Shown piece after piece: positions 1 through 64,000 of a DNA stretch of 64,000 nucleotides (its first letter is position 1; the number at the start of each line of letters is the position of its first letter). Below the pieces are notes generated by a model that saw nothing but the letters and a program-made list of their open reading frames with translations, was not told the origin of the DNA and searched no databases. The position numbers and the translations under genes are program-made. The DNA is from Stieleria varia (GTDB lineage Bacteria; Planctomycetota; Planctomycetia; Pirellulales; Pirellulaceae), in contig NZ_CP151726.1 in NCBI RefSeq assembly GCF_038443385.1, positions 1,116,001-1,180,000 on the forward strand. The letters are read 5' to 3'.

Positions 1-1596
1 ACCCTTCATCAGCACCATGGGGACGTGTTGCATCAGTTGTCGCAATCGCATCATCAACTGAAAACCGCTGTAGTCGGGTAGCTTGATGTCACTGATGATC
101 ACATCGTACCGATCATCGTCTCGACTGCATTCCCGCACCATCAAGACGGCTTCGTCACCGCTGTGTGCGGTTTCCACGACGCAGCCGTATCGCTCCAGCA
201 AATGATGGGCGTCCTCACGCACCTTTTCATCTTCGTCGACGACCAAGATACGTCGCCCTCGAAGTGTTTCATGCTCGTGTGAATCCACGCCAGGTGGGAC
301 GGCCTCCAACGGAGTCAACCGCTGGCCGATTTGCTGAATGGTGCGTTTGATGTCGCGGGCGTTTTGCAGGATGCGGCGGACGCGATCGGCCATGTCGGGA
401 CTGTGGCCGATGTAGTCCTCCATCACGTTGACGGCGTCGTTAAGGATTTCATCGACAGGCATTGCAACGGCGCTGTGGATCGCGTTGCAACTCTGCTGCG
501 CCGTGTTCGCTTTCTGCGCCACAAGCAACTCAAGCGTATTCAACGCGTAGCTGATATCGCGTGCAAAGATCTCCAAAAATTGCAGATCGCTCTCATTGAA
601 CGCTGCGACTTCTGGGCTCTCGACGTTGATCGTACCAAGCACCTGGTCGTTCAGGATCAATGGCACCGTCAATGAGCTTCTCGTATCCGCCACGCCGGGG
701 ATGAACAACGAGTCGTTGACGACGTCGTAACAGATGTAGCTTGTGCCGCTGGATGCGGCGTATCCGGTGATGCCGTTTCCTTGCGGATGAGCGAAGAGCT
801 GTCGGTCTGCAGCCTCTTGGTCAATCCCGACGCTCAACAAGGGAACCAGATTGCCCGTCGCGTGCTCAAGCAGGCGAATCTCGATGACTTCAAAATCCAG
901 CAAGTCCTGCAAGTAGTGACGGATGTTTTCCTTGAGCAACTCGATCCGCTCATCGACCTCCATCATGAAGATCTCAGAAGGTCGCAAGTCCGCCAGCTCA
1001 CGTCCCGCACGATGGATCGCGACGAGCTTCTGCTGCTGCAGGATCTCGTCCGTGATGTCGTTGACCGTGACCACCAACTGAGGCGACTGCTCGGTCCCGA
1101 CGATCGGAGCGGCGCGAAATTGAAAAAATCGATTGTCGTTTGTCTGCAGCGTGCTGCTGCTCTCTTCGCCCGTTGCGAACGCTGTATGAAACGGGCACGC
1201 GTCGGAGCCCACCACATCGGGATCGCCGAACCACTCGTACAAGCTGACACCCACGACGGGATCATCGTCCGACTTACCCACCCACCGCTTCAGACGGCGA
1301 TTGGCCCACAGCACACGGTTTTCTTGGTCGATCAACGCGACTCCCTCGGGCATGTCACGCAGCATCACGCCGCTCTGACAGACCCCACGAAGCTCGCTCA
1401 ATTGCGGCAGTTGCTCGCGGCTGATCCAAACGCCTTCGATGGCAGGCTCGGCGAGCTGGTCAAGTATGACATCGGCTCCAACAAGCTCCATCACGTCGCC
1501 GGGCGTCAAATCGCGAGGCAACGTCTCCGAGGCCCCCACGCAAATAACGCGTTTTGGACTTGCGCTCGGCAAGTTGGCTTCTGCGGAACGATTCAT
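1..1596 (-). CDS. PAS-GAF-receiver signalling protein, partial
   Basis: The reading frame is open from an ATG at 1594-1596 to the window edge, giving about 532 codons, so the 3' end lies outside. A GGAG ribosome site sits 8 nt upstream of this ATG; the frame is open further upstream to a TGA near 1800 but has no ATG there. From N to C: a PAS-like segment (about residues 85-190, ending in VVTVNDITDE), a coiled linker, a GAF-like domain (about 235-370, with GNGITGYAA and TVPLILNDQVLGTINVES), a helical stretch that could be a degenerate dimerisation helix, and a receiver domain starting at RILVVDEDEKVRED with the phospho-acceptor region VIISDIKLPD. Such hybrids relay a sensed signal to a response regulator or to a histidine kinase domain. 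No kinase catalytic domain is visible in the portion present. Cytoplasmic, as no membrane segment is seen. Confidence 0.88.
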   Translation of the reverse strand, partial: MNRSAEANLPSASPKRVICVGASETLPRDLTPGDVMELVGADVILDQLAEPAIEGVWISREQLPQLSELRGVCQSGVMLRDMPEGVALIDQENRVLWANRRLKRWVGKSDDDPVVGVSLYEWFGDPDVVGSDACPFHTAFATGEESSSTLQTNDNRFFQFRAAPIVGTEQSPQLVVTVNDITDEILQQQKLVAIHRAGRELADLRPSEIFMMEVDERIELLKENIRHYLQDLLDFEVIEIRLLEHATGNLVPLLSVGIDQEAADRQLFAHPQGNGITGYAASSGTSYICYDVVNDSLFIPGVADTRSSLTVPLILNDQVLGTINVESPEVAAFNESDLQFLEIFARDISYALNTLELLVAQKANTAQQSCNAIHSAVAMPVDEILNDAVNVMEDYIGHSPDMADRVRRILQNARDIKRTIQQIGQRLTPLEAVPPGVDSHEHETLRGRRILVVDEDEKVREDAHHLLERYGCVVETAHSGDEAVLMVRECSRDDDRYDVIISDIKLPDYSGFQLMMRLRQLMQHVPMVLMKG

Positions 1597-2377
1597 CAAA
1601 TCTGCTCCAGACACGCTGTAAACGCCGCCTTGGACGTCCGGATTCACGGGTTGCACCACGCGAAAAAAATCTTCCCCGTGATACCTTAATCTAATCTTAC
1701 GCTGCGCGTAATGTCTGATCCATGAAGTCTGCTGAGTCGACCACCGTCTGTGGATCCCAGATGAGGCCCCAGAGGGTCTCCATGCCTTGACTTCCGCTCA
1801 GCACAATCCATCGCACCAGTGATTTGATGAAGGCACACCATGCTCACAACTCAAACGAGCCCACATCTCCACAGAGCCCAGTTCCGGCTCAATCTTGGCA
1901 CATTCACTAGAAGTATCGGCTCTTGCCAATCCCTTCATCAGCTCTGGACATCCAATCCTGACGCATTGAATCACATTGATACCTGCGTATCGAAATGATG
2001 AAACCCGCACACCTATTCTTCTGCGCCGAAGGACTCCGCCGCCATATTGACGCTGCAAATTAGGCAGCGGAAATCCAGTCGCCTTTAACGGCTCCCTGAG
2101 GTCGATCGATCGTCCTTGCCGTCGGTTCCGCTGGCACCCATCGCCCTAACCCAAGAAATCAAACTCGGTCAGTGGAGGGCCAGTTGAGGATTGACACCGT
2201 CGCCAAAAACATTTCTCGGAAATACCCTGAGTTACCGTCCCCTGGATGATTGACAGCCCCTCGCCAGCGGCTAGATTTTAGCGTTCGGGCGCTAGCCCAA
2301 TTTACGCAGCCGTTAAACTTCCTCGTATTTCTACTGTTGCCTCACTGGCTGTGAGACGTTTTGGAGGGTTTCCTTTG
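1597..2377. other. Intergenic region, no gene supported
   Basis: This stretch lies between the divergent signalling gene and the YTV-repeat gene. Short frames on either strand lack recognisable protein character. It must hold promoters for both flanking genes, but no convincing -35/-10 pair could be assigned. Only the ribosome site GGAGG at 2363-2367, serving the ATG at 2378, is clear. Confidence 0.5.
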
Positions 2378-4882
2378 ATGAAAGCACAAGTGCTTAAGTG
2401 TTTGCTTGGAATCGCGACGGCAATGCTGTTTGCGGTTAATGTACAGGCCCAGTGTGCCTGCGGCGGCTGTGAAGCCGGATCCGCATGTGTCGCTGACAGC
2501 GGCTGTGGCGCCGCTGACGGATGTGGCGGCGGAGCCGTCGTGAGTGGTGGAGCTGCTGCATGCGGCCCAACCGTAACCTATGAGACCCGCACCGTGATGC
2601 AGTCTCAAGCCGTGTTGGAGACCCGCATGGTCCCCAGCACATCGTACCAGACGGAAACTCGCACCCGTATGCGTAACGTGACTCGTCAAGTTGCCAAGGT
2701 GCAGACCCGTCAACAGACCTACACGGTCAACGTTCCTCAGGTTCAAACGCGAACCGAGAACTACACCGTCCAGGTCCCAGTCTCGTACACCGAAGAAGTC
2801 CCGTACACCGTTCAGGTGCCAGTGACGACTCAGGTCGAGCAAAGCTACCAAGTTTCGGTTCCTTACACGGAAAACGTGACTCAGTCGTACACCGTGTGCG
2901 TTCCCAAGACCGAGCAAGTCGAGCAATCGTACTCGGTTCAAGTTCCTTACACGGAAACTCAACAGTACACCGTGACGGTTCCTTACACCGAGCAAGTTGA
3001 ACAGTCCTACACGGTTCAAGTTCCGGTTCAAAAGACCCGTACCGAAGAGTACCAAGTTTCGGTTCCTTACACCGAAGAAGTTCAGCAAGAGTACACCGTC
3101 CAAGTCCCCGTAACTTCGACCCGTACGGAATCGTACCAAGTGTGCGTTCCTTATACCGAGGAAATCACGCAAACGTACACCGTTCAGGTTCCTGTGACCT
3201 CGACGCGTACCGAAGAGTACCAAGTCTCGGTTCCTTATACCGAAACCGTTACTCAGAGCTACAGCGTTCAAGTTCCTTACGAAGAAGCTGAAACCTACAG
3301 CGTCTCGGTTCCTTACACCGAAACGGTTCAACAACCTTACACGGTCACCGTTCCTTACACGGAGCAAGTCGCGCAAAACTACACCGTTTGCGTTCCTTAC
3401 ACCGAAGAAGTTGCTCAGACCTACACGGTTCAAATTCCTGTTCAGCAAACCCAAACCGCTTACCGCTCGGTCACCAAGTGCGTTCCCGTCACCACGACGA
3501 AGACCGTCACCGAAGATCACGGTAGCTACCAGTGCCAAGCTGTCGTCGCTGACGGTGGCGTGAGCTACGGCTCAGGTGCAGGTTACGCTGCTGGCAGTGG
3601 ATGCGGCGATTGTGGCTGTGCAGCTCCAGTTGCTAGCAGCTGCGGTTGTGCAAGTGCTTGCTCGTCATGCGGAAGCTGCGACAACGGTTGCGGTGGATCG
3701 ACGATGGTCGGTGGTGCTGGTGTTGTCGGTGCCGGCTCGGCTTGTGCCCCTGCTGTTACCTATCGCCAAGTGTACGTCCCCAACGTGGTGACGAAGGAAG
3801 TTCCTGTGACGACGTACCAACGTCAAACCACTCAGGAGCCTTACACCTACACGACGACCAGCTACACGACCGAGACCAAGACCCGTATGGTTCCTGTGAC
3901 CCGTACTCGTCAAGAAACTCGTACTCGTATGGTCAACGTGACCAAGCAACGTACCGAGCAGCGTATGCGTGACGTGCAGATCCAAAAGAGCCGCACCGAA
4001 GAGCGTACCCGCATGGTCACCAAGTACCGCACCGAAACTCGCACCCGCGAAGTTCCTGTGACGCGTACTCGCATGGAAACCCGCACCCGCGAAGTTCCCG
4101 TGACGACCATGAACACCGAAACCCGTACTCGCACCGTTCCTGTGACTCGCACTCGTATGGAAACTCGCACCCGCGAAATTCCAGTGACGACCATGAGCAC
4201 CGAAACCCGTACCCGTACGGTCACCGTTCAGAAGTGCCGCACCGAAACTCGCACCCGCGAGGTTCCTTACACCGAGATGAGCACCGAAACCCGCACTCGC
4301 ATGGTTTCTGTTCAACGTACTCGTCAAGAGCAACGCTCACAGGACGTCACCAAGTACCGCACCGAGACTCGTAGCCGCATGGTGCCCGTCACCACGATGG
4401 TCAACGAAACTCGTACCCGTGAGGTTCCCGTCACACGGACCCGCATGGAAACGCGTACCCGCATGGTGCCGCAAACGACCTACACCACGGAAACCCGCAC
4501 TCGTACGGTCCAAAAGACCCGTATGCAATCGGAAACCCGTAGCCGTGAGGTCAGCTACACGGTGAACGTTCCTGAAACCCGTACCCGTACTTACAACGTC
4601 ACCGTTTGCGAAAACGTGACCGAGCAAGTGCCGGAAACTTACAACGTCACGGTTCCTGTTCAAACGATGAAGGCTGTTCAAGTCCGAGTCTGCAAGCAAG
4701 TTCCTACGACCGTTCAAGTTCCCGTTTACAGCTACGGCGTTTCGGCTCCCGCTTGCAGCAGCTGCGGTGGCGAAACCGTCGTCGACGGTGGCGTCAGCTA
4801 CGGCGAAGTCAGCTACGGCGAAGGTGCTGTTATCGAAGCAGCTCCGATGGCGACCGGTGCCGGCTGCACGAACTGCAACTAG
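2378..4882 (+). CDS. YTV-repeat secreted cysteine-rich protein
   Basis: A secreted structural protein of 834 residues. The start is the ATG at 2378, preceded by GGAGG at 2363-2367; a GTG at 2351 is in frame but would bury the signal peptide. Residues 1-24 form a signal peptide ending in NVQAQ, followed by a Cys/Gly-rich segment. Residues about 95-365 are repeats of about 14 residues built on YTVQVPVT/YTEEVxQS. A Gly/Cys-rich spacer follows (about 385-455). A second block (about 460-760) of 14-residue repeats is built on ETRTRxVPVTxxxx. The tail is again Cys-rich. The YTV repeat family is known from Rhodopirellula, where such proteins are associated with the proteinaceous cell wall. A structural, possibly disulfide cross-linked wall role is therefore likely but inferred. 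A strong terminator follows at once, so the gene is probably monocistronic and highly expressed. Confidence 0.93.
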   Translation: MKAQVLKCLLGIATAMLFAVNVQAQCACGGCEAGSACVADSGCGAADGCGGGAVVSGGAAACGPTVTYETRTVMQSQAVLETRMVPSTSYQTETRTRMRNVTRQVAKVQTRQQTYTVNVPQVQTRTENYTVQVPVSYTEEVPYTVQVPVTTQVEQSYQVSVPYTENVTQSYTVCVPKTEQVEQSYSVQVPYTETQQYTVTVPYTEQVEQSYTVQVPVQKTRTEEYQVSVPYTEEVQQEYTVQVPVTSTRTESYQVCVPYTEEITQTYTVQVPVTSTRTEEYQVSVPYTETVTQSYSVQVPYEEAETYSVSVPYTETVQQPYTVTVPYTEQVAQNYTVCVPYTEEVAQTYTVQIPVQQTQTAYRSVTKCVPVTTTKTVTEDHGSYQCQAVVADGGVSYGSGAGYAAGSGCGDCGCAAPVASSCGCASACSSCGSCDNGCGGSTMVGGAGVVGAGSACAPAVTYRQVYVPNVVTKEVPVTTYQRQTTQEPYTYTTTSYTTETKTRMVPVTRTRQETRTRMVNVTKQRTEQRMRDVQIQKSRTEERTRMVTKYRTETRTREVPVTRTRMETRTREVPVTTMNTETRTRTVPVTRTRMETRTREIPVTTMSTETRTRTVTVQKCRTETRTREVPYTEMSTETRTRMVSVQRTRQEQRSQDVTKYRTETRSRMVPVTTMVNETRTREVPVTRTRMETRTRMVPQTTYTTETRTRTVQKTRMQSETRSREVSYTVNVPETRTRTYNVTVCENVTEQVPETYNVTVPVQTMKAVQVRVCKQVPTTVQVPVYSYGVSAPACSSCGGETVVDGGVSYGEVSYGEGAVIEAAPMATGAGCTNCN
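2701..3480 (+). repeat. In-gene 42-bp repeats, YTV block
   Basis: About 18 imperfect copies of a unit of about 42 bp encode the 14-residue YTV-type motif, with some copies shortened to 12 codons. The recurring DNA core is of the type taCACCGTtCAaGTtCC. Copies differ mainly at synonymous positions. Confidence 0.85.
3840..4620 (+). repeat. In-gene 42-bp repeats, RTR block
   Basis: Degenerate units of about 42 bp encode the ETRTRxVPVT motif. Adjacent units often alternate between a VTRTRM type and a VTTMST type, giving a partial 84-bp superrepeat between about 4030 and 4320. Because the repeats are long and GC-biased, the opposite strand shows long spurious open frames. Confidence 0.8.
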
Positions 4883-4949
4883 TAAGTAACGACTGAGTTC
4901 GTTGACTAAATACCCTCCGATTGTTTAACAACATGTCGGAACATGAGCG

Positions 4950-4984
4950 GCCTCGGAGAATTCCATTCTCCGAGGCTTTTTTTT
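4950..4984 (+). terminator. Rho-independent terminator of the YTV gene
   Basis: A perfect 11-bp stem (4950-4960 with 4966-4976), a 5-nt loop and eight T residues at 4977-4984, starting 67 nt after the stop codon. Confidence 0.93.
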
Positions 4985-5055
4985 GCGCAATAGGCCAGCT
5001 CCCACAGGAGACACGTCAGCGTACGGTTCGTGTTGGGGCGGATGATGGCGTTCGT

Positions 5056-5107
5056 TATCGACTTGGAAAGTCGAACGACAATCGTCGCTCGACTTTCCAA
5101 GTCGATA
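5056..5107. repeat. 19-bp perfect inverted repeat
   Basis: TATCGACTTGGAAAGTCGA at 5056-5074 is repeated inverted at 5089-5107 across a 14-nt centre. It has no T-run and lies in a gene-free stretch, so it is probably a dispersed intergenic palindrome rather than a terminator. Confidence 0.75.
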
Positions 5108-5202
5108 GCGTGCCCCGCCAAGCGTTTTGCCGTTCCCGATCATTGACTTGTGCAGACTGGCCCCCTCCCGGATCTTGCTTCGCTCGATCCGACCTCCCCC
5201 AG

Positions 5203-5340
5203 CTGCGGAGACTGCTGATTTAATCGTGTTGCATTGTGTCTGTGAGCCGATGGCGCTAGCCACGGGCTTCGAAGGGTTCCGTCAACACCATTAGGCCCAG
5301 GCTAGCGCCTTGCGGCTCACTAAATCAGCAGTCTCCTGCG
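5203..5340. repeat. Large imperfect palindromic element
   Basis: Outer arms around GAGACTGCTGATTTA (5208-5222) and its inverse near 5320-5335 enclose an inner palindrome with GGCGCTAGCC and its inverse (about 5250 and 5300). The right half continues into GCGCCGAGAGAGGTGACAGAA, a sequence shared with the elements at 7763 and 35978. The left inner segment GTGAGCCGATGGCGCTAGCC recurs at 35726. No gene is seen elsewhere in 4985-5375. Confidence 0.7.
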
Positions 5341-5375
5341 CCGAGAGAGGTGACAGAAGCGTACGCAAACATCGC

Positions 5376-5579
5376 TCACTGCGGTAACTCGCGTACCGAT
5401 TCAACAACCTTCGAATCGTCCTCGTGGGGCAAAACCACGATCCCCATCGAGCCATAGATCTGATTGAAAGACTCGATAAAGACAGCCGGCGCTGACCGCG
5501 GAAGGCGGATGGGGCCTACCACGCGTTGCTCGCGATGTAGGGAGGCATTGCAGGGATGCGACTCGCGGTTACTGCTCAT
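5376..5579 (-). CDS. Possible small protein, uncertain
   Basis: A short frame on the same strand, directly downstream of the 2-hydroxyacid dehydrogenase gene. From the ATG at 5577-5579 it encodes 67 residues. A GTG at 5640-5642 would extend it to 88 residues and overlap the end of the dehydrogenase by 17 nt. The C-terminal half (SFNQIYGSMGIVVLPHEDD) reads like protein, but no family is recognised and no ribosome site is evident. It may be a chance frame. Confidence 0.3.
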   Translation of the reverse strand: MSSNRESHPCNASLHREQRVVGPIRLPRSAPAVFIESFNQIYGSMGIVVLPHEDDSKVVESVRELPQ

Positions 5580-5625
5580 GATCGTCGCACCGTTCGGTCG
5601 CTCTGCTTGGTAGGTGTTGACGGAG

Positions 5626-6612
5626 TCACTGCGATTCTCCACGGTAAACGACCGACGGATGCGGGAACCCGAGGGTCTTATCGACTCGGTTGAAAACAGA
5701 CTGCCCCGCCAAGTAACGTTTCAGATTGATGCAAGCCAAATTCGTTGTGTCATCCACACGCCGAGCAGACTGAGCGCCGACGTGCGGCGTGATGATCACC
5801 TTGGGATCATCCCACAGCAGGCTCGCGGGCGACAATGGCTCCACCTCCGTGACATCCAAGCCGGCACCGGACAAATGCCCCGACTGCAAGGCGTCCACCA
5901 GAGCGGATTCGATCACCACACTGCCCCTGGCCACATTGATCAGATAGGCGCCCTTTCGCATCTTGCTGAATCGGTCCGGGTCGAACATGCCCAGCGTGCT
6001 GGCGTTGAGCGGCAATGCCAAGATCACGATATCGCATTGCCCGAGCATCTCATCCAAGAGATCCGCGGGCATCAAACGCTGAACGCTTTGGGGACAATCC
6101 ACATCGGCAAAGTAATCCGTTGCCAAAATCTCCACCTCCCACGGTGAAAGCATCTCGGCGATGGCGCGGCCGTTTCCTCCCAGCCCGACGATCCCGACAG
6201 TTTTTCCACGCAGATCATCGGTCGGCAAACGCACAAACTCCCGCTTTGCTTCCGCCCGAAAGAAGAGCGGCAACTGCCTCAGCAACCCAAACAGTAATGC
6301 AAAGGTCTGCTCGGCTACCTGGGGCGCGAAGAGCCCCGATGCACTGCTGACGATGATGTCGGAGTCGATCACGCCAGGCACTAGGCAGTGATCCAGCCCT
6401 GCGGCGGAAGATTGGATCCATTTCAATCGACCTGCCTGCAACACACGCTGCCAATCGACCGGCACCTTTGCGTGACCGATGAAAATATCCGCAGTGGGCA
6501 GCAATTCGTCGATCCGCTCCTGACCCGCGTCGACGATTTCTGCCTCCGGTGCTGCTGCCTGAATTTGAGCGATGTGGCCGGAATGGACGGGGTAGCAAAG
6601 TACGATGCGCAT
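5626..6612 (-). CDS. D-2-hydroxyacid dehydrogenase
   Basis: A 328-residue NAD-dependent enzyme of the family that reduces 2-keto acids to D-2-hydroxyacids (phosphoglycerate, glyoxylate/hydroxypyruvate or lactate dehydrogenases). The dinucleotide fold carries VGIVGLGGNGRAIAEML at about residues 138-154. The expected catalytic triad is present: Arg in NVARGSV (about 229), Glu in DVTEVEPL (about 259) and His277 in TPHVGAQSARR. Length is normal and no ACT domain is present, so it is not a long-form SerA. The N-terminal substrate domain is divergent, so the substrate cannot be named. Cytoplasmic. Confidence 0.92.
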   Translation of the reverse strand: MRIVLCYPVHSGHIAQIQAAAPEAEIVDAGQERIDELLPTADIFIGHAKVPVDWQRVLQAGRLKWIQSSAAGLDHCLVPGVIDSDIIVSSASGLFAPQVAEQTFALLFGLLRQLPLFFRAEAKREFVRLPTDDLRGKTVGIVGLGGNGRAIAEMLSPWEVEILATDYFADVDCPQSVQRLMPADLLDEMLGQCDIVILALPLNASTLGMFDPDRFSKMRKGAYLINVARGSVVIESALVDALQSGHLSGAGLDVTEVEPLSPASLLWDDPKVIITPHVGAQSARRVDDTTNLACINLKRYLAGQSVFNRVDKTLGFPHPSVVYRGESQ

Positions 6613-6749
6613 ATCAGCAGTGCTTGTAAATGGAGCGGATCATCCGAAGAGCCGAGAATTCGAAGAGTCAATCATCCGAAGAGTTAGGGGAGTCGTTTGC
6701 ACGATTTTGTCCGCCGTGTGTAAGCTGAGATCGGCACAGACCCATCCCA

Positions 6750-7685
6750 ATGTTAGCGGATTCAATGATTCAAGCGAAGACATCACGGCTGATCGGCATT
6801 TCGGCAGGAATCCTGATTCTGGTCGTCTTGTTCCTGACGCCGGTTTGGGCAGATGCGGACTCGCCCGACTTCGACTCACCCGACTTCGAACCGTCGCCTC
6901 AACAAGTCCTGGCTGCGTTCGAGCAGTCCCACAACGGATTCAGCGTCGACGAGCTGATCCTGCAAGACTCATTGCGTGAGTCGTATTTGGATCGCTTGAT
7001 GAACAAAACAACGTCGACCGACCGTGACCGATTCGAGCGAGTTGCCCTGGCCACTTTGTTGCAGTTGCGGAAATCGGGCAAGCTGACGATTCGGGCGACC
7101 CGGCGTGGTACCGCGGTGACATCCGATGTCATCCCCGTCGCCGAGATCGCCACCCGCGTGGTCATGGATCGACACCGCGTTTCCGTGGATGCGATTCTCA
7201 TCGACCCCGAGTTGAGAGCGGAGTTGCATGTCGAAGCCCAGAAGCTGCAGCAGGACATCGACCTCTACCAAGTTCGAAAGGCGGCACTGCAACTACGAAA
7301 GCGTCGTGCCCTGCGTCCCGAGCTCGTTTTGCGAGTGGCCGACTGGCAACGAGAGGTCCGCACGTATTCTCTGGCCGAACTATCCAGCTTGCTCGAAAAA
7401 GACGACGTACCACATTCTCCTGGCGTGTATCTGTTCCGACATCCGACCGAGGGGTATTTGTACATCGGCGAAGCAGCAGACTTGTCGACAAGGTTGGCAC
7501 AGCATCTGGAGAACAGCGATCGCAAGTCGTTGGCTGAATTCCTGATCGGATCAACACCCAAACAGGTGACGATAGAACTGCACGTCTTTCCCGCCGATTC
7601 ACCGGCCAGCCGACTGACCGTTCGCCGCGCTTACGAAAGCGAGTTGATTCGATCACGGTCGCCGAAATTCAATGTTCGACCGTGA
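6750..7685 (+). CDS. GIY-YIG domain protein with signal peptide
   Basis: A 311-residue protein. The first possible ATG is at 6750; the one at 6765 (MIQAKTSRL) gives a tighter signal peptide and may be the true start. Residues about 10-35 are a hydrophobic export signal ending in PVWADA. A helical middle part of no recognised family follows. The C-terminal 90 residues form a GIY-YIG fold: SPGVYLFRHP, then GYLYIGEAADLSTRLAQHL, and a terminal ESELIRSRSPKFNVRP. GIY-YIG domains are metal-dependent endonucleases with a catalytic Tyr pair, Arg and Glu; candidates (GVY, YIG, STR, YESE) are visible. Export of such a domain is unusual; it could be an extracellular nuclease or have lost catalysis. Confidence 0.85.
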   Translation: MLADSMIQAKTSRLIGISAGILILVVLFLTPVWADADSPDFDSPDFEPSPQQVLAAFEQSHNGFSVDELILQDSLRESYLDRLMNKTTSTDRDRFERVALATLLQLRKSGKLTIRATRRGTAVTSDVIPVAEIATRVVMDRHRVSVDAILIDPELRAELHVEAQKLQQDIDLYQVRKAALQLRKRRALRPELVLRVADWQREVRTYSLAELSSLLEKDDVPHSPGVYLFRHPTEGYLYIGEAADLSTRLAQHLENSDRKSLAEFLIGSTPKQVTIELHVFPADSPASRLTVRRAYESELIRSRSPKFNVRP

Positions 7686-7762
7686 TCCAATAGTTTGCTT
7701 CGCTCTGCACCTGTGAAAGATCAAACCGCCCAAGCGATCATCTGTTTGCCCCGCAGCCTGGA

Positions 7763-7980
7763 CTGTTCAAAATTTGGTGTTGGCATTGTTTTTTCAGTCC
7801 ATGTTTTGTCCCATGCATCGCAATCAGAGTGAGCCTCAGACGCTAGCCGTGGGCCGGCACAACAATCCGCATCAGGCCCACGGCTAGCGTCTGAGGCTCA
7901 CTGGGGGCCACCAGCTGCGCCGGGAGAGGTGACAGAAACTTGCAGAGCGCCGCAGCGTCACAATCCCAAATTTTGAACAG
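7763..7980. mobile_element. 218-bp MITE-like element, copy A
   Basis: Terminal inverted repeats CTGTTCAAAATTTGG and its inverse bound a 218-bp element. The centre is a long palindrome of the type GAGCCTCAGACGCTAGCCGTGG with its inverse at about 7830-7901. A second copy of near-identical length is at 35978-36197. No coding capacity is present, so it would be non-autonomous. Confidence 0.75.
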
Positions 7981-7983
7981 CCC

Positions 7984-8071
7984 ACCCGTAGCCAAAGGCG
8001 TAGGCGGATGCCCCATTTGACCCTGCGGTGCAATCCGGTTGGTAGTGTCTCCTACGCCTTCGGCTGCGGGT
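7984..8071. repeat. Inverted repeat with 21-nt arms
   Basis: ACCCGTAGCCAAAGGCGTAGG at 7984-8004 is mirrored with few mismatches at 8051-8071 around a 46-nt centre. This is a REP-like intergenic palindrome. The rest of 7686-8229 shows no gene. Confidence 0.65.
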
Positions 8072-8229
8072 CAAACGATGTCGCGCACTTCGGCTGATTG
8101 CAATTCGGTTAGATTATTGGTCGCTATTGAGCGACGCCTTGGCGACGCGTGGTCACCGAGGCCCGCAAGCCGGGAACGCAAGACGGATGAGATATTTTCG
8201 CTACATTACGCTTAGGACCTTGAAAGATC

Positions 8230-9681
8230 ATGACCGCTTACTCATTGCGTCTCCACATCGCTGCTTTTGTCCTGTCTGGGTTGTTCTTGTCTGCGTCGTC
8301 ACATGCGGCCGACTCGCAAGCGGTATTGCGTGCCGGCGCGGCGGCCATCGACATCTCGCCGCAAGAATTTCCGCTGAACATGCCGGGCGGATTCAATGCC
8401 AACATGGCCGAGTCGGTGCATGACCCGTTCTATGCGCGGGCAATGGTGCTGGATGATGGCTCGACATCAGTGGCGATGGTCGTGGTGGACAATCTCGGGG
8501 CGTCGCCTGAGGTATTGAACGAAGCAAAAGCGATCGCGGCGGAGAAAACCGGTATGTCCACCGCCAACATGTTGATCTGCTCGACCCACACGCATTCGGG
8601 GCCGCCATTGAGCGTGTCCTCCGATTCGGCACCGGTGATTGCCTATCGAAATCTGTTTGTCAGCGGTGTCGCCGATTCGATCATCAAAGCACATGCCGCT
8701 CTGCAGCCGGCATCGGTTGGTGCGGCCGCCCATCCCTTGCCCGATGAAGTGTTCAATCGACGTTGGTACCTCAAGCCGGGCAAGATGCCATTGAATCCGT
8801 TTGGGGAGCTAGACGAAGTGAAGATGAACCCGGGAACCAATCCCGACGTGCTCGATCGTCCGGCCGGTCCTGTCGATCCCGATATCACAATCATCTCGGT
8901 CCAGGATCAGCGTCGGCGGCCTCTCGCTTTGTTCGCCAACTATTCCCTGCACTACGTCGGCGCGACGCCAAGGGGTCAACTTTCGGCGGACTACTTTGGC
9001 GAGTTTGCCCGCCTGATGCCGTCGCGAATGCGTGGAGGAGACTCGTTCGTTGCGATGATGTCCAACGGCACTTCCGGCGACATCAACAACATTCCGTTCT
9101 TGGTCACACGTCCGCCTCGTGAACCGTTCGAACAGATTCGTATTGTCGCGCAAAAGGCTGCCGATACCGCCTGGATGGCTCATCGCAAGATTGACAAGCA
9201 CGATTCGAACGTGCCGCTGGGCATGCTGCAGCGGGAGATCACATTGCATTATCGTCGGCCAACGGATCAGCAATTGGCCGACGCACGTGCCATCGTCGCC
9301 TTGAAGGACGAAGCGAAAATCGCGAACTTGCCACGGCTAGCCACCAACTATGCCAGACGCGTCATCAACGCTGCGGAACGCAAAGAGGACACGGTGACGG
9401 TTCAATTGCAAGCCATCCGGATCGGCGAGCTAGCCGTTTGCGGAATCCCCTTCGAGACAATCGCCGAGATCGGCTTGGAGCTTAAGGATCGCAGCCCATT
9501 CCCGCAGACCATGGTGATCGGGTTGGCCAACGGCAGGCACGGCTATTTGCCCACGCCGTATCAACATCGACTGGGCGGTTATGAAACGTGGCTCGGCACC
9601 AACCATGTGCAAAAGGACGCATCAGTGATCATTGTTGACAACTTGCTCGAGATGCTGGCAGCGCTCCACGAACCTCAGTAA
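8230..9681 (+). CDS. Neutral/alkaline ceramidase-like secreted protein
   Basis: A 483-residue protein with a signal peptide (residues 1-26, ending SSHAA). The mature part begins with RAGAAAIDISPQ and continues with FNANMAESVHDPFYARAMVLDD, the pattern of the N-terminal domain of neutral/alkaline non-lysosomal ceramidases. STHTHSGPP at about 117-125 provides the His residues expected to bind zinc, and NGTSGDINN at about 278 matches the family's active-site loop. Planctomycetes carry many such proteins; the natural substrate here is not known, and lipid amide or ester hydrolysis in the periplasm is inference. It is shorter than classical ceramidases (about 650 residues or more), with no C-terminal immunoglobulin-like domain. 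Confidence 0.88.
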   Translation: MTAYSLRLHIAAFVLSGLFLSASSHAADSQAVLRAGAAAIDISPQEFPLNMPGGFNANMAESVHDPFYARAMVLDDGSTSVAMVVVDNLGASPEVLNEAKAIAAEKTGMSTANMLICSTHTHSGPPLSVSSDSAPVIAYRNLFVSGVADSIIKAHAALQPASVGAAAHPLPDEVFNRRWYLKPGKMPLNPFGELDEVKMNPGTNPDVLDRPAGPVDPDITIISVQDQRRRPLALFANYSLHYVGATPRGQLSADYFGEFARLMPSRMRGGDSFVAMMSNGTSGDINNIPFLVTRPPREPFEQIRIVAQKAADTAWMAHRKIDKHDSNVPLGMLQREITLHYRRPTDQQLADARAIVALKDEAKIANLPRLATNYARRVINAAERKEDTVTVQLQAIRIGELAVCGIPFETIAEIGLELKDRSPFPQTMVIGLANGRHGYLPTPYQHRLGGYETWLGTNHVQKDASVIIVDNLLEMLAALHEPQ

Positions 9682-9777
9682 CTAGCGTATCGTCCAGTCT
9701 TGATCGATGAACACGTCTCGCTGGGGTATAATCATGGCTGAACGAATCCGCCTCATGCACTCCACGGGACAGCACTC

Positions 9778-10740
9778 ATGGTTCCACAGTTCGACCGGCG
9801 TCAATTCACGATTGGCGTTTCAACGCTTTTGAGCAGTTTGCTGCTGCAAGGTGACTCTGATTGCTACGCTGAGCAGCAAAGTCTGACAGAGAAACGGCTT
9901 GTATCGTTGGGGCTCAACGCGTTGGCCAGGGCACCCGAGATGAACTATTTTGCCGACGGGCATCGTGGCGCATCGATGATCTCGGCACATTTGATGTGTG
10001 TCGAGAACGCGTTGGATGATCAAGCGGCCGCGAGGATCGTTGAGCTGTTTGACTTGAACTGGGCACCGACGAAACTTTGCAAAGAGTTCCCTGAGGGCGA
10101 CCCTGTTCCTAACGCGACTGAGCGAGTGGGCCAAGCGTTGGCGTCCGGTACAGGCGTGTTACGTGAAGTAGGGCATGATGCGATCTTTGCCATGCACGCG
10201 ATCAAAGCGTTTCGCATGATGCCCGAGGTGGCGACCAAAGAACGTGTCGATGGGGTTTGCCAACTGATCAAATCGTTCAAGCCTTGGCGTGACATTGATC
10301 CCGCCGAAGACGTGGACCCGCCGCCGTTTACCGATGACGTGGCCGCGTCCAAATTCATCTTGAGAGAAGCAAGCGATTCGATCGATCGCTTTCAAGGATT
10401 TGGTCAAGGATTTGCCGGCCACATGCTGACCTTTGGACAATCGCTGGTTGAGATGGCTGCAATGGGCGACGTCGAGTGGGCCGAAAGTTGCCGAACGGCG
10501 TTTCGCAAATACGTCACCGTGACGAGGAAAGGGCCGCAACCTGATGACCGAAAGATCGCCGATCACAAACCCAGCACGCTGCGGCCAAAGGATTCAGCGT
10601 ATTGGGAGAAGCGAGGAAACAAGACGCTTGGAATCGGTCACGTGTTCAAGTACCCGTACGCTTACTACGACCTGCTGAGGCGAGCGAACGATCCGGATTT
10701 GGCCCGAGAGTGGGACGCCAAGGCATACCACTTGTTCTAA
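9778..10740 (+). CDS. Tat-type exported hypothetical protein
   Basis: A 320-residue protein starting MVPQFDRRQFTIGVSTLLSSLLL, a twin-arginine-like export signal (RRQFTIG) with hydrophobic core. The mature part is mostly helical, with no recognised catalytic motif. MNYFADGHRGASMISAHLMC and GFGQGFAGHML are notable conserved-looking stretches. It follows the ceramidase-like gene on the same strand after about 100 nt, so the two may be co-transcribed, but no functional link can be shown. Function unknown. Confidence 0.78.
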   Translation: MVPQFDRRQFTIGVSTLLSSLLLQGDSDCYAEQQSLTEKRLVSLGLNALARAPEMNYFADGHRGASMISAHLMCVENALDDQAAARIVELFDLNWAPTKLCKEFPEGDPVPNATERVGQALASGTGVLREVGHDAIFAMHAIKAFRMMPEVATKERVDGVCQLIKSFKPWRDIDPAEDVDPPPFTDDVAASKFILREASDSIDRFQGFGQGFAGHMLTFGQSLVEMAAMGDVEWAESCRTAFRKYVTVTRKGPQPDDRKIADHKPSTLRPKDSAYWEKRGNKTLGIGHVFKYPYAYYDLLRRANDPDLAREWDAKAYHLF

Positions 10741-10764
10741 AGCTCGTGAGTGTGATCTCGCTGA

Positions 10765-13700
10765 TCAGGAGAACAGCATTCTGAGGTCGTCGCTGGAGAG
10801 GTCGCTGATGACGCTCTTTTCTTGGGAGATGATTGCGTCTGCGAGTTTGCGTTTGGAACTCTGCAACTGGACGATTTTTTCCTCCACCGTTTCTCGACAG
10901 ATCATTCGATACGCCATCACGGATTTGGTTTGTCCCATGCGGTGGGCGCGGTCGATCGCTTGCGCCTCCACCGCCGGGTTCCACCAGGGGTCCAGGATGA
11001 AAACGTAATCGGCAGCGGTAAGGTTCAGCCCGCTGCCGCCGGCTTTGAGGCTGATCAGGAACAGTGAACAATTCGGGTCCGTTTGAAAACGCTCGACGTG
11101 CTGCGACCGCTTGGTCGTTTTGCCATCGAGGTATTCGTAGTCCCAGCCCCGTTCGTCCAACTCGGTGCGTACCAGCGAGAGCAGCGAAGTGAATTGCGAA
11201 AACACCAGAGCCTTGTGTCCTTCGCTGATCACTTCCTCGAGTTGTTCGACCAGTCGAAGAATCTTGGCGCCTTTGACGCCCGATTTGGGTGCGACCAATC
11301 GCGGATCGCACGCCGCCTGACGCAGACGCAGCAAGGCCTCCAGGACTTGGATCTTGCTCTTGGCCAAGCCGTCCTTTTCAATCTTCTGGGTCAATTGAGC
11401 GCGATAGTGGTCACGCAATTCGTTGTACAGTTTGCGTTGCTTGGGCTCCATGTCGCAGTGCAGTGTCTGCTCAGTTTTCTCGGGCAACTCGGTCAGCACT
11501 TGTTCTTTGGTGCGTCGCAAGATGAATGGTCGCAGAGCCTTGGAGATGTGTGTGATCCGCTGCTCGTTGTTGCCATCGGCGGCGGTGTTGGCGGTTCCGA
11601 GAGTTTGGCCGAGCATGCCAGGGTTGAGGAAGTCGAACAGGGACCAGAGGTCACCCAGGTGATTTTCAACGGGTGTGCCGGTCATCGCCAAGCGGTGCTC
11701 GCCGTTGACGACGCGGGAGGCTTTCGCGGCGAGCGATTTGGGATTCTTGATCGCTTGGGCTTCATCCAAAATCACATAGTCGAACTCCTGTTCCCGCAAC
11801 AGCAGGATGTCGTTTCGCAGCGTGCCGTAGGTGGTCACGATCGCATCGTACTCGTGGAAGCGATCCCGCAATTCCTTGCGTGTCGTGCCGGTGTAGTTGG
11901 CCAGTTGCAACGTCGGCGCGAACCGGCTGGCTTCATCGATCCAGTTGAATACCAGGCTCTTGGGCACGACGATCAGTGACGGCTTGCGGGTTTCGCCCTT
12001 CGTAGTACGTCTCTTTTGGCGTTCCAACAGCATCGCCAGGACTTGGATTGTTTTGCCCAGTCCCATGTCGTCGGCCAAGCAACCGCCCAAGCGAAATTCT
12101 TGCAAGAACCGGAACCAGCCGAGTCCGAGCTGTTGGTATTCACGCAGCTCGCCTTCGAAATCCTTGGGCGCATCGGCTGGCTGGATGCCTGTAAACGAAT
12201 TGAGCTTTTCACACCATGCTTTGAACTGACGGTCCAGGGAGACGTTTTCTTGTTCGGCCAGCATCGTGTCCAGCAACAGAGCCTGCGTCCGTGTGAATCG
12301 GATGGAATCATCCGTCACGGTGCCGGTTTTGTGCAGATCGGAAAACTTCGCCAACCATTCTTGCGGCAGCAGCCCGTGCGATCCGTCGTCCAACACGACG
12401 TAGCTCTCGCCTTTCTTGAGCGCAGCCAACAAATGGGGCAACATCACCGTGACACCGTCGTAATCCGCCGAAGCGTTGAGGTCGAACCAGTCCTGCCCTG
12501 AGGAGACTTGGATGTCAAAGCTCGAGGCACGACGGATCGCGTTGCCGTCGGCGATCACTTCCCAACCAAGTTCACTGAGTTGGGGGACGACGTCGGGCAG
12601 TCGGGTTCTAGGCATGTGCAGTTGCCCGAACTGGTCCATGCTGAAGTCTTCTTGTCGCAGCGGCTGCATCAACTCGCTTTCGAGCGTCAAGTCGCGAGCC
12701 AACAACTGCTTTTCAGTTTGATCCCATACGTATCGCTGTCCGGATTGAACAGGGATGGGGGCATCGCCATAGATCATCAAGATGTTTGCGGAGAGCAGTC
12801 TTTCAACCTGCTTTGTTTGTTGTCCGGAACCATTAAGTGGACCATTGCGAGGACCGGGGTTTGAGTCCTGTCCGGCATTTGATTCGGGGCTGACGAGATG
12901 CAAACGTGGGATCGGTTGGGGCGTTATGCATTGCACGTCCAGATCGGGATGCAAATCCAAGTCGACCGACGGCCATGTTGCGACCTCCGCCATCAACGTC
13001 GCAAGACTTCGTCGTGGCACATCAATGAACGGATTGGCTTGCCAGCCACGAATTGCGGCGGCCTGATCTCGCATGACAGAATGGGCACAGTCCTGGGTGA
13101 TCAGGACTCCATCGTCAGTCGCGATCAGCACGTCGGCAATCGAAATGAATTCACCCTCGCGGACCAATCGCGGCTGAACGCGGATCCGCTCGGCTCCTTT
13201 CTCGGGCTGAAAGGGGACGATGGAAAGCTGCAACTGATAGGGAGCCCCCTCGTCCCAGCGAATCGGGCGAGGGTCCGATGCACTGCGACCGGTTTCCATC
13301 GACCAAGCCAGTCGCCCCGTTGCCGCGAGCGTCTTCATCGTCGGTTGCACGAGGTCATCGCGGAGGAGGAAGCATCGATTAGATGTGTAGCGTGATTGGA
13401 AATGGAATTCGCTTTCTGCTACTTTCGGCACTAATAGCGTCAACGCCGCTCGTTCCAGCGGATCGGGCATGTTGGTGATGTCGTGATCGGTCAGCCCAGC
13501 GACCGTCGGCTTGCCCCATTGGCGATCCATTTTTCGGGTGGAGCGGTAAGTGTTGATCTCCAACTTCGGAGTCGTGATTTGATCGGCGAGCGAAATGATG
13601 AACCAGTGTTGTGTGTTCTTGCGCACCGCCAAATGCAGATCGGAGATCGGCGTTTCGACTTGAGCCACTGATAGCCCTCGTGCGATCGAGGTCAGTTGCT

Positions 13701-14115
13701 TTTTCCACGCGGGCGTCTTGGCATTCGTTCGCTGGGTGGCCTTATTGGTCCTCAAGGGCATCGGCGTACCGATCATGATGCAATCGATATCGCAGTCTTC
13801 GATAGCCAGGCCACCGCGATTGGGAAACTGATACCCTTGGTTGGCCGCCTCTCGAAATAAAGCGTAGACGTGCTCGCACACGTAGCCATCGCAGAAAATA
13901 TCGCAACTGCAATCCGCTCCCAAATCACCCTCGTCGAGATAATCGAAATCGAGGCCGACGATGAAAAACTCGCCGTCTTGCTTGACCACCCCCGTAGCGC
14001 CACGATCACCCAATCTGTCGATTCCGACACCGCCCTCTCGCAAAATTTGTTCACCGATGCGGATGGTTTCGGGATGAAAAGTGTTGGAGCAGATTCGCTG
14101 CAGTGTCGCGTCCAT
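10765..14115 (-). CDS. SNF2-family helicase with SWIM zinc finger
   Basis: A 1116-residue protein taking the ATG at 14113-14115; a GTG at 14197-14199 would add 28 residues of low-complexity leader. The N-terminus has a SWIM zinc finger (DCSCDIFCDGYVCEHVYAL, about residues 63-82, CxCx(n)CxH). A long middle region of the bacterial SNF2-associated type follows. The ATPase starts with DDMGLGKTIQ (Walker A, about 680), DEAQAIKNP (motif II, about 780) and TGTPVENHLGDLWS (motif III). The C-terminal helicase lobe has KAGGSGLNL and DPWWNPAVEAQAIDRAHRMGQ. It is expected to be a DNA translocase remodelling nucleoprotein. A second SNF2/SWIM gene lies at 54204. It converges on the Tat-type gene with a 24-nt gap. 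Confidence 0.95.
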   Translation of the reverse strand: MDATLQRICSNTFHPETIRIGEQILREGGVGIDRLGDRGATGVVKQDGEFFIVGLDFDYLDEGDLGADCSCDIFCDGYVCEHVYALFREAANQGYQFPNRGGLAIEDCDIDCIMIGTPMPLRTNKATQRTNAKTPAWKKQLTSIARGLSVAQVETPISDLHLAVRKNTQHWFIISLADQITTPKLEINTYRSTRKMDRQWGKPTVAGLTDHDITNMPDPLERAALTLLVPKVAESEFHFQSRYTSNRCFLLRDDLVQPTMKTLAATGRLAWSMETGRSASDPRPIRWDEGAPYQLQLSIVPFQPEKGAERIRVQPRLVREGEFISIADVLIATDDGVLITQDCAHSVMRDQAAAIRGWQANPFIDVPRRSLATLMAEVATWPSVDLDLHPDLDVQCITPQPIPRLHLVSPESNAGQDSNPGPRNGPLNGSGQQTKQVERLLSANILMIYGDAPIPVQSGQRYVWDQTEKQLLARDLTLESELMQPLRQEDFSMDQFGQLHMPRTRLPDVVPQLSELGWEVIADGNAIRRASSFDIQVSSGQDWFDLNASADYDGVTVMLPHLLAALKKGESYVVLDDGSHGLLPQEWLAKFSDLHKTGTVTDDSIRFTRTQALLLDTMLAEQENVSLDRQFKAWCEKLNSFTGIQPADAPKDFEGELREYQQLGLGWFRFLQEFRLGGCLADDMGLGKTIQVLAMLLERQKRRTTKGETRKPSLIVVPKSLVFNWIDEASRFAPTLQLANYTGTTRKELRDRFHEYDAIVTTYGTLRNDILLLREQEFDYVILDEAQAIKNPKSLAAKASRVVNGEHRLAMTGTPVENHLGDLWSLFDFLNPGMLGQTLGTANTAADGNNEQRITHISKALRPFILRRTKEQVLTELPEKTEQTLHCDMEPKQRKLYNELRDHYRAQLTQKIEKDGLAKSKIQVLEALLRLRQAACDPRLVAPKSGVKGAKILRLVEQLEEVISEGHKALVFSQFTSLLSLVRTELDERGWDYEYLDGKTTKRSQHVERFQTDPNCSLFLISLKAGGSGLNLTAADYVFILDPWWNPAVEAQAIDRAHRMGQTKSVMAYRMICRETVEEKIVQLQSSKRKLADAIISQEKSVISDLSSDDLRMLFS

Positions 14116-14176
14116 GACTAGACTTGTTGTGTCGGGTTGGCTGAAAGGCGGTGACGAAGGAACTGTTAATCGAAAT

Positions 14177-14233
14177 GGATTCGCCAGAATTCCCCTCACG
14201 CTGGAATTCTAGAATTCTCATTCTGGCGAATCC
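14177..14233. repeat. 14-bp perfect inverted repeat
   Basis: GGATTCGCCAGAAT at 14177-14190 and its inverse at 14220-14233 flank a 29-nt centre that itself contains GAATTCTAGAATTC. It lies upstream of the helicase ATG, within its probable leader, and could act as an operator or mRNA structure. No regulator can be named. Confidence 0.6.
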
Positions 14234-14441
14234 CACGACGCGATGCTGGATCGTTTGTTCCTACAGCCGACCATTCTAGACTTTGCGATCGATTTTGCAG
14301 AGGCCAATCAGTCGACGCGTTGAACGGGATTGCGATTCGATTTTTGGGCGTGATTTCGTCTCGCCGGCGGGCTCGGTATAACGACATGTTGATGGACTTT
14401 TAACGAACGACACCGAGGAAAATGAGCCGGACCCCGCTTTG

Positions 14442-16631
14442 ATGATTCGCTTTTCATTTGCCTCGCTACCGATCTGCTCATTGATTTTCGGATTCGTCCT
14501 GCTCGTTTCCGCCTTGGCCAGCTATTTGGGCGTTTGGACTGCCCCGGCAATTGCCTGGATTGCCCTATCGGCATTGTCGCTGTTGGCGGCGGGGATCGAC
14601 TCGCTACGGCTGACTCGGCGTTGTAGTCGGCCGGGTCCCGGCAGCGAATCGGCCCCAGAACAGTTTGCTCGCTGGATCCAGCAACAGAGCGACGACTTGC
14701 TCGCACGCGAACGGACGATCAATGCCAAAGCCCTGGCGTTGCAGCAGTTGATGCAATTTCCTGATGCATTGGATTTGGGACGTGGAACTGCCGATGTGTT
14801 GGCTCATGAAAAGACACCGGGTCCAGGATCGATCGACCCGATGGCGCGTCATGATCGTGAATTGCTGGATTTGATCGAGTCCAAGACGCATGACGTTTTT
14901 GACAAAATCAAACGTGATCACTATCGAAAGGCAGATGGCGAAGGCAAATCGATCGACACGAATGCTATTCGCCAGGACGCCCATTCACTGGTCATGGACG
15001 TCGCCAAGATCTACCGTCCCGACCAAGAGGATCCGTTTCTGCAGACCAACATGGAATTGCTCGCTCGAGCCAGCGGGCGGGGAGCACTGCGATTGTTGGT
15101 GGCATTGGAGCGATTGCCGGGCGGCGTGGCGCAGTACGATTTTCAAACGATCTATCGGTTCGTCGGAAATGCAGTGCGTACGTACGGAGCCTACCAAAAG
15201 GCGAAACCGTATCTGGATGTCGCCTCGGGACTGTTTCTTGCCGGCCGCGTGGTTGCCAGTACCAATCCGGTGACCTTGGCCGCTTGGTGGGCAGCCAGTC
15301 GGGCGACGACTTATGGAGCCTCACGACTGGGCTTGCATGTCGTCGACCAACAAGCGGTCGGCTTGATTCGCCAATTGGTCGAGATCATCGCCATCGAAGT
15401 CGCGTCGCTGTACAGCCCGATGATTCGATACCGAGACATCCATTGGATCTACGGGGTCGAACTGGTTCATTTGGTCAGCGAATTGCAGTTGAGCGACAAA
15501 GCCAGAATGTCAGCGATGCGAGAAATCGCAGCCTTGCAATTGCCCGACGAATACGCGCGAGTTTCCCTGCTACGTCATCTCGCAGCAGGAACAACATCGC
15601 GACCTGATCGGTACCGACCTGCCGACGTGCTTTCTGCAGCGGATCGTTCTCGTGTTGCACAGTTTCTGGAGACGTTTGTGCTGACGCACGGGTTGGCCGC
15701 TGGTGGCAGCGGTGTAAGTCGTGCGGCGATCGATCAATGGCAAACCGCCGCATCACAGCGTTTGGACGTTCAGTTTCAAGCCACGGAGATCGACGCGACA
15801 CCGGAGCAGCAACTGCAGTCGTGCGTTTGGTCGCTAGCCGCTTTTTTGCTAGAGCATGGCGAGCTGGAACCCGAGGCGATGCTCAATCATCTGCAAGACA
15901 CCAAGACCTGGAAATCCTCCGATACGTCCGACCAGTCTCGCTGGCAAGATTCACTCCTATCCGATCCGCCGTTCATCTACCAATGGCCGGCAGTTAAACC
16001 CAAGACGCCACTCTGTAATGATTTCCTCGCCGACTTGGCAAAGTTGTCCGCACACTGCTGTTCTCCACAGTGGGAACCCATCCAAAACAATGAGTCGCCC
16101 GAATCCATCCGTGTGATGCGATCGCCTGGTGTCGATGCCGTCTCAGTCACGGCCTATCACTTGCGCGGCGATGGACGGGAATGGATGCAGGAGTACCAGC
16201 GCGAGACCGAGCGTGTTCTGGTTGCCGAAATGAAACAGAATCCAACGCCGCCCATTCCTCCGGCGACTCAGACGGCACTGCAATGTCTTTCAGGCGGAAA
16301 ACCACTGCGATTTTTATACAGCGATGTGACGTTTCATTCGTCAGCCAAACATGTCATCAAAGACGCGCTGGTGACTTGCATTGACAGTGAACTGATAGTT
16401 TTCTCACATCATCAAATCGCCGGAGCAGAGGACGAGCTGATTCACGTGCATTGCCGTTGGCCGCTCGGCGAAGTCCGGGCAGAGAAAATCAGTGGCTACG
16501 TGCGATCGGACTGCCGGCTTTTCCGCTCGGGGAGCAGTGATGAAAGTGCAAAGACGGTCGTCATCACAGGCAGCATGCTTCGGTCCTACGACACTTATTT
16601 TCAAGCGCTGTTGGATTCAGTCACGCGTTGA
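14442..16631 (+). CDS. Large membrane-anchored hypothetical protein
   Basis: A 729-residue protein from the ATG at 14442. Two adjacent membrane helices lie in the first 60 residues (ICSLIFGFVLLVSALASYLGVW and IAWIALSALSLLAAGI). A charged cytoplasmic part follows with a moderately hydrophobic stretch (YLDVASGLFLAGRVVASTNPVTLAAWWAASR, about 263-293). The C-terminal third (from about 620) contains alternating strands that could be a PH-like fold. No catalytic motif or family is recognised. Its last 11 nt overlap the 3' end of convergent purD. Confidence 0.8.
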   Translation: MIRFSFASLPICSLIFGFVLLVSALASYLGVWTAPAIAWIALSALSLLAAGIDSLRLTRRCSRPGPGSESAPEQFARWIQQQSDDLLARERTINAKALALQQLMQFPDALDLGRGTADVLAHEKTPGPGSIDPMARHDRELLDLIESKTHDVFDKIKRDHYRKADGEGKSIDTNAIRQDAHSLVMDVAKIYRPDQEDPFLQTNMELLARASGRGALRLLVALERLPGGVAQYDFQTIYRFVGNAVRTYGAYQKAKPYLDVASGLFLAGRVVASTNPVTLAAWWAASRATTYGASRLGLHVVDQQAVGLIRQLVEIIAIEVASLYSPMIRYRDIHWIYGVELVHLVSELQLSDKARMSAMREIAALQLPDEYARVSLLRHLAAGTTSRPDRYRPADVLSAADRSRVAQFLETFVLTHGLAAGGSGVSRAAIDQWQTAASQRLDVQFQATEIDATPEQQLQSCVWSLAAFLLEHGELEPEAMLNHLQDTKTWKSSDTSDQSRWQDSLLSDPPFIYQWPAVKPKTPLCNDFLADLAKLSAHCCSPQWEPIQNNESPESIRVMRSPGVDAVSVTAYHLRGDGREWMQEYQRETERVLVAEMKQNPTPPIPPATQTALQCLSGGKPLRFLYSDVTFHSSAKHVIKDALVTCIDSELIVFSHHQIAGAEDELIHVHCRWPLGEVRAEKISGYVRSDCRLFRSGSSDESAKTVVITGSMLRSYDTYFQALLDSVTR

Positions 16632-17913
16632 GCGCTTTATCGCTGATGTCTTTGCGACACCATGCGCCCTGCCAACGGATCTTTTGGACTGCCTTGTAGG
16701 CTTGCAGCTTTGCGGCGCTGACGCTGCTGCCGATCGCGGTAACTCCGAGCACACGACCGCCGTTGTTGACGACCTTGCCGTCGACGAGGGTCGTCCCTGC
16801 ATGGAACACCTTCACATCGGCAATGGCATCCGCTTCAGCCAGTCCGGTGATCTCACGGCCCTTCTCATAGTCGCCTGGATAGCCTTCGCTGGCCATCACG
16901 ACACACAGACTGGGGCGTTCGTCCCATTCTAGCGGCGGCAGTTCGCTGAGCTTACCGTCCGCTGCGGCTTCCAAAATGTCGACCAGATCGGACTTCAAAC
17001 GCATCAGCAGCGGCTGGCACTCCGGATCACCGAATCGGACGTTGAACTCCAACACTTTGGGACCGGCTGCGGTCAGCATCAGCCCTGCGTACAAAACACC
17101 TTTGAATGGTTTGCGTGCTCGCTTCATGGCGTGGACGATCGGCACCAAGACATCCGACTCGATCTTTTCATACATCGCTTCATCCACGATCGGCGTCGGA
17201 CAGTAGGCTCCCATCCCTCCAGTGTTCGGGCCCAGGTCACCGTCGTAGGCAGGCTTGTGGTCTTGGGCGGCTGGCAAAGTGATGATGGTTTCGCCGTCGG
17301 TGATGGCCAGCACACTGGCTTCTTGACCAACGAGTCTTTCTTCGATGATCAATTCGTTCCCAGCGGCACCGAATTCCTTTTGTCCAGCAATACGGTCGAT
17401 CGCATCCAACGCGTCGGCGCGTGTTTCGCAAACGATCACGCCCTTGCCCGCCGCCAGCCCGTCGGCCTTGACCACCACGGGCACCGGATCGCTGGGGTCC
17501 GTGTAACGATCATTGATGTACCGAGACGCGTCGGCAGCCGACCGAAAGGTTTGGTAGCTGGCGGTGGGAATGTCAGCGGTGTGCAACAGGTTTTTGCAAA
17601 ACACCTTGCTCCCCTCCAATTCGGCTGCAGCTGCAGAAGGCCCGAATGCTTTCAGGCCCGCCTCGTCCAGGGCATCGACAAGACCGATGACCAAGGGCGC
17701 CTCCGGGCCCACGACCGTCAAATCGATTTGATTGTCTTTAGCGAACTGAACAATTGCTGGAACGTCGGTGGCGGAAATATCCACATTGGTCGCTTCCAAC
17801 GCGGTGCCTGCGTTGCCGGGCGCTACGAACACTTGGGTGACCCGCGGAGACTGTTTGATTTTCCAGGCCAAAGCGTGTTCACGTCCGCCACTGCCAACGA
17901 CCAATACTTTCAT
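16621..17913 (-). CDS. purD: Phosphoribosylamine--glycine ligase
   Basis: A 430-residue enzyme that joins glycine to 5-phosphoribosylamine with ATP, step two of purine synthesis, in the cytosol. The start is the ATG at 17911-17913 (MKVLVVGSGGREHALAWKI, the classic PurD N-terminus); the frame is open further upstream but with non-PurD sequence. ATP-grasp features follow: KADGLAAGKGVIV (about 140), GNELIIEERLVGQEASVLAITDG, the family-typical AQDHKPAYDGDLGPNTGGMGAYCPTP block and FNVRFGDPECQPLL. Length is normal. It stands alone, not in a pur operon, and overlaps the convergent membrane-protein gene by 11 nt. Confidence 0.97.
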   Translation of the reverse strand: MKVLVVGSGGREHALAWKIKQSPRVTQVFVAPGNAGTALEATNVDISATDVPAIVQFAKDNQIDLTVVGPEAPLVIGLVDALDEAGLKAFGPSAAAAELEGSKVFCKNLLHTADIPTASYQTFRSAADASRYINDRYTDPSDPVPVVVKADGLAAGKGVIVCETRADALDAIDRIAGQKEFGAAGNELIIEERLVGQEASVLAITDGETIITLPAAQDHKPAYDGDLGPNTGGMGAYCPTPIVDEAMYEKIESDVLVPIVHAMKRARKPFKGVLYAGLMLTAAGPKVLEFNVRFGDPECQPLLMRLKSDLVDILEAAADGKLSELPPLEWDERPSLCVVMASEGYPGDYEKGREITGLAEADAIADVKVFHAGTTLVDGKVVNNGGRVLGVTAIGSSVSAAKLQAYKAVQKIRWQGAWCRKDISDKALNA

Positions 17914-18715
17914 AGCACAACCTGAACCATGTTTGAGCAAGAACAACTGAGTGGGCACCTCGCGACCGGGAGCCTGAATTCGTTGCGGAGGGCCTTCGTG
18001 TCTGACGGTCCCCACCCTCCTTCTTGTCGGGAGGGCTGCATTGCCGCAGCCGCAGCGAGTCGCTGGCAATGTAAACGACAAGGCGAGAATCGGGCAGGGA
18101 ACGTAGGAGTGGAAAGTAGTGCCCAAACCGGGCAAGTAAGCTCCGGCAGTCTTTCACCGAAACACCGCAGGTCGGTCGTCGATTGAATCCGAGATGGAAT
18201 GGAATGTCTGTGGAATGGGACTCTCTTGCCCGCCTGACAGCGAGATGCCTGCCAACATTGACCGACTTACGTCGAGGTCCACACGCCACTGCCCGCACGC
18301 GGGAAAGCGACCCGCCCCCCCGGCGGCCAGCTGTGAGCTGTGCCGAAGTGTCCCACTTCGGCATTGACCACGACTTTGCAGCGATTTAGCGGTAGACAGA
18401 ATGCCGGTAAGAGGTAAACTACCGTGATCCCACCTGGGAATCGCTTTCTGTCATCAAGAACATCCCACCCGAAGATGACGCGATTTTCGCAACTGACTTG
18501 TTAGAATAAGAAGGCAGCGGCCACGCGAGATTTCCCCACTCGTCCCCGGCCGCTGCCTTTCTTTTTTCTCGGTCACGCTTGATTTTTCAGGGATTTTGCA
18601 AAAGCTAGTGGTTGTGCGACGCGTTCCGCTGTGAGCACCGTTGCGAGGGAAACCTCCCTGTCACGCTTTCAAGTTCCCCAATACCTGCCAATCCCAAACA
18701 ACTGGAGATTTCGTT
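17914..18715. other. Intergenic region with one strong hairpin
   Basis: About 800 nt between purD and the cupredoxin-like gene. Short frames on both strands have no protein-like character. The clear element is the hairpin at 18511-18566; the remainder, including promoters for both divergent genes, could not be resolved. Confidence 0.45.
18511..18566 (+). terminator. Terminator-like hairpin upstream of cupredoxin gene
   Basis: A perfect 12-bp stem, AAGGCAGCGGCC (18511-18522) with its inverse (18548-18559), a 25-nt loop that can pair further (CGAG with CTCG), then TCTTTTTT. No plus-strand gene ends nearby, so it may end a small RNA or act as a leader attenuator. A TAGAAT box at 18502-18507 just upstream is suggestive only. 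Confidence 0.6.
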
Positions 18716-19507
18716 TTGAAACCCACTCAAATGCTCAGTCGCATCGTTCTGTCCGCCGCGGCTGCTTTGCTGGTTCTGCCTTCTGCCAACGCTGATGAAA
18801 CAGCGACGCTGAAGATGACGTTCAAATACAAAGGCGACGCACCTGCACCGAAGTTCTTGGACCCCAACAAGGACAAAGCGTTTTGCGGACTGCACAAGAT
18901 TCCTGACGAGTCTTTGGTGGTCAATCAAGAAAACAACGGCATCAAGAATGTCATCGTTTATCTGAAGGCTGGTCGTCGTGATCGCAAGAATCTGCCAGAC
19001 ACCAAACCGGAACCCAAGACGCACATTCTGGCGAATGAGAATTGCCGCTTCGAGCCGCACGTGATCATCGCCCACGCCGGCGACACGATCAAAGTCACCA
19101 ATCCAGACACCGTCGGCCACAACGCGAACTTTGCATTCTTTGCCAACAACCAACAAAACTTGACCGTGCCATCCGGCGGAGCTGTTGAAGTCAAAGTGGA
19201 TGAGGCAGAGCCCGCCGCGATTCCGGTTGCCTGCAACATTCACGAGTGGATGCTGTCGCACCTGATCGTCCTGGATCACCCCTTCGCCGCAGTGAGCGAT
19301 GAAAACGGAGTCTTGGAAATCAAAGGCATTCCGGCTGGCGTCGAGTTCGAGTTCCGAGCCAGTCACGACACAGGTTCATTCGACGACATCTCCGTCGGTG
19401 GAAAAGCGGAGAAGTGGGAAAACAATCGCTTCAAGATGGAACTCAAGCCCGGCATGAACGACCTGGGTGTCGTGGAACTCGATGCCGCTGACTTTCAATC
19501 CAAGTAG
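18716..19507 (+). CDS. Exported cupredoxin-like copper protein
   Basis: A 263-residue protein. The start is chosen as the TTG at 18716 because GGAG at 18704-18707 sits 8 nt upstream and the resulting N-terminus, (M)KPTQMLSRIVLSAAAALLV, is a good signal peptide cleaved near ANA-DE; an ATG at 18731 is the alternative. The fold is plastocyanin-like: His135 in VGHNANF, then Cys173, His176 and Met179 in ACNIHEWM, which together look like a type 1 copper site. A C-terminal part resembles a carboxypeptidase-like beta domain (GVLEIKGIPAGVEFEFRASH). A periplasmic electron-transfer role is inferred; partner unknown. Confidence 0.85.
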   Translation: MKPTQMLSRIVLSAAAALLVLPSANADETATLKMTFKYKGDAPAPKFLDPNKDKAFCGLHKIPDESLVVNQENNGIKNVIVYLKAGRRDRKNLPDTKPEPKTHILANENCRFEPHVIIAHAGDTIKVTNPDTVGHNANFAFFANNQQNLTVPSGGAVEVKVDEAEPAAIPVACNIHEWMLSHLIVLDHPFAAVSDENGVLEIKGIPAGVEFEFRASHDTGSFDDISVGGKAEKWENNRFKMELKPGMNDLGVVELDAADFQSK

Positions 19508-19591
19508 TCACGGGATTCAAGCCGGGCGTTGAAACGCCCAGCAGAAACGCCAGAAGAAATACCTCGTCTCTGCGACCCCAACGCAAGCCTT

Positions 19592-19629
19592 TCGGCCATG
19601 AGCAATCGCTCGTGGCCGATTTTTTTTTT
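19592..19629 (+). terminator. Rho-independent terminator after cupredoxin gene
   Basis: Stem TCGGCCATGAGC (19592-19603) with GCTCGTGGCCGA (19608-19619), one G-T pair, a 4-nt loop and a run of ten T residues. The following 19630-19963 contains repeat-like GC palindromes (for example AACCGGGGCAACCCCGG near 19725) and no supported gene. Confidence 0.88.
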
Positions 19630-19963
19630 GGAGATGTTCGTATCGGCATAGATGGTGAAAGCTCCTTCCACCGAGCTTGTCTCGGCGGAGGAAACAATTG
19701 ACGGCTTCCTTCGTTGATGCTCCGAACCGGGGCAACCCCGGCGGAGCAAGGAACCAATCTTACGTAGACCGAGAATGCCACACCCCCCAACCATGACGCC
19801 GTCATGCCACGGGTTTTACGCCCTGTAATGGATGCTCGATTCGCGCAAGACCCGGCCGCTCACGCGTCGCGGCTCACGGCGTTTGGTAGCGTCATACGCT
19901 TTGCTACGGTGAGTGTATTGCCCGCAATTCACTCAATCGACAAGCTGATTGTACCGGCGATGT

Positions 19964-21670
19964 TCAACCCGCGTGGTGCGCCGGCGATTCGCAGGAGACC
20001 GGCAGTTGGCTGACGGGCAACGAGGCACCCGGCATGTCTGCAACGCTGCGTGGGTACTCGGCGTGGTGCTTTGCAAAATCGATCGAAGCGTCCAACGTTT
20101 CCAGGATCTTTTGCGTTTGCAAATCGAAGTGCAGAAAGCTGCCCATGATCGTGTGGGCGTACTCGAACTTCGTCGGACCCATCATCGCGGCGCGAAAGAA
20201 GTTTCGCAGGTACAACCAACGCGTCCGACGATCACCCAACATGCGACGTTGAATGGTAAAGAAGCCGCGAGTCATCCGTTTCAGTTCCCAGCGGTTGGGG
20301 ATGTGCTTGTTACGGATGTTCAATCGGCTGGCGGTATCGATCACGCGGTCCATGAACGCGCGGGGCGAGTAGACTTCCGCAATGATGGTCTTGAGTTCCT
20401 GATAGATCTCGACGCGATCACGCATGGTGACGAAGTTCAATCCGCTGGCGGTTTGGTCTTTTGATTCGTTGCTGCGAAGTTCATAAGGTGCCGTCGAATC
20501 GTTGAGCCAGCGGTGCTGTGAGTCGATCAACCGCCGTTCACGTGTCAGACGCCGAGTGAGTTGTGTGTTGGGCAGGGCGCTCAGTAGCCCGACCATGGCC
20601 AGTGAAATGCCGCTTTCCTGGATGAACTGGATCATCGGCTTGTCGGTTCCCGGTTTGTCGGTATCAAAACCGATGATCAGACCGGCGGCGATGGAGATGC
20701 CATGGTCATAGATGGTTCGCACACGCTGGATGATCGGAAGAACGGTGTTGATTCGTTTCTGAGTGTGAATCAATGTTTCTTCGTCGGGTGATTCGATGCC
20801 CAAGAACACGTAGCGAAACTGAGTCTCCTGCATCAGCTCAAGTAGTTCTTTGTCGTCGGCCAAGTTGAGGCTGGCTTCGGTGGAGAACACGAACGGGTAC
20901 TTGTGTTCTTCGTTCCAAGTTTTAAGTGCGACCAACAGCGGCTTGATCAATTTGCGATTGCCGATGAAGTTGTCGTCGGTGAAATCGACCCAGCCTCGAT
21001 AGCCGTGATTGTACAGATGGTCCAGTTCGCCGATGAACTGCTGGACCGTCTTGACGCGTGGTCGTCGGCCGAACAATTCAATGATGTCACAGAATTCACA
21101 GTTGTAGGGACAGCCGCGTGAGGTCTGCAGGCCGACATGGAGGTAGTCGTCGAACCGGATGAGGTCAAAGCGTGGAGGTGGTGTCTTGGTTACATCGGGT
21201 TTGTGGGGCGACTCGAACTTGCCGCGAGGATTCCCCTCCCGCCAAGCTTGCAACCACATCGGGATCGTTTCTTCGCCTTCGCCCATCACCACCGCGTCGG
21301 CTGCGGTGTAGATCTGCGGTTGGCTGGTAGGATCGGGGCCGCCTACGGCGACAAATTTTTCGTCCGCGTTGGCGCGACGAACGAGTTCCAGGATGCCCGG
21401 TTGCTGAGGCAGCATTCCGCCGGTGCAAATGATCTGGGCCCAATTCCAATCGTCGTCGCTCAGTGGGCCGACATTCAAATCCGCCAGTCGAAACTCCCAC
21501 GAGTTGGGCAGCAACGCGGCAACGGTCATCAGTCCCAGGGGAGGCGCGGTGGCCTTGGCACCGATCGCTCGGGCGCTTTCGACAAAATTCCAGTAGTTGG
21601 TTTGCTCAAAGCGTGGCTGGATCAACAGACAACGGATGGGCTGATCGGGCGATTCGGGCAGCATTTGCAT
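19964..21670 (-). CDS. B12-binding radical SAM protein
   Basis: A 568-residue protein; the ATG at 21668-21670 or a second ATG two codons on are both possible. The N-terminal 150 residues resemble a cobalamin-binding Rossmann domain (LLIQPRFE... PPLGLMTVAALLP... ICTGGMLPQQ), lacking a clear DxHxxG. The radical SAM core follows with SRGCPYNCEFCDI (about 184-196), the CxxxCxxC cluster ligand, and DFTDDNFIGNRK. The C-terminal part matches the DUF4070 type seen in hopanoid- and bacteriochlorophyll-related methylases. It probably methylates an unactivated carbon, substrate unknown. It is divergent from the large synthase gene 366 nt away, so a role in that pathway is possible but unproven. Confidence 0.88.
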   Translation of the reverse strand: MQMLPESPDQPIRCLLIQPRFEQTNYWNFVESARAIGAKATAPPLGLMTVAALLPNSWEFRLADLNVGPLSDDDWNWAQIICTGGMLPQQPGILELVRRANADEKFVAVGGPDPTSQPQIYTAADAVVMGEGEETIPMWLQAWREGNPRGKFESPHKPDVTKTPPPRFDLIRFDDYLHVGLQTSRGCPYNCEFCDIIELFGRRPRVKTVQQFIGELDHLYNHGYRGWVDFTDDNFIGNRKLIKPLLVALKTWNEEHKYPFVFSTEASLNLADDKELLELMQETQFRYVFLGIESPDEETLIHTQKRINTVLPIIQRVRTIYDHGISIAAGLIIGFDTDKPGTDKPMIQFIQESGISLAMVGLLSALPNTQLTRRLTRERRLIDSQHRWLNDSTAPYELRSNESKDQTASGLNFVTMRDRVEIYQELKTIIAEVYSPRAFMDRVIDTASRLNIRNKHIPNRWELKRMTRGFFTIQRRMLGDRRTRWLYLRNFFRAAMMGPTKFEYAHTIMGSFLHFDLQTQKILETLDASIDFAKHHAEYPRSVADMPGASLPVSQLPVSCESPAHHAG

Positions 21671-22036
21671 TTCAGCTCTTCACACGGACGGAAATTCGGG
21701 CACCCTGGAGCGTCCGATCGTACTATTTTGGTGACAGATGTCTCGGTTATGTGGAATTCACTGTCAGAGGGTCAAATTTGTCCCCCCCACATCCACTTTC
21801 GTCGATCGCCTGAGCGGAAGACCAACCAGCATTAGAGGTTCGGTAGCGGTTGCCAGCCTCGCGTAGGGCGTGTTCAGTCCGTTTGCCCACCGAAATGGGG
21901 CGATTTTTACATCGCCAGCGGGCAAAATAGACTGAATGCATCCTAGGTAGGGATTCGCTCAAACACACGCAGAGATCCACATTTTTTTCACACAAAGTTG
22001 ACCGACCACGGTTCGTCAACGTTTGATATTCAAAGT
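21671..22036. other. Divergent intergenic region
   Basis: Separates the radical SAM gene from the synthase gene and must carry both promoters. An ATTTTTTTCACAC tract at 21981-21993 and a purine-poor leader before the ATG at 22037 are visible. No confident promoter, operator or structured RNA was identified. Confidence 0.4.
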
Positions 22037-25000
22037 ATGCCCCTCCCAAATTCTTCTCACGCGATCCTGGTCACCGGTGCCACCGGAATGGTGGGCGCTC
22101 GAGTCCTGGCGGAGTTTTCGCGAGCAGGAATTCCGTGCGCGGTCATCGCTCGCGACAAGGCCAGCCAATCGGCGACGCAGCGAATCGACGAGCTGATGCA
22201 GCGTTTCGAGCTGGCTTGGTCATGCGATTTGCCGCGTCCGCGGGTCTTTGTGGGCGATGTCACGCAGCCGCGTTTGGGGCTGGACTCACGGGCGATGGAC
22301 TGGGTTTCGCGAAACTGTGATCAGATCTTGCACAGTGCGGCGAGCTTGAACTTCGCTCCGGCAAGTGAAAACCCAGACAACGAGCCTTTTCGAACCAACA
22401 TCCTGGGCACGCAAAATGTATTGGACCTGTTTCGGGAAACGGGACTGAAGCACCTGCACCACATCTCCACGGCTTACGTGTGTGGGCTGCGAAGTGGACA
22501 CGTGGCGGAATCCGAGAACGCGGTCGGTCAGTCGTTCGCCAATGATTACGAGCAGAGCAAGTCACAGGCGGAATCGATTCTGTCGACACGACTGTCTCGA
22601 GAAAGTCACACCACCTATCGTCCATCGATCGTGATCGATCCGATCGGACTGACACCCGTCTCCGGCGATCGAACGATCTACGGCGCGTACTCGATGTACA
22701 AAATGCTGGCCTCCCGGTTTGGATTGCCCGCCGACGGACAATGGTTTCGCAATCTTGGTTTCGGCGGAGACGAACGCAAGAACCTGATCGATGTGAATTG
22801 GATCGCCCAGGCCATTCGAACGATCGTGATGCATCCCGAGCACCACGGTCGAAACTACCATTTGACGGCGACCAGCGGGACTCGCATCGAGTTGTTGGAC
22901 CGCACGTTTTACGAAAGCACACGACAATGGCTGGCCGGCCGCAAAGTGCAGACGCGCCCGAAGTCCATGACCGGTGCGGATTCAGCCGGCGCGGATGCAG
23001 CCAAGGCCGCCGCAGAAATCGATCAACTGGCTCAACCCTTCGTCAAAACATTCTTGCCTTATTTCCGTGACGATCCTGTGTTCGGTCGTAGCAACATCGA
23101 TCACGTCATCGAGACGACTCCGCTCTCACCTCCTCCGGAAATCGGCCGCGCTGAATTGATGGCGATGGTGGAAAATTGGTCTGCGCCGACACCCAAAGCT
23201 GGCAGCAAGTTGATTTCAAAATCCGCCAGCAGCATTGCCCCGCAGAAACAATCGCCCCAACCATCTTCGCTGGATCCAGCTTCGACCTCCCCCTCACCGG
23301 CCGACGACCCCATCGTGATTTGCGGTTACGCGGTTCGCTTGCCAGGTGGCATTGACGACGCGGATGATTTTGAAGCGTTGTTGTACCGCGGTGGCAGTGC
23401 GATCGCCCGCATGCCAGATGATCGTTTGGACAGATCGTTGTACATGGATCTCAAGCGTGGTGTGCCGGGCAAGACTTACACCGAGATCGGTGGCTGCGTC
23501 GATCCGACGCCGATCGATCGCGAAGTGGAGTCAAAGATCAATCGCATCGGCGATTTTGATTTGACGCATCGTCAGTTCGCTCAAGTTGCGTATCGAGCGA
23601 TGCAGTCCACCGGCGCGACCATGGCCGACATCGACTGCGAGCGCACGGGCGTTTTTGTCGGGCACAGCGGGGGCACAGAGGACGGTGGTTCGTTGGCCCT
23701 GAGCACACTTGCCCAGGCAGCCGCCGACTTGGCAAACCAGTCCACCTCGGGCACGGTCCCGGCCGGAACGGCATCGGCGGTCAGCCACGAAATCGTTCAG
23801 GCTGTACGCCAAGATCGCCCCCGTCGCGGAGCCGATCATCATCCCGAACTCAACGCTTATGCGGCCGCGTCGTTGGCCGCTCGATTGCTCGGTTTCCAAG
23901 GACGCCGCGAAGTCATCGACGCGGCATGCTCGTCCTCTTTGTTGGCGTTGCATCATGCGGCTTCGGCGATCATCGCCGGTCGCATGGATGTCGCACTGGT
24001 CGGTGGGGCGACTTACAACAACGTCGACAATTTGGCCTTGTTCTCACGCACCCACGCGTGCAGCGATCAAGGTTCGTTTCCGTTTGATCAACGCGCCAGC
24101 GGTTTGGTCAGCAGCGAAGGCTATGTGGCGATCATTCTGTCGCGACGCAGTGTTGCCGAAGCGGCGGGGATGAAGATTCACGCGACATTGGAAGGCGTCG
24201 GGATCTCATCGGATGGCAAAGGCAAGGGACTGTGGGCGCCGCGTAGCGAAGGCCAACAGCTTGCGATGCGACGCGGTGCAGGTTGCGACACGAATGCGTT
24301 CAACCATGCCCCTCCGTTAGACATCGATTATCTGGAATGCCACGCGACCAGCACCCAAGTCGGTGACGCGACCGAACTGGAAAGCCTGACGGCGTTGTTG
24401 AGCGATCATCCTCAGCAACACCAGTCCCCGTTGCCGATCGGCAGCGTCAAGAGCAATCTGGGACACTTGCTCGAAGCCGCCGGCTTGGTCGGAATGGTCA
24501 AGTGTTTGATTGCGATGCGACGCGGCGAGATCCCCGCCTCGATCAACTTCAGCCAACCGACGAAATCCTTCGACTGGTCCAAGGGCGTCGTGCGAGTGGT
24601 CGACCGCACCGAGCCGTGGCAAGTTCGCGGCGAGCATTCGACCCGTCGTGCCGCCGTCAATGCGTTTGGCATCGGTGGCCTCAACGCACACGCCGCGTTT
24701 CGCCAGTATCAACCCAACGGCAGCGTGGGCGCGTTGAAATTGGGCGGCATGCCGAAACAGACGGTCGAACCGATCGCGATCGTCGGTCGCGGTTTGGTGC
24801 TGCCCGGCGCGGCATCGGTGGGTGAGTTTGAGTCATTGTTGCAGAGCGGTCGATCCGTCTTGGGGCCTCCGCCGCCGGGTCGCTGGCCGACGTTCCAGGG
24901 TCGACCGATCGGATTGGCTTTAGACAGCGATGCAGATTTTACGATTCCCCATCATCACGGCGGATACATCCAAGATTTTCAGTTTGATGCGCAAGCGTAT

Positions 25001-28000
25001 CGCATTCCGCCCAAGCTGGTGGCCAACGCGAACCCGGCTCAACTGATGCTGATCGACGCCGTCAGCCAAGCGATGAAAGAATTTGATGGCGGTCAATGGA
25101 ACGTCGACCGGCAACGCGTCGGCGTGATCGTCGGATCGATGTTCGGCGGTCAGTTCAGCAACGAATTGCAAATCGGACTACGGCTGCCGGAGCTTTGTCA
25201 GCATTTGATCCGTGCAGCGATGCGTCGTGGCGTCGATTTGATAACGGCGCAGCAGTGGGCCGCGGCTTATCACGAGGCGGTGATGGAGCGGTACCCCGCG
25301 TTGCTGGATGAAACGGGCGGTTTCACCGCCAGCACGCTCGCGTCGCGAATCGCCCGAACATTCGATCTGATGGGCGGAGCTTGCGCGGTGGATGCCGACG
25401 AAGCTTCCGGCGGATTGGCGATTTTGACCGCCATCGAGCAACTACAATCGGGTAGCATCGACACCGTGCTCTGTGGGACCACGCAACGATCGATGGATCT
25501 GGTCGCGTTGGAGCAGTTGTATCGGAACCATCGGCTCTGTTGTTCCGTCTCACCGGAAGATCTGCCGCTGGACGGAACCAAGATCTTTCCGGCCGAAGGC
25601 GTTGCAATCATAGTGCTGCAGCGATTGAGCGACGCAAAGGCTCAAGGGCGAAAAATTTACGGCGTGATCGAAAACGCCCGCGAATCATTCACACCTGATC
25701 CCAACGTCGGTCGTGCCCGCGACGCGAGTCGAAGCCAAGAAAACGACGTCTACTCCACTCACCAATTGGTCCGTCAGATCGGACATTTGGGCGGCGGTCA
25801 CGGGGTCGTGCGAACCATTGCGGCGACCATCGCGGCAAATACAGCGGGAGAATCCTCCGGATCAGCCCCAGCGTCCAGAGTCGTCTGTGTCGCCGAAACA
25901 GCTTCGGACGGCTACCAAATCGAATACCAAGTTTCCACTGCCTCGGAATCGTCCATGAGTCGCTCGCAACAAGAGCCCATCGAAATGACCGTCGACAGTA
26001 CGACACAACCTGCGTCGGATAACTTGTCCTCATCACCTGCGCGAGTCTCCGTGAATTCAGTCGTGACACCCTTGTCGGTTCGTTTAGAAGTCTCTTCAGC
26101 GTCGGCGATGCAACAGGCCCTCGAAGCTTTGAGCGCGGGCGACGCCGCAATGCGAACCCCTGCGGCCCTGAACAATGGAACCGGCCGCAAAATCGGAATC
26201 GTCAGTCGATTCTCCGATCCATCGCACATTCAAGCAGCGATCGTAGCTCGTGACGAAAACGAACTTCAAGCCTCCGCTCGTGCGTTGTTGGACGGCCCGG
26301 TCTCACGCGGGGAAAGCGCCTCGCTGCAGCGACACTGCGGCTGGGTTCGTTTTCCCTCATCGATCAGCGGTCAACGCATCGCATGGCTGTTTCCCGGTCA
26401 AGGATCCCAGTACGCCGGCATCCCCGCGTCATTGACCGCCGCAGCTTCTTCGGCGAACTCCGGCCAACCCGACGAATTGCTCTCGCGGTCTCTGGCGGTT
26501 TTTGATGCGGAGCTAACCCGACTGGGGCTACAGCCGATCGCCGATCGAATCACCGATCCGCAGCGTCAGCTGGGCAAAGAAGTTTGGTGGACACAAGCCT
26601 GGTTGCTGGCCGTGGGAACGGCGTTGGCGCAATCACAACTCAGTCGCGGCCACCGGCCCGACGTCGTCATCGGTCACAGCTTCGGTGAATGCACTGCGGC
26701 GTGGTGTGCCGGTGCGATGACGACTCGTCAAGCGATCGAGTTTGCCAAGTCACGCGCCGATGCCGTGGTCATGTCGGGCGGTCCTCGCGGGCAACTGCTG
26801 TCGGTACGCGGCGGTCCATCTCAAGTCGACGCGGTGCTGCGAAGCGTCAATAGCGAGTGTGTGATCACCCATCATAACTCACCACAACAAACAGTCATCG
26901 CCGGTACGCCCGAACAAATCGCTGCGGCACAAAAAGCGTTGTCTAAAGACGGTGCCGCATCGGTCGTCATTCCGGTCCCCGCTGCCTTCCATACACCCGG
27001 GATGAAACCTGCACGAGACATGCTTGCCGCGCGACAAGCCGGCGCCTCGTTGCTGCCTCCTCGCTTTGGTTTCCTGTCCTCGATCGAAAACCGATACCTA
27101 GCCGAACCGGGCGATGTCTTGAACAATCTGATCGATCAATTGGTTCGACCGGTATGTTTCAGTTCGTCGATCGAGCGTGCGTCACACGACGGTTGCGGAT
27201 TGATGGTGGAGATTGGACCCAATAATATCTTGACCCGTTTGGCATCGGCCACCGTGGGCGGCAAGTCCATCTGTTTGTCGGCGGACGATCCGAATCTCGA
27301 CAATACTTGTCAGACGCAAGTGATCGAATTGGCATACGAGGCGTTCGGTGCAGCCACCATCGGTGCGTCTCAGATCACAGTGCCTAGCAATCACGCATCT
27401 GGCCATCCCTCGACGGCATCGCAAGCTGTTTCAGTTGCCCAGACGCAAACACCGGATGCCACGCAAACCACGCCGGCGAAGCGGTTTGATGTGGTCGATG
27501 TGACGCGACGCGGTCGCACCCGAACGTCAGCCGATGACCAAGACGACGTGAATCGGGATTCCGGTTCATTGCGTTCCACTTCGTCATCTGCGACAGCCGT
27601 ACAACCGACCAGCCATGTCTCGTATTCGACGAACACAGCAGTGGCACAGCCTGAGGTCGCTCCTGTTGTCACCCACAGCGTTGCCACGATGGCAAGAGAG
27701 AACGTGGGGGGCGAAAACGCGGCAGCCAAGAAGTTCTTGTTCGATCTGATCGTCGACTTGACCGGGTACGAACCGGAGATCATCGATTTCGAAGCTGATT
27801 TGGAAGCCGAATTGGGCGTAGACAGCATCAAGAAAGCACAACTGATCGGCGAACTGGTGCAGTGGGCCGATTTGAGTTTGACCACGCAAGATTTGAAGTT
27901 GGCTGATTTCCAATCGCTCGCCGACATCTTGGCTTTGGCCGGTCCCGCCACCGAGTCGGTCCCCGCACCAACGTCGAGTCAAGCCGTTGTCGTCGCCAGT

Positions 28001-30961
28001 CCGGTGTCGGCGGAACCCGATCAGTCGGTCGATCCAGAATCCTTGCGTCGCCTGATGATCGACTTGCTCGTCGATCAAACCGGGTACGACGAAGACATTA
28101 TCGATATGGAGGCGGATCTGGAATCCGAACTCGGCGTCGACAGCATCAAACGCGCACAGTTACTCGGTGAGTTAGAACAACAGTTCGAGTTGCCACCCAT
28201 CCAAGGTTCCGATTTGCGTTTGTCGGATTTCCCCACGCTGGCATCGATTCATCAGTTTGTGATGGATCAAGTCGGCGGCGAAAAAAAAAAGTCTTCAGCG
28301 CTGAATGACTCCGCGGTCTCGGCTACCGAGGTCGTTGACGAGCACGTCACGCTTACCAAGCCCGTCACGCCGCGCAAGACCGTTAAGCCTGACAGCGAAA
28401 TCCAGAACGCTCCGGTCAAGGTGCCCGTGTTGCCGATTCCCGCGACAGGCACGCACCGATTCACGCTGACGGTTCGCGATGCAGATCGACGTGATGGCAT
28501 GCCGACAGCGCCGAAGTTTCATGGACCGGCATTGGTCATCGGTAACAACCCGATCGCCGATGCGATCATTCGGCGTTGGGCAGGTGAGCCGTATGCGATC
28601 GAGCAGATCAAGTCCGTTTCGCTAGCGGAAATCGATGGTGTGTTGGATCAGGTTTGGTCCAAGGGATTCAGTCATCATGTGTTCCTGACCACGCCGCATG
28701 ATGCCATCGCACTTACCGATCCGGACGACTTTGACCACTGGCAACGTCGGCGGGAAGACGCATTGATGGTGCCGTATCGAATCTGCCAACGCTGGATGCA
28801 GCGTGCGATCGACGAAGACCGAATAAGTGAGTCTTCCTTGGTCACGTTTCTCAACGCCGGTGGGGCGTTCGGATTTGATCTGGTGCCTGATATCGTCACG
28901 GCGGGTACGCCGGAGTCTGGTGGTTTGTCCGGTTTGACCAAGGCGATGCTGATCGAGTGCTGGATGCGTGGCTATCGCGACACACCGATGCTGATCGTCG
29001 ACGCGATATTGCACAACGGCGACTCGGTCGACCGTAGCGACTTGGTGGTAGATGGCGTGTGGCGTGAGCTGGCGGTTCCCTCGTATGATGAGGAAGTCGC
29101 CGTGTCGGGACCAACGCGACGAACCATTCAAGCGATCTATCAGCCGATCCCGCAAGCCGGCGAGTTGTCGCCGATCCGTCAGATCTCCACACGTTACCCT
29201 CTGACCCGTGGGGGCACTTGGGTGGTCGCCGGTGGCGGGCGTGGGATCACGGCGATGACGGCGATGGAACTGGCTCAACGCCATGACCTGACGTTGCATC
29301 TGCTGGGCATGGCACCGATCCCTGAGATCGATGCGGCCACGCGGGCACACGCCCAAGCCGACCGGGCTGATTTGCGTCGCTGCACGATGAAACGTATTCA
29401 GGCGGCTGGCGGCAATCCGGTCAAGACTTGGCGGCAACTGGAGAAGGCCATCGAGATCGATTTGACGCTCGACGAGTGTCGGCGACGAGGGATCCGGGCC
29501 ACCTATCACAGTGTCGATGTTTGTGATGCCGGTGCGGTTGCTGCCGCACTCGATGAGATTCGTAAGATCGATGGACCGATTCATGGCGTGATCCAAGGTG
29601 CCGGATCGGGACAAGACGCGCGTTTCGATCGTAAACGTCCCGACAAAGTGGACCAGTGTTTGAAAGCCAAGATTGACGGTACGATCGCGCTGGCGGCGGC
29701 GACCAAGCAAGACCCGCTGGAATGGTTTGTCGGATTCGGTTCCATCAGCGGACGCTTCGGCGCCAACGGGCACACCGACTATTCCGCCGCGAACGAGATG
29801 CTGTCCAAGTTGATCGGGCAGCTTGGACGCAAGCGACCTGATACTCGCTGCGTCACCTTTCACTGGCACGCGTGGGGCGACATCGGCATGGCGACCAAGC
29901 CGGAGGCCAAACTGGCGTTGGACATGATCGGAATGGAGTTCATGCCCGCCGCGGAAGGGCTGAGCCATTTCCTCTCCGAATTGGAAAATGGCGGTGATGA
30001 CTCCGAAGTCTTGATCACCGATCGACGCTACGTCCGCAAGTTCTTTCCCAACGAACCAGCCACGGGACCGAAGTGCGCACCGATGATCGCACCCCAGTCC
30101 ATCACGCCGTCGCAGTCCGGAGCGAATTCCTTTGCCGTCACGCTGTCCCCCGGTGATGACTTGTTCCTCAAAGAACACCTGGTGAATTCGCGACCGACGT
30201 TGCCGATGGTGATGGCAGCAGAAATGTTGGCGGAAGCCGCCCAGGTCAGCACCTCCCTGTCGGTCATCCGACTGGAAAACCTGCGGGCAATCGCGCCACT
30301 GAAATCCAGCAGCGATGATTCCTTTGCCGTCGAACTGGTCCGAGACGATGCCTTCAACGCCAAGTCCGCCGACGGCCTGCTGCAACGTTGGTCATTGCAA
30401 TGCGATCTCAGACGCAAGGACGGACGGTTGGTCCAAGCCGGACGTCCCCACTTCACCGCCGACCTGTTGCTTGCCGTGCAGCGACCTGCGGTGCCGACGG
30501 TTTCCGCCAAGGAGCGTTTGGCCGGTCTCCCGATCGCGATGAACCCCGTGCCGTATCTGCCCGCCGACGCACCGATCTATCATGGCCCGTCCCTGCAAAA
30601 CCTGCGCTCGATTGGGTTCACCGATGATGCGGCCGTGGGTGTGATCGTGACACCCAGTCCATCGCATCTGGCCGGCGAATCACGACCGGTTCATTCATGG
30701 GTGATTTCACCGGCGACCGTTGATGCCATGCTCTACGCATCGGGAATGATGGCCGGACACGTTGCCGGTCGCCCCAGTTTGCCGATTTCCATCGACGCCA
30801 TGGACTTGGGCAGGTTGCCCGATCCTGGTGAGCCGTTGCGAGTGGTCGTGCGTTGGCTGGAACAGTCCGAAACGGGCGCCAAGCTGCAGGTCGTTCTCTC
30901 TGGTCAGAATCATGATTTGATCGTGCGGATTCGCGGCTATCAAATCGGCTGGTTGGGTTAG
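22037..30961 (+). CDS. Iterative type I polyketide/PUFA-type synthase
   Basis: A 2974-residue megasynthase. Start is the ATG at 22037; a TTG at 21998 is less likely. Domains in order: an NAD-binding thioester-reductase-like domain (residues about 1-310; ILVTGATGMVGARVL, YEQSKSQAE); an active ketosynthase (about 425-890; Cys631 in DAACSSS, then HATSTQVGD and KSNLGH); a second ketosynthase-like domain (about 907-1290) whose Cys is replaced by Glu1122, so a chain-length-factor type; an acyltransferase (about 1447-1750; Ser1548 in GHSFGE); two acyl carrier domains with phosphopantetheine serines 1930 and 2036 in GVDSIK; a ketoreductase (about 2390-2670; Tyr2582); and a PfaA-type hotdog dehydratase (about 2700-2974; KEHLVN). 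No enoyl reductase is present. It resembles PfaA/PfaC-type secondary lipid synthases. The product is unknown; a long reduced acyl chain, aldehyde or alcohol is inferred. Confidence 0.93.
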   Translation: MPLPNSSHAILVTGATGMVGARVLAEFSRAGIPCAVIARDKASQSATQRIDELMQRFELAWSCDLPRPRVFVGDVTQPRLGLDSRAMDWVSRNCDQILHSAASLNFAPASENPDNEPFRTNILGTQNVLDLFRETGLKHLHHISTAYVCGLRSGHVAESENAVGQSFANDYEQSKSQAESILSTRLSRESHTTYRPSIVIDPIGLTPVSGDRTIYGAYSMYKMLASRFGLPADGQWFRNLGFGGDERKNLIDVNWIAQAIRTIVMHPEHHGRNYHLTATSGTRIELLDRTFYESTRQWLAGRKVQTRPKSMTGADSAGADAAKAAAEIDQLAQPFVKTFLPYFRDDPVFGRSNIDHVIETTPLSPPPEIGRAELMAMVENWSAPTPKAGSKLISKSASSIAPQKQSPQPSSLDPASTSPSPADDPIVICGYAVRLPGGIDDADDFEALLYRGGSAIARMPDDRLDRSLYMDLKRGVPGKTYTEIGGCVDPTPIDREVESKINRIGDFDLTHRQFAQVAYRAMQSTGATMADIDCERTGVFVGHSGGTEDGGSLALSTLAQAAADLANQSTSGTVPAGTASAVSHEIVQAVRQDRPRRGADHHPELNAYAAASLAARLLGFQGRREVIDAACSSSLLALHHAASAIIAGRMDVALVGGATYNNVDNLALFSRTHACSDQGSFPFDQRASGLVSSEGYVAIILSRRSVAEAAGMKIHATLEGVGISSDGKGKGLWAPRSEGQQLAMRRGAGCDTNAFNHAPPLDIDYLECHATSTQVGDATELESLTALLSDHPQQHQSPLPIGSVKSNLGHLLEAAGLVGMVKCLIAMRRGEIPASINFSQPTKSFDWSKGVVRVVDRTEPWQVRGEHSTRRAAVNAFGIGGLNAHAAFRQYQPNGSVGALKLGGMPKQTVEPIAIVGRGLVLPGAASVGEFESLLQSGRSVLGPPPPGRWPTFQGRPIGLALDSDADFTIPHHHGGYIQDFQFDAQAYRIPPKLVANANPAQLMLIDAVSQAMKEFDGGQWNVDRQRVGVIVGSMFGGQFSNELQIGLRLPELCQHLIRAAMRRGVDLITAQQWAAAYHEAVMERYPALLDETGGFTASTLASRIARTFDLMGGACAVDADEASGGLAILTAIEQLQSGSIDTVLCGTTQRSMDLVALEQLYRNHRLCCSVSPEDLPLDGTKIFPAEGVAIIVLQRLSDAKAQGRKIYGVIENARESFTPDPNVGRARDASRSQENDVYSTHQLVRQIGHLGGGHGVVRTIAATIAANTAGESSGSAPASRVVCVAETASDGYQIEYQVSTASESSMSRSQQEPIEMTVDSTTQPASDNLSSSPARVSVNSVVTPLSVRLEVSSASAMQQALEALSAGDAAMRTPAALNNGTGRKIGIVSRFSDPSHIQAAIVARDENELQASARALLDGPVSRGESASLQRHCGWVRFPSSISGQRIAWLFPGQGSQYAGIPASLTAAASSANSGQPDELLSRSLAVFDAELTRLGLQPIADRITDPQRQLGKEVWWTQAWLLAVGTALAQSQLSRGHRPDVVIGHSFGECTAAWCAGAMTTRQAIEFAKSRADAVVMSGGPRGQLLSVRGGPSQVDAVLRSVNSECVITHHNSPQQTVIAGTPEQIAAAQKALSKDGAASVVIPVPAAFHTPGMKPARDMLAARQAGASLLPPRFGFLSSIENRYLAEPGDVLNNLIDQLVRPVCFSSSIERASHDGCGLMVEIGPNNILTRLASATVGGKSICLSADDPNLDNTCQTQVIELAYEAFGAATIGASQITVPSNHASGHPSTASQAVSVAQTQTPDATQTTPAKRFDVVDVTRRGRTRTSADDQDDVNRDSGSLRSTSSSATAVQPTSHVSYSTNTAVAQPEVAPVVTHSVATMARENVGGENAAAKKFLFDLIVDLTGYEPEIIDFEADLEAELGVDSIKKAQLIGELVQWADLSLTTQDLKLADFQSLADILALAGPATESVPAPTSSQAVVVASPVSAEPDQSVDPESLRRLMIDLLVDQTGYDEDIIDMEADLESELGVDSIKRAQLLGELEQQFELPPIQGSDLRLSDFPTLASIHQFVMDQVGGEKKKSSALNDSAVSATEVVDEHVTLTKPVTPRKTVKPDSEIQNAPVKVPVLPIPATGTHRFTLTVRDADRRDGMPTAPKFHGPALVIGNNPIADAIIRRWAGEPYAIEQIKSVSLAEIDGVLDQVWSKGFSHHVFLTTPHDAIALTDPDDFDHWQRRREDALMVPYRICQRWMQRAIDEDRISESSLVTFLNAGGAFGFDLVPDIVTAGTPESGGLSGLTKAMLIECWMRGYRDTPMLIVDAILHNGDSVDRSDLVVDGVWRELAVPSYDEEVAVSGPTRRTIQAIYQPIPQAGELSPIRQISTRYPLTRGGTWVVAGGGRGITAMTAMELAQRHDLTLHLLGMAPIPEIDAATRAHAQADRADLRRCTMKRIQAAGGNPVKTWRQLEKAIEIDLTLDECRRRGIRATYHSVDVCDAGAVAAALDEIRKIDGPIHGVIQGAGSGQDARFDRKRPDKVDQCLKAKIDGTIALAAATKQDPLEWFVGFGSISGRFGANGHTDYSAANEMLSKLIGQLGRKRPDTRCVTFHWHAWGDIGMATKPEAKLALDMIGMEFMPAAEGLSHFLSELENGGDDSEVLITDRRYVRKFFPNEPATGPKCAPMIAPQSITPSQSGANSFAVTLSPGDDLFLKEHLVNSRPTLPMVMAAEMLAEAAQVSTSLSVIRLENLRAIAPLKSSSDDSFAVELVRDDAFNAKSADGLLQRWSLQCDLRRKDGRLVQAGRPHFTADLLLAVQRPAVPTVSAKERLAGLPIAMNPVPYLPADAPIYHGPSLQNLRSIGFTDDAAVGVIVTPSPSHLAGESRPVHSWVISPATVDAMLYASGMMAGHVAGRPSLPISIDAMDLGRLPDPGEPLRVVVRWLEQSETGAKLQVVLSGQNHDLIVRIRGYQIGWLG

Positions 30962-31008
30962 CAGGATACTGACGAACAACGATCCATCCAAAGATTCCCC
31001 ACCGGTCC

Positions 31009-32160
31009 ATGTTTCATAGCGACAAGTCTCTCCCTGCTCCGTTGGATGCAAGCTGCTACAGCGGTGAGGCTGCGTATGTCAACGATGTGACGAGATTGAG
31101 GGCCCGCGGATGGCAGCTCGTTGCGACCACAGGAATGCTGGCCAAGCCAGGTGACTACTTTGCCACCGAACGTCTCGGTGTTCCCCTGGTGATTCGAAAC
31201 CATGACGGACAGTACGTTGCCTTTCGCAATGTGTGCGCGCACCGTAGTTGTCGCATCGCAAAACCGGGCAAAGGTCACACCGAGCAGATCAAGTGTCCGT
31301 TTCATGGTTGGCACTACGGTGCCGATGGCCGAACACGCAAGATTCCGGCGGCGAAGAATTTCCCTCATCACGATCGTGAGTCGTACCGCCTGGCAACCTT
31401 TCGCGTCGCTCAAGTCGGTCAACTGTTGTTCGTCCACTTGGCTCATTCGCCCACCGCCGCTGAAGATTCCGAAACAGCGAACGATGTTCCCGAGCCGATG
31501 GCGCAATGGACCCAACAGTTCGCCCAGCGAACGGCAGCCCAGCACTGGCGTTTCGTCTTGCACCGCGAGCTGGAGTTCGATTGCGACTGGAAGATCCCGA
31601 TCGAAGGTGCCTTGGAGAGTTATCACTTGGCGGAAGTCCACCCGGGGACATTTGGCGAAGGCCCCGACGAAGAATCGACCGAGCATCTGTTGTCAGTAAG
31701 CGGCACCAGCTTTGAAACACTGCAGCGAGATGACTCCAAGATGGCTCGCTTTGAGGAGAACGTGATCAGCATGTTGACCGGGTCATTCGATCCTCGTTAT
31801 CGCCACGTTCACGTCTTTCCGAATCTGATGGCCACGCTGACGGACACCCTCAGCTTGGTCTACCAAACCTGCCCCATCGCTCCTCAACGTTGCCGAATGA
31901 CGGTGTTCGGATTCACTCCTGCGGCCAGACAGTGGGGGATTTTGGGACGCGGCGTCGCTCGCTGGGTCGGTTGGGCGACGTCCTACATGGCGATGAAGGT
32001 GCTGGCGGAAGACGCGGCGATCTTTCCAGAGGTCCAAAGTGGACTCAATGCATTGGCGACGGCTGGCGGTTGTCAAACACCGAGGATACTGGGACGTTGT
32101 GAAGAACGCGTTCATGCTTTCCAATCACACTGGTCGGCTCACATTGCTCAGCAGCGATAG
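31009..32160 (+). CDS. Rieske non-heme iron oxygenase, alpha-type
   Basis: A 383-residue protein starting 47 nt after the synthase. The Rieske 2Fe-2S ligands are Cys76, His78, Cys96 and His99 in CAHRSC...KCPFHGWHYG. The catalytic domain contains EGALESYHLAEVHPGTFG (about residues 200-217), the region that supplies two His ligands for mononuclear iron, with the carboxylate further on. These enzymes hydroxylate, desaturate or demethylate with electrons from a separate reductase, for which no gene is seen here. In this setting it probably oxidises the synthase product. Confidence 0.9.
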   Translation: MFHSDKSLPAPLDASCYSGEAAYVNDVTRLRARGWQLVATTGMLAKPGDYFATERLGVPLVIRNHDGQYVAFRNVCAHRSCRIAKPGKGHTEQIKCPFHGWHYGADGRTRKIPAAKNFPHHDRESYRLATFRVAQVGQLLFVHLAHSPTAAEDSETANDVPEPMAQWTQQFAQRTAAQHWRFVLHRELEFDCDWKIPIEGALESYHLAEVHPGTFGEGPDEESTEHLLSVSGTSFETLQRDDSKMARFEENVISMLTGSFDPRYRHVHVFPNLMATLTDTLSLVYQTCPIAPQRCRMTVFGFTPAARQWGILGRGVARWVGWATSYMAMKVLAEDAAIFPEVQSGLNALATAGGCQTPRILGRCEERVHAFQSHWSAHIAQQR

Positions 32161-32211
32161 ATCGCCAAGGATGCGATTCACTCAACCCATGCAACCGGAA
32201 ATAGTTCAAAC

Positions 32212-32997
32212 ATGAGTTCAAGCGAAATCGACGGACAATGTCTCAGCGGCCGATGTGCTTTGGTGACAGGAGCCAGTCGTGGCATTGGTCGCGCCACGGC
32301 GATCGAATTGGCAAGACAGGGTGCTCACGTCGCGGTCAATTTTCTCAACTCTCAAGCGAGCGCTGTTTCGGTCGCCGAAGAGATCGATGCATTGGGCGGC
32401 CAAGTCATGCTCGTTCGCGCCGATGTGTCATCACGCGACGATACCATTGCGATGATCCAGCAAGTCACGCAGCAATTTGGTGCCCTGGACATCGTGGTCA
32501 GCAACGCAGCAGCCGGCGGTTTTCGTAGCTTGATGGATCTGACGCCGGTGAATCTGGAGGCAACCCTAAGGACGAATTCAGCCGCGGCGCTATGGCTGGC
32601 CCAAGCCGCCGCGGAGCCTTTGTCCGCCAGCAGCGGTCACGGCAAACTGGTGGCGATTAGCAGCCACGGCTCCCAGTGGGCCGTTCCGCACTATGGGGCG
32701 ATCGGAGCCTCCAAGGCGGCATTGGAAAGCATGATCCGACACCTCGCACTGGAACTGGGCGAGCGAGGAATCAATTTCAACTGCGTGTTGCCCGGCATCA
32801 TCGCGACCGAAGCGATCGCGACGATGCCCGGTGCCGAATCGATGGTGCAAGCGGCCAAAGATCGTATGATGGTCGGCCAACGAGATCTCACCGCACAAGA
32901 TGTCGCCAAAGTCGTTGCCTTTCTCTGCAGCCCGGCAAGCGATTTGATTCAAGGGCAAACGATAGTCGTCGATGGTGGGGTCAGTATTCGTGTCTGA
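32212..32997 (+). CDS. SDR enoyl-ACP reductase, FabL-like
   Basis: A 261-residue short-chain dehydrogenase. NADP-binding TGASRGIGRA is at about residues 16-25 and NAAAGG near 96. The catalytic tyrosine and lysine are spaced Y-x6-K (Tyr161 and Lys168 in HYGAIGASKAALES), as in enoyl-ACP reductases FabI/FabL, not Y-x3-K as in ketoreductases such as FabG. The C-terminus SDLIQGQTIVVDGG resembles FabL closely. It would reduce enoyl-ACP to acyl-ACP. Its place behind a synthase with KR and DH but no ER suggests it acts in trans on that enzyme. A FabG-like ketoreductase role is the alternative. Confidence 0.85.
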   Translation: MSSSEIDGQCLSGRCALVTGASRGIGRATAIELARQGAHVAVNFLNSQASAVSVAEEIDALGGQVMLVRADVSSRDDTIAMIQQVTQQFGALDIVVSNAAAGGFRSLMDLTPVNLEATLRTNSAAALWLAQAAAEPLSASSGHGKLVAISSHGSQWAVPHYGAIGASKAALESMIRHLALELGERGINFNCVLPGIIATEAIATMPGAESMVQAAKDRMMVGQRDLTAQDVAKVVAFLCSPASDLIQGQTIVVDGGVSIRV

Positions 32998-34477
32998 CGG
33001 GGCGGGAACACTGCTGACGAAAGTACTGCCGACGACGGTGGTCGAGCGATACTTCGCGCGCCCATCACACCGAAATCAGATGGTGTTCACACTGGATCTG
33101 ATTTGGGATCGCCTGATCGATGCAACGCGATTGCGTGATGCTTGGCAGTCCGTCGTTCAACAGAACGTGCGACTGTACAGCGTGATGTCGGGACGGGGGC
33201 ACGAACAAGTTTGGACTCCGTCTGAAATCATGATGGACAAGGTGTTTTTCTTTGATGATCAATCCATCGGCGATCAACCGACAAGAGAACCGATCGCAGT
33301 TCCCTGTGTTCGTCGCGGAGTCGGTGCAACGCTGACATCGTGGCGTGTCAATGAATCTCAATCGGCGATCCGAATTCAGTTTCATCACGCGAGTTGTGAC
33401 GGGTTGGGTGCGGGGCGTATCGTCGCCGATCTGATTCGCAGAATGAGGGACGTCGAGCCTCGCTCGGCCGCTGACGTTGACGGTGGGGCTGCAGCGATGG
33501 CCGCATCGACGGGGGATTCGTCCTCTGACATTTCGCACGGAGACGACGAGCAGCCAACTGCCGCCTTTGTGATGCCTGACTGGCGAAACACGTATGCCAC
33601 CATTCGCGGTTCCAACCTGCGACTAAGCCGACATGGACGGCCCGTCGAGTCGGATCGTGACTTGACCGAAAAGACGAACATCATCAAACGTGACGATGTG
33701 ACCTTTGAACTCTGGTTTGACTTGGAATTTTCCAACGATCTGCGACGGATGCTCAAACGTAACCGATTGCCTCTCAATGACTTGGCCGTCGCAGCGACGG
33801 TCCAAGCGATGGCGGACGTGACGTCGACCGCCGCGTCGCCCCGTCGCTATGTCATGGTCATGAACCCCGTTCAGAATCGAACCTGGGCTCAGCGACGCTG
33901 CACGGCCAACCATGTCGGTTTCGCCTACATTCGTCGGCGGCACCAAGATTATGACGGTTTCTTGGATTTGGTGCAGTCCGTGCATTCGCAAATGGACGAC
34001 ATCCGCAGGTACGGCACCGCCAACGAACTCGCCTGGGGCATGGAAAAGATGGAACGCCTGCCCGGTGGTCTGTGGGGGATTGAAAAACTGGGCTGGTTCA
34101 TACCGACCGCCAGCGTGACTTGTCTATCAAGTTTTCGTCTGATCAAGAATTTCGGGTTTGATTCGGCCGCCGGTCGCGACAGGCGGGCGGCACACGATTT
34201 GCGGACATCCGAATTCACGAAAATGGAATCCGACGTATCGGATTCGCGTCCGGCGGCAAGTCAAATGCAACTCAGTGCGGTCCGCGGCAGCCCTCCGCTG
34301 CAGGCCGGCGGAGAGCTTGCCCTGGCCGTCATGGACCTGGGCGGGGCAATCAGCGTTTCCTTTCGTGGTGCGACCAACAAATCCGGTTCAAACCGGCCAC
34401 TTTTGCCAGACAATGTCATGATCGCGATTTGCCGCCGTTGGGCAAATGCGGCTTTGAGCTACCATGACGGCTTCTAA
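32972..34477 (+). CDS. HHxxxDG acyltransferase (condensation/WS superfamily)
   Basis: A 501-residue protein. The ATG at 32972 overlaps the preceding gene by 26 nt; a GTG at 32990 gives an 8-nt overlap. Either implies translational coupling. It carries HHASCDG (His138, His139, Asp143), the catalytic motif of the CoA-dependent acyltransferase superfamily that includes NRPS condensation domains, wax ester synthases and polyketide-associated Pap enzymes. The N-terminal and C-terminal halves are as expected, with a low-complexity acidic insert at about 165-195. It likely transfers an acyl chain to an alcohol or amine of the cluster product; donor and acceptor are unknown. Confidence 0.85.
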   Translation: MVGSVFVSDGAGTLLTKVLPTTVVERYFARPSHRNQMVFTLDLIWDRLIDATRLRDAWQSVVQQNVRLYSVMSGRGHEQVWTPSEIMMDKVFFFDDQSIGDQPTREPIAVPCVRRGVGATLTSWRVNESQSAIRIQFHHASCDGLGAGRIVADLIRRMRDVEPRSAADVDGGAAAMAASTGDSSSDISHGDDEQPTAAFVMPDWRNTYATIRGSNLRLSRHGRPVESDRDLTEKTNIIKRDDVTFELWFDLEFSNDLRRMLKRNRLPLNDLAVAATVQAMADVTSTAASPRRYVMVMNPVQNRTWAQRRCTANHVGFAYIRRRHQDYDGFLDLVQSVHSQMDDIRRYGTANELAWGMEKMERLPGGLWGIEKLGWFIPTASVTCLSSFRLIKNFGFDSAAGRDRRAAHDLRTSEFTKMESDVSDSRPAASQMQLSAVRGSPPLQAGGELALAVMDLGGAISVSFRGATNKSGSNRPLLPDNVMIAICRRWANAALSYHDGF

Positions 34478-34501
34478 CAGTCCCATAAAAAGATCAAGGC
34501 G

Positions 34502-35680
34502 ATGGAACAGAATTTACTCAAAGTCGGCACCTTCCTGCTCGGTCTCGCATTGGTCGGCATGCTGGGGTACCGCTACCTCAAGAATGCGGAGTTTCAATTC
34601 AGCCCCGCTGCCTCGAACACCACCACCAATGTTGAATTGACTGCCGTGGATGACGGTGAGTTGGGTGACTCGTTCGCCAAAGCCGGCGCCGGGGGCACAT
34701 CGGTATCGCCGGATGTCGAGACCCCCGAAGTAGAAGACGAAGGCCCGATGCTACGTGTCGGCGTGATCGGGGCAACGCCCGCGCGGGACGAAGTCACTCT
34801 GTTGCGTGAAGTTCCCTACGCCGAGCGTTTGGTCAAGCAGTTGTACAACGAGTCACGTGGCCGCGCGTGCCGCATGCTGGTCCCCGGCGCAACCGTCGAG
34901 CCACCGATCTCGCGAGTGCCCGCGCGTCGTGCCGGTACGTTGGGACGGACCAGTGTCTTGACCATCGGCTTGGAATTGGATCCCCGAGCACGCGCTAAGC
35001 TGCCCGCGGTCACGCGTGGACAAGTCGAACAGTATTTCAATAAACACCGCTTGGCGATTCAGCCGGTGATTTATCACGATGACGAAGGTCGTCCTTACTT
35101 CGGGACCGATTGCCAAGCCGCTTTCTTTGACATCGCCGAACCCACCGTCACGGTTCCCGCAGAACCGATGATCGAGTCGGCCGTCGCACGATTCCGCGCT
35201 CTCGGTGTCGTGGCCAATGGCGATATCGCAAAATCAAGCGATGCATTCTTTCTGGGCCGAACTCTGGCCATGGCCTTTGTGTTTGAACGCAGCGATCTGT
35301 CGACTGAGAGCAGCGGAACATCGGCCAAGAAATCAACCGAGTTGCTGTTTCTGCATTTGCCCGAGCAAGCCACGCTGAGCGATCTGCAAATCGAAGCGTA
35401 CATCACCAGTGATGACCGAACGACGTTGCATCGTTTGGACATCGGCGATGATCGATTGGGCGCTCCCGCACCGACCATCTCCGCCGACATCCGGTTCGAC
35501 AAGATGGTCTTGCTGGGCATGTACCCCTCCAGCCCCGTCGTCACCGACATGCGTTACCGCACGATGGGCGTTCTCTCGATGGCGACGATCCAGCAGCTGT
35601 GTGAACCGTCCGAGGACGGCGACATCATGAGCCTGAGCGAAGTCCTCGACCAATTCGGCAAACTCGCCGGCCGCAGCTAA
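34502..35680 (+). CDS. Membrane-anchored hypothetical protein
   Basis: A 392-residue protein starting 24 nt after the acyltransferase gene, so probably the last gene of the same operon. One N-terminal membrane helix (VGTFLLGLALVGMLGYRYL, residues about 7-25) is followed by a Thr/Ala/Glu-rich linker and a soluble domain of about 310 residues (from MLRVGVIGATPARDE) facing the periplasm. The domain has the look of a mixed alpha/beta fold, but no family or catalytic motif is recognised. Confidence 0.85.
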   Translation: MEQNLLKVGTFLLGLALVGMLGYRYLKNAEFQFSPAASNTTTNVELTAVDDGELGDSFAKAGAGGTSVSPDVETPEVEDEGPMLRVGVIGATPARDEVTLLREVPYAERLVKQLYNESRGRACRMLVPGATVEPPISRVPARRAGTLGRTSVLTIGLELDPRARAKLPAVTRGQVEQYFNKHRLAIQPVIYHDDEGRPYFGTDCQAAFFDIAEPTVTVPAEPMIESAVARFRALGVVANGDIAKSSDAFFLGRTLAMAFVFERSDLSTESSGTSAKKSTELLFLHLPEQATLSDLQIEAYITSDDRTTLHRLDIGDDRLGAPAPTISADIRFDKMVLLGMYPSSPVVTDMRYRTMGVLSMATIQQLCEPSEDGDIMSLSEVLDQFGKLAGRS

Positions 35681-35739
35681 ACCGTTTAGGATCGCGGGCT
35701 TCCAACATCAGTGTTGCGTTGTGTCTGTGAGCCGATGGC

Positions 35740-35925
35740 GCTAGCCCGGATTATTCATCAGCCGGCACGCGATAGCGTCCGGTTCCCGTGTACGTGCGGA
35801 AGAACCGGACGCTATCGCGTGGCGGCTGATATGCGCAGACTGCTTTCGTGCCATTCCGCGCAAGCCGTTTCACGTAAACGTGTTGCGATGACCGTTTTGA
35901 GTCGCGTGAATAATCCGGGCTAGCC
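35740..35925. mobile_element. 172-bp MITE-like element with 7-bp duplication
   Basis: The element spans 35747-35918 with termini CGGATTATTCA and its exact inverse. It is flanked by GCTAGCC at 35740-35746 and 35919-35925. Joining the outer flanks restores the sequence GGCGCTAGCCACGGG found uninterrupted at 5249-5263, so an insertion into a pre-existing repeat is directly visible. An internal hairpin ACGCGATAGCGTCCGGTTC with its inverse occupies 35767-35820. A second 172-bp copy is at 58013-58184. Confidence 0.85.
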
Positions 35926-35977
35926 ACGGGGCTCGATGGGTTTCGTCAACACCATTAGGACCGCGGCTAGCGCTGGA

Positions 35978-36197
35978 CTGCTCCAAGTTTGGGGTTGGCA
36001 TTGTTTTTTCAGTCCAAGTTTTTGTTCCATGCATCGCAATCAAAGTGAGCCTCAGGCGCTAGCCGTGGGCCGGCACCACAATCCGCCTCAGGCCCACGGC
36101 TAGCGCCTGAGGCTCACGCAATCAGCAGTCTCCTGCGCCGGGAGAGGTGACAGAAACTTGCGTAGCGCCACAATGCCACAACCCCAAATTTGAACAA
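35978..36197. mobile_element. 220-bp MITE-like element, copy B
   Basis: Same organisation as the element at 7763-7980: ends of the type CTGCTCCAAGTTTGGGGTTG and an inverted partner, a central GCCTCAGGCGCTAGCCGTGGGC palindrome half and its inverse, and the shared GGGAGAGGTGACAGAAACTTG. Together with the nested element at 35747 it fills most of the gene-free stretch 35681-36271. Confidence 0.75.
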
Positions 36198-36257
36198 CCC
36201 AGCATTACGCTAAACCGGTCCACGCTTTCCCGCTCCGTCACCCGCCATTTTCTCCAC

Positions 36258-36295
36258 TTGACTCAAGCCGAGTGCATTACTACAGTAATGCACTA
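36258..36295 (+). promoter_or_regulatory. Leaderless promoter with embedded operator
   Basis: -35 TTGACT at 36258-36263, a 17-nt spacer and -10 TACAGT at 36281-36286. The -10 lies inside a 10-bp perfect dyad, GTGCATTACT-AC-AGTAATGCAC (36272-36293). Transcription would start within a nucleotide or two of the ATG at 36295, so the mRNA is expected to be leaderless; no ribosome site is present. The dyad is the probable self-repression operator of the encoded GntR/YtrA-type regulator. Confidence 0.85.
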
Positions 36296-36684
36296 TGAGT
36301 ATTTCATCGGGTGATTTCAACGTTTCGCCGTCTTCTGGTGTGCCGATCTTTCGGCAGATCATCGATCAAGTCGTAGCGATGATCGCCTCCGGGGCTCTCG
36401 TCGGTGGCGACATGTTGCCCAGCACGCGTGAGATGGCTCGCTCTCTGGAGGTCAACATGATGACCGTCTCCAAGGCTTATTCACGGCTGGAGTCCGACGG
36501 CATCGCGCAGCGGGTTCGTGGCCGAGGGATGCAGATTTGTGCGTCAACCAGTAAGGGCTCACTTGGCGAGCGGAAAACGGAGTTCTCCTCTCATTTGGAG
36601 CCAGCGATTCATCGGGGGCGTCAGTTGGGGCTGACCGACGCGCAGATTCTTTCCATTGTCAAAACCATGCTCGGGGATCAGTGA
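36295..36684 (+). CDS. GntR/YtrA-family transcriptional regulator
   Basis: A 129-residue protein with a winged helix-turn-helix at about residues 15-80 (VPIFRQIIDQVVAMIASGAL, LPSTREMARSLEVNMMTVSKAYSRLE) and only a short helical C-terminus. There is no effector domain, as in the YtrA subgroup. YtrA-type proteins repress ABC transporter operons of which they are the first gene, which fits the layout here: the ABC ATPase follows at once. The palindrome over its own promoter is the likely binding site; the inducer is unknown (in Gram-positives, often cell-wall-active compounds). Confidence 0.93.
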   Translation: MSISSGDFNVSPSSGVPIFRQIIDQVVAMIASGALVGGDMLPSTREMARSLEVNMMTVSKAYSRLESDGIAQRVRGRGMQICASTSKGSLGERKTEFSSHLEPAIHRGRQLGLTDAQILSIVKTMLGDQ

Positions 36685-36686
36685 CT

Positions 36687-37448
36687 ATGAGTGGACCAGT
36701 GATCACATGCCAAAACGTGACAAAATGTTTTGGAAAGACGGAGGTTCTCAGGGGTGTCGACCTGGAGGTTCCGCGGGGCGCCATCGTCGGCTTAGTGGGC
36801 ACCAACGGCTCGGGCAAGTCCACGTTGATCAAGTGTCTACTTGGTTTACTGAAGGTTTCCTCCGGGACCGCTCGGATTCTCGGCGAAGACTCCTGGGACT
36901 TGTCGGCGAGCGTCAAGAACACGTTGGGATACGTGCCTCAGGAAATCAAGCTTTATCCATGGATGCGTGTCAGCCAAGTCATCGACTACACCGGTGCGTT
37001 CTATGAAAAATGGGATTCCTATCGATGCAACGAACTGCTGGAACAGTGGGAACTGGATGGTTCCAAATGGATCAAGACTCTCTCGGGCGGGCAGCTTCAG
37101 CGACTCGCTTTGGTGCTGGCGCTGGGGCACCATCCTTCGCTACTGATCTTGGATGAACCTGCCGCGAGCCTGGATCCTGTCGGGCGTCGGTCGTTCTTGA
37201 AATCGCTGCTGGAGATGAACGAGGATGGCGGGCAAAGCGTGCTGTTCTCCACGCACATTACGTCTGACTTGGAGCGTGTCGCATCTCACGTTGCATTCCT
37301 GCACGACGGTCGCGTGCAATTCTTTGGTGAGTTGGAGGAGTTGAAAGATCACGTCGGCGGCAACCTGGAGGACATCTTCCTGCAGATGAATCGCACGCCG
37401 GAGTTTGCAGGATTGAACCACGTGTCGGGAGATCAGAGCCATGTTTAA
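36687..37448 (+). CDS. ABC transporter ATP-binding protein
   Basis: A 253-residue ATPase from the ATG at 36687; a GTG at 36681 overlapping the regulator's stop codon is also possible. Walker A is GTNGSGKST (about residue 38), the signature LSGGQLQRLALVLALG (about 133), Walker B LLILDEPAASLDP (about 155), and the switch His lies in FSTHI. The family (CcmA-like) drives export by two-component ABC transporters. Its stop overlaps the start of the permease gene by 8 nt, so they are translationally coupled. Confidence 0.95.
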   Translation: MSGPVITCQNVTKCFGKTEVLRGVDLEVPRGAIVGLVGTNGSGKSTLIKCLLGLLKVSSGTARILGEDSWDLSASVKNTLGYVPQEIKLYPWMRVSQVIDYTGAFYEKWDSYRCNELLEQWELDGSKWIKTLSGGQLQRLALVLALGHHPSLLILDEPAASLDPVGRRSFLKSLLEMNEDGGQSVLFSTHITSDLERVASHVAFLHDGRVQFFGELEELKDHVGGNLEDIFLQMNRTPEFAGLNHVSGDQSHV

Positions 37449-39681
37449 GCGAATGTGGATGATCGCGTTGGTCTGGCTTTATCGTCCCTTGAATTGGCTA
37501 TTAGGATTGTTCGCAATCCTTTGCTTGATCCTCACAGCGTTCATGCTTGCGGAGGGACAAAGTTCGATTCGGCTACGCCCGGCATATCCGTCCGCGACTC
37601 AGCAGTGGCCGGCGGGCACCCTGCGCAATTCGGACCGATTCATGCAAGTCGTTCGGGATGGTGTCGCCGAGCCATCCGTTCGCGGACTTGATTTTGACGC
37701 CATGAATTGGCGAGAGCCAGGATCGCCATTGGCGGACTTGTCGCCCTGGGTGGACTCACTGGCATTGTTTCCCAAAGCACGTTGGGCGAAATTCTCCGGC
37801 AATCAATTGATGGAGATCGGACCGGATCGCCTGGCCAGACTCGCTGCCTTGGAGGCGATTGTCATCGAAGCATCAACGATCACTCAAGATGACATCGACA
37901 GCATTGCCGGAGCGAAAAACCTGCGATGGCTGGAACTGATCACGTTGGACATGCCCGCATCTCTGCAGTCGCTGCAGCAGTTGCCGCATCTGGAAACACT
38001 GGTGTTATCGCATGGTGATTTTACGATGACGGACGAGCCGATATCGAGTTTGTTCGCACGCGACCGGTTATCCGAAATCAGCCAACTGTCTGGCGTGCGT
38101 TCTTTGGTCTTGGACCCACAGTATCTCCCCGGGCGTGCTTTTTTTGCTGGCAGCAAGACCCCAGATCCGGCATGTGATCCCGTCATCAAAGAAAACGCGG
38201 GCGAGCTACTTTCCGGAATGCCCCCACTCAATCAGCTTTGGGTCGGCACATCACGCACCCGCAACGGTCCAGCTGAGTTGGCTCAACTACAGGCAAAGCT
38301 TCCTGGAGTGAACGTTCGATCCTCCAAGTACAACGAAAACAGCGTGATGCGACTGTCATTCACTGCGTTGTATTTCTTGATCTACATGGCGCTCGTGCTT
38401 TACAACATGCACGGACATTTTGCCCTGCCTCAGACGCGAGTCATTCCCCGACACGGATCATCTCACCTACGATTTGTATTGGGAGTGGTTACCCTCTGCG
38501 TCGTGATCATGACGTTGGGATTTTGGTCGGCGGGCAACGTTCATGTGCTGCCATCGCTAGGAATGATCCTGGCCATCGCCGCCTTGGCGCTGCTGTTCTG
38601 GGCATGCATTTCCTTGTGGATGATCGATCACCCTGGGCTCGGTTGGTTGCCGACGATCCTGATGATGCCAATCTTTCTGTTGATGGGCGGCCAGACCTTT
38701 CTAACGAACCATCTCCCTTCACTTGCACCTGCGATTGATCATTTCTTGATGGGGCATCAGTTGTGGTTGGCCGGCGTGATGATCCCAACGTTCATCGCAA
38801 TGATCGTGTGGCTGGCGTCTCGCTTTGCCGGCGAAGATCGTTTGGTCGCGGAGAACGCATTGGCTCCAATGTTGACCATTTCTGACTTTCAAACACAGCA
38901 AGAAACGCTGACGTTTCGTCGACGAGGAAAGTACTTTGATCGGCAGTTCGCTGCTTGGCAACAACAATTGGCGACGGCGAGAAATGCAACCACAAGTTGG
39001 TTGCACCGAGTCCGTATGCAGTGGCTTGGTGACTCGATCATGACGCTGCGACAATGGTTGACGACGCTCGTCGTTGTGTCGTTTGTCATCTTCGGCTTGG
39101 ATCGATTTGTCTGGAACTCCGATGAAGCGGGTCGGCACGGTCAGATGACATTCCTGTTTTTCATGATCCTGACCGTGTCCATCATGATTCCTTGTGTCTC
39201 GGGGATGGGGCGCAGAGAAATGCTGGGGCGCGAGTTATTGCACCCCACCAGTCGACTGCAATTGGTTCGAGACCGGATGCTGTCGATGACCGTCCGCTAT
39301 GCCGTGATGTTTGCGACTTTGTTGCTCTGGGTGATCGTCGCTCGATCGATTCGCGGTCCCGAACTTTCCGTGGAATCAGTCGCGCGAATGGTCGTCGCTC
39401 TTTCGGGACTGACGATCGCGGCAACGGGACTATCCCTGTGGGTATCGATCTCGCGCAGCGTCGTGTTAGCAGCCATCCTGATTTGCGTGGGTGCCCCGGT
39501 GGTGATGTTGACGGCGTTGATCTGCATCGAACAGACAGGTGATGCCCCGAGAGATGTTGCGAGGTTTTTGACAACAGCGATTCACAACGTATGGCCTTAC
39601 CTCGTGCTTTACACACTTGCGATTCTGCTCACCTGGACCGGATATCGACGTTGGATGTCGTGCGAGGTGGCGCGACAGTAA
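37441..39681 (+). CDS. ABC transporter permease with large ectodomain
   Basis: A 746-residue membrane protein. One N-terminal helix (about residues 15-37) is followed by about 260 residues outside the membrane. These contain leucine-rich repeat-like periods (LARLAALEAIVIEASTIT, NLRWLELITLD, LPHLETLVLSHGD). Then come about ten further helices from residue 302 to the end. The position and overlap with the ATPase gene make it the membrane partner. Known YtrCD-like permeases are shorter and lack an LRR-like part, so the ectodomain may serve ligand sensing or protein contact (inference). A minus-strand terminator lies downstream. Confidence 0.85.
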   Translation: MFKRMWMIALVWLYRPLNWLLGLFAILCLILTAFMLAEGQSSIRLRPAYPSATQQWPAGTLRNSDRFMQVVRDGVAEPSVRGLDFDAMNWREPGSPLADLSPWVDSLALFPKARWAKFSGNQLMEIGPDRLARLAALEAIVIEASTITQDDIDSIAGAKNLRWLELITLDMPASLQSLQQLPHLETLVLSHGDFTMTDEPISSLFARDRLSEISQLSGVRSLVLDPQYLPGRAFFAGSKTPDPACDPVIKENAGELLSGMPPLNQLWVGTSRTRNGPAELAQLQAKLPGVNVRSSKYNENSVMRLSFTALYFLIYMALVLYNMHGHFALPQTRVIPRHGSSHLRFVLGVVTLCVVIMTLGFWSAGNVHVLPSLGMILAIAALALLFWACISLWMIDHPGLGWLPTILMMPIFLLMGGQTFLTNHLPSLAPAIDHFLMGHQLWLAGVMIPTFIAMIVWLASRFAGEDRLVAENALAPMLTISDFQTQQETLTFRRRGKYFDRQFAAWQQQLATARNATTSWLHRVRMQWLGDSIMTLRQWLTTLVVVSFVIFGLDRFVWNSDEAGRHGQMTFLFFMILTVSIMIPCVSGMGRREMLGRELLHPTSRLQLVRDRMLSMTVRYAVMFATLLLWVIVARSIRGPELSVESVARMVVALSGLTIAATGLSLWVSISRSVVLAAILICVGAPVVMLTALICIEQTGDAPRDVARFLTTAIHNVWPYLVLYTLAILLTWTGYRRWMSCEVARQ

Positions 39682-39723
39682 ATCAGTGAACGACGCTGAG
39701 CGATTGCCTGCTGCCGAGGGACT

Positions 39724-39758
39724 GAACAAAAAAGCAGGGGCATAGCGAAGCGATGCCC
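39724..39758 (-). terminator. Likely terminator of the sigma/vWA operon
   Basis: Read on the minus strand, CAGGGCAT pairs with ATGCCCCTG (one bulge) around a CGCTTCGCT loop region and is followed by CTTTTTTG. It lies about 380 nt past the vWA stop codon. The rest of 39682-40135 has no supported gene. Confidence 0.5.
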
Positions 39759-40135
39759 TGGGGGAGAGGATCGTCGAGCATGCCCAGTCGGCGTGATCAA
39801 GCCTTGAAAAAATACTGCAGGATGTAGCGAGAGGGAGTGACAGGAGCCATTGTTTCACGCAGCCGTTACACGGTGATCCTCAGAAACCTGTTCACCCCGT
39901 CTCGATACATCCCAATGCCCTTTTGGCGGCTGAGAGGATCGATGCCGCAGGCGAAGAGTACATAACCATACTCCTGCCAAAACGGGATTCCAGTAGAGGA
40001 TGCGTAAAATGCTGCCAACACCGCAAACTTTTTACTTGATTTTCACAGCACCCTACTTATAGGGTCGGCGCAGGGCGTTTTTCGATATCAGATCGATGAC
40101 AGAAGTCGCTTTGGCGAGCGGATTCGCATTTGGAA

Positions 40136-42655
40136 TCACTCGCTGACGACCAATTGTCGAGCTCGGCGTGCCAATTCCACGAACTCGTTTCGCAATCCGA
40201 AGGGGTCCTCGCCCCTAGATTCTTCCGCTGTCTGGATCACATCGCTCAGCGTCCACGATCCGGCCAGTGGACTGTTTCGCAATTTCATTCCGAATCCTGC
40301 CACGGCGGCGGCGAACCGCACATCCGTATCGGATTCTTCGAACGACTTGCCTGCGTCCTTCACAGCGAATTCGATCTTGGTGCTCGTGTCCGAGTCCGGT
40401 TGCTTGTACCGCAGACGCAATGTCAGCACTTCATCGCTCTTGGCGGCTTCCGTGGGCAGCGGCTTGGTTTGATAAGGCGACGGGTCCACCGGTTCGGGCG
40501 ATGCATCGTTGCCCACTCCCTTGGGAACCAATTCGTACAAAGCGGTGACTTGATGTCCCGCACCGATCTCACCGGCATCTTTGCGATCGTCGTTGAAGTC
40601 CTCCTTGTTGAGCATCCGGTTCTCATAACCGATCAATCGATACTCGCTGATCTTCTCTGGATTAAAGACCACTTGAATCTTGACATCTTTGGCAATCGTC
40701 ACGAGCGTTCCATTGGTCTGGTCCACCAACACCTTCTTCGCTTCGTTGACCGTGTCGATGAAAGCGTAGTTGCCGTTTCCGCGTCCACTGATCTGTTCCA
40801 GCATGGCGTCATTGTGGTTGCCCATGCCAAATCCGAGCACGGACAAGAACACGCCTCCCTTGGCTTCTCGCTCGACCATCCGCACCAGTTCGTCGGTGCT
40901 GGTCGTACCGACGTTGAAATCACCATCGGTGCACAAGATCACTCGATTGACTCCATCGGTGATGAAGTGCTCACGTGCGGTTTGATACGCCAATTGGATG
41001 CCGGAGCCGCCATCGGTGCTGCCGCCGGCGGAAAGCTGCGTGAGGGCCTTGTTGATTTTGTTGTTCTTTTTTGCCGAAGTCGCATCGAGCACCAAGCCGG
41101 CTGAACCCGCGTAGACGACGATCGAGATGGTGTCTTTTTGGTCAAGTTGACCGGCCAGCATTTTCATGCTCTGAACAACCAACGGCAGTTTGTTCGGTGC
41201 GTCCATCGAGCCGCTGGTGTCCAACAAGAACACGAGGTTGCACGGAGGACGTTGGTTGGGTCGCATCGTTTTGCCTTGGATGGCGATGCGGGCCAAGCGA
41301 TGTTCGGGGTTCCATGGACAACTCGTGATCTCCATGTCCGCGGCGAACGGATGCGGCGACTCTGTTTCAGGAGCCGTGTAGTCGTACTGAAAATAGTTGA
41401 CCAGTTCTTCGATACGCACCATGTCTGGTCGCGGCAAGGTGTTGGCGCGAACCAGGAAGTCACGGATCTTGCTGTAGCTGGCGGTATCGACATCAATGGA
41501 GAACGTGCTGATGTCTTCATCGGCCACGCGTTTGAATTCGTTTTCCGTGATCGTGTCGAACTTGTCTCCCGGGCGTCCCGGTCCCATGCCATCGGGCGTG
41601 GGAATGCTGTAGGGGGATTCTTGAGAGGGCAACTTGGGCGTCGGAATTGCATCCATGAATATTCGATTCACGGCACTTGCCCGTGCGCCGACAGCTGGCT
41701 GCTTGCTTAAAATCGCTTCGCCACCACGTTTCATCCGCATCCCTCCCTTCGTCATTTCTGGATCGGAGACAACGGGCGCCATCCCTGGAGTTGGTTGAAA
41801 CGGAGCTGGTGTGGGACGGGCTGCTGATGTGGATGGCGTCGGCGTCGACGAGAACATATCAGCAGACGGCAACGGCTCTTCGGCGTATGGCTCGGCGGGC
41901 ATCGCAGCGATGCTTTCGCTCGTTTCTGTCAGCCCAAAGGGCTCCGTGGCATCGTCATGGGGCGAATCGGCTTCCTTGTCAGACGGGATCGATGCGTTTT
42001 GCGGTTGGCTTCTCGACATTCCCGATGCAGGCACCATTGAAAGCTCTGCACCGTCGGTTGCGGAAGCACTGTCTTTCTTGAGTGAGCGACCGAGTCCATC
42101 CACAACTTGGGAATCTACGCCGAGTGGTTCAGCGGTCGACGTGGAGCTGGGTGGTGATACCGCCGCGCCCGTGGGTTGCTGCGACATCGCCGTCAGATGC
42201 TCTTTGTTCATTCCGATCCAGAACGGCAAGCCGACCAGCAACATCAAACCCGCCGCCGTGGTCAGGATCAACAACGGCAACCGCATGCGTGATGCTTCCG
42301 CGGTGACAATCGGTGTGGTACTGGCGGCAGCGGTCCCGCCGGTATCGCCGGTGGAGGAGGAGGCCAGTTGGTTTTCACTCGACAGGATCGTGGCGCGTCT
42401 GGCTTCATCCAGCGGCGGCGTTGTTTCTTGAGCAAACAACTGCGTCAACTGTGTGGTAACGTCCTTCGCTTGCTCGACAGCCTTGGCCAACGCGTCATTG
42501 CCATGCAGTTCCAGTTCGAACTGTTCGCGTTCCGCTTCTGACATTTCACCCAGTGCGTAGGTGGTGATGCGAGGATCCGCCCAAACTTCAGGATGTTTAG
42601 CACCTGTCGCGGGTGGTGTCGGGTCGGCAGAGTTTTGAGAGTTGGATTCGCTCAT
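40136..42655 (-). CDS. YfbK-like von Willebrand A membrane protein
   Basis: An 839-residue protein. Residues about 25-70 (ITTYALGEMSEAEREQFELEL) resemble the N-terminal helical module of zinc-less anti-sigma factors. One membrane helix lies at about 122-147 (LPLLILTTAAGLMLLVGLPFWIG). A Ser/Thr/Pro-rich linker follows, then a YfbK-type N-terminal domain (FSIDVDTASYSKIRDFL, about 385) and a vWA domain with MIDAS DTSGSM at about 476 and later TDGDFNVG. The C-terminal domain matches DUF3520 of YfbK. It is downstream of the ECF sigma gene on the same strand, so regulation of that sigma factor at the membrane is plausible but unproven. Confidence 0.9.
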   Translation of the reverse strand: MSESNSQNSADPTPPATGAKHPEVWADPRITTYALGEMSEAEREQFELELHGNDALAKAVEQAKDVTTQLTQLFAQETTPPLDEARRATILSSENQLASSSTGDTGGTAAASTTPIVTAEASRMRLPLLILTTAAGLMLLVGLPFWIGMNKEHLTAMSQQPTGAAVSPPSSTSTAEPLGVDSQVVDGLGRSLKKDSASATDGAELSMVPASGMSRSQPQNASIPSDKEADSPHDDATEPFGLTETSESIAAMPAEPYAEEPLPSADMFSSTPTPSTSAARPTPAPFQPTPGMAPVVSDPEMTKGGMRMKRGGEAILSKQPAVGARASAVNRIFMDAIPTPKLPSQESPYSIPTPDGMGPGRPGDKFDTITENEFKRVADEDISTFSIDVDTASYSKIRDFLVRANTLPRPDMVRIEELVNYFQYDYTAPETESPHPFAADMEITSCPWNPEHRLARIAIQGKTMRPNQRPPCNLVFLLDTSGSMDAPNKLPLVVQSMKMLAGQLDQKDTISIVVYAGSAGLVLDATSAKKNNKINKALTQLSAGGSTDGGSGIQLAYQTAREHFITDGVNRVILCTDGDFNVGTTSTDELVRMVEREAKGGVFLSVLGFGMGNHNDAMLEQISGRGNGNYAFIDTVNEAKKVLVDQTNGTLVTIAKDVKIQVVFNPEKISEYRLIGYENRMLNKEDFNDDRKDAGEIGAGHQVTALYELVPKGVGNDASPEPVDPSPYQTKPLPTEAAKSDEVLTLRLRYKQPDSDTSTKIEFAVKDAGKSFEESDTDVRFAAAVAGFGMKLRNSPLAGSWTLSDVIQTAEESRGEDPFGLRNEFVELARRARQLVVSE

Positions 42656-42738
42656 CGTATTGATTCACAAGAATGTGCGGTGGGTGGTTTGATTTCGCGG
42701 TTTGATTTCGCCTGACGGTGTGGCTTGTGGCGATGCCA

Positions 42739-43323
42739 TCAAGGCGATACGGCGAGGGAATCTTTCAAGCTGCGAACGGCGGCGTGCAGATGAAATCCGA
42801 CGTTGCTGACTGTCAGCCCGGTGACTTCCGCGATCTCGCGGTAGCTCAATCCGGCTTGCAGCCTCAGTCGGATCACCTCCTGTTGCCTGGGCGTCAACCG
42901 CTCGACTTCGAGCGCCAACTGGGATTGTTCCTCGTCGTCGGCGGCGGCGGTGCTCGCGTCGGGACGGGGGTCGGCAACCATCACCTCCGACGTGTCCATG
43001 GGCCTGGCTCGCTTGGTGCGTTGCATATCAATCACTCGTGTTCGGCATACGGAATACAACCAAGGCACGACACGATGTTCGATCTTCCGGCGATCTTCGC
43101 GACAGAGCCTCAGAAACGTTTCCTGCACCGCGTCCTGCGCCCCCTGCCAGTCACCCCCGAGCATTCGCTGGGCATATGCCAGCAAAGCACGTTCATGGGT
43201 GCCCACCAAATCCGTCAGCACGTCATCGGGCCATGAAGCGTCACTGCCATGCCGGCCATGGGCATCATGGTTGGCAGCGGCGGAGACATCGGGGGGCCCG
43301 GTGGCAGCGTCTGGAGTGGACAT
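42739..43323 (-). CDS. ECF-type sigma-70 factor
   Basis: A 194-residue sigma factor from the ATG at 43321-43323; an in-frame GTG further upstream is less likely. Region 2 is LAYAQRMLGGDWQGAQDAVQETFLRL with the -10-melting part WLYSVCRTRVID. Region 4 is LTPRQQEVIRLRLQAGLSYREIAEVTGLTVSNVGFHLHAAVRSLK, a helix-turn-helix for -35 recognition. It precedes the vWA membrane protein by 83 nt and likely forms an operon with it. Confidence 0.92.
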   Translation of the reverse strand: MSTPDAATGPPDVSAAANHDAHGRHGSDASWPDDVLTDLVGTHERALLAYAQRMLGGDWQGAQDAVQETFLRLCREDRRKIEHRVVPWLYSVCRTRVIDMQRTKRARPMDTSEVMVADPRPDASTAAADDEEQSQLALEVERLTPRQQEVIRLRLQAGLSYREIAEVTGLTVSNVGFHLHAAVRSLKDSLAVSP

Positions 43324-43588
43324 GTGTGGTGAAGACAAGGAGAAAGAACGCGGTTCAATGAATCTGTTCAGTAGACACACGAGCGGCCTGGGTGATTTGT
43401 TAGGGCGTGCAACAGAAAACTACCAGAAAGTTCTTCACTTGACCTGGAAACCGCCTCGGAGCTATCACTGAACGCGTCCGAGTCGGAGTGCCCGAAGCGA
43501 CGTTTTTCGCAGAAACCGCATCCCGCGGTGAACGTCCACACACCACCTCTGCTGCAAATAAAAAATCAAACCACGGAAGGTTTTTGAA

Positions 43589-44761
43589 ATGGCTCAGCCC
43601 ACCACGAGTGTCCCTCTTTTGGACATCAACCGCGATAATCGTCCTCATCGTGAGGAATTCATCGAAGCCATCACGGCGGTACTCGACAGCGGCCGTTTTC
43701 TGTTCGGCCCCGACGTGGTCGAACTGGAAAACGAGATCGCCCAGTACAGCCAAGCCGAGAACGCCGTCGGCTGTGCCTCAGGCAGCGATGCACTGCTGCT
43801 GGCCCTGATGGCTTTGAACATCGGACCGGGTGATGAAGTCATCGTGCCGAGTTTCACATTCTTTGCATCGGTCAGTTGCATCGTGCGACTGGGTGCCACG
43901 CCGGTCTTTGTTGACATCTGCCCTGATACCTTCAACGTCGACCCCGAGTGCATCGCAAACGCGATCACGCCACAGACCAAAGCGATCATTCCCGTTCACT
44001 TGTTCGGACAGTGTGCACAAATCGATCGAATCTGCCAGATCGCTGCCGAGAATGACATTCCTGTCATCGAGGACGCCGCACAAGCGATCGGGGCAGCGTA
44101 TCACTCACGTCCGGCGGGCAGCTGGGGACTGGTGGGGTGCTTCAGTTTTTACCCGACCAAGAACCTCGGCGGCATGGGCGACGGCGGAATGATGACCAGC
44201 AATGACGCTGCCATCGCAGATCGGCTGCGGTTGTTGGCCGGTCATGGAATGCGACCTCGCTACTACCACCAAGCCGTGGGGATCAACAGCCGCTTGGATA
44301 CGTTCCAGGCAGCCGTGTTGAGAATCAAATTTCGACACCTCAATGACGCGGTGAAGTCTCGTGCAAAGATCGCCGAGCGATACATGCGGATGTTGAAAGA
44401 CGCAGGTTTGGTCGGTCCCGATCAAATCGTGTTGCCGACCGTTGACGAAAACGCGTTCCATGTCTGGAACCAATTCTCTATTCGCGTGATCGGCGGACGT
44501 CGCGATGCCTTGAAAGCTCACTTGAGCGAAAACGGTGTCGGCAGCGAAATCTATTACCCCGTTCCCATGCACCAACAAGAATGCTTCCGTGACATCAAAC
44601 ACGATCGCAACGCGTTGGTCGAAACCGAACGGGCCAGCTTGGAAATCTTGAACCTGCCGATCTTCCCATCGATGACGAGCAGCGAACAAGAAATCGTCGT
44701 CGATACGATCCGCAACTACTACGCCGCCGGTGCCAAAGCCGGTGAAAAGGCCGCTGCGTAG
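43589..44761 (+). CDS. DegT/DnrJ/EryC1/StrS aminotransferase
   Basis: A 390-residue PLP enzyme of the sugar aminotransferase family that aminates keto-sugar nucleotides for surface polysaccharides or glycolipids. The N-terminus PLLDINRDNRP, GSDALLLALMAL, VPSFTFFASV and IEDAAQAIGA are family-typical. The PLP lysine is Lys191 in SFYPTKNLGGMGDGGMM. Length is normal. No sugar-biosynthesis neighbours are adjacent, although polysaccharide-type genes (acyltransferase 3, O-antigen ligase) occur 6-8 kb downstream. Confidence 0.95.
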   Translation: MAQPTTSVPLLDINRDNRPHREEFIEAITAVLDSGRFLFGPDVVELENEIAQYSQAENAVGCASGSDALLLALMALNIGPGDEVIVPSFTFFASVSCIVRLGATPVFVDICPDTFNVDPECIANAITPQTKAIIPVHLFGQCAQIDRICQIAAENDIPVIEDAAQAIGAAYHSRPAGSWGLVGCFSFYPTKNLGGMGDGGMMTSNDAAIADRLRLLAGHGMRPRYYHQAVGINSRLDTFQAAVLRIKFRHLNDAVKSRAKIAERYMRMLKDAGLVGPDQIVLPTVDENAFHVWNQFSIRVIGGRRDALKAHLSENGVGSEIYYPVPMHQQECFRDIKHDRNALVETERASLEILNLPIFPSMTSSEQEIVVDTIRNYYAAGAKAGEKAAA

Positions 44762-44770
44762 TCGCTGCGT

Positions 44771-44899
44771 AGTGCTTTGTCACAGCTGAGAATTAGGGAT
44801 GGCTCAATCAGCCGCAGCGCGATAGCGTCCGGTTTTCCCGACGGAACCGTAAGCTAGCGCTCAACGGCTGACCCTAAGATTGAATCGTGACACAGCACT
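44771..44899. repeat. 129-bp palindromic repeat element
   Basis: Ends AGTGCTTTGTCAC and GTGACACAGCACT are inverted copies with one mismatch. Inside lie ATTAGGGATGGCTCAATCAGCCG and a mirrored CGGCTGACCCTAAGATTGAA, and the shared core GCGATAGCGTCCGGTT seen in the 172-bp elements. It begins 10 nt after the aminotransferase stop codon. Confidence 0.65.
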
Positions 44900-44938
44900 A
44901 GTGCTGCGATTTTGAATTGACCTTGATTGGAAACGATG

Positions 44939-45013
44939 CAAATACCAGCACCAAGCGCAAGCGAGTGAACAAAACGCCGTGAATCACTCGCTTGCGATTC
45001 GTGCTGGTATCAA
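44939..45013. repeat. REP-like palindrome
   Basis: ATACCAGCACCAAGCGCAAGCGAGTG is mirrored by CACTCGCTTGCGATTCGTGCTGGTAT around a 17-nt centre. It lies between the convergent aminotransferase and YHYH genes; no further gene is seen in 44762-45093. Confidence 0.7.
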
Positions 45014-45093
45014 AGCTCAACTCGCGTTCTTGGCACGCCAGACTGACGCTGTGGTTATCACTGAATGATTGGCGATCTCCATCTCGCTGGCGT

Positions 45094-46110
45094 TCAACGT
45101 CGCGGCGGTGGGAAGAAAGGCGGTGGTGGCGGTGAGCGTCGCCCGCCGCGCCCGCCTCGCGGAGGACCACCAGGAAATCCGCCTCCCGGTGGCGGCCCGT
45201 GTCTCATGAACGATTCATCGGGCGTGCCTCGAAACAAACGTGGTATGTACGGAAACTGCTGCGTCACCACATAGTGATAAATGCCCTCGGGATACTCCGG
45301 CGTGACTCCGATGCGGCCGTTGCACTCATCCAGATCTCCAGCACCGGCAACGTACTCCCAGTCCTGGACGAAGCGACCATCGTAGGTCCCTCCTGGCCCT
45401 GCCTCGCCGCTGGTTCGCTGGCCTTTGCGGACACGATAGCTGCTGACAAGTTGTTTCATCGGTGACTTGAGATCCCCGGCATCCGAGTGTCCTTGATCGT
45501 TGTAGATCGGAAAGCCGTCCGCCGCGTAGCCGATCAACAGCATCTCTGGTTTCTCGGTTTCCTTGCTCAGCGTCTCCAGCAACAGTCGGGGTGTTCCGTG
45601 GTAGTGATAGGCACCTGTTGGCTGCACATGACCGTTGCTTTGGTCCAAACCAAGATCAACCACACCTCCCAAGGCTTCGTATTGCCAACCTGAACGCCGA
45701 TCGCGATTCCAAAACTCGGCCGCGCCGGGATCCAGTGGCACGCCGTTGATCGCCACGCCGAATGGATGCATCTGTAATGGTGTGGTCTTTTCAGCGACCT
45801 TCGGAGCGACGGGGACTCGAAAGCGGTGTGACTGAGCGGAAATACGATTCGGGTTGCGCGGGCCTGGAAACTGTCCCGTTTTGTGGTTCGGCAAGCCATC
45901 CGACTCGATCACGCGGAAATCCCCTTCGATGCCAATCGTGACGTGCCCAGCGGCAACCGATTGATGTGAATGTTCGTCAGCATGAGATTCGGTACCGATA
46001 TCGTGGCCATGAGCAGCGTGACCGGAGGACAGCAAGACGACCAAGATCATCCCGGTGAATCCGGTAACGACACCAGCCTTGTTGAATCGAGCGTGAAAGC
46101 GAGCAGGCAC
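45094..46110 (-). CDS. YHYH-domain secreted protein
   Basis: A 338-residue protein with an N-terminal signal segment (about residues 12-35, GVVTGFTGMILVVLLSSGHAAHG) and a His-rich linker that could bind metal (DIGTESHADEHSH). The central part has the motif GAYHYHGTP (about 168) and later YPEGIYHYVVTQQFPY, which define the YHYH domain, with IGYAADGFPIYND between. The C-terminal 40 residues are Gly/Pro/Arg-rich low complexity ending in PPPPPFFPPPRR. YHYH proteins are exported and of unknown function. It is transcribed divergently from the sigma/kinase pair. Confidence 0.88.
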   Translation of the reverse strand: MPARFHARFNKAGVVTGFTGMILVVLLSSGHAAHGHDIGTESHADEHSHQSVAAGHVTIGIEGDFRVIESDGLPNHKTGQFPGPRNPNRISAQSHRFRVPVAPKVAEKTTPLQMHPFGVAINGVPLDPGAAEFWNRDRRSGWQYEALGGVVDLGLDQSNGHVQPTGAYHYHGTPRLLLETLSKETEKPEMLLIGYAADGFPIYNDQGHSDAGDLKSPMKQLVSSYRVRKGQRTSGEAGPGGTYDGRFVQDWEYVAGAGDLDECNGRIGVTPEYPEGIYHYVVTQQFPYIPRLFRGTPDESFMRHGPPPGGGFPGGPPRGGRGGRRSPPPPPFFPPPRR

Positions 46111-46213
46111 GGCATGAAACCTTGATTTAGAATGGAGTTGATCATTACACCTGATAGCGTGAACGGCTATCCTTGCGGAATTCCACTGTCATCGGATCGG
46201 CATCGATCCATTT

Positions 46214-47020
46214 GTGGCAACTTTTTCAATTCCCCGTGGATCCAGCGGGGCCGATCCGTTACCAAGCTTGGAGCGATTTGTGCAATCGGCGTCATCAAAC
46301 GATCGCAGTGAACCGCCAGACCAGTCGGCCGATAAATCGGAGCCGAATGACACCGCGCACAGCCAGCCCGATCCACTGGTCCTGGAGCGATTGCGGATCG
46401 AGCCCGCCGCAGTGCTCGCCGATGCGTTCGCTGCGGAACACGATCGACTTTGGCAACTGGCAATGTTTCGCATGGACCACCGAATTGCCGGACGTGTCGA
46501 CGCGGATGATGTCTTGCAGGAATCATTCTTGGCTGCCGAGAAACGCGTCCAACACTATCTGAAATCACCCAAGTGCTCGTTATTCGTTTGGCTTCGCATG
46601 ATCGTCACGCAAACGTTGGTCGACATTCATCGCCGGCATTTCGGTGCGGATATGCGTAGCGCGGCTCGCGAAGTCAGCTTCGGCGGCCCCCAACTCCCCG
46701 AATCCACTTGCGTGTCGATCGTTCGTCAATTGACCGGCAGCCAAACGTCCCCCAGCGGCGTGATGATGCGTGAGGAATCGACGATGGCTTTGGAAAAAGC
46801 GATCAGCGAAATGCCAGCCCTGGACCAGGAGACCATCGCCCTGCGTCACTTCGAAGGACTCAGCAACAGCGAAACCGCAGAAGTCCTCGGAATCAGCGTG
46901 ACTGCGGCGAGTAACCGCTACGTTCGTGCACTGGCGAGATTGCGAGATATCCTGGAGGCTTGGGAAAACAGCGACAAGAACAAACCTGCTGGTGACGATG
47001 CCCCCCATTCAACCCACTGA
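46214..47020 (+). CDS. ECF-type sigma-70 factor, kinase-linked
   Basis: A 268-residue sigma factor. The GTG at 46214 is the first plausible start; the acidic first 60 residues are poorly constrained. Region 2 is FRMDHRIAGRVDADDVLQESFLAAEKRVQHYL and FVWLRMIVTQTLVDIHRRHF. Region 4 is EMPALDQETIALRHFEGLSNSETAEVLGISVTAASNRYVRALARL. Its stop codon overlaps the start of the kinase gene by 23 nt. Sigma factors paired with Ser/Thr kinases are a planctomycete hallmark; the kinase may phosphorylate or otherwise control it. Confidence 0.9.
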   Translation: MATFSIPRGSSGADPLPSLERFVQSASSNDRSEPPDQSADKSEPNDTAHSQPDPLVLERLRIEPAAVLADAFAAEHDRLWQLAMFRMDHRIAGRVDADDVLQESFLAAEKRVQHYLKSPKCSLFVWLRMIVTQTLVDIHRRHFGADMRSAAREVSFGGPQLPESTCVSIVRQLTGSQTSPSGVMMREESTMALEKAISEMPALDQETIALRHFEGLSNSETAEVLGISVTAASNRYVRALARLRDILEAWENSDKNKPAGDDAPHSTH

Positions 47021-49943
47021 CGAAAGCAGCGCCGAGGAATCAGCATCGCAGCGATGGTGCGATGCCGATTCAGGGTCCTTCTCGTCGTCCTCGGCCGATG
47101 GGCTGCGCAATCCGGTTGAGTCCCTCGCGTCACAATGGTTGCAACGTGTGCGTCAGAGCGAAAGCGATCCTCGTGCAAATCACTTGGATGTCGCCACGGC
47201 GAACGGACCGACACCGACCGGTTCATCGGACGACGATACGGCAGACGTGGCGGCCAAACAACTCAGCGACCTGTTGCCGGTGCTGAAACGACTGGAGTCC
47301 GCTCGTCGTCAAAACGCGCAGCGACCATCCGGTCTCGCGTCCCTGGGTTCCAAACGACCAGAGCGTCTGGGCGACTTTCGCATCATTCGCCAAATCGGTC
47401 GCGGCGGCATGGGCGTGGTGTTCGAGGCCGAGCAGATTTCGTTGGGCAGAACCGTGGCGATCAAGGTGCTGCCGCAATCGATGTTGCAGGAGGACAAGCA
47501 GGTCCAGCGTTTTCATGTGGAAGCCCAATTTGCCGCTTCGCTGCACCACACCAATATCGTTCCGGTCTTTGGATTCGGCGAAGACGCCGGGTACCACTTT
47601 TACGTGATGCAACGCATCAATGGACAGGGATTGGATCGTGTCCGACTCTCCGGCAGCCCTTTGGACGTGGACTTGGTGATCAAGATCGGCAAGCAAGCCG
47701 CATCGGCACTCCACTACGCCCATCGGCAAGGTGTTTTGCATCGAGACGTCAAACCGGCCAACCTGCTGTTGGATCAAGACGACAATCTTTGGATCACCGA
47801 CTTCGGTGTCGCCAAAGCGATCGAGTCGGTCGGCCAAACACGCACCAACGACGTGGTCGGGACGTTGCGATACATGGCGCCTGAGCATTTCCTTGGTTCC
47901 GCCAATCCTCGCAGCGATGTCTACAGCCTGGGGTGCACGCTCTACGAATTGCTGGCCGGACACCCCGCGTTTGATGATGAATCCATCCGTGCCGCACTGG
48001 TCCGCCGCATGCCCGTCGAAGCGGCCGCACCGATCCGCAAGATCAATCGCAGCGTCCCCCGTGACCTGGAGACGATCCTGAACAAAGCGATGGCGGCTGA
48101 TGAATCCGATCGTTACCAGGATGCCGGCGAGTTGGCCGATGACTTGGAGCGATTGGCCAATGGCGATCCCATTCACGCTCGCCGACACTCGCCCCTGGAA
48201 CTGACGCTTCGATTCGCCAAGCGGAAACCGGCCGTCGCCGCGTTGACCGCGCTCTCGACACTCTTGCTTGCTGCAATCGCGTTGACCTCCACTTGGGGTT
48301 ACCTCCGCAACCAAAGTCTGCTGAGCGACGCGGTCGCATCGCGCGCCGCGGCTCGATCGACGGCCACCGTGGCAACCGATGCGTTGGATCAACTGTTCGC
48401 CCGATTTGCGGGAGACGATTTGCTCAGCGACATCATGCGGTCCTCCAACGGCGAGATCTCCAGTTCGTCCGCCATCACACCGGCGGTCAGCCCCGAGACG
48501 GCGGCCATCTTGCAGGACCTGTTGGGTTACTACGATCGGATCGCAAAGATGCAGTCGTTTGATTCCGTCGTTCAAGCAACCGAGGATGTCGACGAATTGG
48601 ACTTGCACACCATGCAGTCCGCCGCGACCGCCAAGTTTCACATCGGCAGCATCCATTGGCGACTGGGACGATACTACGCCGCTGCCAACGCCTTCAAACT
48701 TTCACTGGCCGATCATAGGATGCTCGATCGAGCCAGCGGGCAATCGTCGACGGTTGAGTCGGTTGTACGACAAGTCGGTTTGCTCAACAGAATCGCATTG
48801 GCCTTGTATCAGTTGAGCGATCACGAAGACGCCGACCAGTACATCGAGCGCGCGTTGAACCTGATTGATCAATCTCCCGCTGATATCGCCAAGACACCCG
48901 CCTGTCGTTTCGCCAAGGCGAGATCGCACTACCTGCTCGGTTTCCACTTGCGTCCGGGGATGACCGCCGATTCCATGCCGTCCGCCATCATGGTCAACTC
49001 GATCGCTGCGGGGCGAGACCGCCTTGCACCACCGGGCCGCCCCGGATTCAATTCCCCACCCCGTCGACGTCCACCGCCCGATAAGTTCGGCGATCTCTTT
49101 GATCCTGGTTTTGATCCCGAGTCGTTGTTCGACCGAGCCAGTGATGTCACATCCGCGGATCCTGAGAGGAAATCTCCCGGCGGCAACCTTATGGCCCGTG
49201 CAGATGCCGCAGAACATCTAGCGACCGCCACGGAAATTCTGCGGCGACTGGTCGATGAGTATCCCGATCGGCCTGCCTATTCCTTGCAGTTAGCGATCAC
49301 ACTGCGAGAGCAAGCCGTTGATGTGTTGATGCCTGAGTCCTCCGAACAATCACAAGCCGCGGATCAGGCGATCGAGATCTTGGATGTTCTGCAAACGCAG
49401 TTTCCTGAGAACACTCAAATTCGCTGGGAGCGAATCCGTACACTTGCCGACATGAACGTGTTTCGAGTCACCGATGCAACCAAGCAGCAGGAGGGACTCA
49501 AGCGAATCATCCAAGCCGCAGCGTCACTGGACGCTTTGATCAGTCGCTACCCGGGTATTGATGCCTACCAGTCGCAACACGCACACATGGAGTTCAAACG
49601 TGGCACCCTGTTACGGCTCGCCGCAGAGAACGATGGGCGTCGCCGGCGTGAAGACATCGACTTTCAAATCTCTCTCGCGTTTCGAAATGCGGCGGAAAGC
49701 ATGGCCGCGGTCGTATTAAGAAACCCAGATGCGAGAGGTTTTCAAGCATGGCATGCGACTTTCCAAATGTGGCTCGGTGACAGCCTGCGACGCATCGGTG
49801 AAGGAACCGAAGCGGTCGAGCAGTTTCGCCAAGCCAACGAGACATGGAAATCACTCGCCGAGAAAAGCGATGCGCCAATCATCCAACTCGGCATGCAACA
49901 CACCGACGACGCACTGGTCGACCTCCTCACCGAAGCCTTCTAG
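46998..49943 (+). CDS. Membrane Ser/Thr protein kinase, TPR-like tail
   Basis: A 981-residue protein from the ATG at 46998, overlapping the sigma gene. The kinase domain (about residues 128-395) has the glycine loop IGRGGMGVVFEA, Lys in VAIKVLP, HRDVKPANLLL (about 248), DFGVAK (about 268) and GTLRYMAPEHF. A membrane helix lies at about 411-435 (ALTALSTLLLAAIALTSTWGYL). The C-terminal 540 residues are helical repeats of TPR character (IGSIHWRLGRYYAAANAFKLSL, AEHLATATEILRRLVDEYPDRP) interrupted by a Pro/Arg-rich low-complexity segment near 675-705. This is a typical bacterial Hanks-type receptor kinase. Confidence 0.95.
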   Translation: MPPIQPTDESSAEESASQRWCDADSGSFSSSSADGLRNPVESLASQWLQRVRQSESDPRANHLDVATANGPTPTGSSDDDTADVAAKQLSDLLPVLKRLESARRQNAQRPSGLASLGSKRPERLGDFRIIRQIGRGGMGVVFEAEQISLGRTVAIKVLPQSMLQEDKQVQRFHVEAQFAASLHHTNIVPVFGFGEDAGYHFYVMQRINGQGLDRVRLSGSPLDVDLVIKIGKQAASALHYAHRQGVLHRDVKPANLLLDQDDNLWITDFGVAKAIESVGQTRTNDVVGTLRYMAPEHFLGSANPRSDVYSLGCTLYELLAGHPAFDDESIRAALVRRMPVEAAAPIRKINRSVPRDLETILNKAMAADESDRYQDAGELADDLERLANGDPIHARRHSPLELTLRFAKRKPAVAALTALSTLLLAAIALTSTWGYLRNQSLLSDAVASRAAARSTATVATDALDQLFARFAGDDLLSDIMRSSNGEISSSSAITPAVSPETAAILQDLLGYYDRIAKMQSFDSVVQATEDVDELDLHTMQSAATAKFHIGSIHWRLGRYYAAANAFKLSLADHRMLDRASGQSSTVESVVRQVGLLNRIALALYQLSDHEDADQYIERALNLIDQSPADIAKTPACRFAKARSHYLLGFHLRPGMTADSMPSAIMVNSIAAGRDRLAPPGRPGFNSPPRRRPPPDKFGDLFDPGFDPESLFDRASDVTSADPERKSPGGNLMARADAAEHLATATEILRRLVDEYPDRPAYSLQLAITLREQAVDVLMPESSEQSQAADQAIEILDVLQTQFPENTQIRWERIRTLADMNVFRVTDATKQQEGLKRIIQAAASLDALISRYPGIDAYQSQHAHMEFKRGTLLRLAAENDGRRRREDIDFQISLAFRNAAESMAAVVLRNPDARGFQAWHATFQMWLGDSLRRIGEGTEAVEQFRQANETWKSLAEKSDAPIIQLGMQHTDDALVDLLTEAF

Positions 49944-50086
49944 CCCCCGCGCTGGTGTCCCGCCTTCAGGCAGCCGAGCCATGGGGCAATCGCGGCTGAT
50001 CCCTGATCACTTGCCGCACATCTTTTCCGGTGCATCGGCACCTCACCTTTTACCCGGACCTAAGCTTAAAAATCCCGGCCGTGGGG

Positions 50087-51328
50087 ATGCCCGCGCTGCT
50101 GAACCGTCTAACTTCTCGGCGCCAAAAACGATTCAACCCCTGCAATCAGAACTTTCCGGCCTCGCAACCTTCATCGAATACTTCATCCGTGCGCCCAGAC
50201 CTGTCCACTGCCGCAAAACAGACCTTTCAGGTCGTTGCCCTTTTGGCGACGGTGTTGGTGGTAGGCATTCACTACAAATCCGACATTCCGGACTCGGATT
50301 CGGTTGCGATGGCAACCTGGAACCAGCTCACGCAAGAGTTCCTGTTTGGTGGCATAGCACGGGTCTCCGTCCCGTTGTTCGCTTTCGCCGCAGGGTTCTT
50401 CTATTTCCGCAGCCATGACGGCAGCCTCGCTTGTTCGATTCAAAAATGGCGTCAACGGGGTCGCACCGTCGCATTGCCTTATTTCCTCGTTGCAAGTCTG
50501 GCGATGTTCAGTTGGTTGATGATCCGCCGCATCAGTGGAGAGTCTGTGGACTGGACCTGGATGCATTTCATCGGTCAGTGGTTACTGCATCCACCCGCAG
50601 AACAACTCTGGTTTCTACGTGACTTGATGGTACTGGTCACGCTCGCACCGATCATCAATTGGCTGGGTCAGTCAGGACGTCGTTGCTACGTTGCCCTCGG
50701 CACGCTCGCGGTCGCATGGGCAGCGAATTGGCAACCATTTCCGACCCTGTTTGGTTGGCATGTGCTGCACATCGAGACGTTGTTCTTTTTCGTCGCAGGC
50801 ATGGTCGCGTTGCGGCACATTTCATGGCTGGAATCAACATGCCAATTTCGGACGCAAACGATAAGTGTGTTGCTGGGCCTTTGGTCGACCCTGTTGGTCG
50901 TACGGATCTGTATCCGCCCGGACTTTGACATCTGGTACATCCATCGTTGCGGGTGGAGCGATCTGCTGTTGCACAAGGCATCGATCCTGATCGGTTGCGT
51001 TGCGTTGTTTGCCCTCTGCTCACGGGTTCGTCATTCGGCATTGACGCGGCTTTCCGGCGCGTCTTTCTTCGTCTTTCTTTTTCACGAGTTTCCTTTGCGT
51101 GCCGTCGCCCATCGATTGGTGGAGCGAATGGGTGACACGACGAATTCGTGCTGGTACCTCACACCGTTGGTATTGCTGATTTGTTTCGGCGGTGCGAGTC
51201 TCATGAGCCACTGGTTGCCGGCTTGGTTTGCTTTCCTGACCGGTGGCCGAACACCGCACCGAGCCACGTCGATCGTTGGCGTAGTAAGAACAAATGACTC
51301 TGCCTCGCAACGCTGCAACGCCGGATAG
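50087..51328 (+). CDS. Acyltransferase-3 family membrane protein
   Basis: A 413-residue integral membrane protein with about ten helices. The start is uncertain: the ATG at 50087 is used, a GTG at 50030 lengthens it, and a GTG at 50189 (RPDLSTAAKQTF) would place the first helix (VVALLATVLVVGIHY) conventionally close to the N-terminus. The pattern fits acyltransferase 3 (OafA/OpgC-like) proteins that acylate cell-surface sugars, with the first-helix His in GIHYKSD and a later FVFLFHEFPLRAV. It is followed after 9 nt by the O-antigen-ligase-like gene, so both may modify the same surface glycan. Confidence 0.83.
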   Translation: MPALLNRLTSRRQKRFNPCNQNFPASQPSSNTSSVRPDLSTAAKQTFQVVALLATVLVVGIHYKSDIPDSDSVAMATWNQLTQEFLFGGIARVSVPLFAFAAGFFYFRSHDGSLACSIQKWRQRGRTVALPYFLVASLAMFSWLMIRRISGESVDWTWMHFIGQWLLHPPAEQLWFLRDLMVLVTLAPIINWLGQSGRRCYVALGTLAVAWAANWQPFPTLFGWHVLHIETLFFFVAGMVALRHISWLESTCQFRTQTISVLLGLWSTLLVVRICIRPDFDIWYIHRCGWSDLLLHKASILIGCVALFALCSRVRHSALTRLSGASFFVFLFHEFPLRAVAHRLVERMGDTTNSCWYLTPLVLLICFGGASLMSHWLPAWFAFLTGGRTPHRATSIVGVVRTNDSASQRCNAG

Positions 51329-51337
51329 AGAATCATC

Positions 51338-52750
51338 ATGGGATTTTTGACGTTTCTGTTTGCCATTGCAGCACTGGTTTGGACGATTCCTATCGTCCGT
51401 GCCGGGCGAATGTTTTTGATGCCGTTGGCGATACTGGCGGTGGGGACCGTCCTTGGTCCCGCCTTCTTTGCAATCGACGGACCGATCCAACTGAGTCTGG
51501 ACCGCGTGTTGTTCTTTCTGATGGTTGCCCTGTCCGTGATCGCATGGCGAACCGGTCAAATCAGCATGCCGAAGCTCAATCGCGTGGACTACCTCGTGAT
51601 CGCAACTGTCGTTTGGTTCTATTGGAGCGCGATCAGCGGTGGCACTTCGCCCAGTTCCTCGCCGACCGCGCGATGGTTGTTTTACATTGCCATGCCGGCG
51701 GGCATGTATGCGATCGCGCGTGTGATGCCGGTCAAGCCCCAGGACATTCGCTGGTTGCTGATTGGGTCTTGCGGTTTGGGGGTCTATCTCTCTGGCACCG
51801 CAGTTTTAGAGATCAGCGGAATTCACGGACTTGTATTCCCGCGGTTCATTGTCGATCCCGAAGTCTGGGAGTTCTACGGTCGTGGCCGTGGTCCCTTGCT
51901 CAATCCGTCGGGCAACGGGATTGTGATCAGCATCGCGTTGGCCGCCGCCACGATCGGCTTCATGAGCGTACCTGGACGCAAGAAAACGGTGTATGCCATT
52001 CTGATGCTGTGCACGTTGCTAGGCGTCTATGCGACGTTGACTCGCAGCGCGTGGATGGGTGCCGTCGCGGTCGTCGCGGTGATGGCGTTGTACCACGCAC
52101 CGCGTTGGGCTCGCGTGCTGGCGATATCATCGGGATTGATTCTTGGTGGGCTGTCAGCGACCGACCTGAAAGACCAGTTCATGCAAATGAAACGTGACAA
52201 GAATCTGACGGCATCGGATGCGGAAAAGTCCGTGCAACTTCGTCCCTTGTTGGCCATCGTCGGCTGGGAGATGTTCCAGGATCGGCCGATCGTCGGTCAT
52301 GGCTTTGGTCACTACATGGAAAAAAACGGGCCGTACTGTGACGATCGCAGCTACGACATGCCACTCCCAGAAGCACGACCGTACAACCAACACAACGTCT
52401 TTCTATCGGTCTTGGTCGACACTGGCTTGGTAGGCTTTTCGTTCTTTGGCGGTTGGTTCGCCATGTTGATTTTCACCAGTCTGCAACTGGTACGAAACCG
52501 TCTCGCCGCACCGGAAGTAAGACAGATGGGCTGGCTATTGTTGGGCACGATCTTGGCATACACATGCAACGGCATGTTCCAAGATGTCTTGATCATCCCG
52601 ATGGTACACATGTACCTATTCTTTCTCGGCGGACTGGCGGTCACGGCATTGCAAACCCGACTACGGCCCTCTTCCCAGAATGAAAGCCCCGTACGTCAGC
52701 CTTTCCAGGTTGATACTTTCCCCCCACGTACGTCAGCCTTTCCAGGCTGA
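51338..52750 (+). CDS. O-antigen ligase/polymerase-like membrane protein
   Basis: A 470-residue protein of about twelve helices with a Wzy_C/O-antigen-ligase signature: TLTRSAWMGAVAVVAVMA (about residue 230-247) and the large periplasmic loop with GWEMFQDRPIVGHGFGHYM and RPYNQHNVFLSVLVDTGLVGF. It probably ligates or polymerises surface glycans. The last 20 or so residues (from SPVRQPFQVD) are encoded by the start of a palindromic repeat array, which also supplies the stop codon, so the native C-terminus has been altered. Coupled to the acyltransferase gene upstream. Confidence 0.88.
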   Translation: MGFLTFLFAIAALVWTIPIVRAGRMFLMPLAILAVGTVLGPAFFAIDGPIQLSLDRVLFFLMVALSVIAWRTGQISMPKLNRVDYLVIATVVWFYWSAISGGTSPSSSPTARWLFYIAMPAGMYAIARVMPVKPQDIRWLLIGSCGLGVYLSGTAVLEISGIHGLVFPRFIVDPEVWEFYGRGRGPLLNPSGNGIVISIALAAATIGFMSVPGRKKTVYAILMLCTLLGVYATLTRSAWMGAVAVVAVMALYHAPRWARVLAISSGLILGGLSATDLKDQFMQMKRDKNLTASDAEKSVQLRPLLAIVGWEMFQDRPIVGHGFGHYMEKNGPYCDDRSYDMPLPEARPYNQHNVFLSVLVDTGLVGFSFFGGWFAMLIFTSLQLVRNRLAAPEVRQMGWLLLGTILAYTCNGMFQDVLIIPMVHMYLFFLGGLAVTALQTRLRPSSQNESPVRQPFQVDTFPPRTSAFPG

Positions 52751-52856
52751 CATTCACACCTGTACGTCAGTCTTTCCAGACTGACATTCACACCTGTACG
52801 TCAGTCTTTCCAGACTGACATTCACACCCATGTCAGGCTAGAAAGCCTGACGTACG
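52691..52856. repeat. Five-copy palindromic REP array
   Basis: Units GTACGTCAGCCTTTCCAGGC-TGAC (and variants with T for C) start at 52691, 52728, 52763 and 52797, separated by ATTCACACC spacers. The last copy, near 52830, is inverted. The first two lie inside the O-antigen-ligase-like coding region. The same unit forms a second array at 60316-60441. Confidence 0.9.
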
Positions 52857-52965
52857 AACCTCTGCCCGACACATCCCTGCCTGAAACGGTACACTGCCCT
52901 TACGTTTCACCCTCGCAGAGAGCGAAACCCGAGCACTTGAATCCGATGCGCAAGGACACCCACTG

Positions 52966-53631
52966 ATGCAGAAACTCGTCGACGGCATTCACAAATTCCA
53001 GCGAGAAGCTTTCAGTGTTGACGAAAAGCTTTTCGAGACGCTTGTCCGAGGTCAGGATCCACTCGCCTTGTTCATCACTTGTGCGGACTCACGGATCGTC
53101 CCCAGTCTGTTGACGCAAACCAATCCAGGTGAGTTGTTCATCCAGCGGACTGCCGGCAATATCGTGCCTGCATATGGAACCGTGTTCGGCGGCGAAGCGT
53201 CGACGATCGAGTACGCGGTCACGGCGCTGAAGGTCAAAGACATCATCATTTGCGGCCATTCTCATTGTGGTGCGATGGCCGGGGTGTTGCATCCAGAGAA
53301 ACTCGATGGGATGCCGGCCGTCCAAGCTCATCTGCAACATGCCGACGCGACTCGTGAGATCGTCGAGAAAAATTACCAGCACGTGACGGATCCGGCCGAG
53401 CGTTTGATGTTGGCGGTGGAAGAAAACGTCTTGGTTCAACTGGAGAACTTGCGGACCCATCCATCGGTCGCCGCCGCGATCGATCAGGGAGACTTGAAAC
53501 TACACGGTTGGGTGTATGAGTTCGAGACCGGGAAAGTCTTTGCGTACAACCCACAGTTCAGCCAATTCGTGCCCTTGGATGCCGCGCCGCAATCCATCGT
53601 CGAAATGGACGCCGCACTGCCACCGATCTAA
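52966..53631 (+). CDS. Beta-class carbonic anhydrase
   Basis: A 221-residue zinc enzyme interconverting CO2 and bicarbonate in the cytosol. The zinc ligands are Cys39, His98 and Cys101, with Asp41 and Arg43 in CADSRIVP forming the catalytic dyad, and GHSHCGAM around the second site. Length and motif spacing are normal for bacterial beta-CAs. It is preceded by the repeat array; no partner gene such as a bicarbonate transporter is adjacent. Confidence 0.96.
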
Positions 53632-53749
53632 CCTGAACCAAAACCGGGTCGTAGAATTTTGATCCCTGCAATGAACAAGATGCGGAGTGCGATCCGTTGT
53701 CCCGAGCCCAGATGATTCCTGTCAAGAACGCCGAGAGGTATTTGCTCCC

Positions 53750-54142
53750 ATGAACGCAATCAGCAGATTTCTGGCTTCGGAAATATACGCCGTTGCCGGT
53801 GCATCCAATCGTCAGCACAAGTACGGCAACAAAGTCTTTCGCGCACTACTGGCCTCTGGACGCAAGACATACCCGCTGAACCCGGCCCAGGATGAGATCG
53901 AGGGGCACAAGGCTTACCCGTCGATCTCTGAGTTGCCGGTTGTTCCGGCAGCACTCTCGATCATTACCCCGCCCGAGGTCACTCGTCGAGTGGTCGCCGA
54001 CGCGATCGAGGCCGGGGTGAAACACATCTGGATGCAGCCCGGCGCCGAAGACGAACAGGCGAGCGAATCTGCACGCCAAGCCGGCATCAACGTCATTGAC
54101 GACGGCAGTTGCATCCTCGTGCTCTTGGCTCGTCAATCATGA
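53750..54142 (+). CDS. CoA-binding domain protein
   Basis: A 130-residue single-domain protein from the ATG at 53750, with GAGAGG upstream. It carries the CoA_binding Rossmann pattern: YAVAGASNRQHKYGNKVFRALLASG (about 13-37), VYPLNP-like TYPLNPAQ, SISELPVVPAALSIITPPEVT and KHIWMQPGAEDE. The family (YccU-like) binds CoA or a nucleotide; its physiological role is unknown. Cytoplasmic. Confidence 0.88.
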   Translation: MNAISRFLASEIYAVAGASNRQHKYGNKVFRALLASGRKTYPLNPAQDEIEGHKAYPSISELPVVPAALSIITPPEVTRRVVADAIEAGVKHIWMQPGAEDEQASESARQAGINVIDDGSCILVLLARQS

Positions 54143-54158
54143 CGCGCTTTCGACGAGC

Positions 54159-54210
54159 CAATCAGCCCAATGCAATCAGCCCAATGCAATCAGCCCAATG
54201 CAATCAGCCC
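54159..54210. repeat. 14-bp tandem repeat over a stop codon
   Basis: CAATCAGCCCAATG is repeated three times (54159-54200), plus a 10-nt partial copy. The partial copy contains the stop codon of the minus-strand helicase gene (54204-54206). Confidence 0.85.
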
Positions 54211-56990
54211 AGCAGTTTGGCCAGTGTGGTAGCAAGATCTCTCAGGGCATCCTGACTGGGCAACGTGATCTTCAACTGCGGCCGTCCTTGTTCATCGGTG
54301 TCGATTGCTTTGGACAATTGCTCGGTAAGTCGATCCACCGTTTCGGACTTTGCCGCATTGGCATCGTCCCCACCGATCAAGCTGCCAGCGAGCGTGAGCG
54401 CCGCTGAGACAAGGTCTCCGGTTGCTTTGGAAACACTTTCTCGGCGTTGACTCAATTGCTGAATCTCTGCTTCGACCCGCCGCTGATTGCTTTCGTCCAC
54501 TGGAGCGGCGAGCTTTGGCAACGCCATTTTCTCCAGGCGACGTCGCAGGTCGTCCGTGCTACTGCTCACCGCGACTTCACCGACATCGCTGTCGATGTCC
54601 AGCGATGCATTGGCCAGTTCCTGTTTGGATGCCAGTGTGTCCAGCAGTTCTTCTTCGATCGTTCCCGCAGAGACCATGTTGTAGATGTGCACGGGATTCT
54701 TTTGTCCCATGCGGTGGGCACGGGCGATTCGTTGCTCCAGCACGGCGGGGTTCCACGGCAAGTCGCAATTGATGACGACGTTGGCGGACTGCAGATTCAG
54801 CCCGGTGCTGCCGGCGTTGGTCATCAGGATCACTCGGCACTCGGGATCGTCCTGGAACTTTGCCACGATCGGCGGCCGTTTCTTTTGCGGTACACTGCCG
54901 TCCAGCCGAACGTAATCACATCCGATTTCGTCCAACCGTTTCTCCACGCGGTCCAGCATTCGTTTCCATTCGGAGAATAGAACAATCTTGCGTGACGGAT
55001 CGTCGATCAAGCCTTGCAACAGTTCTCCGAGTCGTTCCAGCTTGCTGCTGTACTCGGGTTCTTGCTGGTTCACCAGGAATGTACTGTCGCAGGACATCCT
55101 CGCCATCGCGAGGGCACGCCGCAAACGCAGCAGGTCCATTTCGGTCAAGTATTTCTTACCCACGATCTGCGCCACGACCTGCATCTGACCGGCGTGGATC
55201 TCCATCTGTTCATCGGTCGGGGTCACGCGGACGATTTCGTCGGTGCGTTCGGGCAACTGCTTGGAGACTTCGCCACGTGTGCGACGCAGCAGGATCGGCT
55301 GCAGCGTCTTGCGCAGTTCGTCCAAGCGGTAGTAGCCGATGGTCTTGCCATTGTCGTCGACCACGCGGTGACGATTAAAGAATTTGAATGCGGAGCCGAG
55401 TCGATGCTCATCGACGAAGCGGGCGACGGTAAACAGTTCGCCGAGATTGTTTTCCAATGGCGTGCCCGACAACACCAAGCGGAACGGGCTTCGCAAAGAC
55501 CGGATCACATTGCTGGTCTTTGACTCCCAGTTCTTGATCCGTTGTCCTTCATCCAGAATGATCAAATCCCAATCGACCGACTCGATCGGCTCCAAGTCAC
55601 GCAGGACTTGCTCATAGTTGCAAACGGTAAAGAACGTGTCGCTGCGGTATTGTTCACAGCGTTCGGCCGCGGTTCCCAAGACGACTTGTACGCTGCGGCC
55701 ACAGAACCGCGCGACCTCGGTCCGCCACTGGCTTTTCAAGGACGCGGGGCAAACGACCAGGACTCGCTTGATATCCGCCATGCGTGAGAGCAATTCGGCG
55801 ACCCCGATGCCTTGGATCGTCTTTCCCAGCCCCATGTCATCGGCCAAGATGGCTCGACCGGCGGAGGCGGCAAACGCGATGCCGTCCATTTGATACGGCA
55901 GCAGTTCGGCGCTGAGCAACTCGGTCCGCAGCGGATGGCCGTGCGGGTTTTGGCGAATCTCAGCACACTGGCGCGTCAATTCATTCTGTAGCAGTTGGCG
56001 TTGGATGAAATCTTCCGCATCGGGATAGATGGTCACCTCTCTGCCATTGGACTCCAATGCTTCGATGCGGTGCATCACGTCGACTGCGTCAGTGGATGAT
56101 ACATCCACCAAGTCGCCAACGATTTCTTCGATCGCGGGGTTGCGACGAGTGGGAACGTTGAAACGGAGGCCAAAATCGTCGCCGTATTGCAAACGCAACG
56201 AAACGTGTTTTCGTTTGTACGGTGTCGATATCGCGGCAACACTGAATCGTTTGGACGCCTTGCCCAGTGCGTGCAGGATGTGCTTGCACGTGCCCAGCCC
56301 GTTGGTGCGGAAATCGGGGCAGGAACAGTAGGACTGATGCGGCTCGGTTCCCCGCAACGCCACGCGGTAGGATTTGCCCGTGTTGTGACTGGTCAACACA
56401 TAGTCTGCCCACGGGGTGCTGGCATCGCTGCTGCGAACTGTCATCGGTTCTTCGGCCGCCCGCTTTTCTCGCTCCGCCAACGCGCGTGCATGCAGTTCAT
56501 CCTCGGTCAAATTTTCCAAGGGCACGGACTCATCCGGCGGAACGGCAAGCCCCAGGACGCTCTTGGCATCGAGCAAATAAGACAGCGCGGCGCCGAGGTG
56601 ATGGCAGGGGGCATCACAGTGGTCGCAATTGTGCTGGATCTGTTTCGCACGGGCAGATTGCAAAGTCAGCGTGACGATCGCGGTCCCTACACGCGGCGGA
56701 GCGTCATCGGCGTCCAAATCACGTTTGTCCGAATCACGGACTTTGACTCGCAGCAAGTCGCCGCCGAGGAAAACATCTTGGCCGGGATCGATTTCCGTGA
56801 ATCGATCGCCCAGACGCATCAGCTTGGCGCCCTCGTCACCCAGTTTTTGGCACGCCTGGTGGTAGGTCAGCGAGCCCAGTCGCTGGTGGAAGACGTTGAC
56901 CTTCTTTTTTCGAGGGTCGGGTTTGCTGGTCGTTTTCTTGCCGTTGCCCTTCTGACGCGTCGTTTGAGTCTTTGTGGAGGCCATCGCCAT
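54204..56990 (-). CDS. SNF2-family helicase with SWIM zinc finger, second
   Basis: A 928-residue protein. Start at 56990 (MAMASTKT) or two codons later at 56984, both behind an AAGGA site. The N-terminus is Lys-rich (KGNGKKTTSKPDPRKKK). A SWIM finger lies at about residues 220-240 (SYCSCPDFRTNGLGTCKHIL). The ATPase has DDMGLGKTIQGIG (about 382), LDEGQRIKNWESK (about 480, DEGQ instead of DEAH) and SGTPLENNLGELF. The second lobe has TNAGSTGLNLQ and DLPWNPAVLEQRIARAHRMGQKNPV. A translocase acting on nucleoprotein is expected. It differs from the helicase at 10765 in size and accessory regions, so the two are not recent duplicates. Confidence 0.95.
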   Translation of the reverse strand: MAMASTKTQTTRQKGNGKKTTSKPDPRKKKVNVFHQRLGSLTYHQACQKLGDEGAKLMRLGDRFTEIDPGQDVFLGGDLLRVKVRDSDKRDLDADDAPPRVGTAIVTLTLQSARAKQIQHNCDHCDAPCHHLGAALSYLLDAKSVLGLAVPPDESVPLENLTEDELHARALAEREKRAAEEPMTVRSSDASTPWADYVLTSHNTGKSYRVALRGTEPHQSYCSCPDFRTNGLGTCKHILHALGKASKRFSVAAISTPYKRKHVSLRLQYGDDFGLRFNVPTRRNPAIEEIVGDLVDVSSTDAVDVMHRIEALESNGREVTIYPDAEDFIQRQLLQNELTRQCAEIRQNPHGHPLRTELLSAELLPYQMDGIAFAASAGRAILADDMGLGKTIQGIGVAELLSRMADIKRVLVVCPASLKSQWRTEVARFCGRSVQVVLGTAAERCEQYRSDTFFTVCNYEQVLRDLEPIESVDWDLIILDEGQRIKNWESKTSNVIRSLRSPFRLVLSGTPLENNLGELFTVARFVDEHRLGSAFKFFNRHRVVDDNGKTIGYYRLDELRKTLQPILLRRTRGEVSKQLPERTDEIVRVTPTDEQMEIHAGQMQVVAQIVGKKYLTEMDLLRLRRALAMARMSCDSTFLVNQQEPEYSSKLERLGELLQGLIDDPSRKIVLFSEWKRMLDRVEKRLDEIGCDYVRLDGSVPQKKRPPIVAKFQDDPECRVILMTNAGSTGLNLQSANVVINCDLPWNPAVLEQRIARAHRMGQKNPVHIYNMVSAGTIEEELLDTLASKQELANASLDIDSDVGEVAVSSSTDDLRRRLEKMALPKLAAPVDESNQRRVEAEIQQLSQRRESVSKATGDLVSAALTLAGSLIGGDDANAAKSETVDRLTEQLSKAIDTDEQGRPQLKITLPSQDALRDLATTLAKLLG

Positions 56991-57137
56991 TGATTCCTTG
57001 CTATTGCCCAAGATTGTCCCGTACCGCACTGTCCCATGCCATGGCAAATATTGGAGCGATTCACGGCTGATCGATCAAGCGACATCGGGGGTTCCAACCG
57101 CTGATGCAAATCAGATTCTTTGATTAAACTGCCGCCC

Positions 57138-57374
57138 ATGAACAAACGACTTACGAAAATCAGCAAGTATTTGAGCTTCGTCCTGAAGCACCATCCCGAT
57201 GCCATCGGCCTGAAACCGGATCCATGGGGCTGGATCAATATCGAAGAATTGGTTGCCAACGCAGATGCCAACGGAAAATCGATCACGGCCCAGCAAGTCA
57301 AAGACGTCGTCGCGCAGAGCGAAGTCCAGCGTTTTTTGCTGAGCGACGACGGCCTTTCGATTCGTGCCTGCTAG
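57138..57374 (+). CDS. Truncated KptA-like protein, N-terminal domain only
   Basis: 78 residues, from the ATG at 57138. The whole sequence matches the N-terminal winged-helix half of RNA 2'-phosphotransferase (Tpt1/KptA): KISKYLSFVLKHHPDAIGL, GWINIEELV and QRFLLSDDGLSIRA. Full proteins (about 180 residues) continue with an IRAxQGHS motif and an ADP-ribosyl-transfer domain; here a Cys and TAG follow IRA directly. No frame downstream restores the missing half. Either a remnant of a decayed gene or a stand-alone RNA-binding domain; without the NAD-binding half it cannot be catalytic. Confidence 0.75.
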   Translation: MNKRLTKISKYLSFVLKHHPDAIGLKPDPWGWINIEELVANADANGKSITAQQVKDVVAQSEVQRFLLSDDGLSIRAC

Positions 57375-57392
57375 TAACCGAGAGTTTTCACC

Positions 57393-58010
57393 GTGCCGCT
57401 GTCGCCCATTCCCATTCCTGATTCCATCACGCAGTTGCCCATCCCTGGGCAGACTGAGCAGTTGATCGACACCGCTTATGAGCGGATCGAAGCGTTCATG
57501 CTGTCCGATCAAGAGGTCATCGAGAACTTTGTGAATTGTGATTTTCATTTGATCGCTCAGTCGATCGAGTGGATCTTTGAAAACCATTTGTTGGCAGGCA
57601 ACCGCTTCTGCGAATGGGGATGCGGATTCGGCGTGGCCGCCATGCTGGCCGCGGCTCGTGGCATGGAGTCGGTGGGCATCGAGATCGAATCGGTCTTGGT
57701 GGAGCAGTGCGAGGACTTGGCCGAGCTGGTCGACAATGCCGCGGAGTTCTATTGCGGCAGTTTTGTGCCACGCGATGTTCCCGGCTTGACCGATCTGGCC
57801 GCCGAAATGAAGCACGTCGATGTTCAGGAAGGCGACATTTATGATGAGATCGGCTTGTCGATCAACGACTTCGATCTCTTCTTTGCGTTCCCCTGGCCGG
57901 GCGAACACGAATTCTTTGAAGCCATCTTTGAAGCTTGCGCGGCCGACGGTGCATTGCTGCTGACCTATCGAGGCCGCGAGGGGACTCATTTACTGCGGAA
58001 AGTGGGCTGA
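57393..58010 (+). CDS. SAM-dependent methyltransferase-like protein
   Basis: A 205-residue protein with a GTG start at 57393, 18 nt after the KptA fragment. A class I methyltransferase motif I is clear: FCEWGCGFGVAAMLAAARGMESVGIEIE (about residues 70-97). Post-I acid (IEIE) and a motif IV-like FDLFFAFPWPGEHEFFEAIF (about 155-174) follow. It is short, ending soon after motif V. Substrate unknown. The 172-bp repeat element begins 2 nt after the stop codon. Confidence 0.83.
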   Translation: MPLSPIPIPDSITQLPIPGQTEQLIDTAYERIEAFMLSDQEVIENFVNCDFHLIAQSIEWIFENHLLAGNRFCEWGCGFGVAAMLAAARGMESVGIEIESVLVEQCEDLAELVDNAAEFYCGSFVPRDVPGLTDLAAEMKHVDVQEGDIYDEIGLSINDFDLFFAFPWPGEHEFFEAIFEACAADGALLLTYRGREGTHLLRKVG

Positions 58011-58012
58011 CG

Positions 58013-58184
58013 CGGATTATCCATTAGCCGAAACGCGATAGCGTCCGGTTCCCGATTACAGGCGTGAGAACCGGACGCTATCGCGTGGCGGCTGATATGT
58101 GCAGACTGATTCCGTACCAATCCGCGTAAGCCGTTTCGTGCAAACGTATTGCGAAGACTGTAGTGAGTCGCGTGAATCATCCGG
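58013..58184. mobile_element. 172-bp MITE-like element, second copy
   Basis: Exactly the length of the element at 35747-35918 and similar along its whole extent, with the same internal hairpin GCGATAGCGTCCGGTTC and its inverse, and the shared GGCGGCTGATATG. Its terminal repeats are imperfect (CGGATTATCCA and TGAATCATCCG), and no target duplication is evident, so it is probably older. Confidence 0.8.
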
Positions 58185-58457
58185 GCCTAGCGGATCGCTT
58201 TTCAGAGAAGTTCGCCGACGTTCAATACCGTCATTGCGAAAATGAGACCTCTGGACGGTCTGCTAAAGTGAACGTGTCTGGCTTGGATCACGCCAAATGA
58301 AAGCCGAGCGGCCTGATCGCTTGACCTGCGGTCGACAAAGCGAGTGCCGCGATCAAACTTAGGCGTGTTGCTCAATGAAATTGGCGATCGCAGGAATTGG
58401 CGCTGACAGTAAATCTTTCTTCCCTCAACCTCGGAGTCCGACGTGTATCCTGTGGAA

Positions 58458-59837
58458 ATGGTGTCTAGGTTTCGCTGTTTGGTTGCCATCGGTTTGGTTT
58501 CCGCCTGCGTTATTGTGTCGGCAGACGATTGGCCTCAGTTTCGAGGAACAAACGCCGATGGAATCGCTGGTTCGACATTGCCCACGCAGTGGGCTGCTGA
58601 TGAGGGCGAAACTCAGAACATCAAATGGCAGGTGCCGATCCAGGGCGAAGGCTGGTCGTCGCCCATCATTTCGAACGGCCAGATCTTTCTCACGGCAGCC
58701 GTCCCTGTCGACGAGGACAAAGCAGATGCTGCGAAGCCGACTGAATACAGTGGGGGTGGCGGATCGCGGCGAGATGACTTGACGTCAACTACCTTTCACT
58801 ACGACGTGATCTGCTTGGATGCGGCCACCGGCAAAGAAAACTGGCGTCGTACGGCCAAACAAGGTCGACCGCCCATGCCCCGCCACAGCTCCAACACGTA
58901 CGCAACCGAAACCCCCGTCACCGATGGCAAGTCGATCTTTGCTTACTTCGGGATGAACGGAGTCTATTGTTACGATCTCGCCGGCGAGCTGCGTTGGCAA
59001 AAGGACTTGGGTTCGTTCGAGATGCGGGCCGGCTGGGGAACGTCCAGTTCGCCTGTTTTGTTCGACGGCAAACTTTACATTCAAGTCGACAACGAAGAAC
59101 AGTCGTTTGTTATCGCGTTGGACGCGGATTCCGGAGAAGAAGTCTGGCGAGTCAATCGAGAAGAAAAATCTCAATACAGCTCTCCGATCATCTGGACCAA
59201 CAGCAAACGAAGCGAACTGATCGTCGGTGGAGTGGTCTACCGATCCTACGATCCGATGACCGGCGACTTGCTGTGGCAGCTCGACATGGAGAAAGGCCGC
59301 AGCTCGGCGACACCGATCGCCGTCGGTAATCGTCTGTTCGTCGGCACCGAATTGCGTAACCGTGGTGGCGATGACGACGGCGGCGGATTCTTGTTCGCCA
59401 TCAAGCCGGGCGGATCCGGCGATATCACTCCGCCCAACGACGCGACCGACAGCGAATTTATCGCCTGGAAAACGGACTCCAGCGACATTCAAATGGCATC
59501 GCCCACTTTCTGTGACGGACATCTCTATTTCTTGGAGCGACGCGCAGCCAGCGTCACCTGCGTGAACGCGGAAACGGGCGACATTGCTTACAAACAGCGA
59601 ATTCGCGGAGCCCGGGCGTTCTGGGCGTCGCCTTGGTCGGATGGCAAAAACGTCTATTGCTTGGACACAGGCGGAACGACCTACGTCATCGCAGGTGGTG
59701 CCGCGTTTCGACTCGTCAGCGAAAACGTGATCGATGAACAAGCGTGGTCGACTCCGGGCATCGCCGACGGTGCGATCTACCTGAGAACCCTCAGCCATCT
59801 CTACAGCATCGCTGAACCATCTAAATCAAGCGAGTGA
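58458..59837 (+). CDS. PQQ-binding-like beta-propeller secreted protein
   Basis: A 459-residue protein from the ATG at 58458; a GTG at 58443 is an alternative. A signal peptide (residues 1-22, LVAIGLVSACVIVSA) precedes the DDWPQFRGTNADG opening typical of planctomycete PQQ-propeller proteins. Repeated blades show LDAATGKENWRR, LDADSGEEVWRVNREE and MTGDLLWQLD, each with the Trp-containing outer strand. These proteins form beta-propellers, but most are not PQQ enzymes; a periplasmic scaffold or sugar-related role is possible. Function unproven. Confidence 0.9.
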   Translation: MVSRFRCLVAIGLVSACVIVSADDWPQFRGTNADGIAGSTLPTQWAADEGETQNIKWQVPIQGEGWSSPIISNGQIFLTAAVPVDEDKADAAKPTEYSGGGGSRRDDLTSTTFHYDVICLDAATGKENWRRTAKQGRPPMPRHSSNTYATETPVTDGKSIFAYFGMNGVYCYDLAGELRWQKDLGSFEMRAGWGTSSSPVLFDGKLYIQVDNEEQSFVIALDADSGEEVWRVNREEKSQYSSPIIWTNSKRSELIVGGVVYRSYDPMTGDLLWQLDMEKGRSSATPIAVGNRLFVGTELRNRGGDDDGGGFLFAIKPGGSGDITPPNDATDSEFIAWKTDSSDIQMASPTFCDGHLYFLERRAASVTCVNAETGDIAYKQRIRGARAFWASPWSDGKNVYCLDTGGTTYVIAGGAAFRLVSENVIDEQAWSTPGIADGAIYLRTLSHLYSIAEPSKSSE

Positions 59838-59927
59838 GGCGTTGACCGTTTCCTTTTCAATCGTGGGCGGTTACAAAGACAACTTGTCGGACAGCACGTA
59901 ATCACTCCTCGATTCAAGAATCACACC

Positions 59928-60314
59928 ATGGCCAAAAAGAAATCCAAAGTCGCAAAGAAGGTTGCCGCCAAAAAGGTTGTTGCCAAGAAGGACGCCGCAA
60001 AACCATCGCCCGTCGAACCTGATGCTGTCGTAGACGCTGCGGAATCCAGACCTGCGGCATCCAAACCTGCGGAGAAGAAGAAAGCCGTCAAGAAGGCTGC
60101 CAAGAAGAAGTCGACGAAAAAACAGCCGATGACGCTGGGCGACATTTACGACCAAGTGTCACGGAAAGCGGATACCCAGGGCGTGAAGATCAATGTTGCC
60201 GAAACCAAACGCGTGATGGCATGTTTCTTTGACGTGCTGGAAGACTACAAGCCCGTTGACGCATTCGATTTCATCGCCAAAGGCCTCAAGCGCGCCGGCA
60301 CCCGCCGTCGCTAA
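59928..60314 (+). CDS. Lysine-rich HU-like DNA-binding protein
   Basis: A 128-residue basic protein. Residues 1-65 are a Lys/Ala/Pro tail (KKKSKVAKKVAAKKVVAKK, later KKKAVKKAAKKKSTKK) resembling histone H1 or the tails of some HU proteins. The C-terminal 60 residues (MTLGDIYDQVSRKADTQGVKI ... ETKRVMACFFDVLEDYKPVDAFDFIAKGLKRAG) recall the helical part of the HU/IHF fold but lack its DNA-embracing arms. It is likely a nucleoid-associated protein. The REP array starts 1 nt after the stop codon. Confidence 0.7.
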   Translation: MAKKKSKVAKKVAAKKVVAKKDAAKPSPVEPDAVVDAAESRPAASKPAEKKKAVKKAAKKKSTKKQPMTLGDIYDQVSRKADTQGVKINVAETKRVMACFFDVLEDYKPVDAFDFIAKGLKRAGTRRR

Positions 60315-60315
60315 A

Positions 60316-60441
60316 GTACGTCAGCCTTTCCAGGCTGACATGCACCCGTACGTCAGCCTTTCCAGGCTGACATGCACCCGTACGTCAGCTCTTTTTCAGG
60401 CTGACCATCCCACCGTAGGTCAGCCTTTCCAGGCTGACCTG
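60316..60441. repeat. Four-copy palindromic REP array
   Basis: GTACGTCAGCCTTTCCAGGC-TGACATGCACCC units at 60316 and 60349, then a variant near 60379 (GTACGTCAGCTCTTTTTCAGG) and another near 60414 (GTAGGTCAGCC). These are the same units as at 52691. The array fills the space between the HU-like gene and lepA. Confidence 0.9.
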
Positions 60442-60478
60442 CGAATCTGCTCGGTCCCAATGGGACGAAACGTACCCT

Positions 60479-62275
60479 ATGAAACGCATCCGCAATTTTT
60501 GCATCATCGCTCACATCGATCATGGCAAGTCGACCTTGGCGGATCGACTGATCCAGGCCTGTGGTGGCGTGACCCAGCGTGACTTTCATGATCAGATGCT
60601 TGATTCGATGGATATTGAGCGTGAGCGTGGAATCACCATCAAGAGCAACACGGTTACGTTGAACTATCGTGCGGCCGATGGCAACGACTATCAGCTCAAC
60701 TTGATCGACACGCCCGGCCACGTGGACTTTTCTCATGAGGTCCGCCGGTCACTGATGGCGTGCGATGGTGCGTTGATCGTGGTCGACGCGTCACAGGGCG
60801 TGGAAGCTCAAACGGTCGCCAATCTGTATTTGGCGTTGGAATACGACCTGCAGTTGCTGCCCGTGATCAACAAGATCGACCTGCCGGCGGCTGACGTGGA
60901 TCGTGCCCGTGAAGCGATCGATGCCGAGCTGGGCCTGGACCCTTTTGCCGCCATCCCCGTGTCGGCAAAAACCGGGGTCGGGATCGAGGACGTTCTCGAA
61001 GGAATCGTGAACCACCTGCCGCCACCCAAGGGTGATCCTCAGGCTCCTCTGAAAGGCCTCGTGTTCGACGCTCATTTTGACAAGTACCGCGGCGTGATCC
61101 TGCAATGCCGTGTGATGGAAGGAACGCTCAAGAATCGTGACACGATCCTTTTCATGCACGGAGGACACGACTACAAAGTCGACGAGTTGGGTTACAACCA
61201 ACTGAAGCTCAATCCGCAAGCTCAGCTCCGGGCTGGCGAAGTCGGCTACATCGTGGCGGGTGTCAAGAGTGTGCAAGACATCGAGATTGGGGACACGATC
61301 ACGTTGGCCGACCGCCCGGCGTCGGAGCCCATTCCAGGCTATCAACCAGCCAAACAAGTCGTGTTCTCGTCGGTCTACCCGATGAGCACCGATGAGTACC
61401 CCGAGCTGACCAAGGCCCTTGAAAAACTGGCGATCAACGACGCCGCTCTGACTTATGAAAAGGATAGTTCGGCGGCGTTGGGTTTTGGGTTTCGCTGCGG
61501 GTTCCTCGGCCTGTTGCACTTGGACGTGATCCAAGAGCGGTTGCAGCGTGAGTTTGACCTCGGTTTGGTAATCTCCGCGCCGTCGGTCAAGTACAAACTG
61601 ACGCTCAAGGATGGATCGACAATCGACGTCGACAACCCCAGCTACTGGCCCGATCCGACGAACATCGATTCGGCAATGGAGCCCTATATCAAAGCGTCCA
61701 TCTTGACGCCGGAGGAATACGTCGGGCCGGTCATGGAGTTGTGTCGCGAGCATCGCTCGGAAAGCCAAACCATGAACTATCTATCGGCAGGACGAGTGGA
61801 AGTGAGCAGCGAAATGCCGCTGGGCGAAGTCCTGTTTGATTTCTACGGCAAACTCAAGATGATCACGCGTGGCTATGGATCCTTTGACTACGAACCGATT
61901 GAGTACCGGCCAACCGATGTGGTGAAGGTCGATATCTTGGTGAACAAGGAGCCGATCGACGCACTTTCCTACCTCGTGCACCGCGACAAAGCGAGAACGC
62001 GTGCGTTGCACTATTGCGAACAATTGGCCGAAGAAATCCCGCGTCACCAATTCAAGATTCCTATTCAAGGTGCGATCGGCGGGACGATCATCGCACGAGC
62101 AACGATTCAGCCCTACCGCAAGGACGTCACCGCGAAGCTGTACGGGGGCGACGTCACTCGGAAGAAAAAACTGTTGGAGAAACAAAAGAAGGGCAAAGCA
62201 AAGATGAAGCAATTCGGCAGCGTCAACATCCCCCAAAAAGCCTTCGTTTCCGTCCTCCGCGCCGACAAAACCTAA
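60479..62275 (+). CDS. lepA: Translation elongation factor 4
   Basis: A 598-residue GTPase that back-translocates or rescues stalled ribosomes. G motifs are AHIDHGKST (P-loop), RERGITI (switch I), DTPGHVDF (G3) and NKIDLPAAD (G4). EF-G-like domains follow, plus the LepA-specific C-terminus (SVNIPQKAFVSVLRADK). Length is exactly as expected (about 600). The last codons form the left copy of a 42-bp direct repeat that flanks the PIN-toxin module downstream. Confidence 0.98.
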   Translation: MKRIRNFCIIAHIDHGKSTLADRLIQACGGVTQRDFHDQMLDSMDIERERGITIKSNTVTLNYRAADGNDYQLNLIDTPGHVDFSHEVRRSLMACDGALIVVDASQGVEAQTVANLYLALEYDLQLLPVINKIDLPAADVDRAREAIDAELGLDPFAAIPVSAKTGVGIEDVLEGIVNHLPPPKGDPQAPLKGLVFDAHFDKYRGVILQCRVMEGTLKNRDTILFMHGGHDYKVDELGYNQLKLNPQAQLRAGEVGYIVAGVKSVQDIEIGDTITLADRPASEPIPGYQPAKQVVFSSVYPMSTDEYPELTKALEKLAINDAALTYEKDSSAALGFGFRCGFLGLLHLDVIQERLQREFDLGLVISAPSVKYKLTLKDGSTIDVDNPSYWPDPTNIDSAMEPYIKASILTPEEYVGPVMELCREHRSESQTMNYLSAGRVEVSSEMPLGEVLFDFYGKLKMITRGYGSFDYEPIEYRPTDVVKVDILVNKEPIDALSYLVHRDKARTRALHYCEQLAEEIPRHQFKIPIQGAIGGTIIARATIQPYRKDVTAKLYGGDVTRKKKLLEKQKKGKAKMKQFGSVNIPQKAFVSVLRADKT

Positions 62276-62301
62276 ACGCTACTCTGGAAATTTGACATGG
62301 A
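62260..62301 (+). repeat. Direct repeat of the lepA 3' end, left copy
   Basis: 42 bp beginning CGCCGACAAAACCTAAACGC (within and just past the lepA stop codon) and ending ATTTGACATGGA. The right copy at 63089-63130 matches at 40 of 42 positions. Confidence 0.92.
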
Positions 62302-62429
62302 ACCCAAACTGAGGATTCGTCTGACCGGGTGCGCCGACCTTGTTAGAATGGTCCAAGTCAAAGCTCTTTTTCAATCGGCTTGATCGAGAAAATTGAGCAT
62401 TACGAACCCAAACAGAAAGAGGGCTTCCG

Positions 62430-62645
62430 ATGATCAGGCAAGACCCGATTCCACTCGAAGACCGAGTGAGTCAGCTAGAGCAAGAGGTCAGACGTTTGAA
62501 GTCTCGATTGCCGGATTGCAACGATGAAATGGGATGGTTGGCATCTTTTGACGGAGTTCTAGAAGACGATGCACTGACAGCCGAAGCAGAGCGTCTCGGT
62601 AGGGAGTGGCGAAAATCCCAGCAAGACGGGGCTAATGAACCGTAA
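62430..62645 (+). CDS. Putative antitoxin of PIN-toxin pair
   Basis: 71 residues, from the ATG at 62430 with AAAGAGGG upstream. A short coiled coil at about residues 10-30 (RVSQLEQEVRRLKSRL) and an acidic C-terminal half are seen, with no obvious DNA-binding domain. Its TAA overlaps the ATG of the next gene by one nucleotide, the classic antitoxin-toxin coupling. The antitoxin role is inferred from position. Confidence 0.72.
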   Translation: MIRQDPIPLEDRVSQLEQEVRRLKSRLPDCNDEMGWLASFDGVLEDDALTAEAERLGREWRKSQQDGANEP

Positions 62646-63076
62646 TGTTTATCCTAGACACGGATCATTTGTCGATCATCGAACGACGGACCGGTGATGA
62701 ATACGAGCGGATTATCTCGAAGGTCAAGGAGCACGGGGCAGGCAATGTTTTTGTTACCGTCGCCAGCATGCACGAGCAATTCTTGGGATGGCATAACGCG
62801 ATTGCGAAGTGCAAGGACGAGGTAGCACGAGTGCAGCCGTACCGCCGACTTGCGGCATTGTCTGCAACGTACCGCCAAAGCCAGATGCTTAGTTGTACGG
62901 ATGCTGCTGCTCGAGAATTCCAAAGACTGCGAGGTGAGAAAATCCGCATCGACACGATGGACTTGCGGATTGCTTCGATCGCATTGGTAAATCAAAAGAC
63001 GATTGTCACACGCAATCGTATCGACTACGAAAGAGTCCCGGGATTGCAAGTTGAAGATTGGACGAGTCAGCCATAG
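62645..63076 (+). CDS. PIN-domain (VapC-like) toxin
   Basis: 143 residues. The PIN nuclease acids are visible: Asp5/Asp7 in FILDTDHLS, Glu in ASMHEQFL (about 44), Asp in DTMDLRIASIA (about 104), and a terminal TRNRIDYERVPGL. Such proteins cleave RNA, often initiator tRNA or rRNA, and are neutralised by the preceding antitoxin. The module sits between two copies of the lepA 3' end, suggesting acquisition. Confidence 0.88.
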   Translation: MFILDTDHLSIIERRTGDEYERIISKVKEHGAGNVFVTVASMHEQFLGWHNAIAKCKDEVARVQPYRRLAALSATYRQSQMLSCTDAAAREFQRLRGEKIRIDTMDLRIASIALVNQKTIVTRNRIDYERVPGLQVEDWTSQP

Positions 63077-63088
63077 AGATAAGATTGT

Positions 63089-63130
63089 CGCCGACAGAAC
63101 CTAAACGCTCCTCTGGAAATTTGACATGGA
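63089..63130 (+). repeat. Direct repeat of the lepA 3' end, right copy
   Basis: Matches 62260-62301 at 40 of 42 positions, differing by one A/G and one A/C change. It follows the toxin stop codon by 12 nt. Confidence 0.92.
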
Positions 63131-63313
63131 GTATCCATTCGCCGGTTTTGTTCCTCCATTTGGGAGATACGCCGAAGGCGTTTAACATCATAGCCCAGGG
63201 TAAGGTTCCCACGAGTGCAACGAGTGGGACCGCCACCCTGGGTTCAAAACTCGTCGCCGGTTCTGTAGTGCGGCCGAATTCGAAACCAGTATCACGCAAC
63301 GAATCTCCGAACG
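63131..63313. repeat. Dispersed-repeat-like intergenic sequence
   Basis: GATACGCCGAAGGCGTTTAACATCATAGCCCAGGGT and a matching ACCCTGGGTTC near 63235 resemble a dispersed intergenic repeat of Pirellulaceae genomes, recalled and not searched. The frames it opens are probably not genes. Confidence 0.45.
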
Positions 63314-63595
63314 ATGTCCCATCAAGATGCCCTCAGTAGCCCTGGCTCGAACCCACCCGAGGCTCCCGTCACACCGGACTTGGCGTTGGTGCGAACCGAT
63401 TTGGCCAACGAGCGTACCTTGCTTGCGTATGGACGCACCGCGTTGATGATCATCGGCACGGGATTTTCGTTGATTCAATTTCTTGAGCCCACACCGGGGT
63501 TGCTGATCGGCGGTTGGACATTGATCGGATTGGGGGGAGTGCTGGGGTTGGTCGGAATTCATCGATTCACCTCGTTGCGTCGGCGGCTTCACTAG
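63314..63595 (+). CDS. DUF202 family small membrane protein
   Basis: 93 residues. The N-terminal part carries the DUF202 signature (LALVRTDLANERTLLAYGRTALMIIGTGFS, about 24-53), and two helices follow (ALMIIGTGFSLIQFL and IGGWTLIGLGGVLGLVGI). Inner membrane, function unknown. Its stop codon TAG lies within a 10-bp sequence duplicated on either side of a small repeat element. Confidence 0.85.
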   Translation: MSHQDALSSPGSNPPEAPVTPDLALVRTDLANERTLLAYGRTALMIIGTGFSLIQFLEPTPGLLIGGWTLIGLGGVLGLVGIHRFTSLRRRLH

Positions 63596-63720
63596 CGGGC
63601 TGTTGATTAAGTGAGCCGCGACGCGTAAGCGGCCGGGCCTACCGTATTGCCCGGTGCCTGACGGCCCACGGCTCACCCTTGCGTTCCCAATTTCGATGAA
63701 ATCAACAGGCCACTAGCGGG
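63590..63720. mobile_element. 111-bp MITE-like element with 10-bp duplication
   Basis: The element 63600-63710 has ends CTGTTGATT and AATCAACAG(GC) and an internal GTGAGCCGCGACGC...GGGC/GCTCAC palindrome. CACTAGCGGG flanks it at 63590-63599 and 63711-63720, and the left copy holds the DUF202 stop codon. No coding capacity. Confidence 0.8.
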
Positions 63721-64000
63721 GCGGAGTTGTCGATCCGGCAAGCCGAGCTTTTTCGACACTTCTCGCTGATCGCCACCCCGCAGAACGCTCGTTCCCAGGT
63801 TCGCGCCTGGAAACGCACTGTCATGGAGGCTCTGCCTCGCGAAAATCAGCGTGGCTTAGAAAATGTCAGCAGATCGGCAGGCAGGAGCCTGCTGATCATT
63901 GGGTTCCCAGGTAGGAGCCTGAGAACCAGTGGTGGCAATCAGCGAAAAGTGTCGCTTTTTCCAGTGAATTCTGGTGGCTTTGCCTCGTGTTTTACGCGAT
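63721..64000. repeat. Intergenic sequence with short palindromes
   Basis: Several short palindromes of the type TTCCCAGGTTCGCGCCTGGAA (63791-63811) and TTCCCAGGTAGGAGCCTGAGAA (63903-63924) occur. No gene is supported up to the window edge. Confidence 0.5.

Follow-up and report, generated by a model that had tools for sequence, protein, structure and literature searches.

The 2974-amino-acid megasynthase encoded in the analysed window, a stretch of 64,000 nucleotides from the single-contig 9.72 Mb genome of Stieleria varia (Pirellulaceae, Planctomycetota), is best understood as an iterative secondary-lipid synthase born of the fusion of a thioester reductase (TR) gene with a synthase gene, with reductive release of the chain and tailoring by the products of downstream genes, a reading to which a probability of roughly 0.7 is assigned. 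The synthase locus suggests a route to long-chain aldehydes or alcohols that is as yet uncharacterised, and a giant orphan planctomycete enzyme can be tied to a concrete chemical prediction, namely alcohol, aldehyde or ester lipids.

The reading frame of the megasynthase lies on the forward strand, extends from an ATG at 22037 to the stop at 30961 and is open throughout; an alternative TTG start 39 bases upstream is possible, and the Rossmann motif follows close behind the ATG. Encoded in this order are a TR domain (residues 8-378, 22058..23170), a ketosynthase (KS; residues 422-892, 23300..24712) with Cys-His-His intact, a second KS-like unit (residues 912-1345, 24770..26071), an acyltransferase (AT; residues 1440-1765, 26354..27331) with GHSFGE and AAFHT, two acyl carriers (ACP), the first with GVDSIKKAQ in the approximate limits 27734..27931 and the second with GVDSIKRAQ at residues 2008-2071 (28058..28249), a ketoreductase (KR; residues 2393-2614, 29213..29878) with Ser and Y-x3-N present, and a PKS-type dehydratase (DH; residues 2692-2969, 30110..30943). 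The corresponding Pfam matches are NAD_binding_4 at residues 12-260 (E 2.8e-36, 125 bits against a cut-off of 20.1), ketoacyl-synt in two stretches together with Ketoacyl-synt_C, Acyl_transf_1 at 1450-1740, PP-binding twice, KR at 2393-2614 and PKS_DH_N/PS-DH at 2692-2969. Pfam and motifs thus agree on the order reductase-KS-CLF-AT-ACP-ACP-KR-DH on one polypeptide that the first-pass annotation had proposed. The number of carriers is taken from motifs and Pfam, while the matches of a custom ACP profile, which was cut off-centre between the two carriers, are approximate. We interpret the second KS-like unit as a chain length factor (CLF) because Glu replaces the active Cys (VDADEAS); in the alignment of orthologues this position is Glu or, in two fused orthologues, Asp. 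The KS-CLF pair aligns across both units to PDB 6riw, which we take to be a Pfa-type KS-CLF.

Conservation of the catalytic motifs was assessed in an alignment of the window protein with 16 further fused orthologues (for two, only the first piece) and one unfused synthase. The TR motifs TGxxGxxG, Ser/Thr (STAY) and Y-x3-K are kept in 17/17 aligned fused sequences and the KS Cys-His-His, the AT GHSxGE and the two GxDSIK carriers are kept across the fused orthologues, as are KR Ser/Tyr/Asn and DH His/Asp wherever covered, that is in 15 of the 17 sequences. As judged by its motifs, the megasynthase bears no sign of decay. The same domain order and motifs recur in Neorhodopirellula pilleata (L028) and Rubripirellula obstinata (L030), and since such orthologues occur in named genomes the reading frame is not a chance one; the closest named relatives of the gene belong to Neorhodopirellula, Rhodopirellula and Rubripirellula, all Pirellulaceae.

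That the N-terminal domain is of the thioester reductase type, as had been noticed at first pass, is borne out by the NAD_binding_4 match, the kept motifs and its kinship to solved structures. Closest by sequence is the reductase of MxaA (4u7w, E 5.5e-21), ahead of a type I PKS domain (8v1x, 1.9e-15), an NRPS ('Nrp') reductase and, at 5.7e-5 and weaker, carboxylic acid reductases, which rank among sugar-nucleotide dehydratases and epimerases of similar score. The domain is called TR-type and not a member of TIGR01746 because it stays under the cut-off of this NCBIfam thioester reductase family (102.5 vs 213.35 bits). Most likely the TR frees the chain in the form of an aldehyde or alcohol, a role suggested by the operon context and by the precedent of zeamine and fabclavine. 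Regarding the two findings named beforehand as decisive against an unusual synthase, the N-terminal domain is of TR type and a characterised family with this domain order was not found. The usual C-terminal location of a TR-like domain is seen in a second megasynthase of the same genome, which has 3055 aa (L101).

TR and KS share one reading frame in 18/199 genomes surveyed in the family, distributed over 5/68 genera; 17 of these genomes gave one alignment and one (G391) gave two, and a stop-free TR-KS frame is seen in the fetched DNA of all 18. Four of the fused genomes are listed with one contig (G373, G417, G256 and the window genome, G000). Two additional orthologues, in G382 and G434, are interrupted by contig ends. 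An even draw of 246 Planctomycetota genomes gave the fused form only in the window's own genome and a draw of 347 genomes of the class gave it in three, where family, class and phylum draws overlap in genomes and all lie within Planctomycetota. A scan with the full protein against genome contigs retrieved four loci: one Shewanella pfa locus and three relatives from Pirellulaceae, all full-length and either fused or split; among 72,556 plasmid records no place covered 80% of the megasynthase. Split orthologues are separated between ACP2 and KR in R. europaea 6C (L029) and L074 and between KS and CLF in L077. Further fusions considered in G281, G397 and G400 (L081-L083), where the survey table gave TR and KS a single frame length, were rejected, as at least one stop separates TR and KS in the DNA.

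Downstream of the megasynthase the operon extends to about 35680, and the presence of its genes, all on the forward strand, was scored by tblastn in 20 distinct fused loci. A Rieske non-haem iron oxygenase of 383 aa (31009..32160) with Rieske cluster motif and His-pair motif is found in 14/20 of them and missing from L030, L061, L068, L069, L074 and L076. The subsequent gene (32212..32997), present in 20/20, encodes a short-chain dehydrogenase/reductase (SDR) of 261 aa with the FabL enoyl reductase 3oic as its closest solved relative (1.9e-53), although its NCBIfam FabL score lies under the cut-off (253.6 vs 328 bits). Its Y-x6-K motif, the signature of FabI and FabL as opposed to the Y-x3-K of FabG, occurs in 28/28 SDR rows from KS-CLF clusters (25 distinct records); two other SDRs in L102 are without it. 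As an enoyl reductase, probably acting in trans, this FabL-like SDR is the strongest candidate. Next in the row (32972..34477) stands a condensation-domain or PapA5-like acyltransferase of 501 aa with HHASCDG, found in 14/20 fused loci; it was not found in L062-L065 and L078, and L029 is cut by the contig end. HHxxxDG is present in 17/17 rows (15 distinct records, window included), and the Pfam matches stay under their cut-offs (WS_DGAT_cat 17.8 vs 23.6 bits, PapA_C 15.1 vs 30 bits). A structural model from three sequences is poor (mean pLDDT 46, pTM 0.52), and with this poor model Foldseek places PapA5 1q9j first among PDB structures (E 2.2e-9, probability 1.00, 14% identity, rmsd 12.6). The last gene (34502..35680) codes for a conserved protein of 392 aa with an N-terminal hydrophobic helix, which is present in 19/20 fused loci, the one exception being a contig end, and is sometimes encoded upstream and divergently; in L130, a gene for a distant relative precedes the TR gene. 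Its model from three sequences (mean pLDDT 36) is too poor to use. Flanking genes, among them purD and an ABC transporter pair (36681-39681), were dismissed as operon members, since at E 1e-15 they had no counterpart in the orthologue stretches.

How the reductase came to stand at the front of the synthase can be read from relatives in which the two are separate. In the class relatives the TR is a gene of its own, 487-551 aa in length, which ends between -65 and +110 bases from the synthase start (with mechanically assigned starts). Such a TR gene lies directly upstream of the synthase gene in 9/12 class loci fetched (L130-L134, L136, L138-L140); at the remaining ones the TR is interrupted by a contig end (L137), the contig stops 0.7 kb upstream of the synthase (L135) or a TR was not seen (L141). 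The tandem recurs inside the family, at L111 and L112. The nine tandem class loci share much of the operon as well, with the Rieske gene in eight (not L136), the SDR gene in seven (not L139 and L140) and the acyltransferase by tblastn in five (L131-L133, L138, L139); L136 and L140 give weak acyltransferase profile matches with HHxxxD, and the fetched stretches of L130 and L134 stop just past the SDR gene. In a further group of clusters from planctomycetes, a stand-alone TR is encoded near other KS-CLF synthases in 12/12 chosen loci (L081-L092), which were picked because both TR and KS had been listed there; class loci were likewise chosen by a listed KS or TR, and the shares for TR-synthase linkage are not unbiased frequencies.

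In midpoint-rooted trees of TR (49 rows) and KS (58 rows), the 18 fused rows form one clade, with support of 100/93 and 100/99, respectively, and in both trees this clade is joined to L130-L133 at 100/100. The trees left out the truncated L075, L076 and L137, the short loci L051-L053, the other extended SDRs of the genome, TR matches below 120 bits (for example L101) and KS matches below 300 bits, as well as L067, L070 and L079, which duplicate the records of L030, L028 and L029. As TR and KS trees both unite the fused forms with L130-L133, the best reading is one in-frame fusion of a stand-alone TR gene with the adjacent downstream synthase gene. The L080-type loci, previously taken as the nearest unfused kin, were dropped in this role once the class loci L130-L133 had entered the trees. 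Since the other tandem loci are scattered and some deep forks are weak (28/82, 54/76), a common history of TR and synthase can be traced only within the fused clade and as far as its closest kin; the positions of L134 and L136 differ between the two trees. The first-pass annotation had regarded the N-terminal reductase as odd. Its position is real, but a new domain logic is not needed, as the TR gene lay directly upstream before the fusion.

Divergent from the megasynthase, on the reverse strand at 19964..21670, a B12-binding radical SAM protein (DUF4070) is encoded, identified by Pfam, motifs and orthologues, with its start 366 bases upstream of the megasynthase. At an identity of at least 76% the gene is present in 17/20 genomes with a fused or contig-cut orthologue, namely 16 with the whole fused synthase and the contig-cut G382, and in 0/179 others; among the carriers of the synthase it is missing in G334, G288 and G434, the last with a short contig. 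Five more genomes have it at 60-66% identity, of which G351 and G427 carry TR and synthase in tandem, G341 and G439 have contigs that stop short of the expected TR, and G406 has no synthase listed at 1e-50; in the locus of G341 (L115) the gene is codirectional and situated downstream of the SDR gene. Matches of only 34-43% in 11 further genomes are taken for other radical-SAM proteins. In the 12 class genomes the gene occurs in six (best copy 47-57%), in four of them on other contigs and in G592 and G469 on the same contig at a distance of about 20 kb. A role of the gene as core of all such operons was rejected, with six of the 12 class genomes giving no match at E 1e-40 and two fused genomes lacking it; by its distribution it is a strong partner in the fused lineage and optional in the wider group. 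The NCBIfam matches of the protein are weak and all below cut-off, with methylases among others, and on these grounds the enzyme may methylate the chain.

Alternative explanations concern the family of the synthase and the reality of the fused frame as well as the place of the TR in the pathway and the fate of its product. An ordinary Pfa-type synthase with shuffled domains, making polyunsaturated fatty acids, could equally contain tandem GxDSIK carriers and a CLF, and PfaA (TIGR02813) is in fact the best NCBIfam match of the megasynthase. This match, however, reaches 530 bits against a cut-off of 1010, and in the KS tree the megasynthase falls into a planctomycete clade separate from Shewanella PfaA and PfaC (SH-aLRT 96 in a quick tree with few and long-branched reference outgroups). 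Furthermore, the DH is of PKS type, and the scan of the operon genes with Pfam and NCBIfam gave a FabL-like SDR in place of a PfaD-type enoyl reductase. Pfa membership was rejected on score and tree, a polyunsaturated product is considered improbable, and on the sequence evidence the synthase is neither PfaA nor PfaC. The description at first pass as a TR joined to PfaA/PfaC-type domains consequently stands for its N-terminus but not for the pieces behind it. On the other hand, the parallel assignment to secondary-lipid-type synthases with KS-CLF fits the Pfam domains and motifs; the definition in the accessible text of Shulse and Allen (PMC3098273), at least one KS, ACP and KR plus combinations of CLF, AT, DH and ER, applies to the megasynthase. 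That the fused frame is an assembly or annotation artefact might be supposed from the few split relatives (L029, L074, L077), but its recurrence in 18 genomes and five genera, with four single-contig assemblies, and the one clade in both trees make this extremely improbable on the assembled sequence.

The N-terminal location could further suggest that the TR-like domain serves to initiate the pathway, for example by acting on a starter unit or a keto group, instead of in release. Against this, the location follows the gene order before fusion, in L088 the TR gene stands last in the row after the synthase, Rieske and SDR genes, and the nearest solved relatives are R domains, one from MxaA and one from a type I PKS, so that a starting role is also judged to be quite improbable. 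Somewhat more room has to be given to a release in which the aldehyde is not kept as alcohol but is converted onward into a hydrocarbon or some other lipid derived from it. Domains of TR type may halt at the aldehyde stage, as proposed for Zmn14 in the accessible part of its description (PMC3547906), the same genes would serve, and five fused loci with room for the acyltransferase lack it. Presence of the PapA5/condensation-type acyltransferase in the majority of the fused loci is nevertheless a better fit to an alcohol or hydroxyl acceptor, and this fate of the aldehyde is judged rather unlikely.

From the domains, motifs and operon seen in the sequence and the fused clade beside unfused tandems, we infer for the fused, reductively releasing synthase a route in which every catalytic step, the release, the esterification and the methylation are deduced. 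The AT would load malonyl units, which the KS-CLF pair would condense on the tandem ACPs; the KR would reduce and the DH dehydrate, with the FabL-like SDR reducing in trans at some cycles. With NAD(P)H, the N-terminal TR would free the finished acyl-ACP as aldehyde or alcohol. The Rieske oxygenase would tailor the product in some lineages, the PapA5/condensation-type acyltransferase probably esterifies the alcohol in many loci and the divergent B12-radical-SAM enzyme would be available for methylation. A reductively released secondary lipid is the likely product class. Tentatively, and with more doubt than confidence, a planctomycete class of undescribed and widespread reductively released lipids can be envisaged, in which long-chain alcohols from TR and KS-CLF would be B12-radical-SAM-methylated and Rieske-oxidised in some lineages and esterified by the PapA5-like enzyme to an envelope wax, with the release step fused at the synthase front in Rhodopirellula-type genera. 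If true, this envelope wax would follow a build logic comparable to that of mycobacterial dimycocerosates. One putative release step exists in nature both fused and unfused, which allows action in cis and in trans to be compared, and the recurrent operon is a place to look for new lipids in a phylum whose cell biology is unusual. Equally, an N-terminal TR is a caution for annotation pipelines in which release domains are expected at the C-terminus alone.

The open-licence literature searched yielded no description of this protein. Among the 20 types of Shulse and Allen, Table 2 includes from the planctomycetes Gemmata (Type I) and Planctomyces limnophilus (Type J), and the accessible text describes no type with a reductase in front (PMC3098273). 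A 2026 paper on Pirellulaceae mentions, in the part available and with no detail, an antiSMASH 'hglE-KS' cluster (PMC13190842), which might be such a TR-synthase cluster. Compared by description, as far as the accessible texts go, the zeamine and fabclavine systems (Zmn10-14, FclC-G, FclL) resemble the planctomycete locus in a Pfa-like KS-CLF synthase system with an SDR, reductive release by a TR (Zmn14, FclG), and a condensation-domain-like protein, FclL, which couples the released chain; the CLF of Zmn11 has the same Cys-to-Glu change (PMC3547906, PMC9113149). In these systems, the TR is separate (412 aa in Zmn14), the synthase consists of PfaA- and PfaC-like proteins and a PfaD-aminotransferase serves for amines, whereas in the planctomycete synthase the TR is fused and all domains are on one protein. 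A scan with Pfam and orthologues gave no aminotransferase among the conserved operon genes of the fused synthase, and because of this zeamine-like logic without an aminotransferase an alcohol or aldehyde is predicted.

Heterocyst glycolipid synthases (hgl, Type F), again compared by description from texts seen in part, likewise unite KS, CLF and AT in one protein (PMC3098273) and employ a thioester reductase in their pathway (PMC10569477), and differ in that their domains are spread over several genes, without DH/I domains (PMC3098273). Pfa synthases share KS, CLF, AT, tandem ACPs and KR with the planctomycete synthase; according to the accessible text they differ by KS-CLF and KS-AT-ACP-KR on two proteins, a DH pair, PfaD and no TR (PMC3098273). 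Mycobacterial PapA5 and the operon acyltransferase have HHxxxDG in common, at an identity of 14% in a low-confidence model. The uncharacterised planctomycete tandem operons (L111, L130-L134, L136, L138-L140), finally, show the same order of TR and then synthase and the same domains, with the TR as a gene of its own.

The orthologues of the window megasynthase in two loci, L029 of R. europaea 6C and L074, are divided into two open reading frames with the break between the second ACP and the KR domain and gaps of about 65 and 110 bases. In the planctomycete locus L082, a stand-alone thioester-reductase-type (TR) gene and a synthase lie in a common frame (11500-13594 of the locus) and, in the DNA read there, only one stop codon stands between them, an arrangement that, as a description of the sequence, is close to another fusion. 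Four planctomycete loci (L083, L084, L092 and L114) carry the TR as its own gene together with a KS-CLF-only, an ACP-only and a second KS-CLF-AT-KR protein; this gene set is a two-synthase variant. In the fetched locus L099, a stand-alone TR (1368-2786) and, about 7 kb apart, a related condensation-type acyltransferase with the motif HHACCDG (9396-10925) are present, while a KS, looked for in the fetched stretch, was not found. Judged from this gene content, the pair of release and ester-forming enzymes may also work where there is no polyketide synthase.

Among the other genes of the window, a B12-radical-SAM DUF4070 protein (19964-21670, minus strand) recurs in 16 other genomes with the fused synthase at 76-83% identity to the window copy; the synthase itself, with carriers aligned whole, reaches a lower identity of 48-63% over its first 901 residues. 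A GntR regulator, an ABC ATPase and a putative permease (36295-39681) directly follow the synthase operon, and none of the three was matched at E 1e-15 beside fused orthologues in the stretches examined. The window also encodes a neutral ceramidase-like protein (8230-9681; PF04734, E 7.7e-14).

Elsewhere in the host's own genome (9.40-9.41 Mb; L101 3722-12889), another megasynthase of 3055 residues combines KS-AT-KR with a TR-like domain that sits, as is usual for such domains, at the C-terminus.
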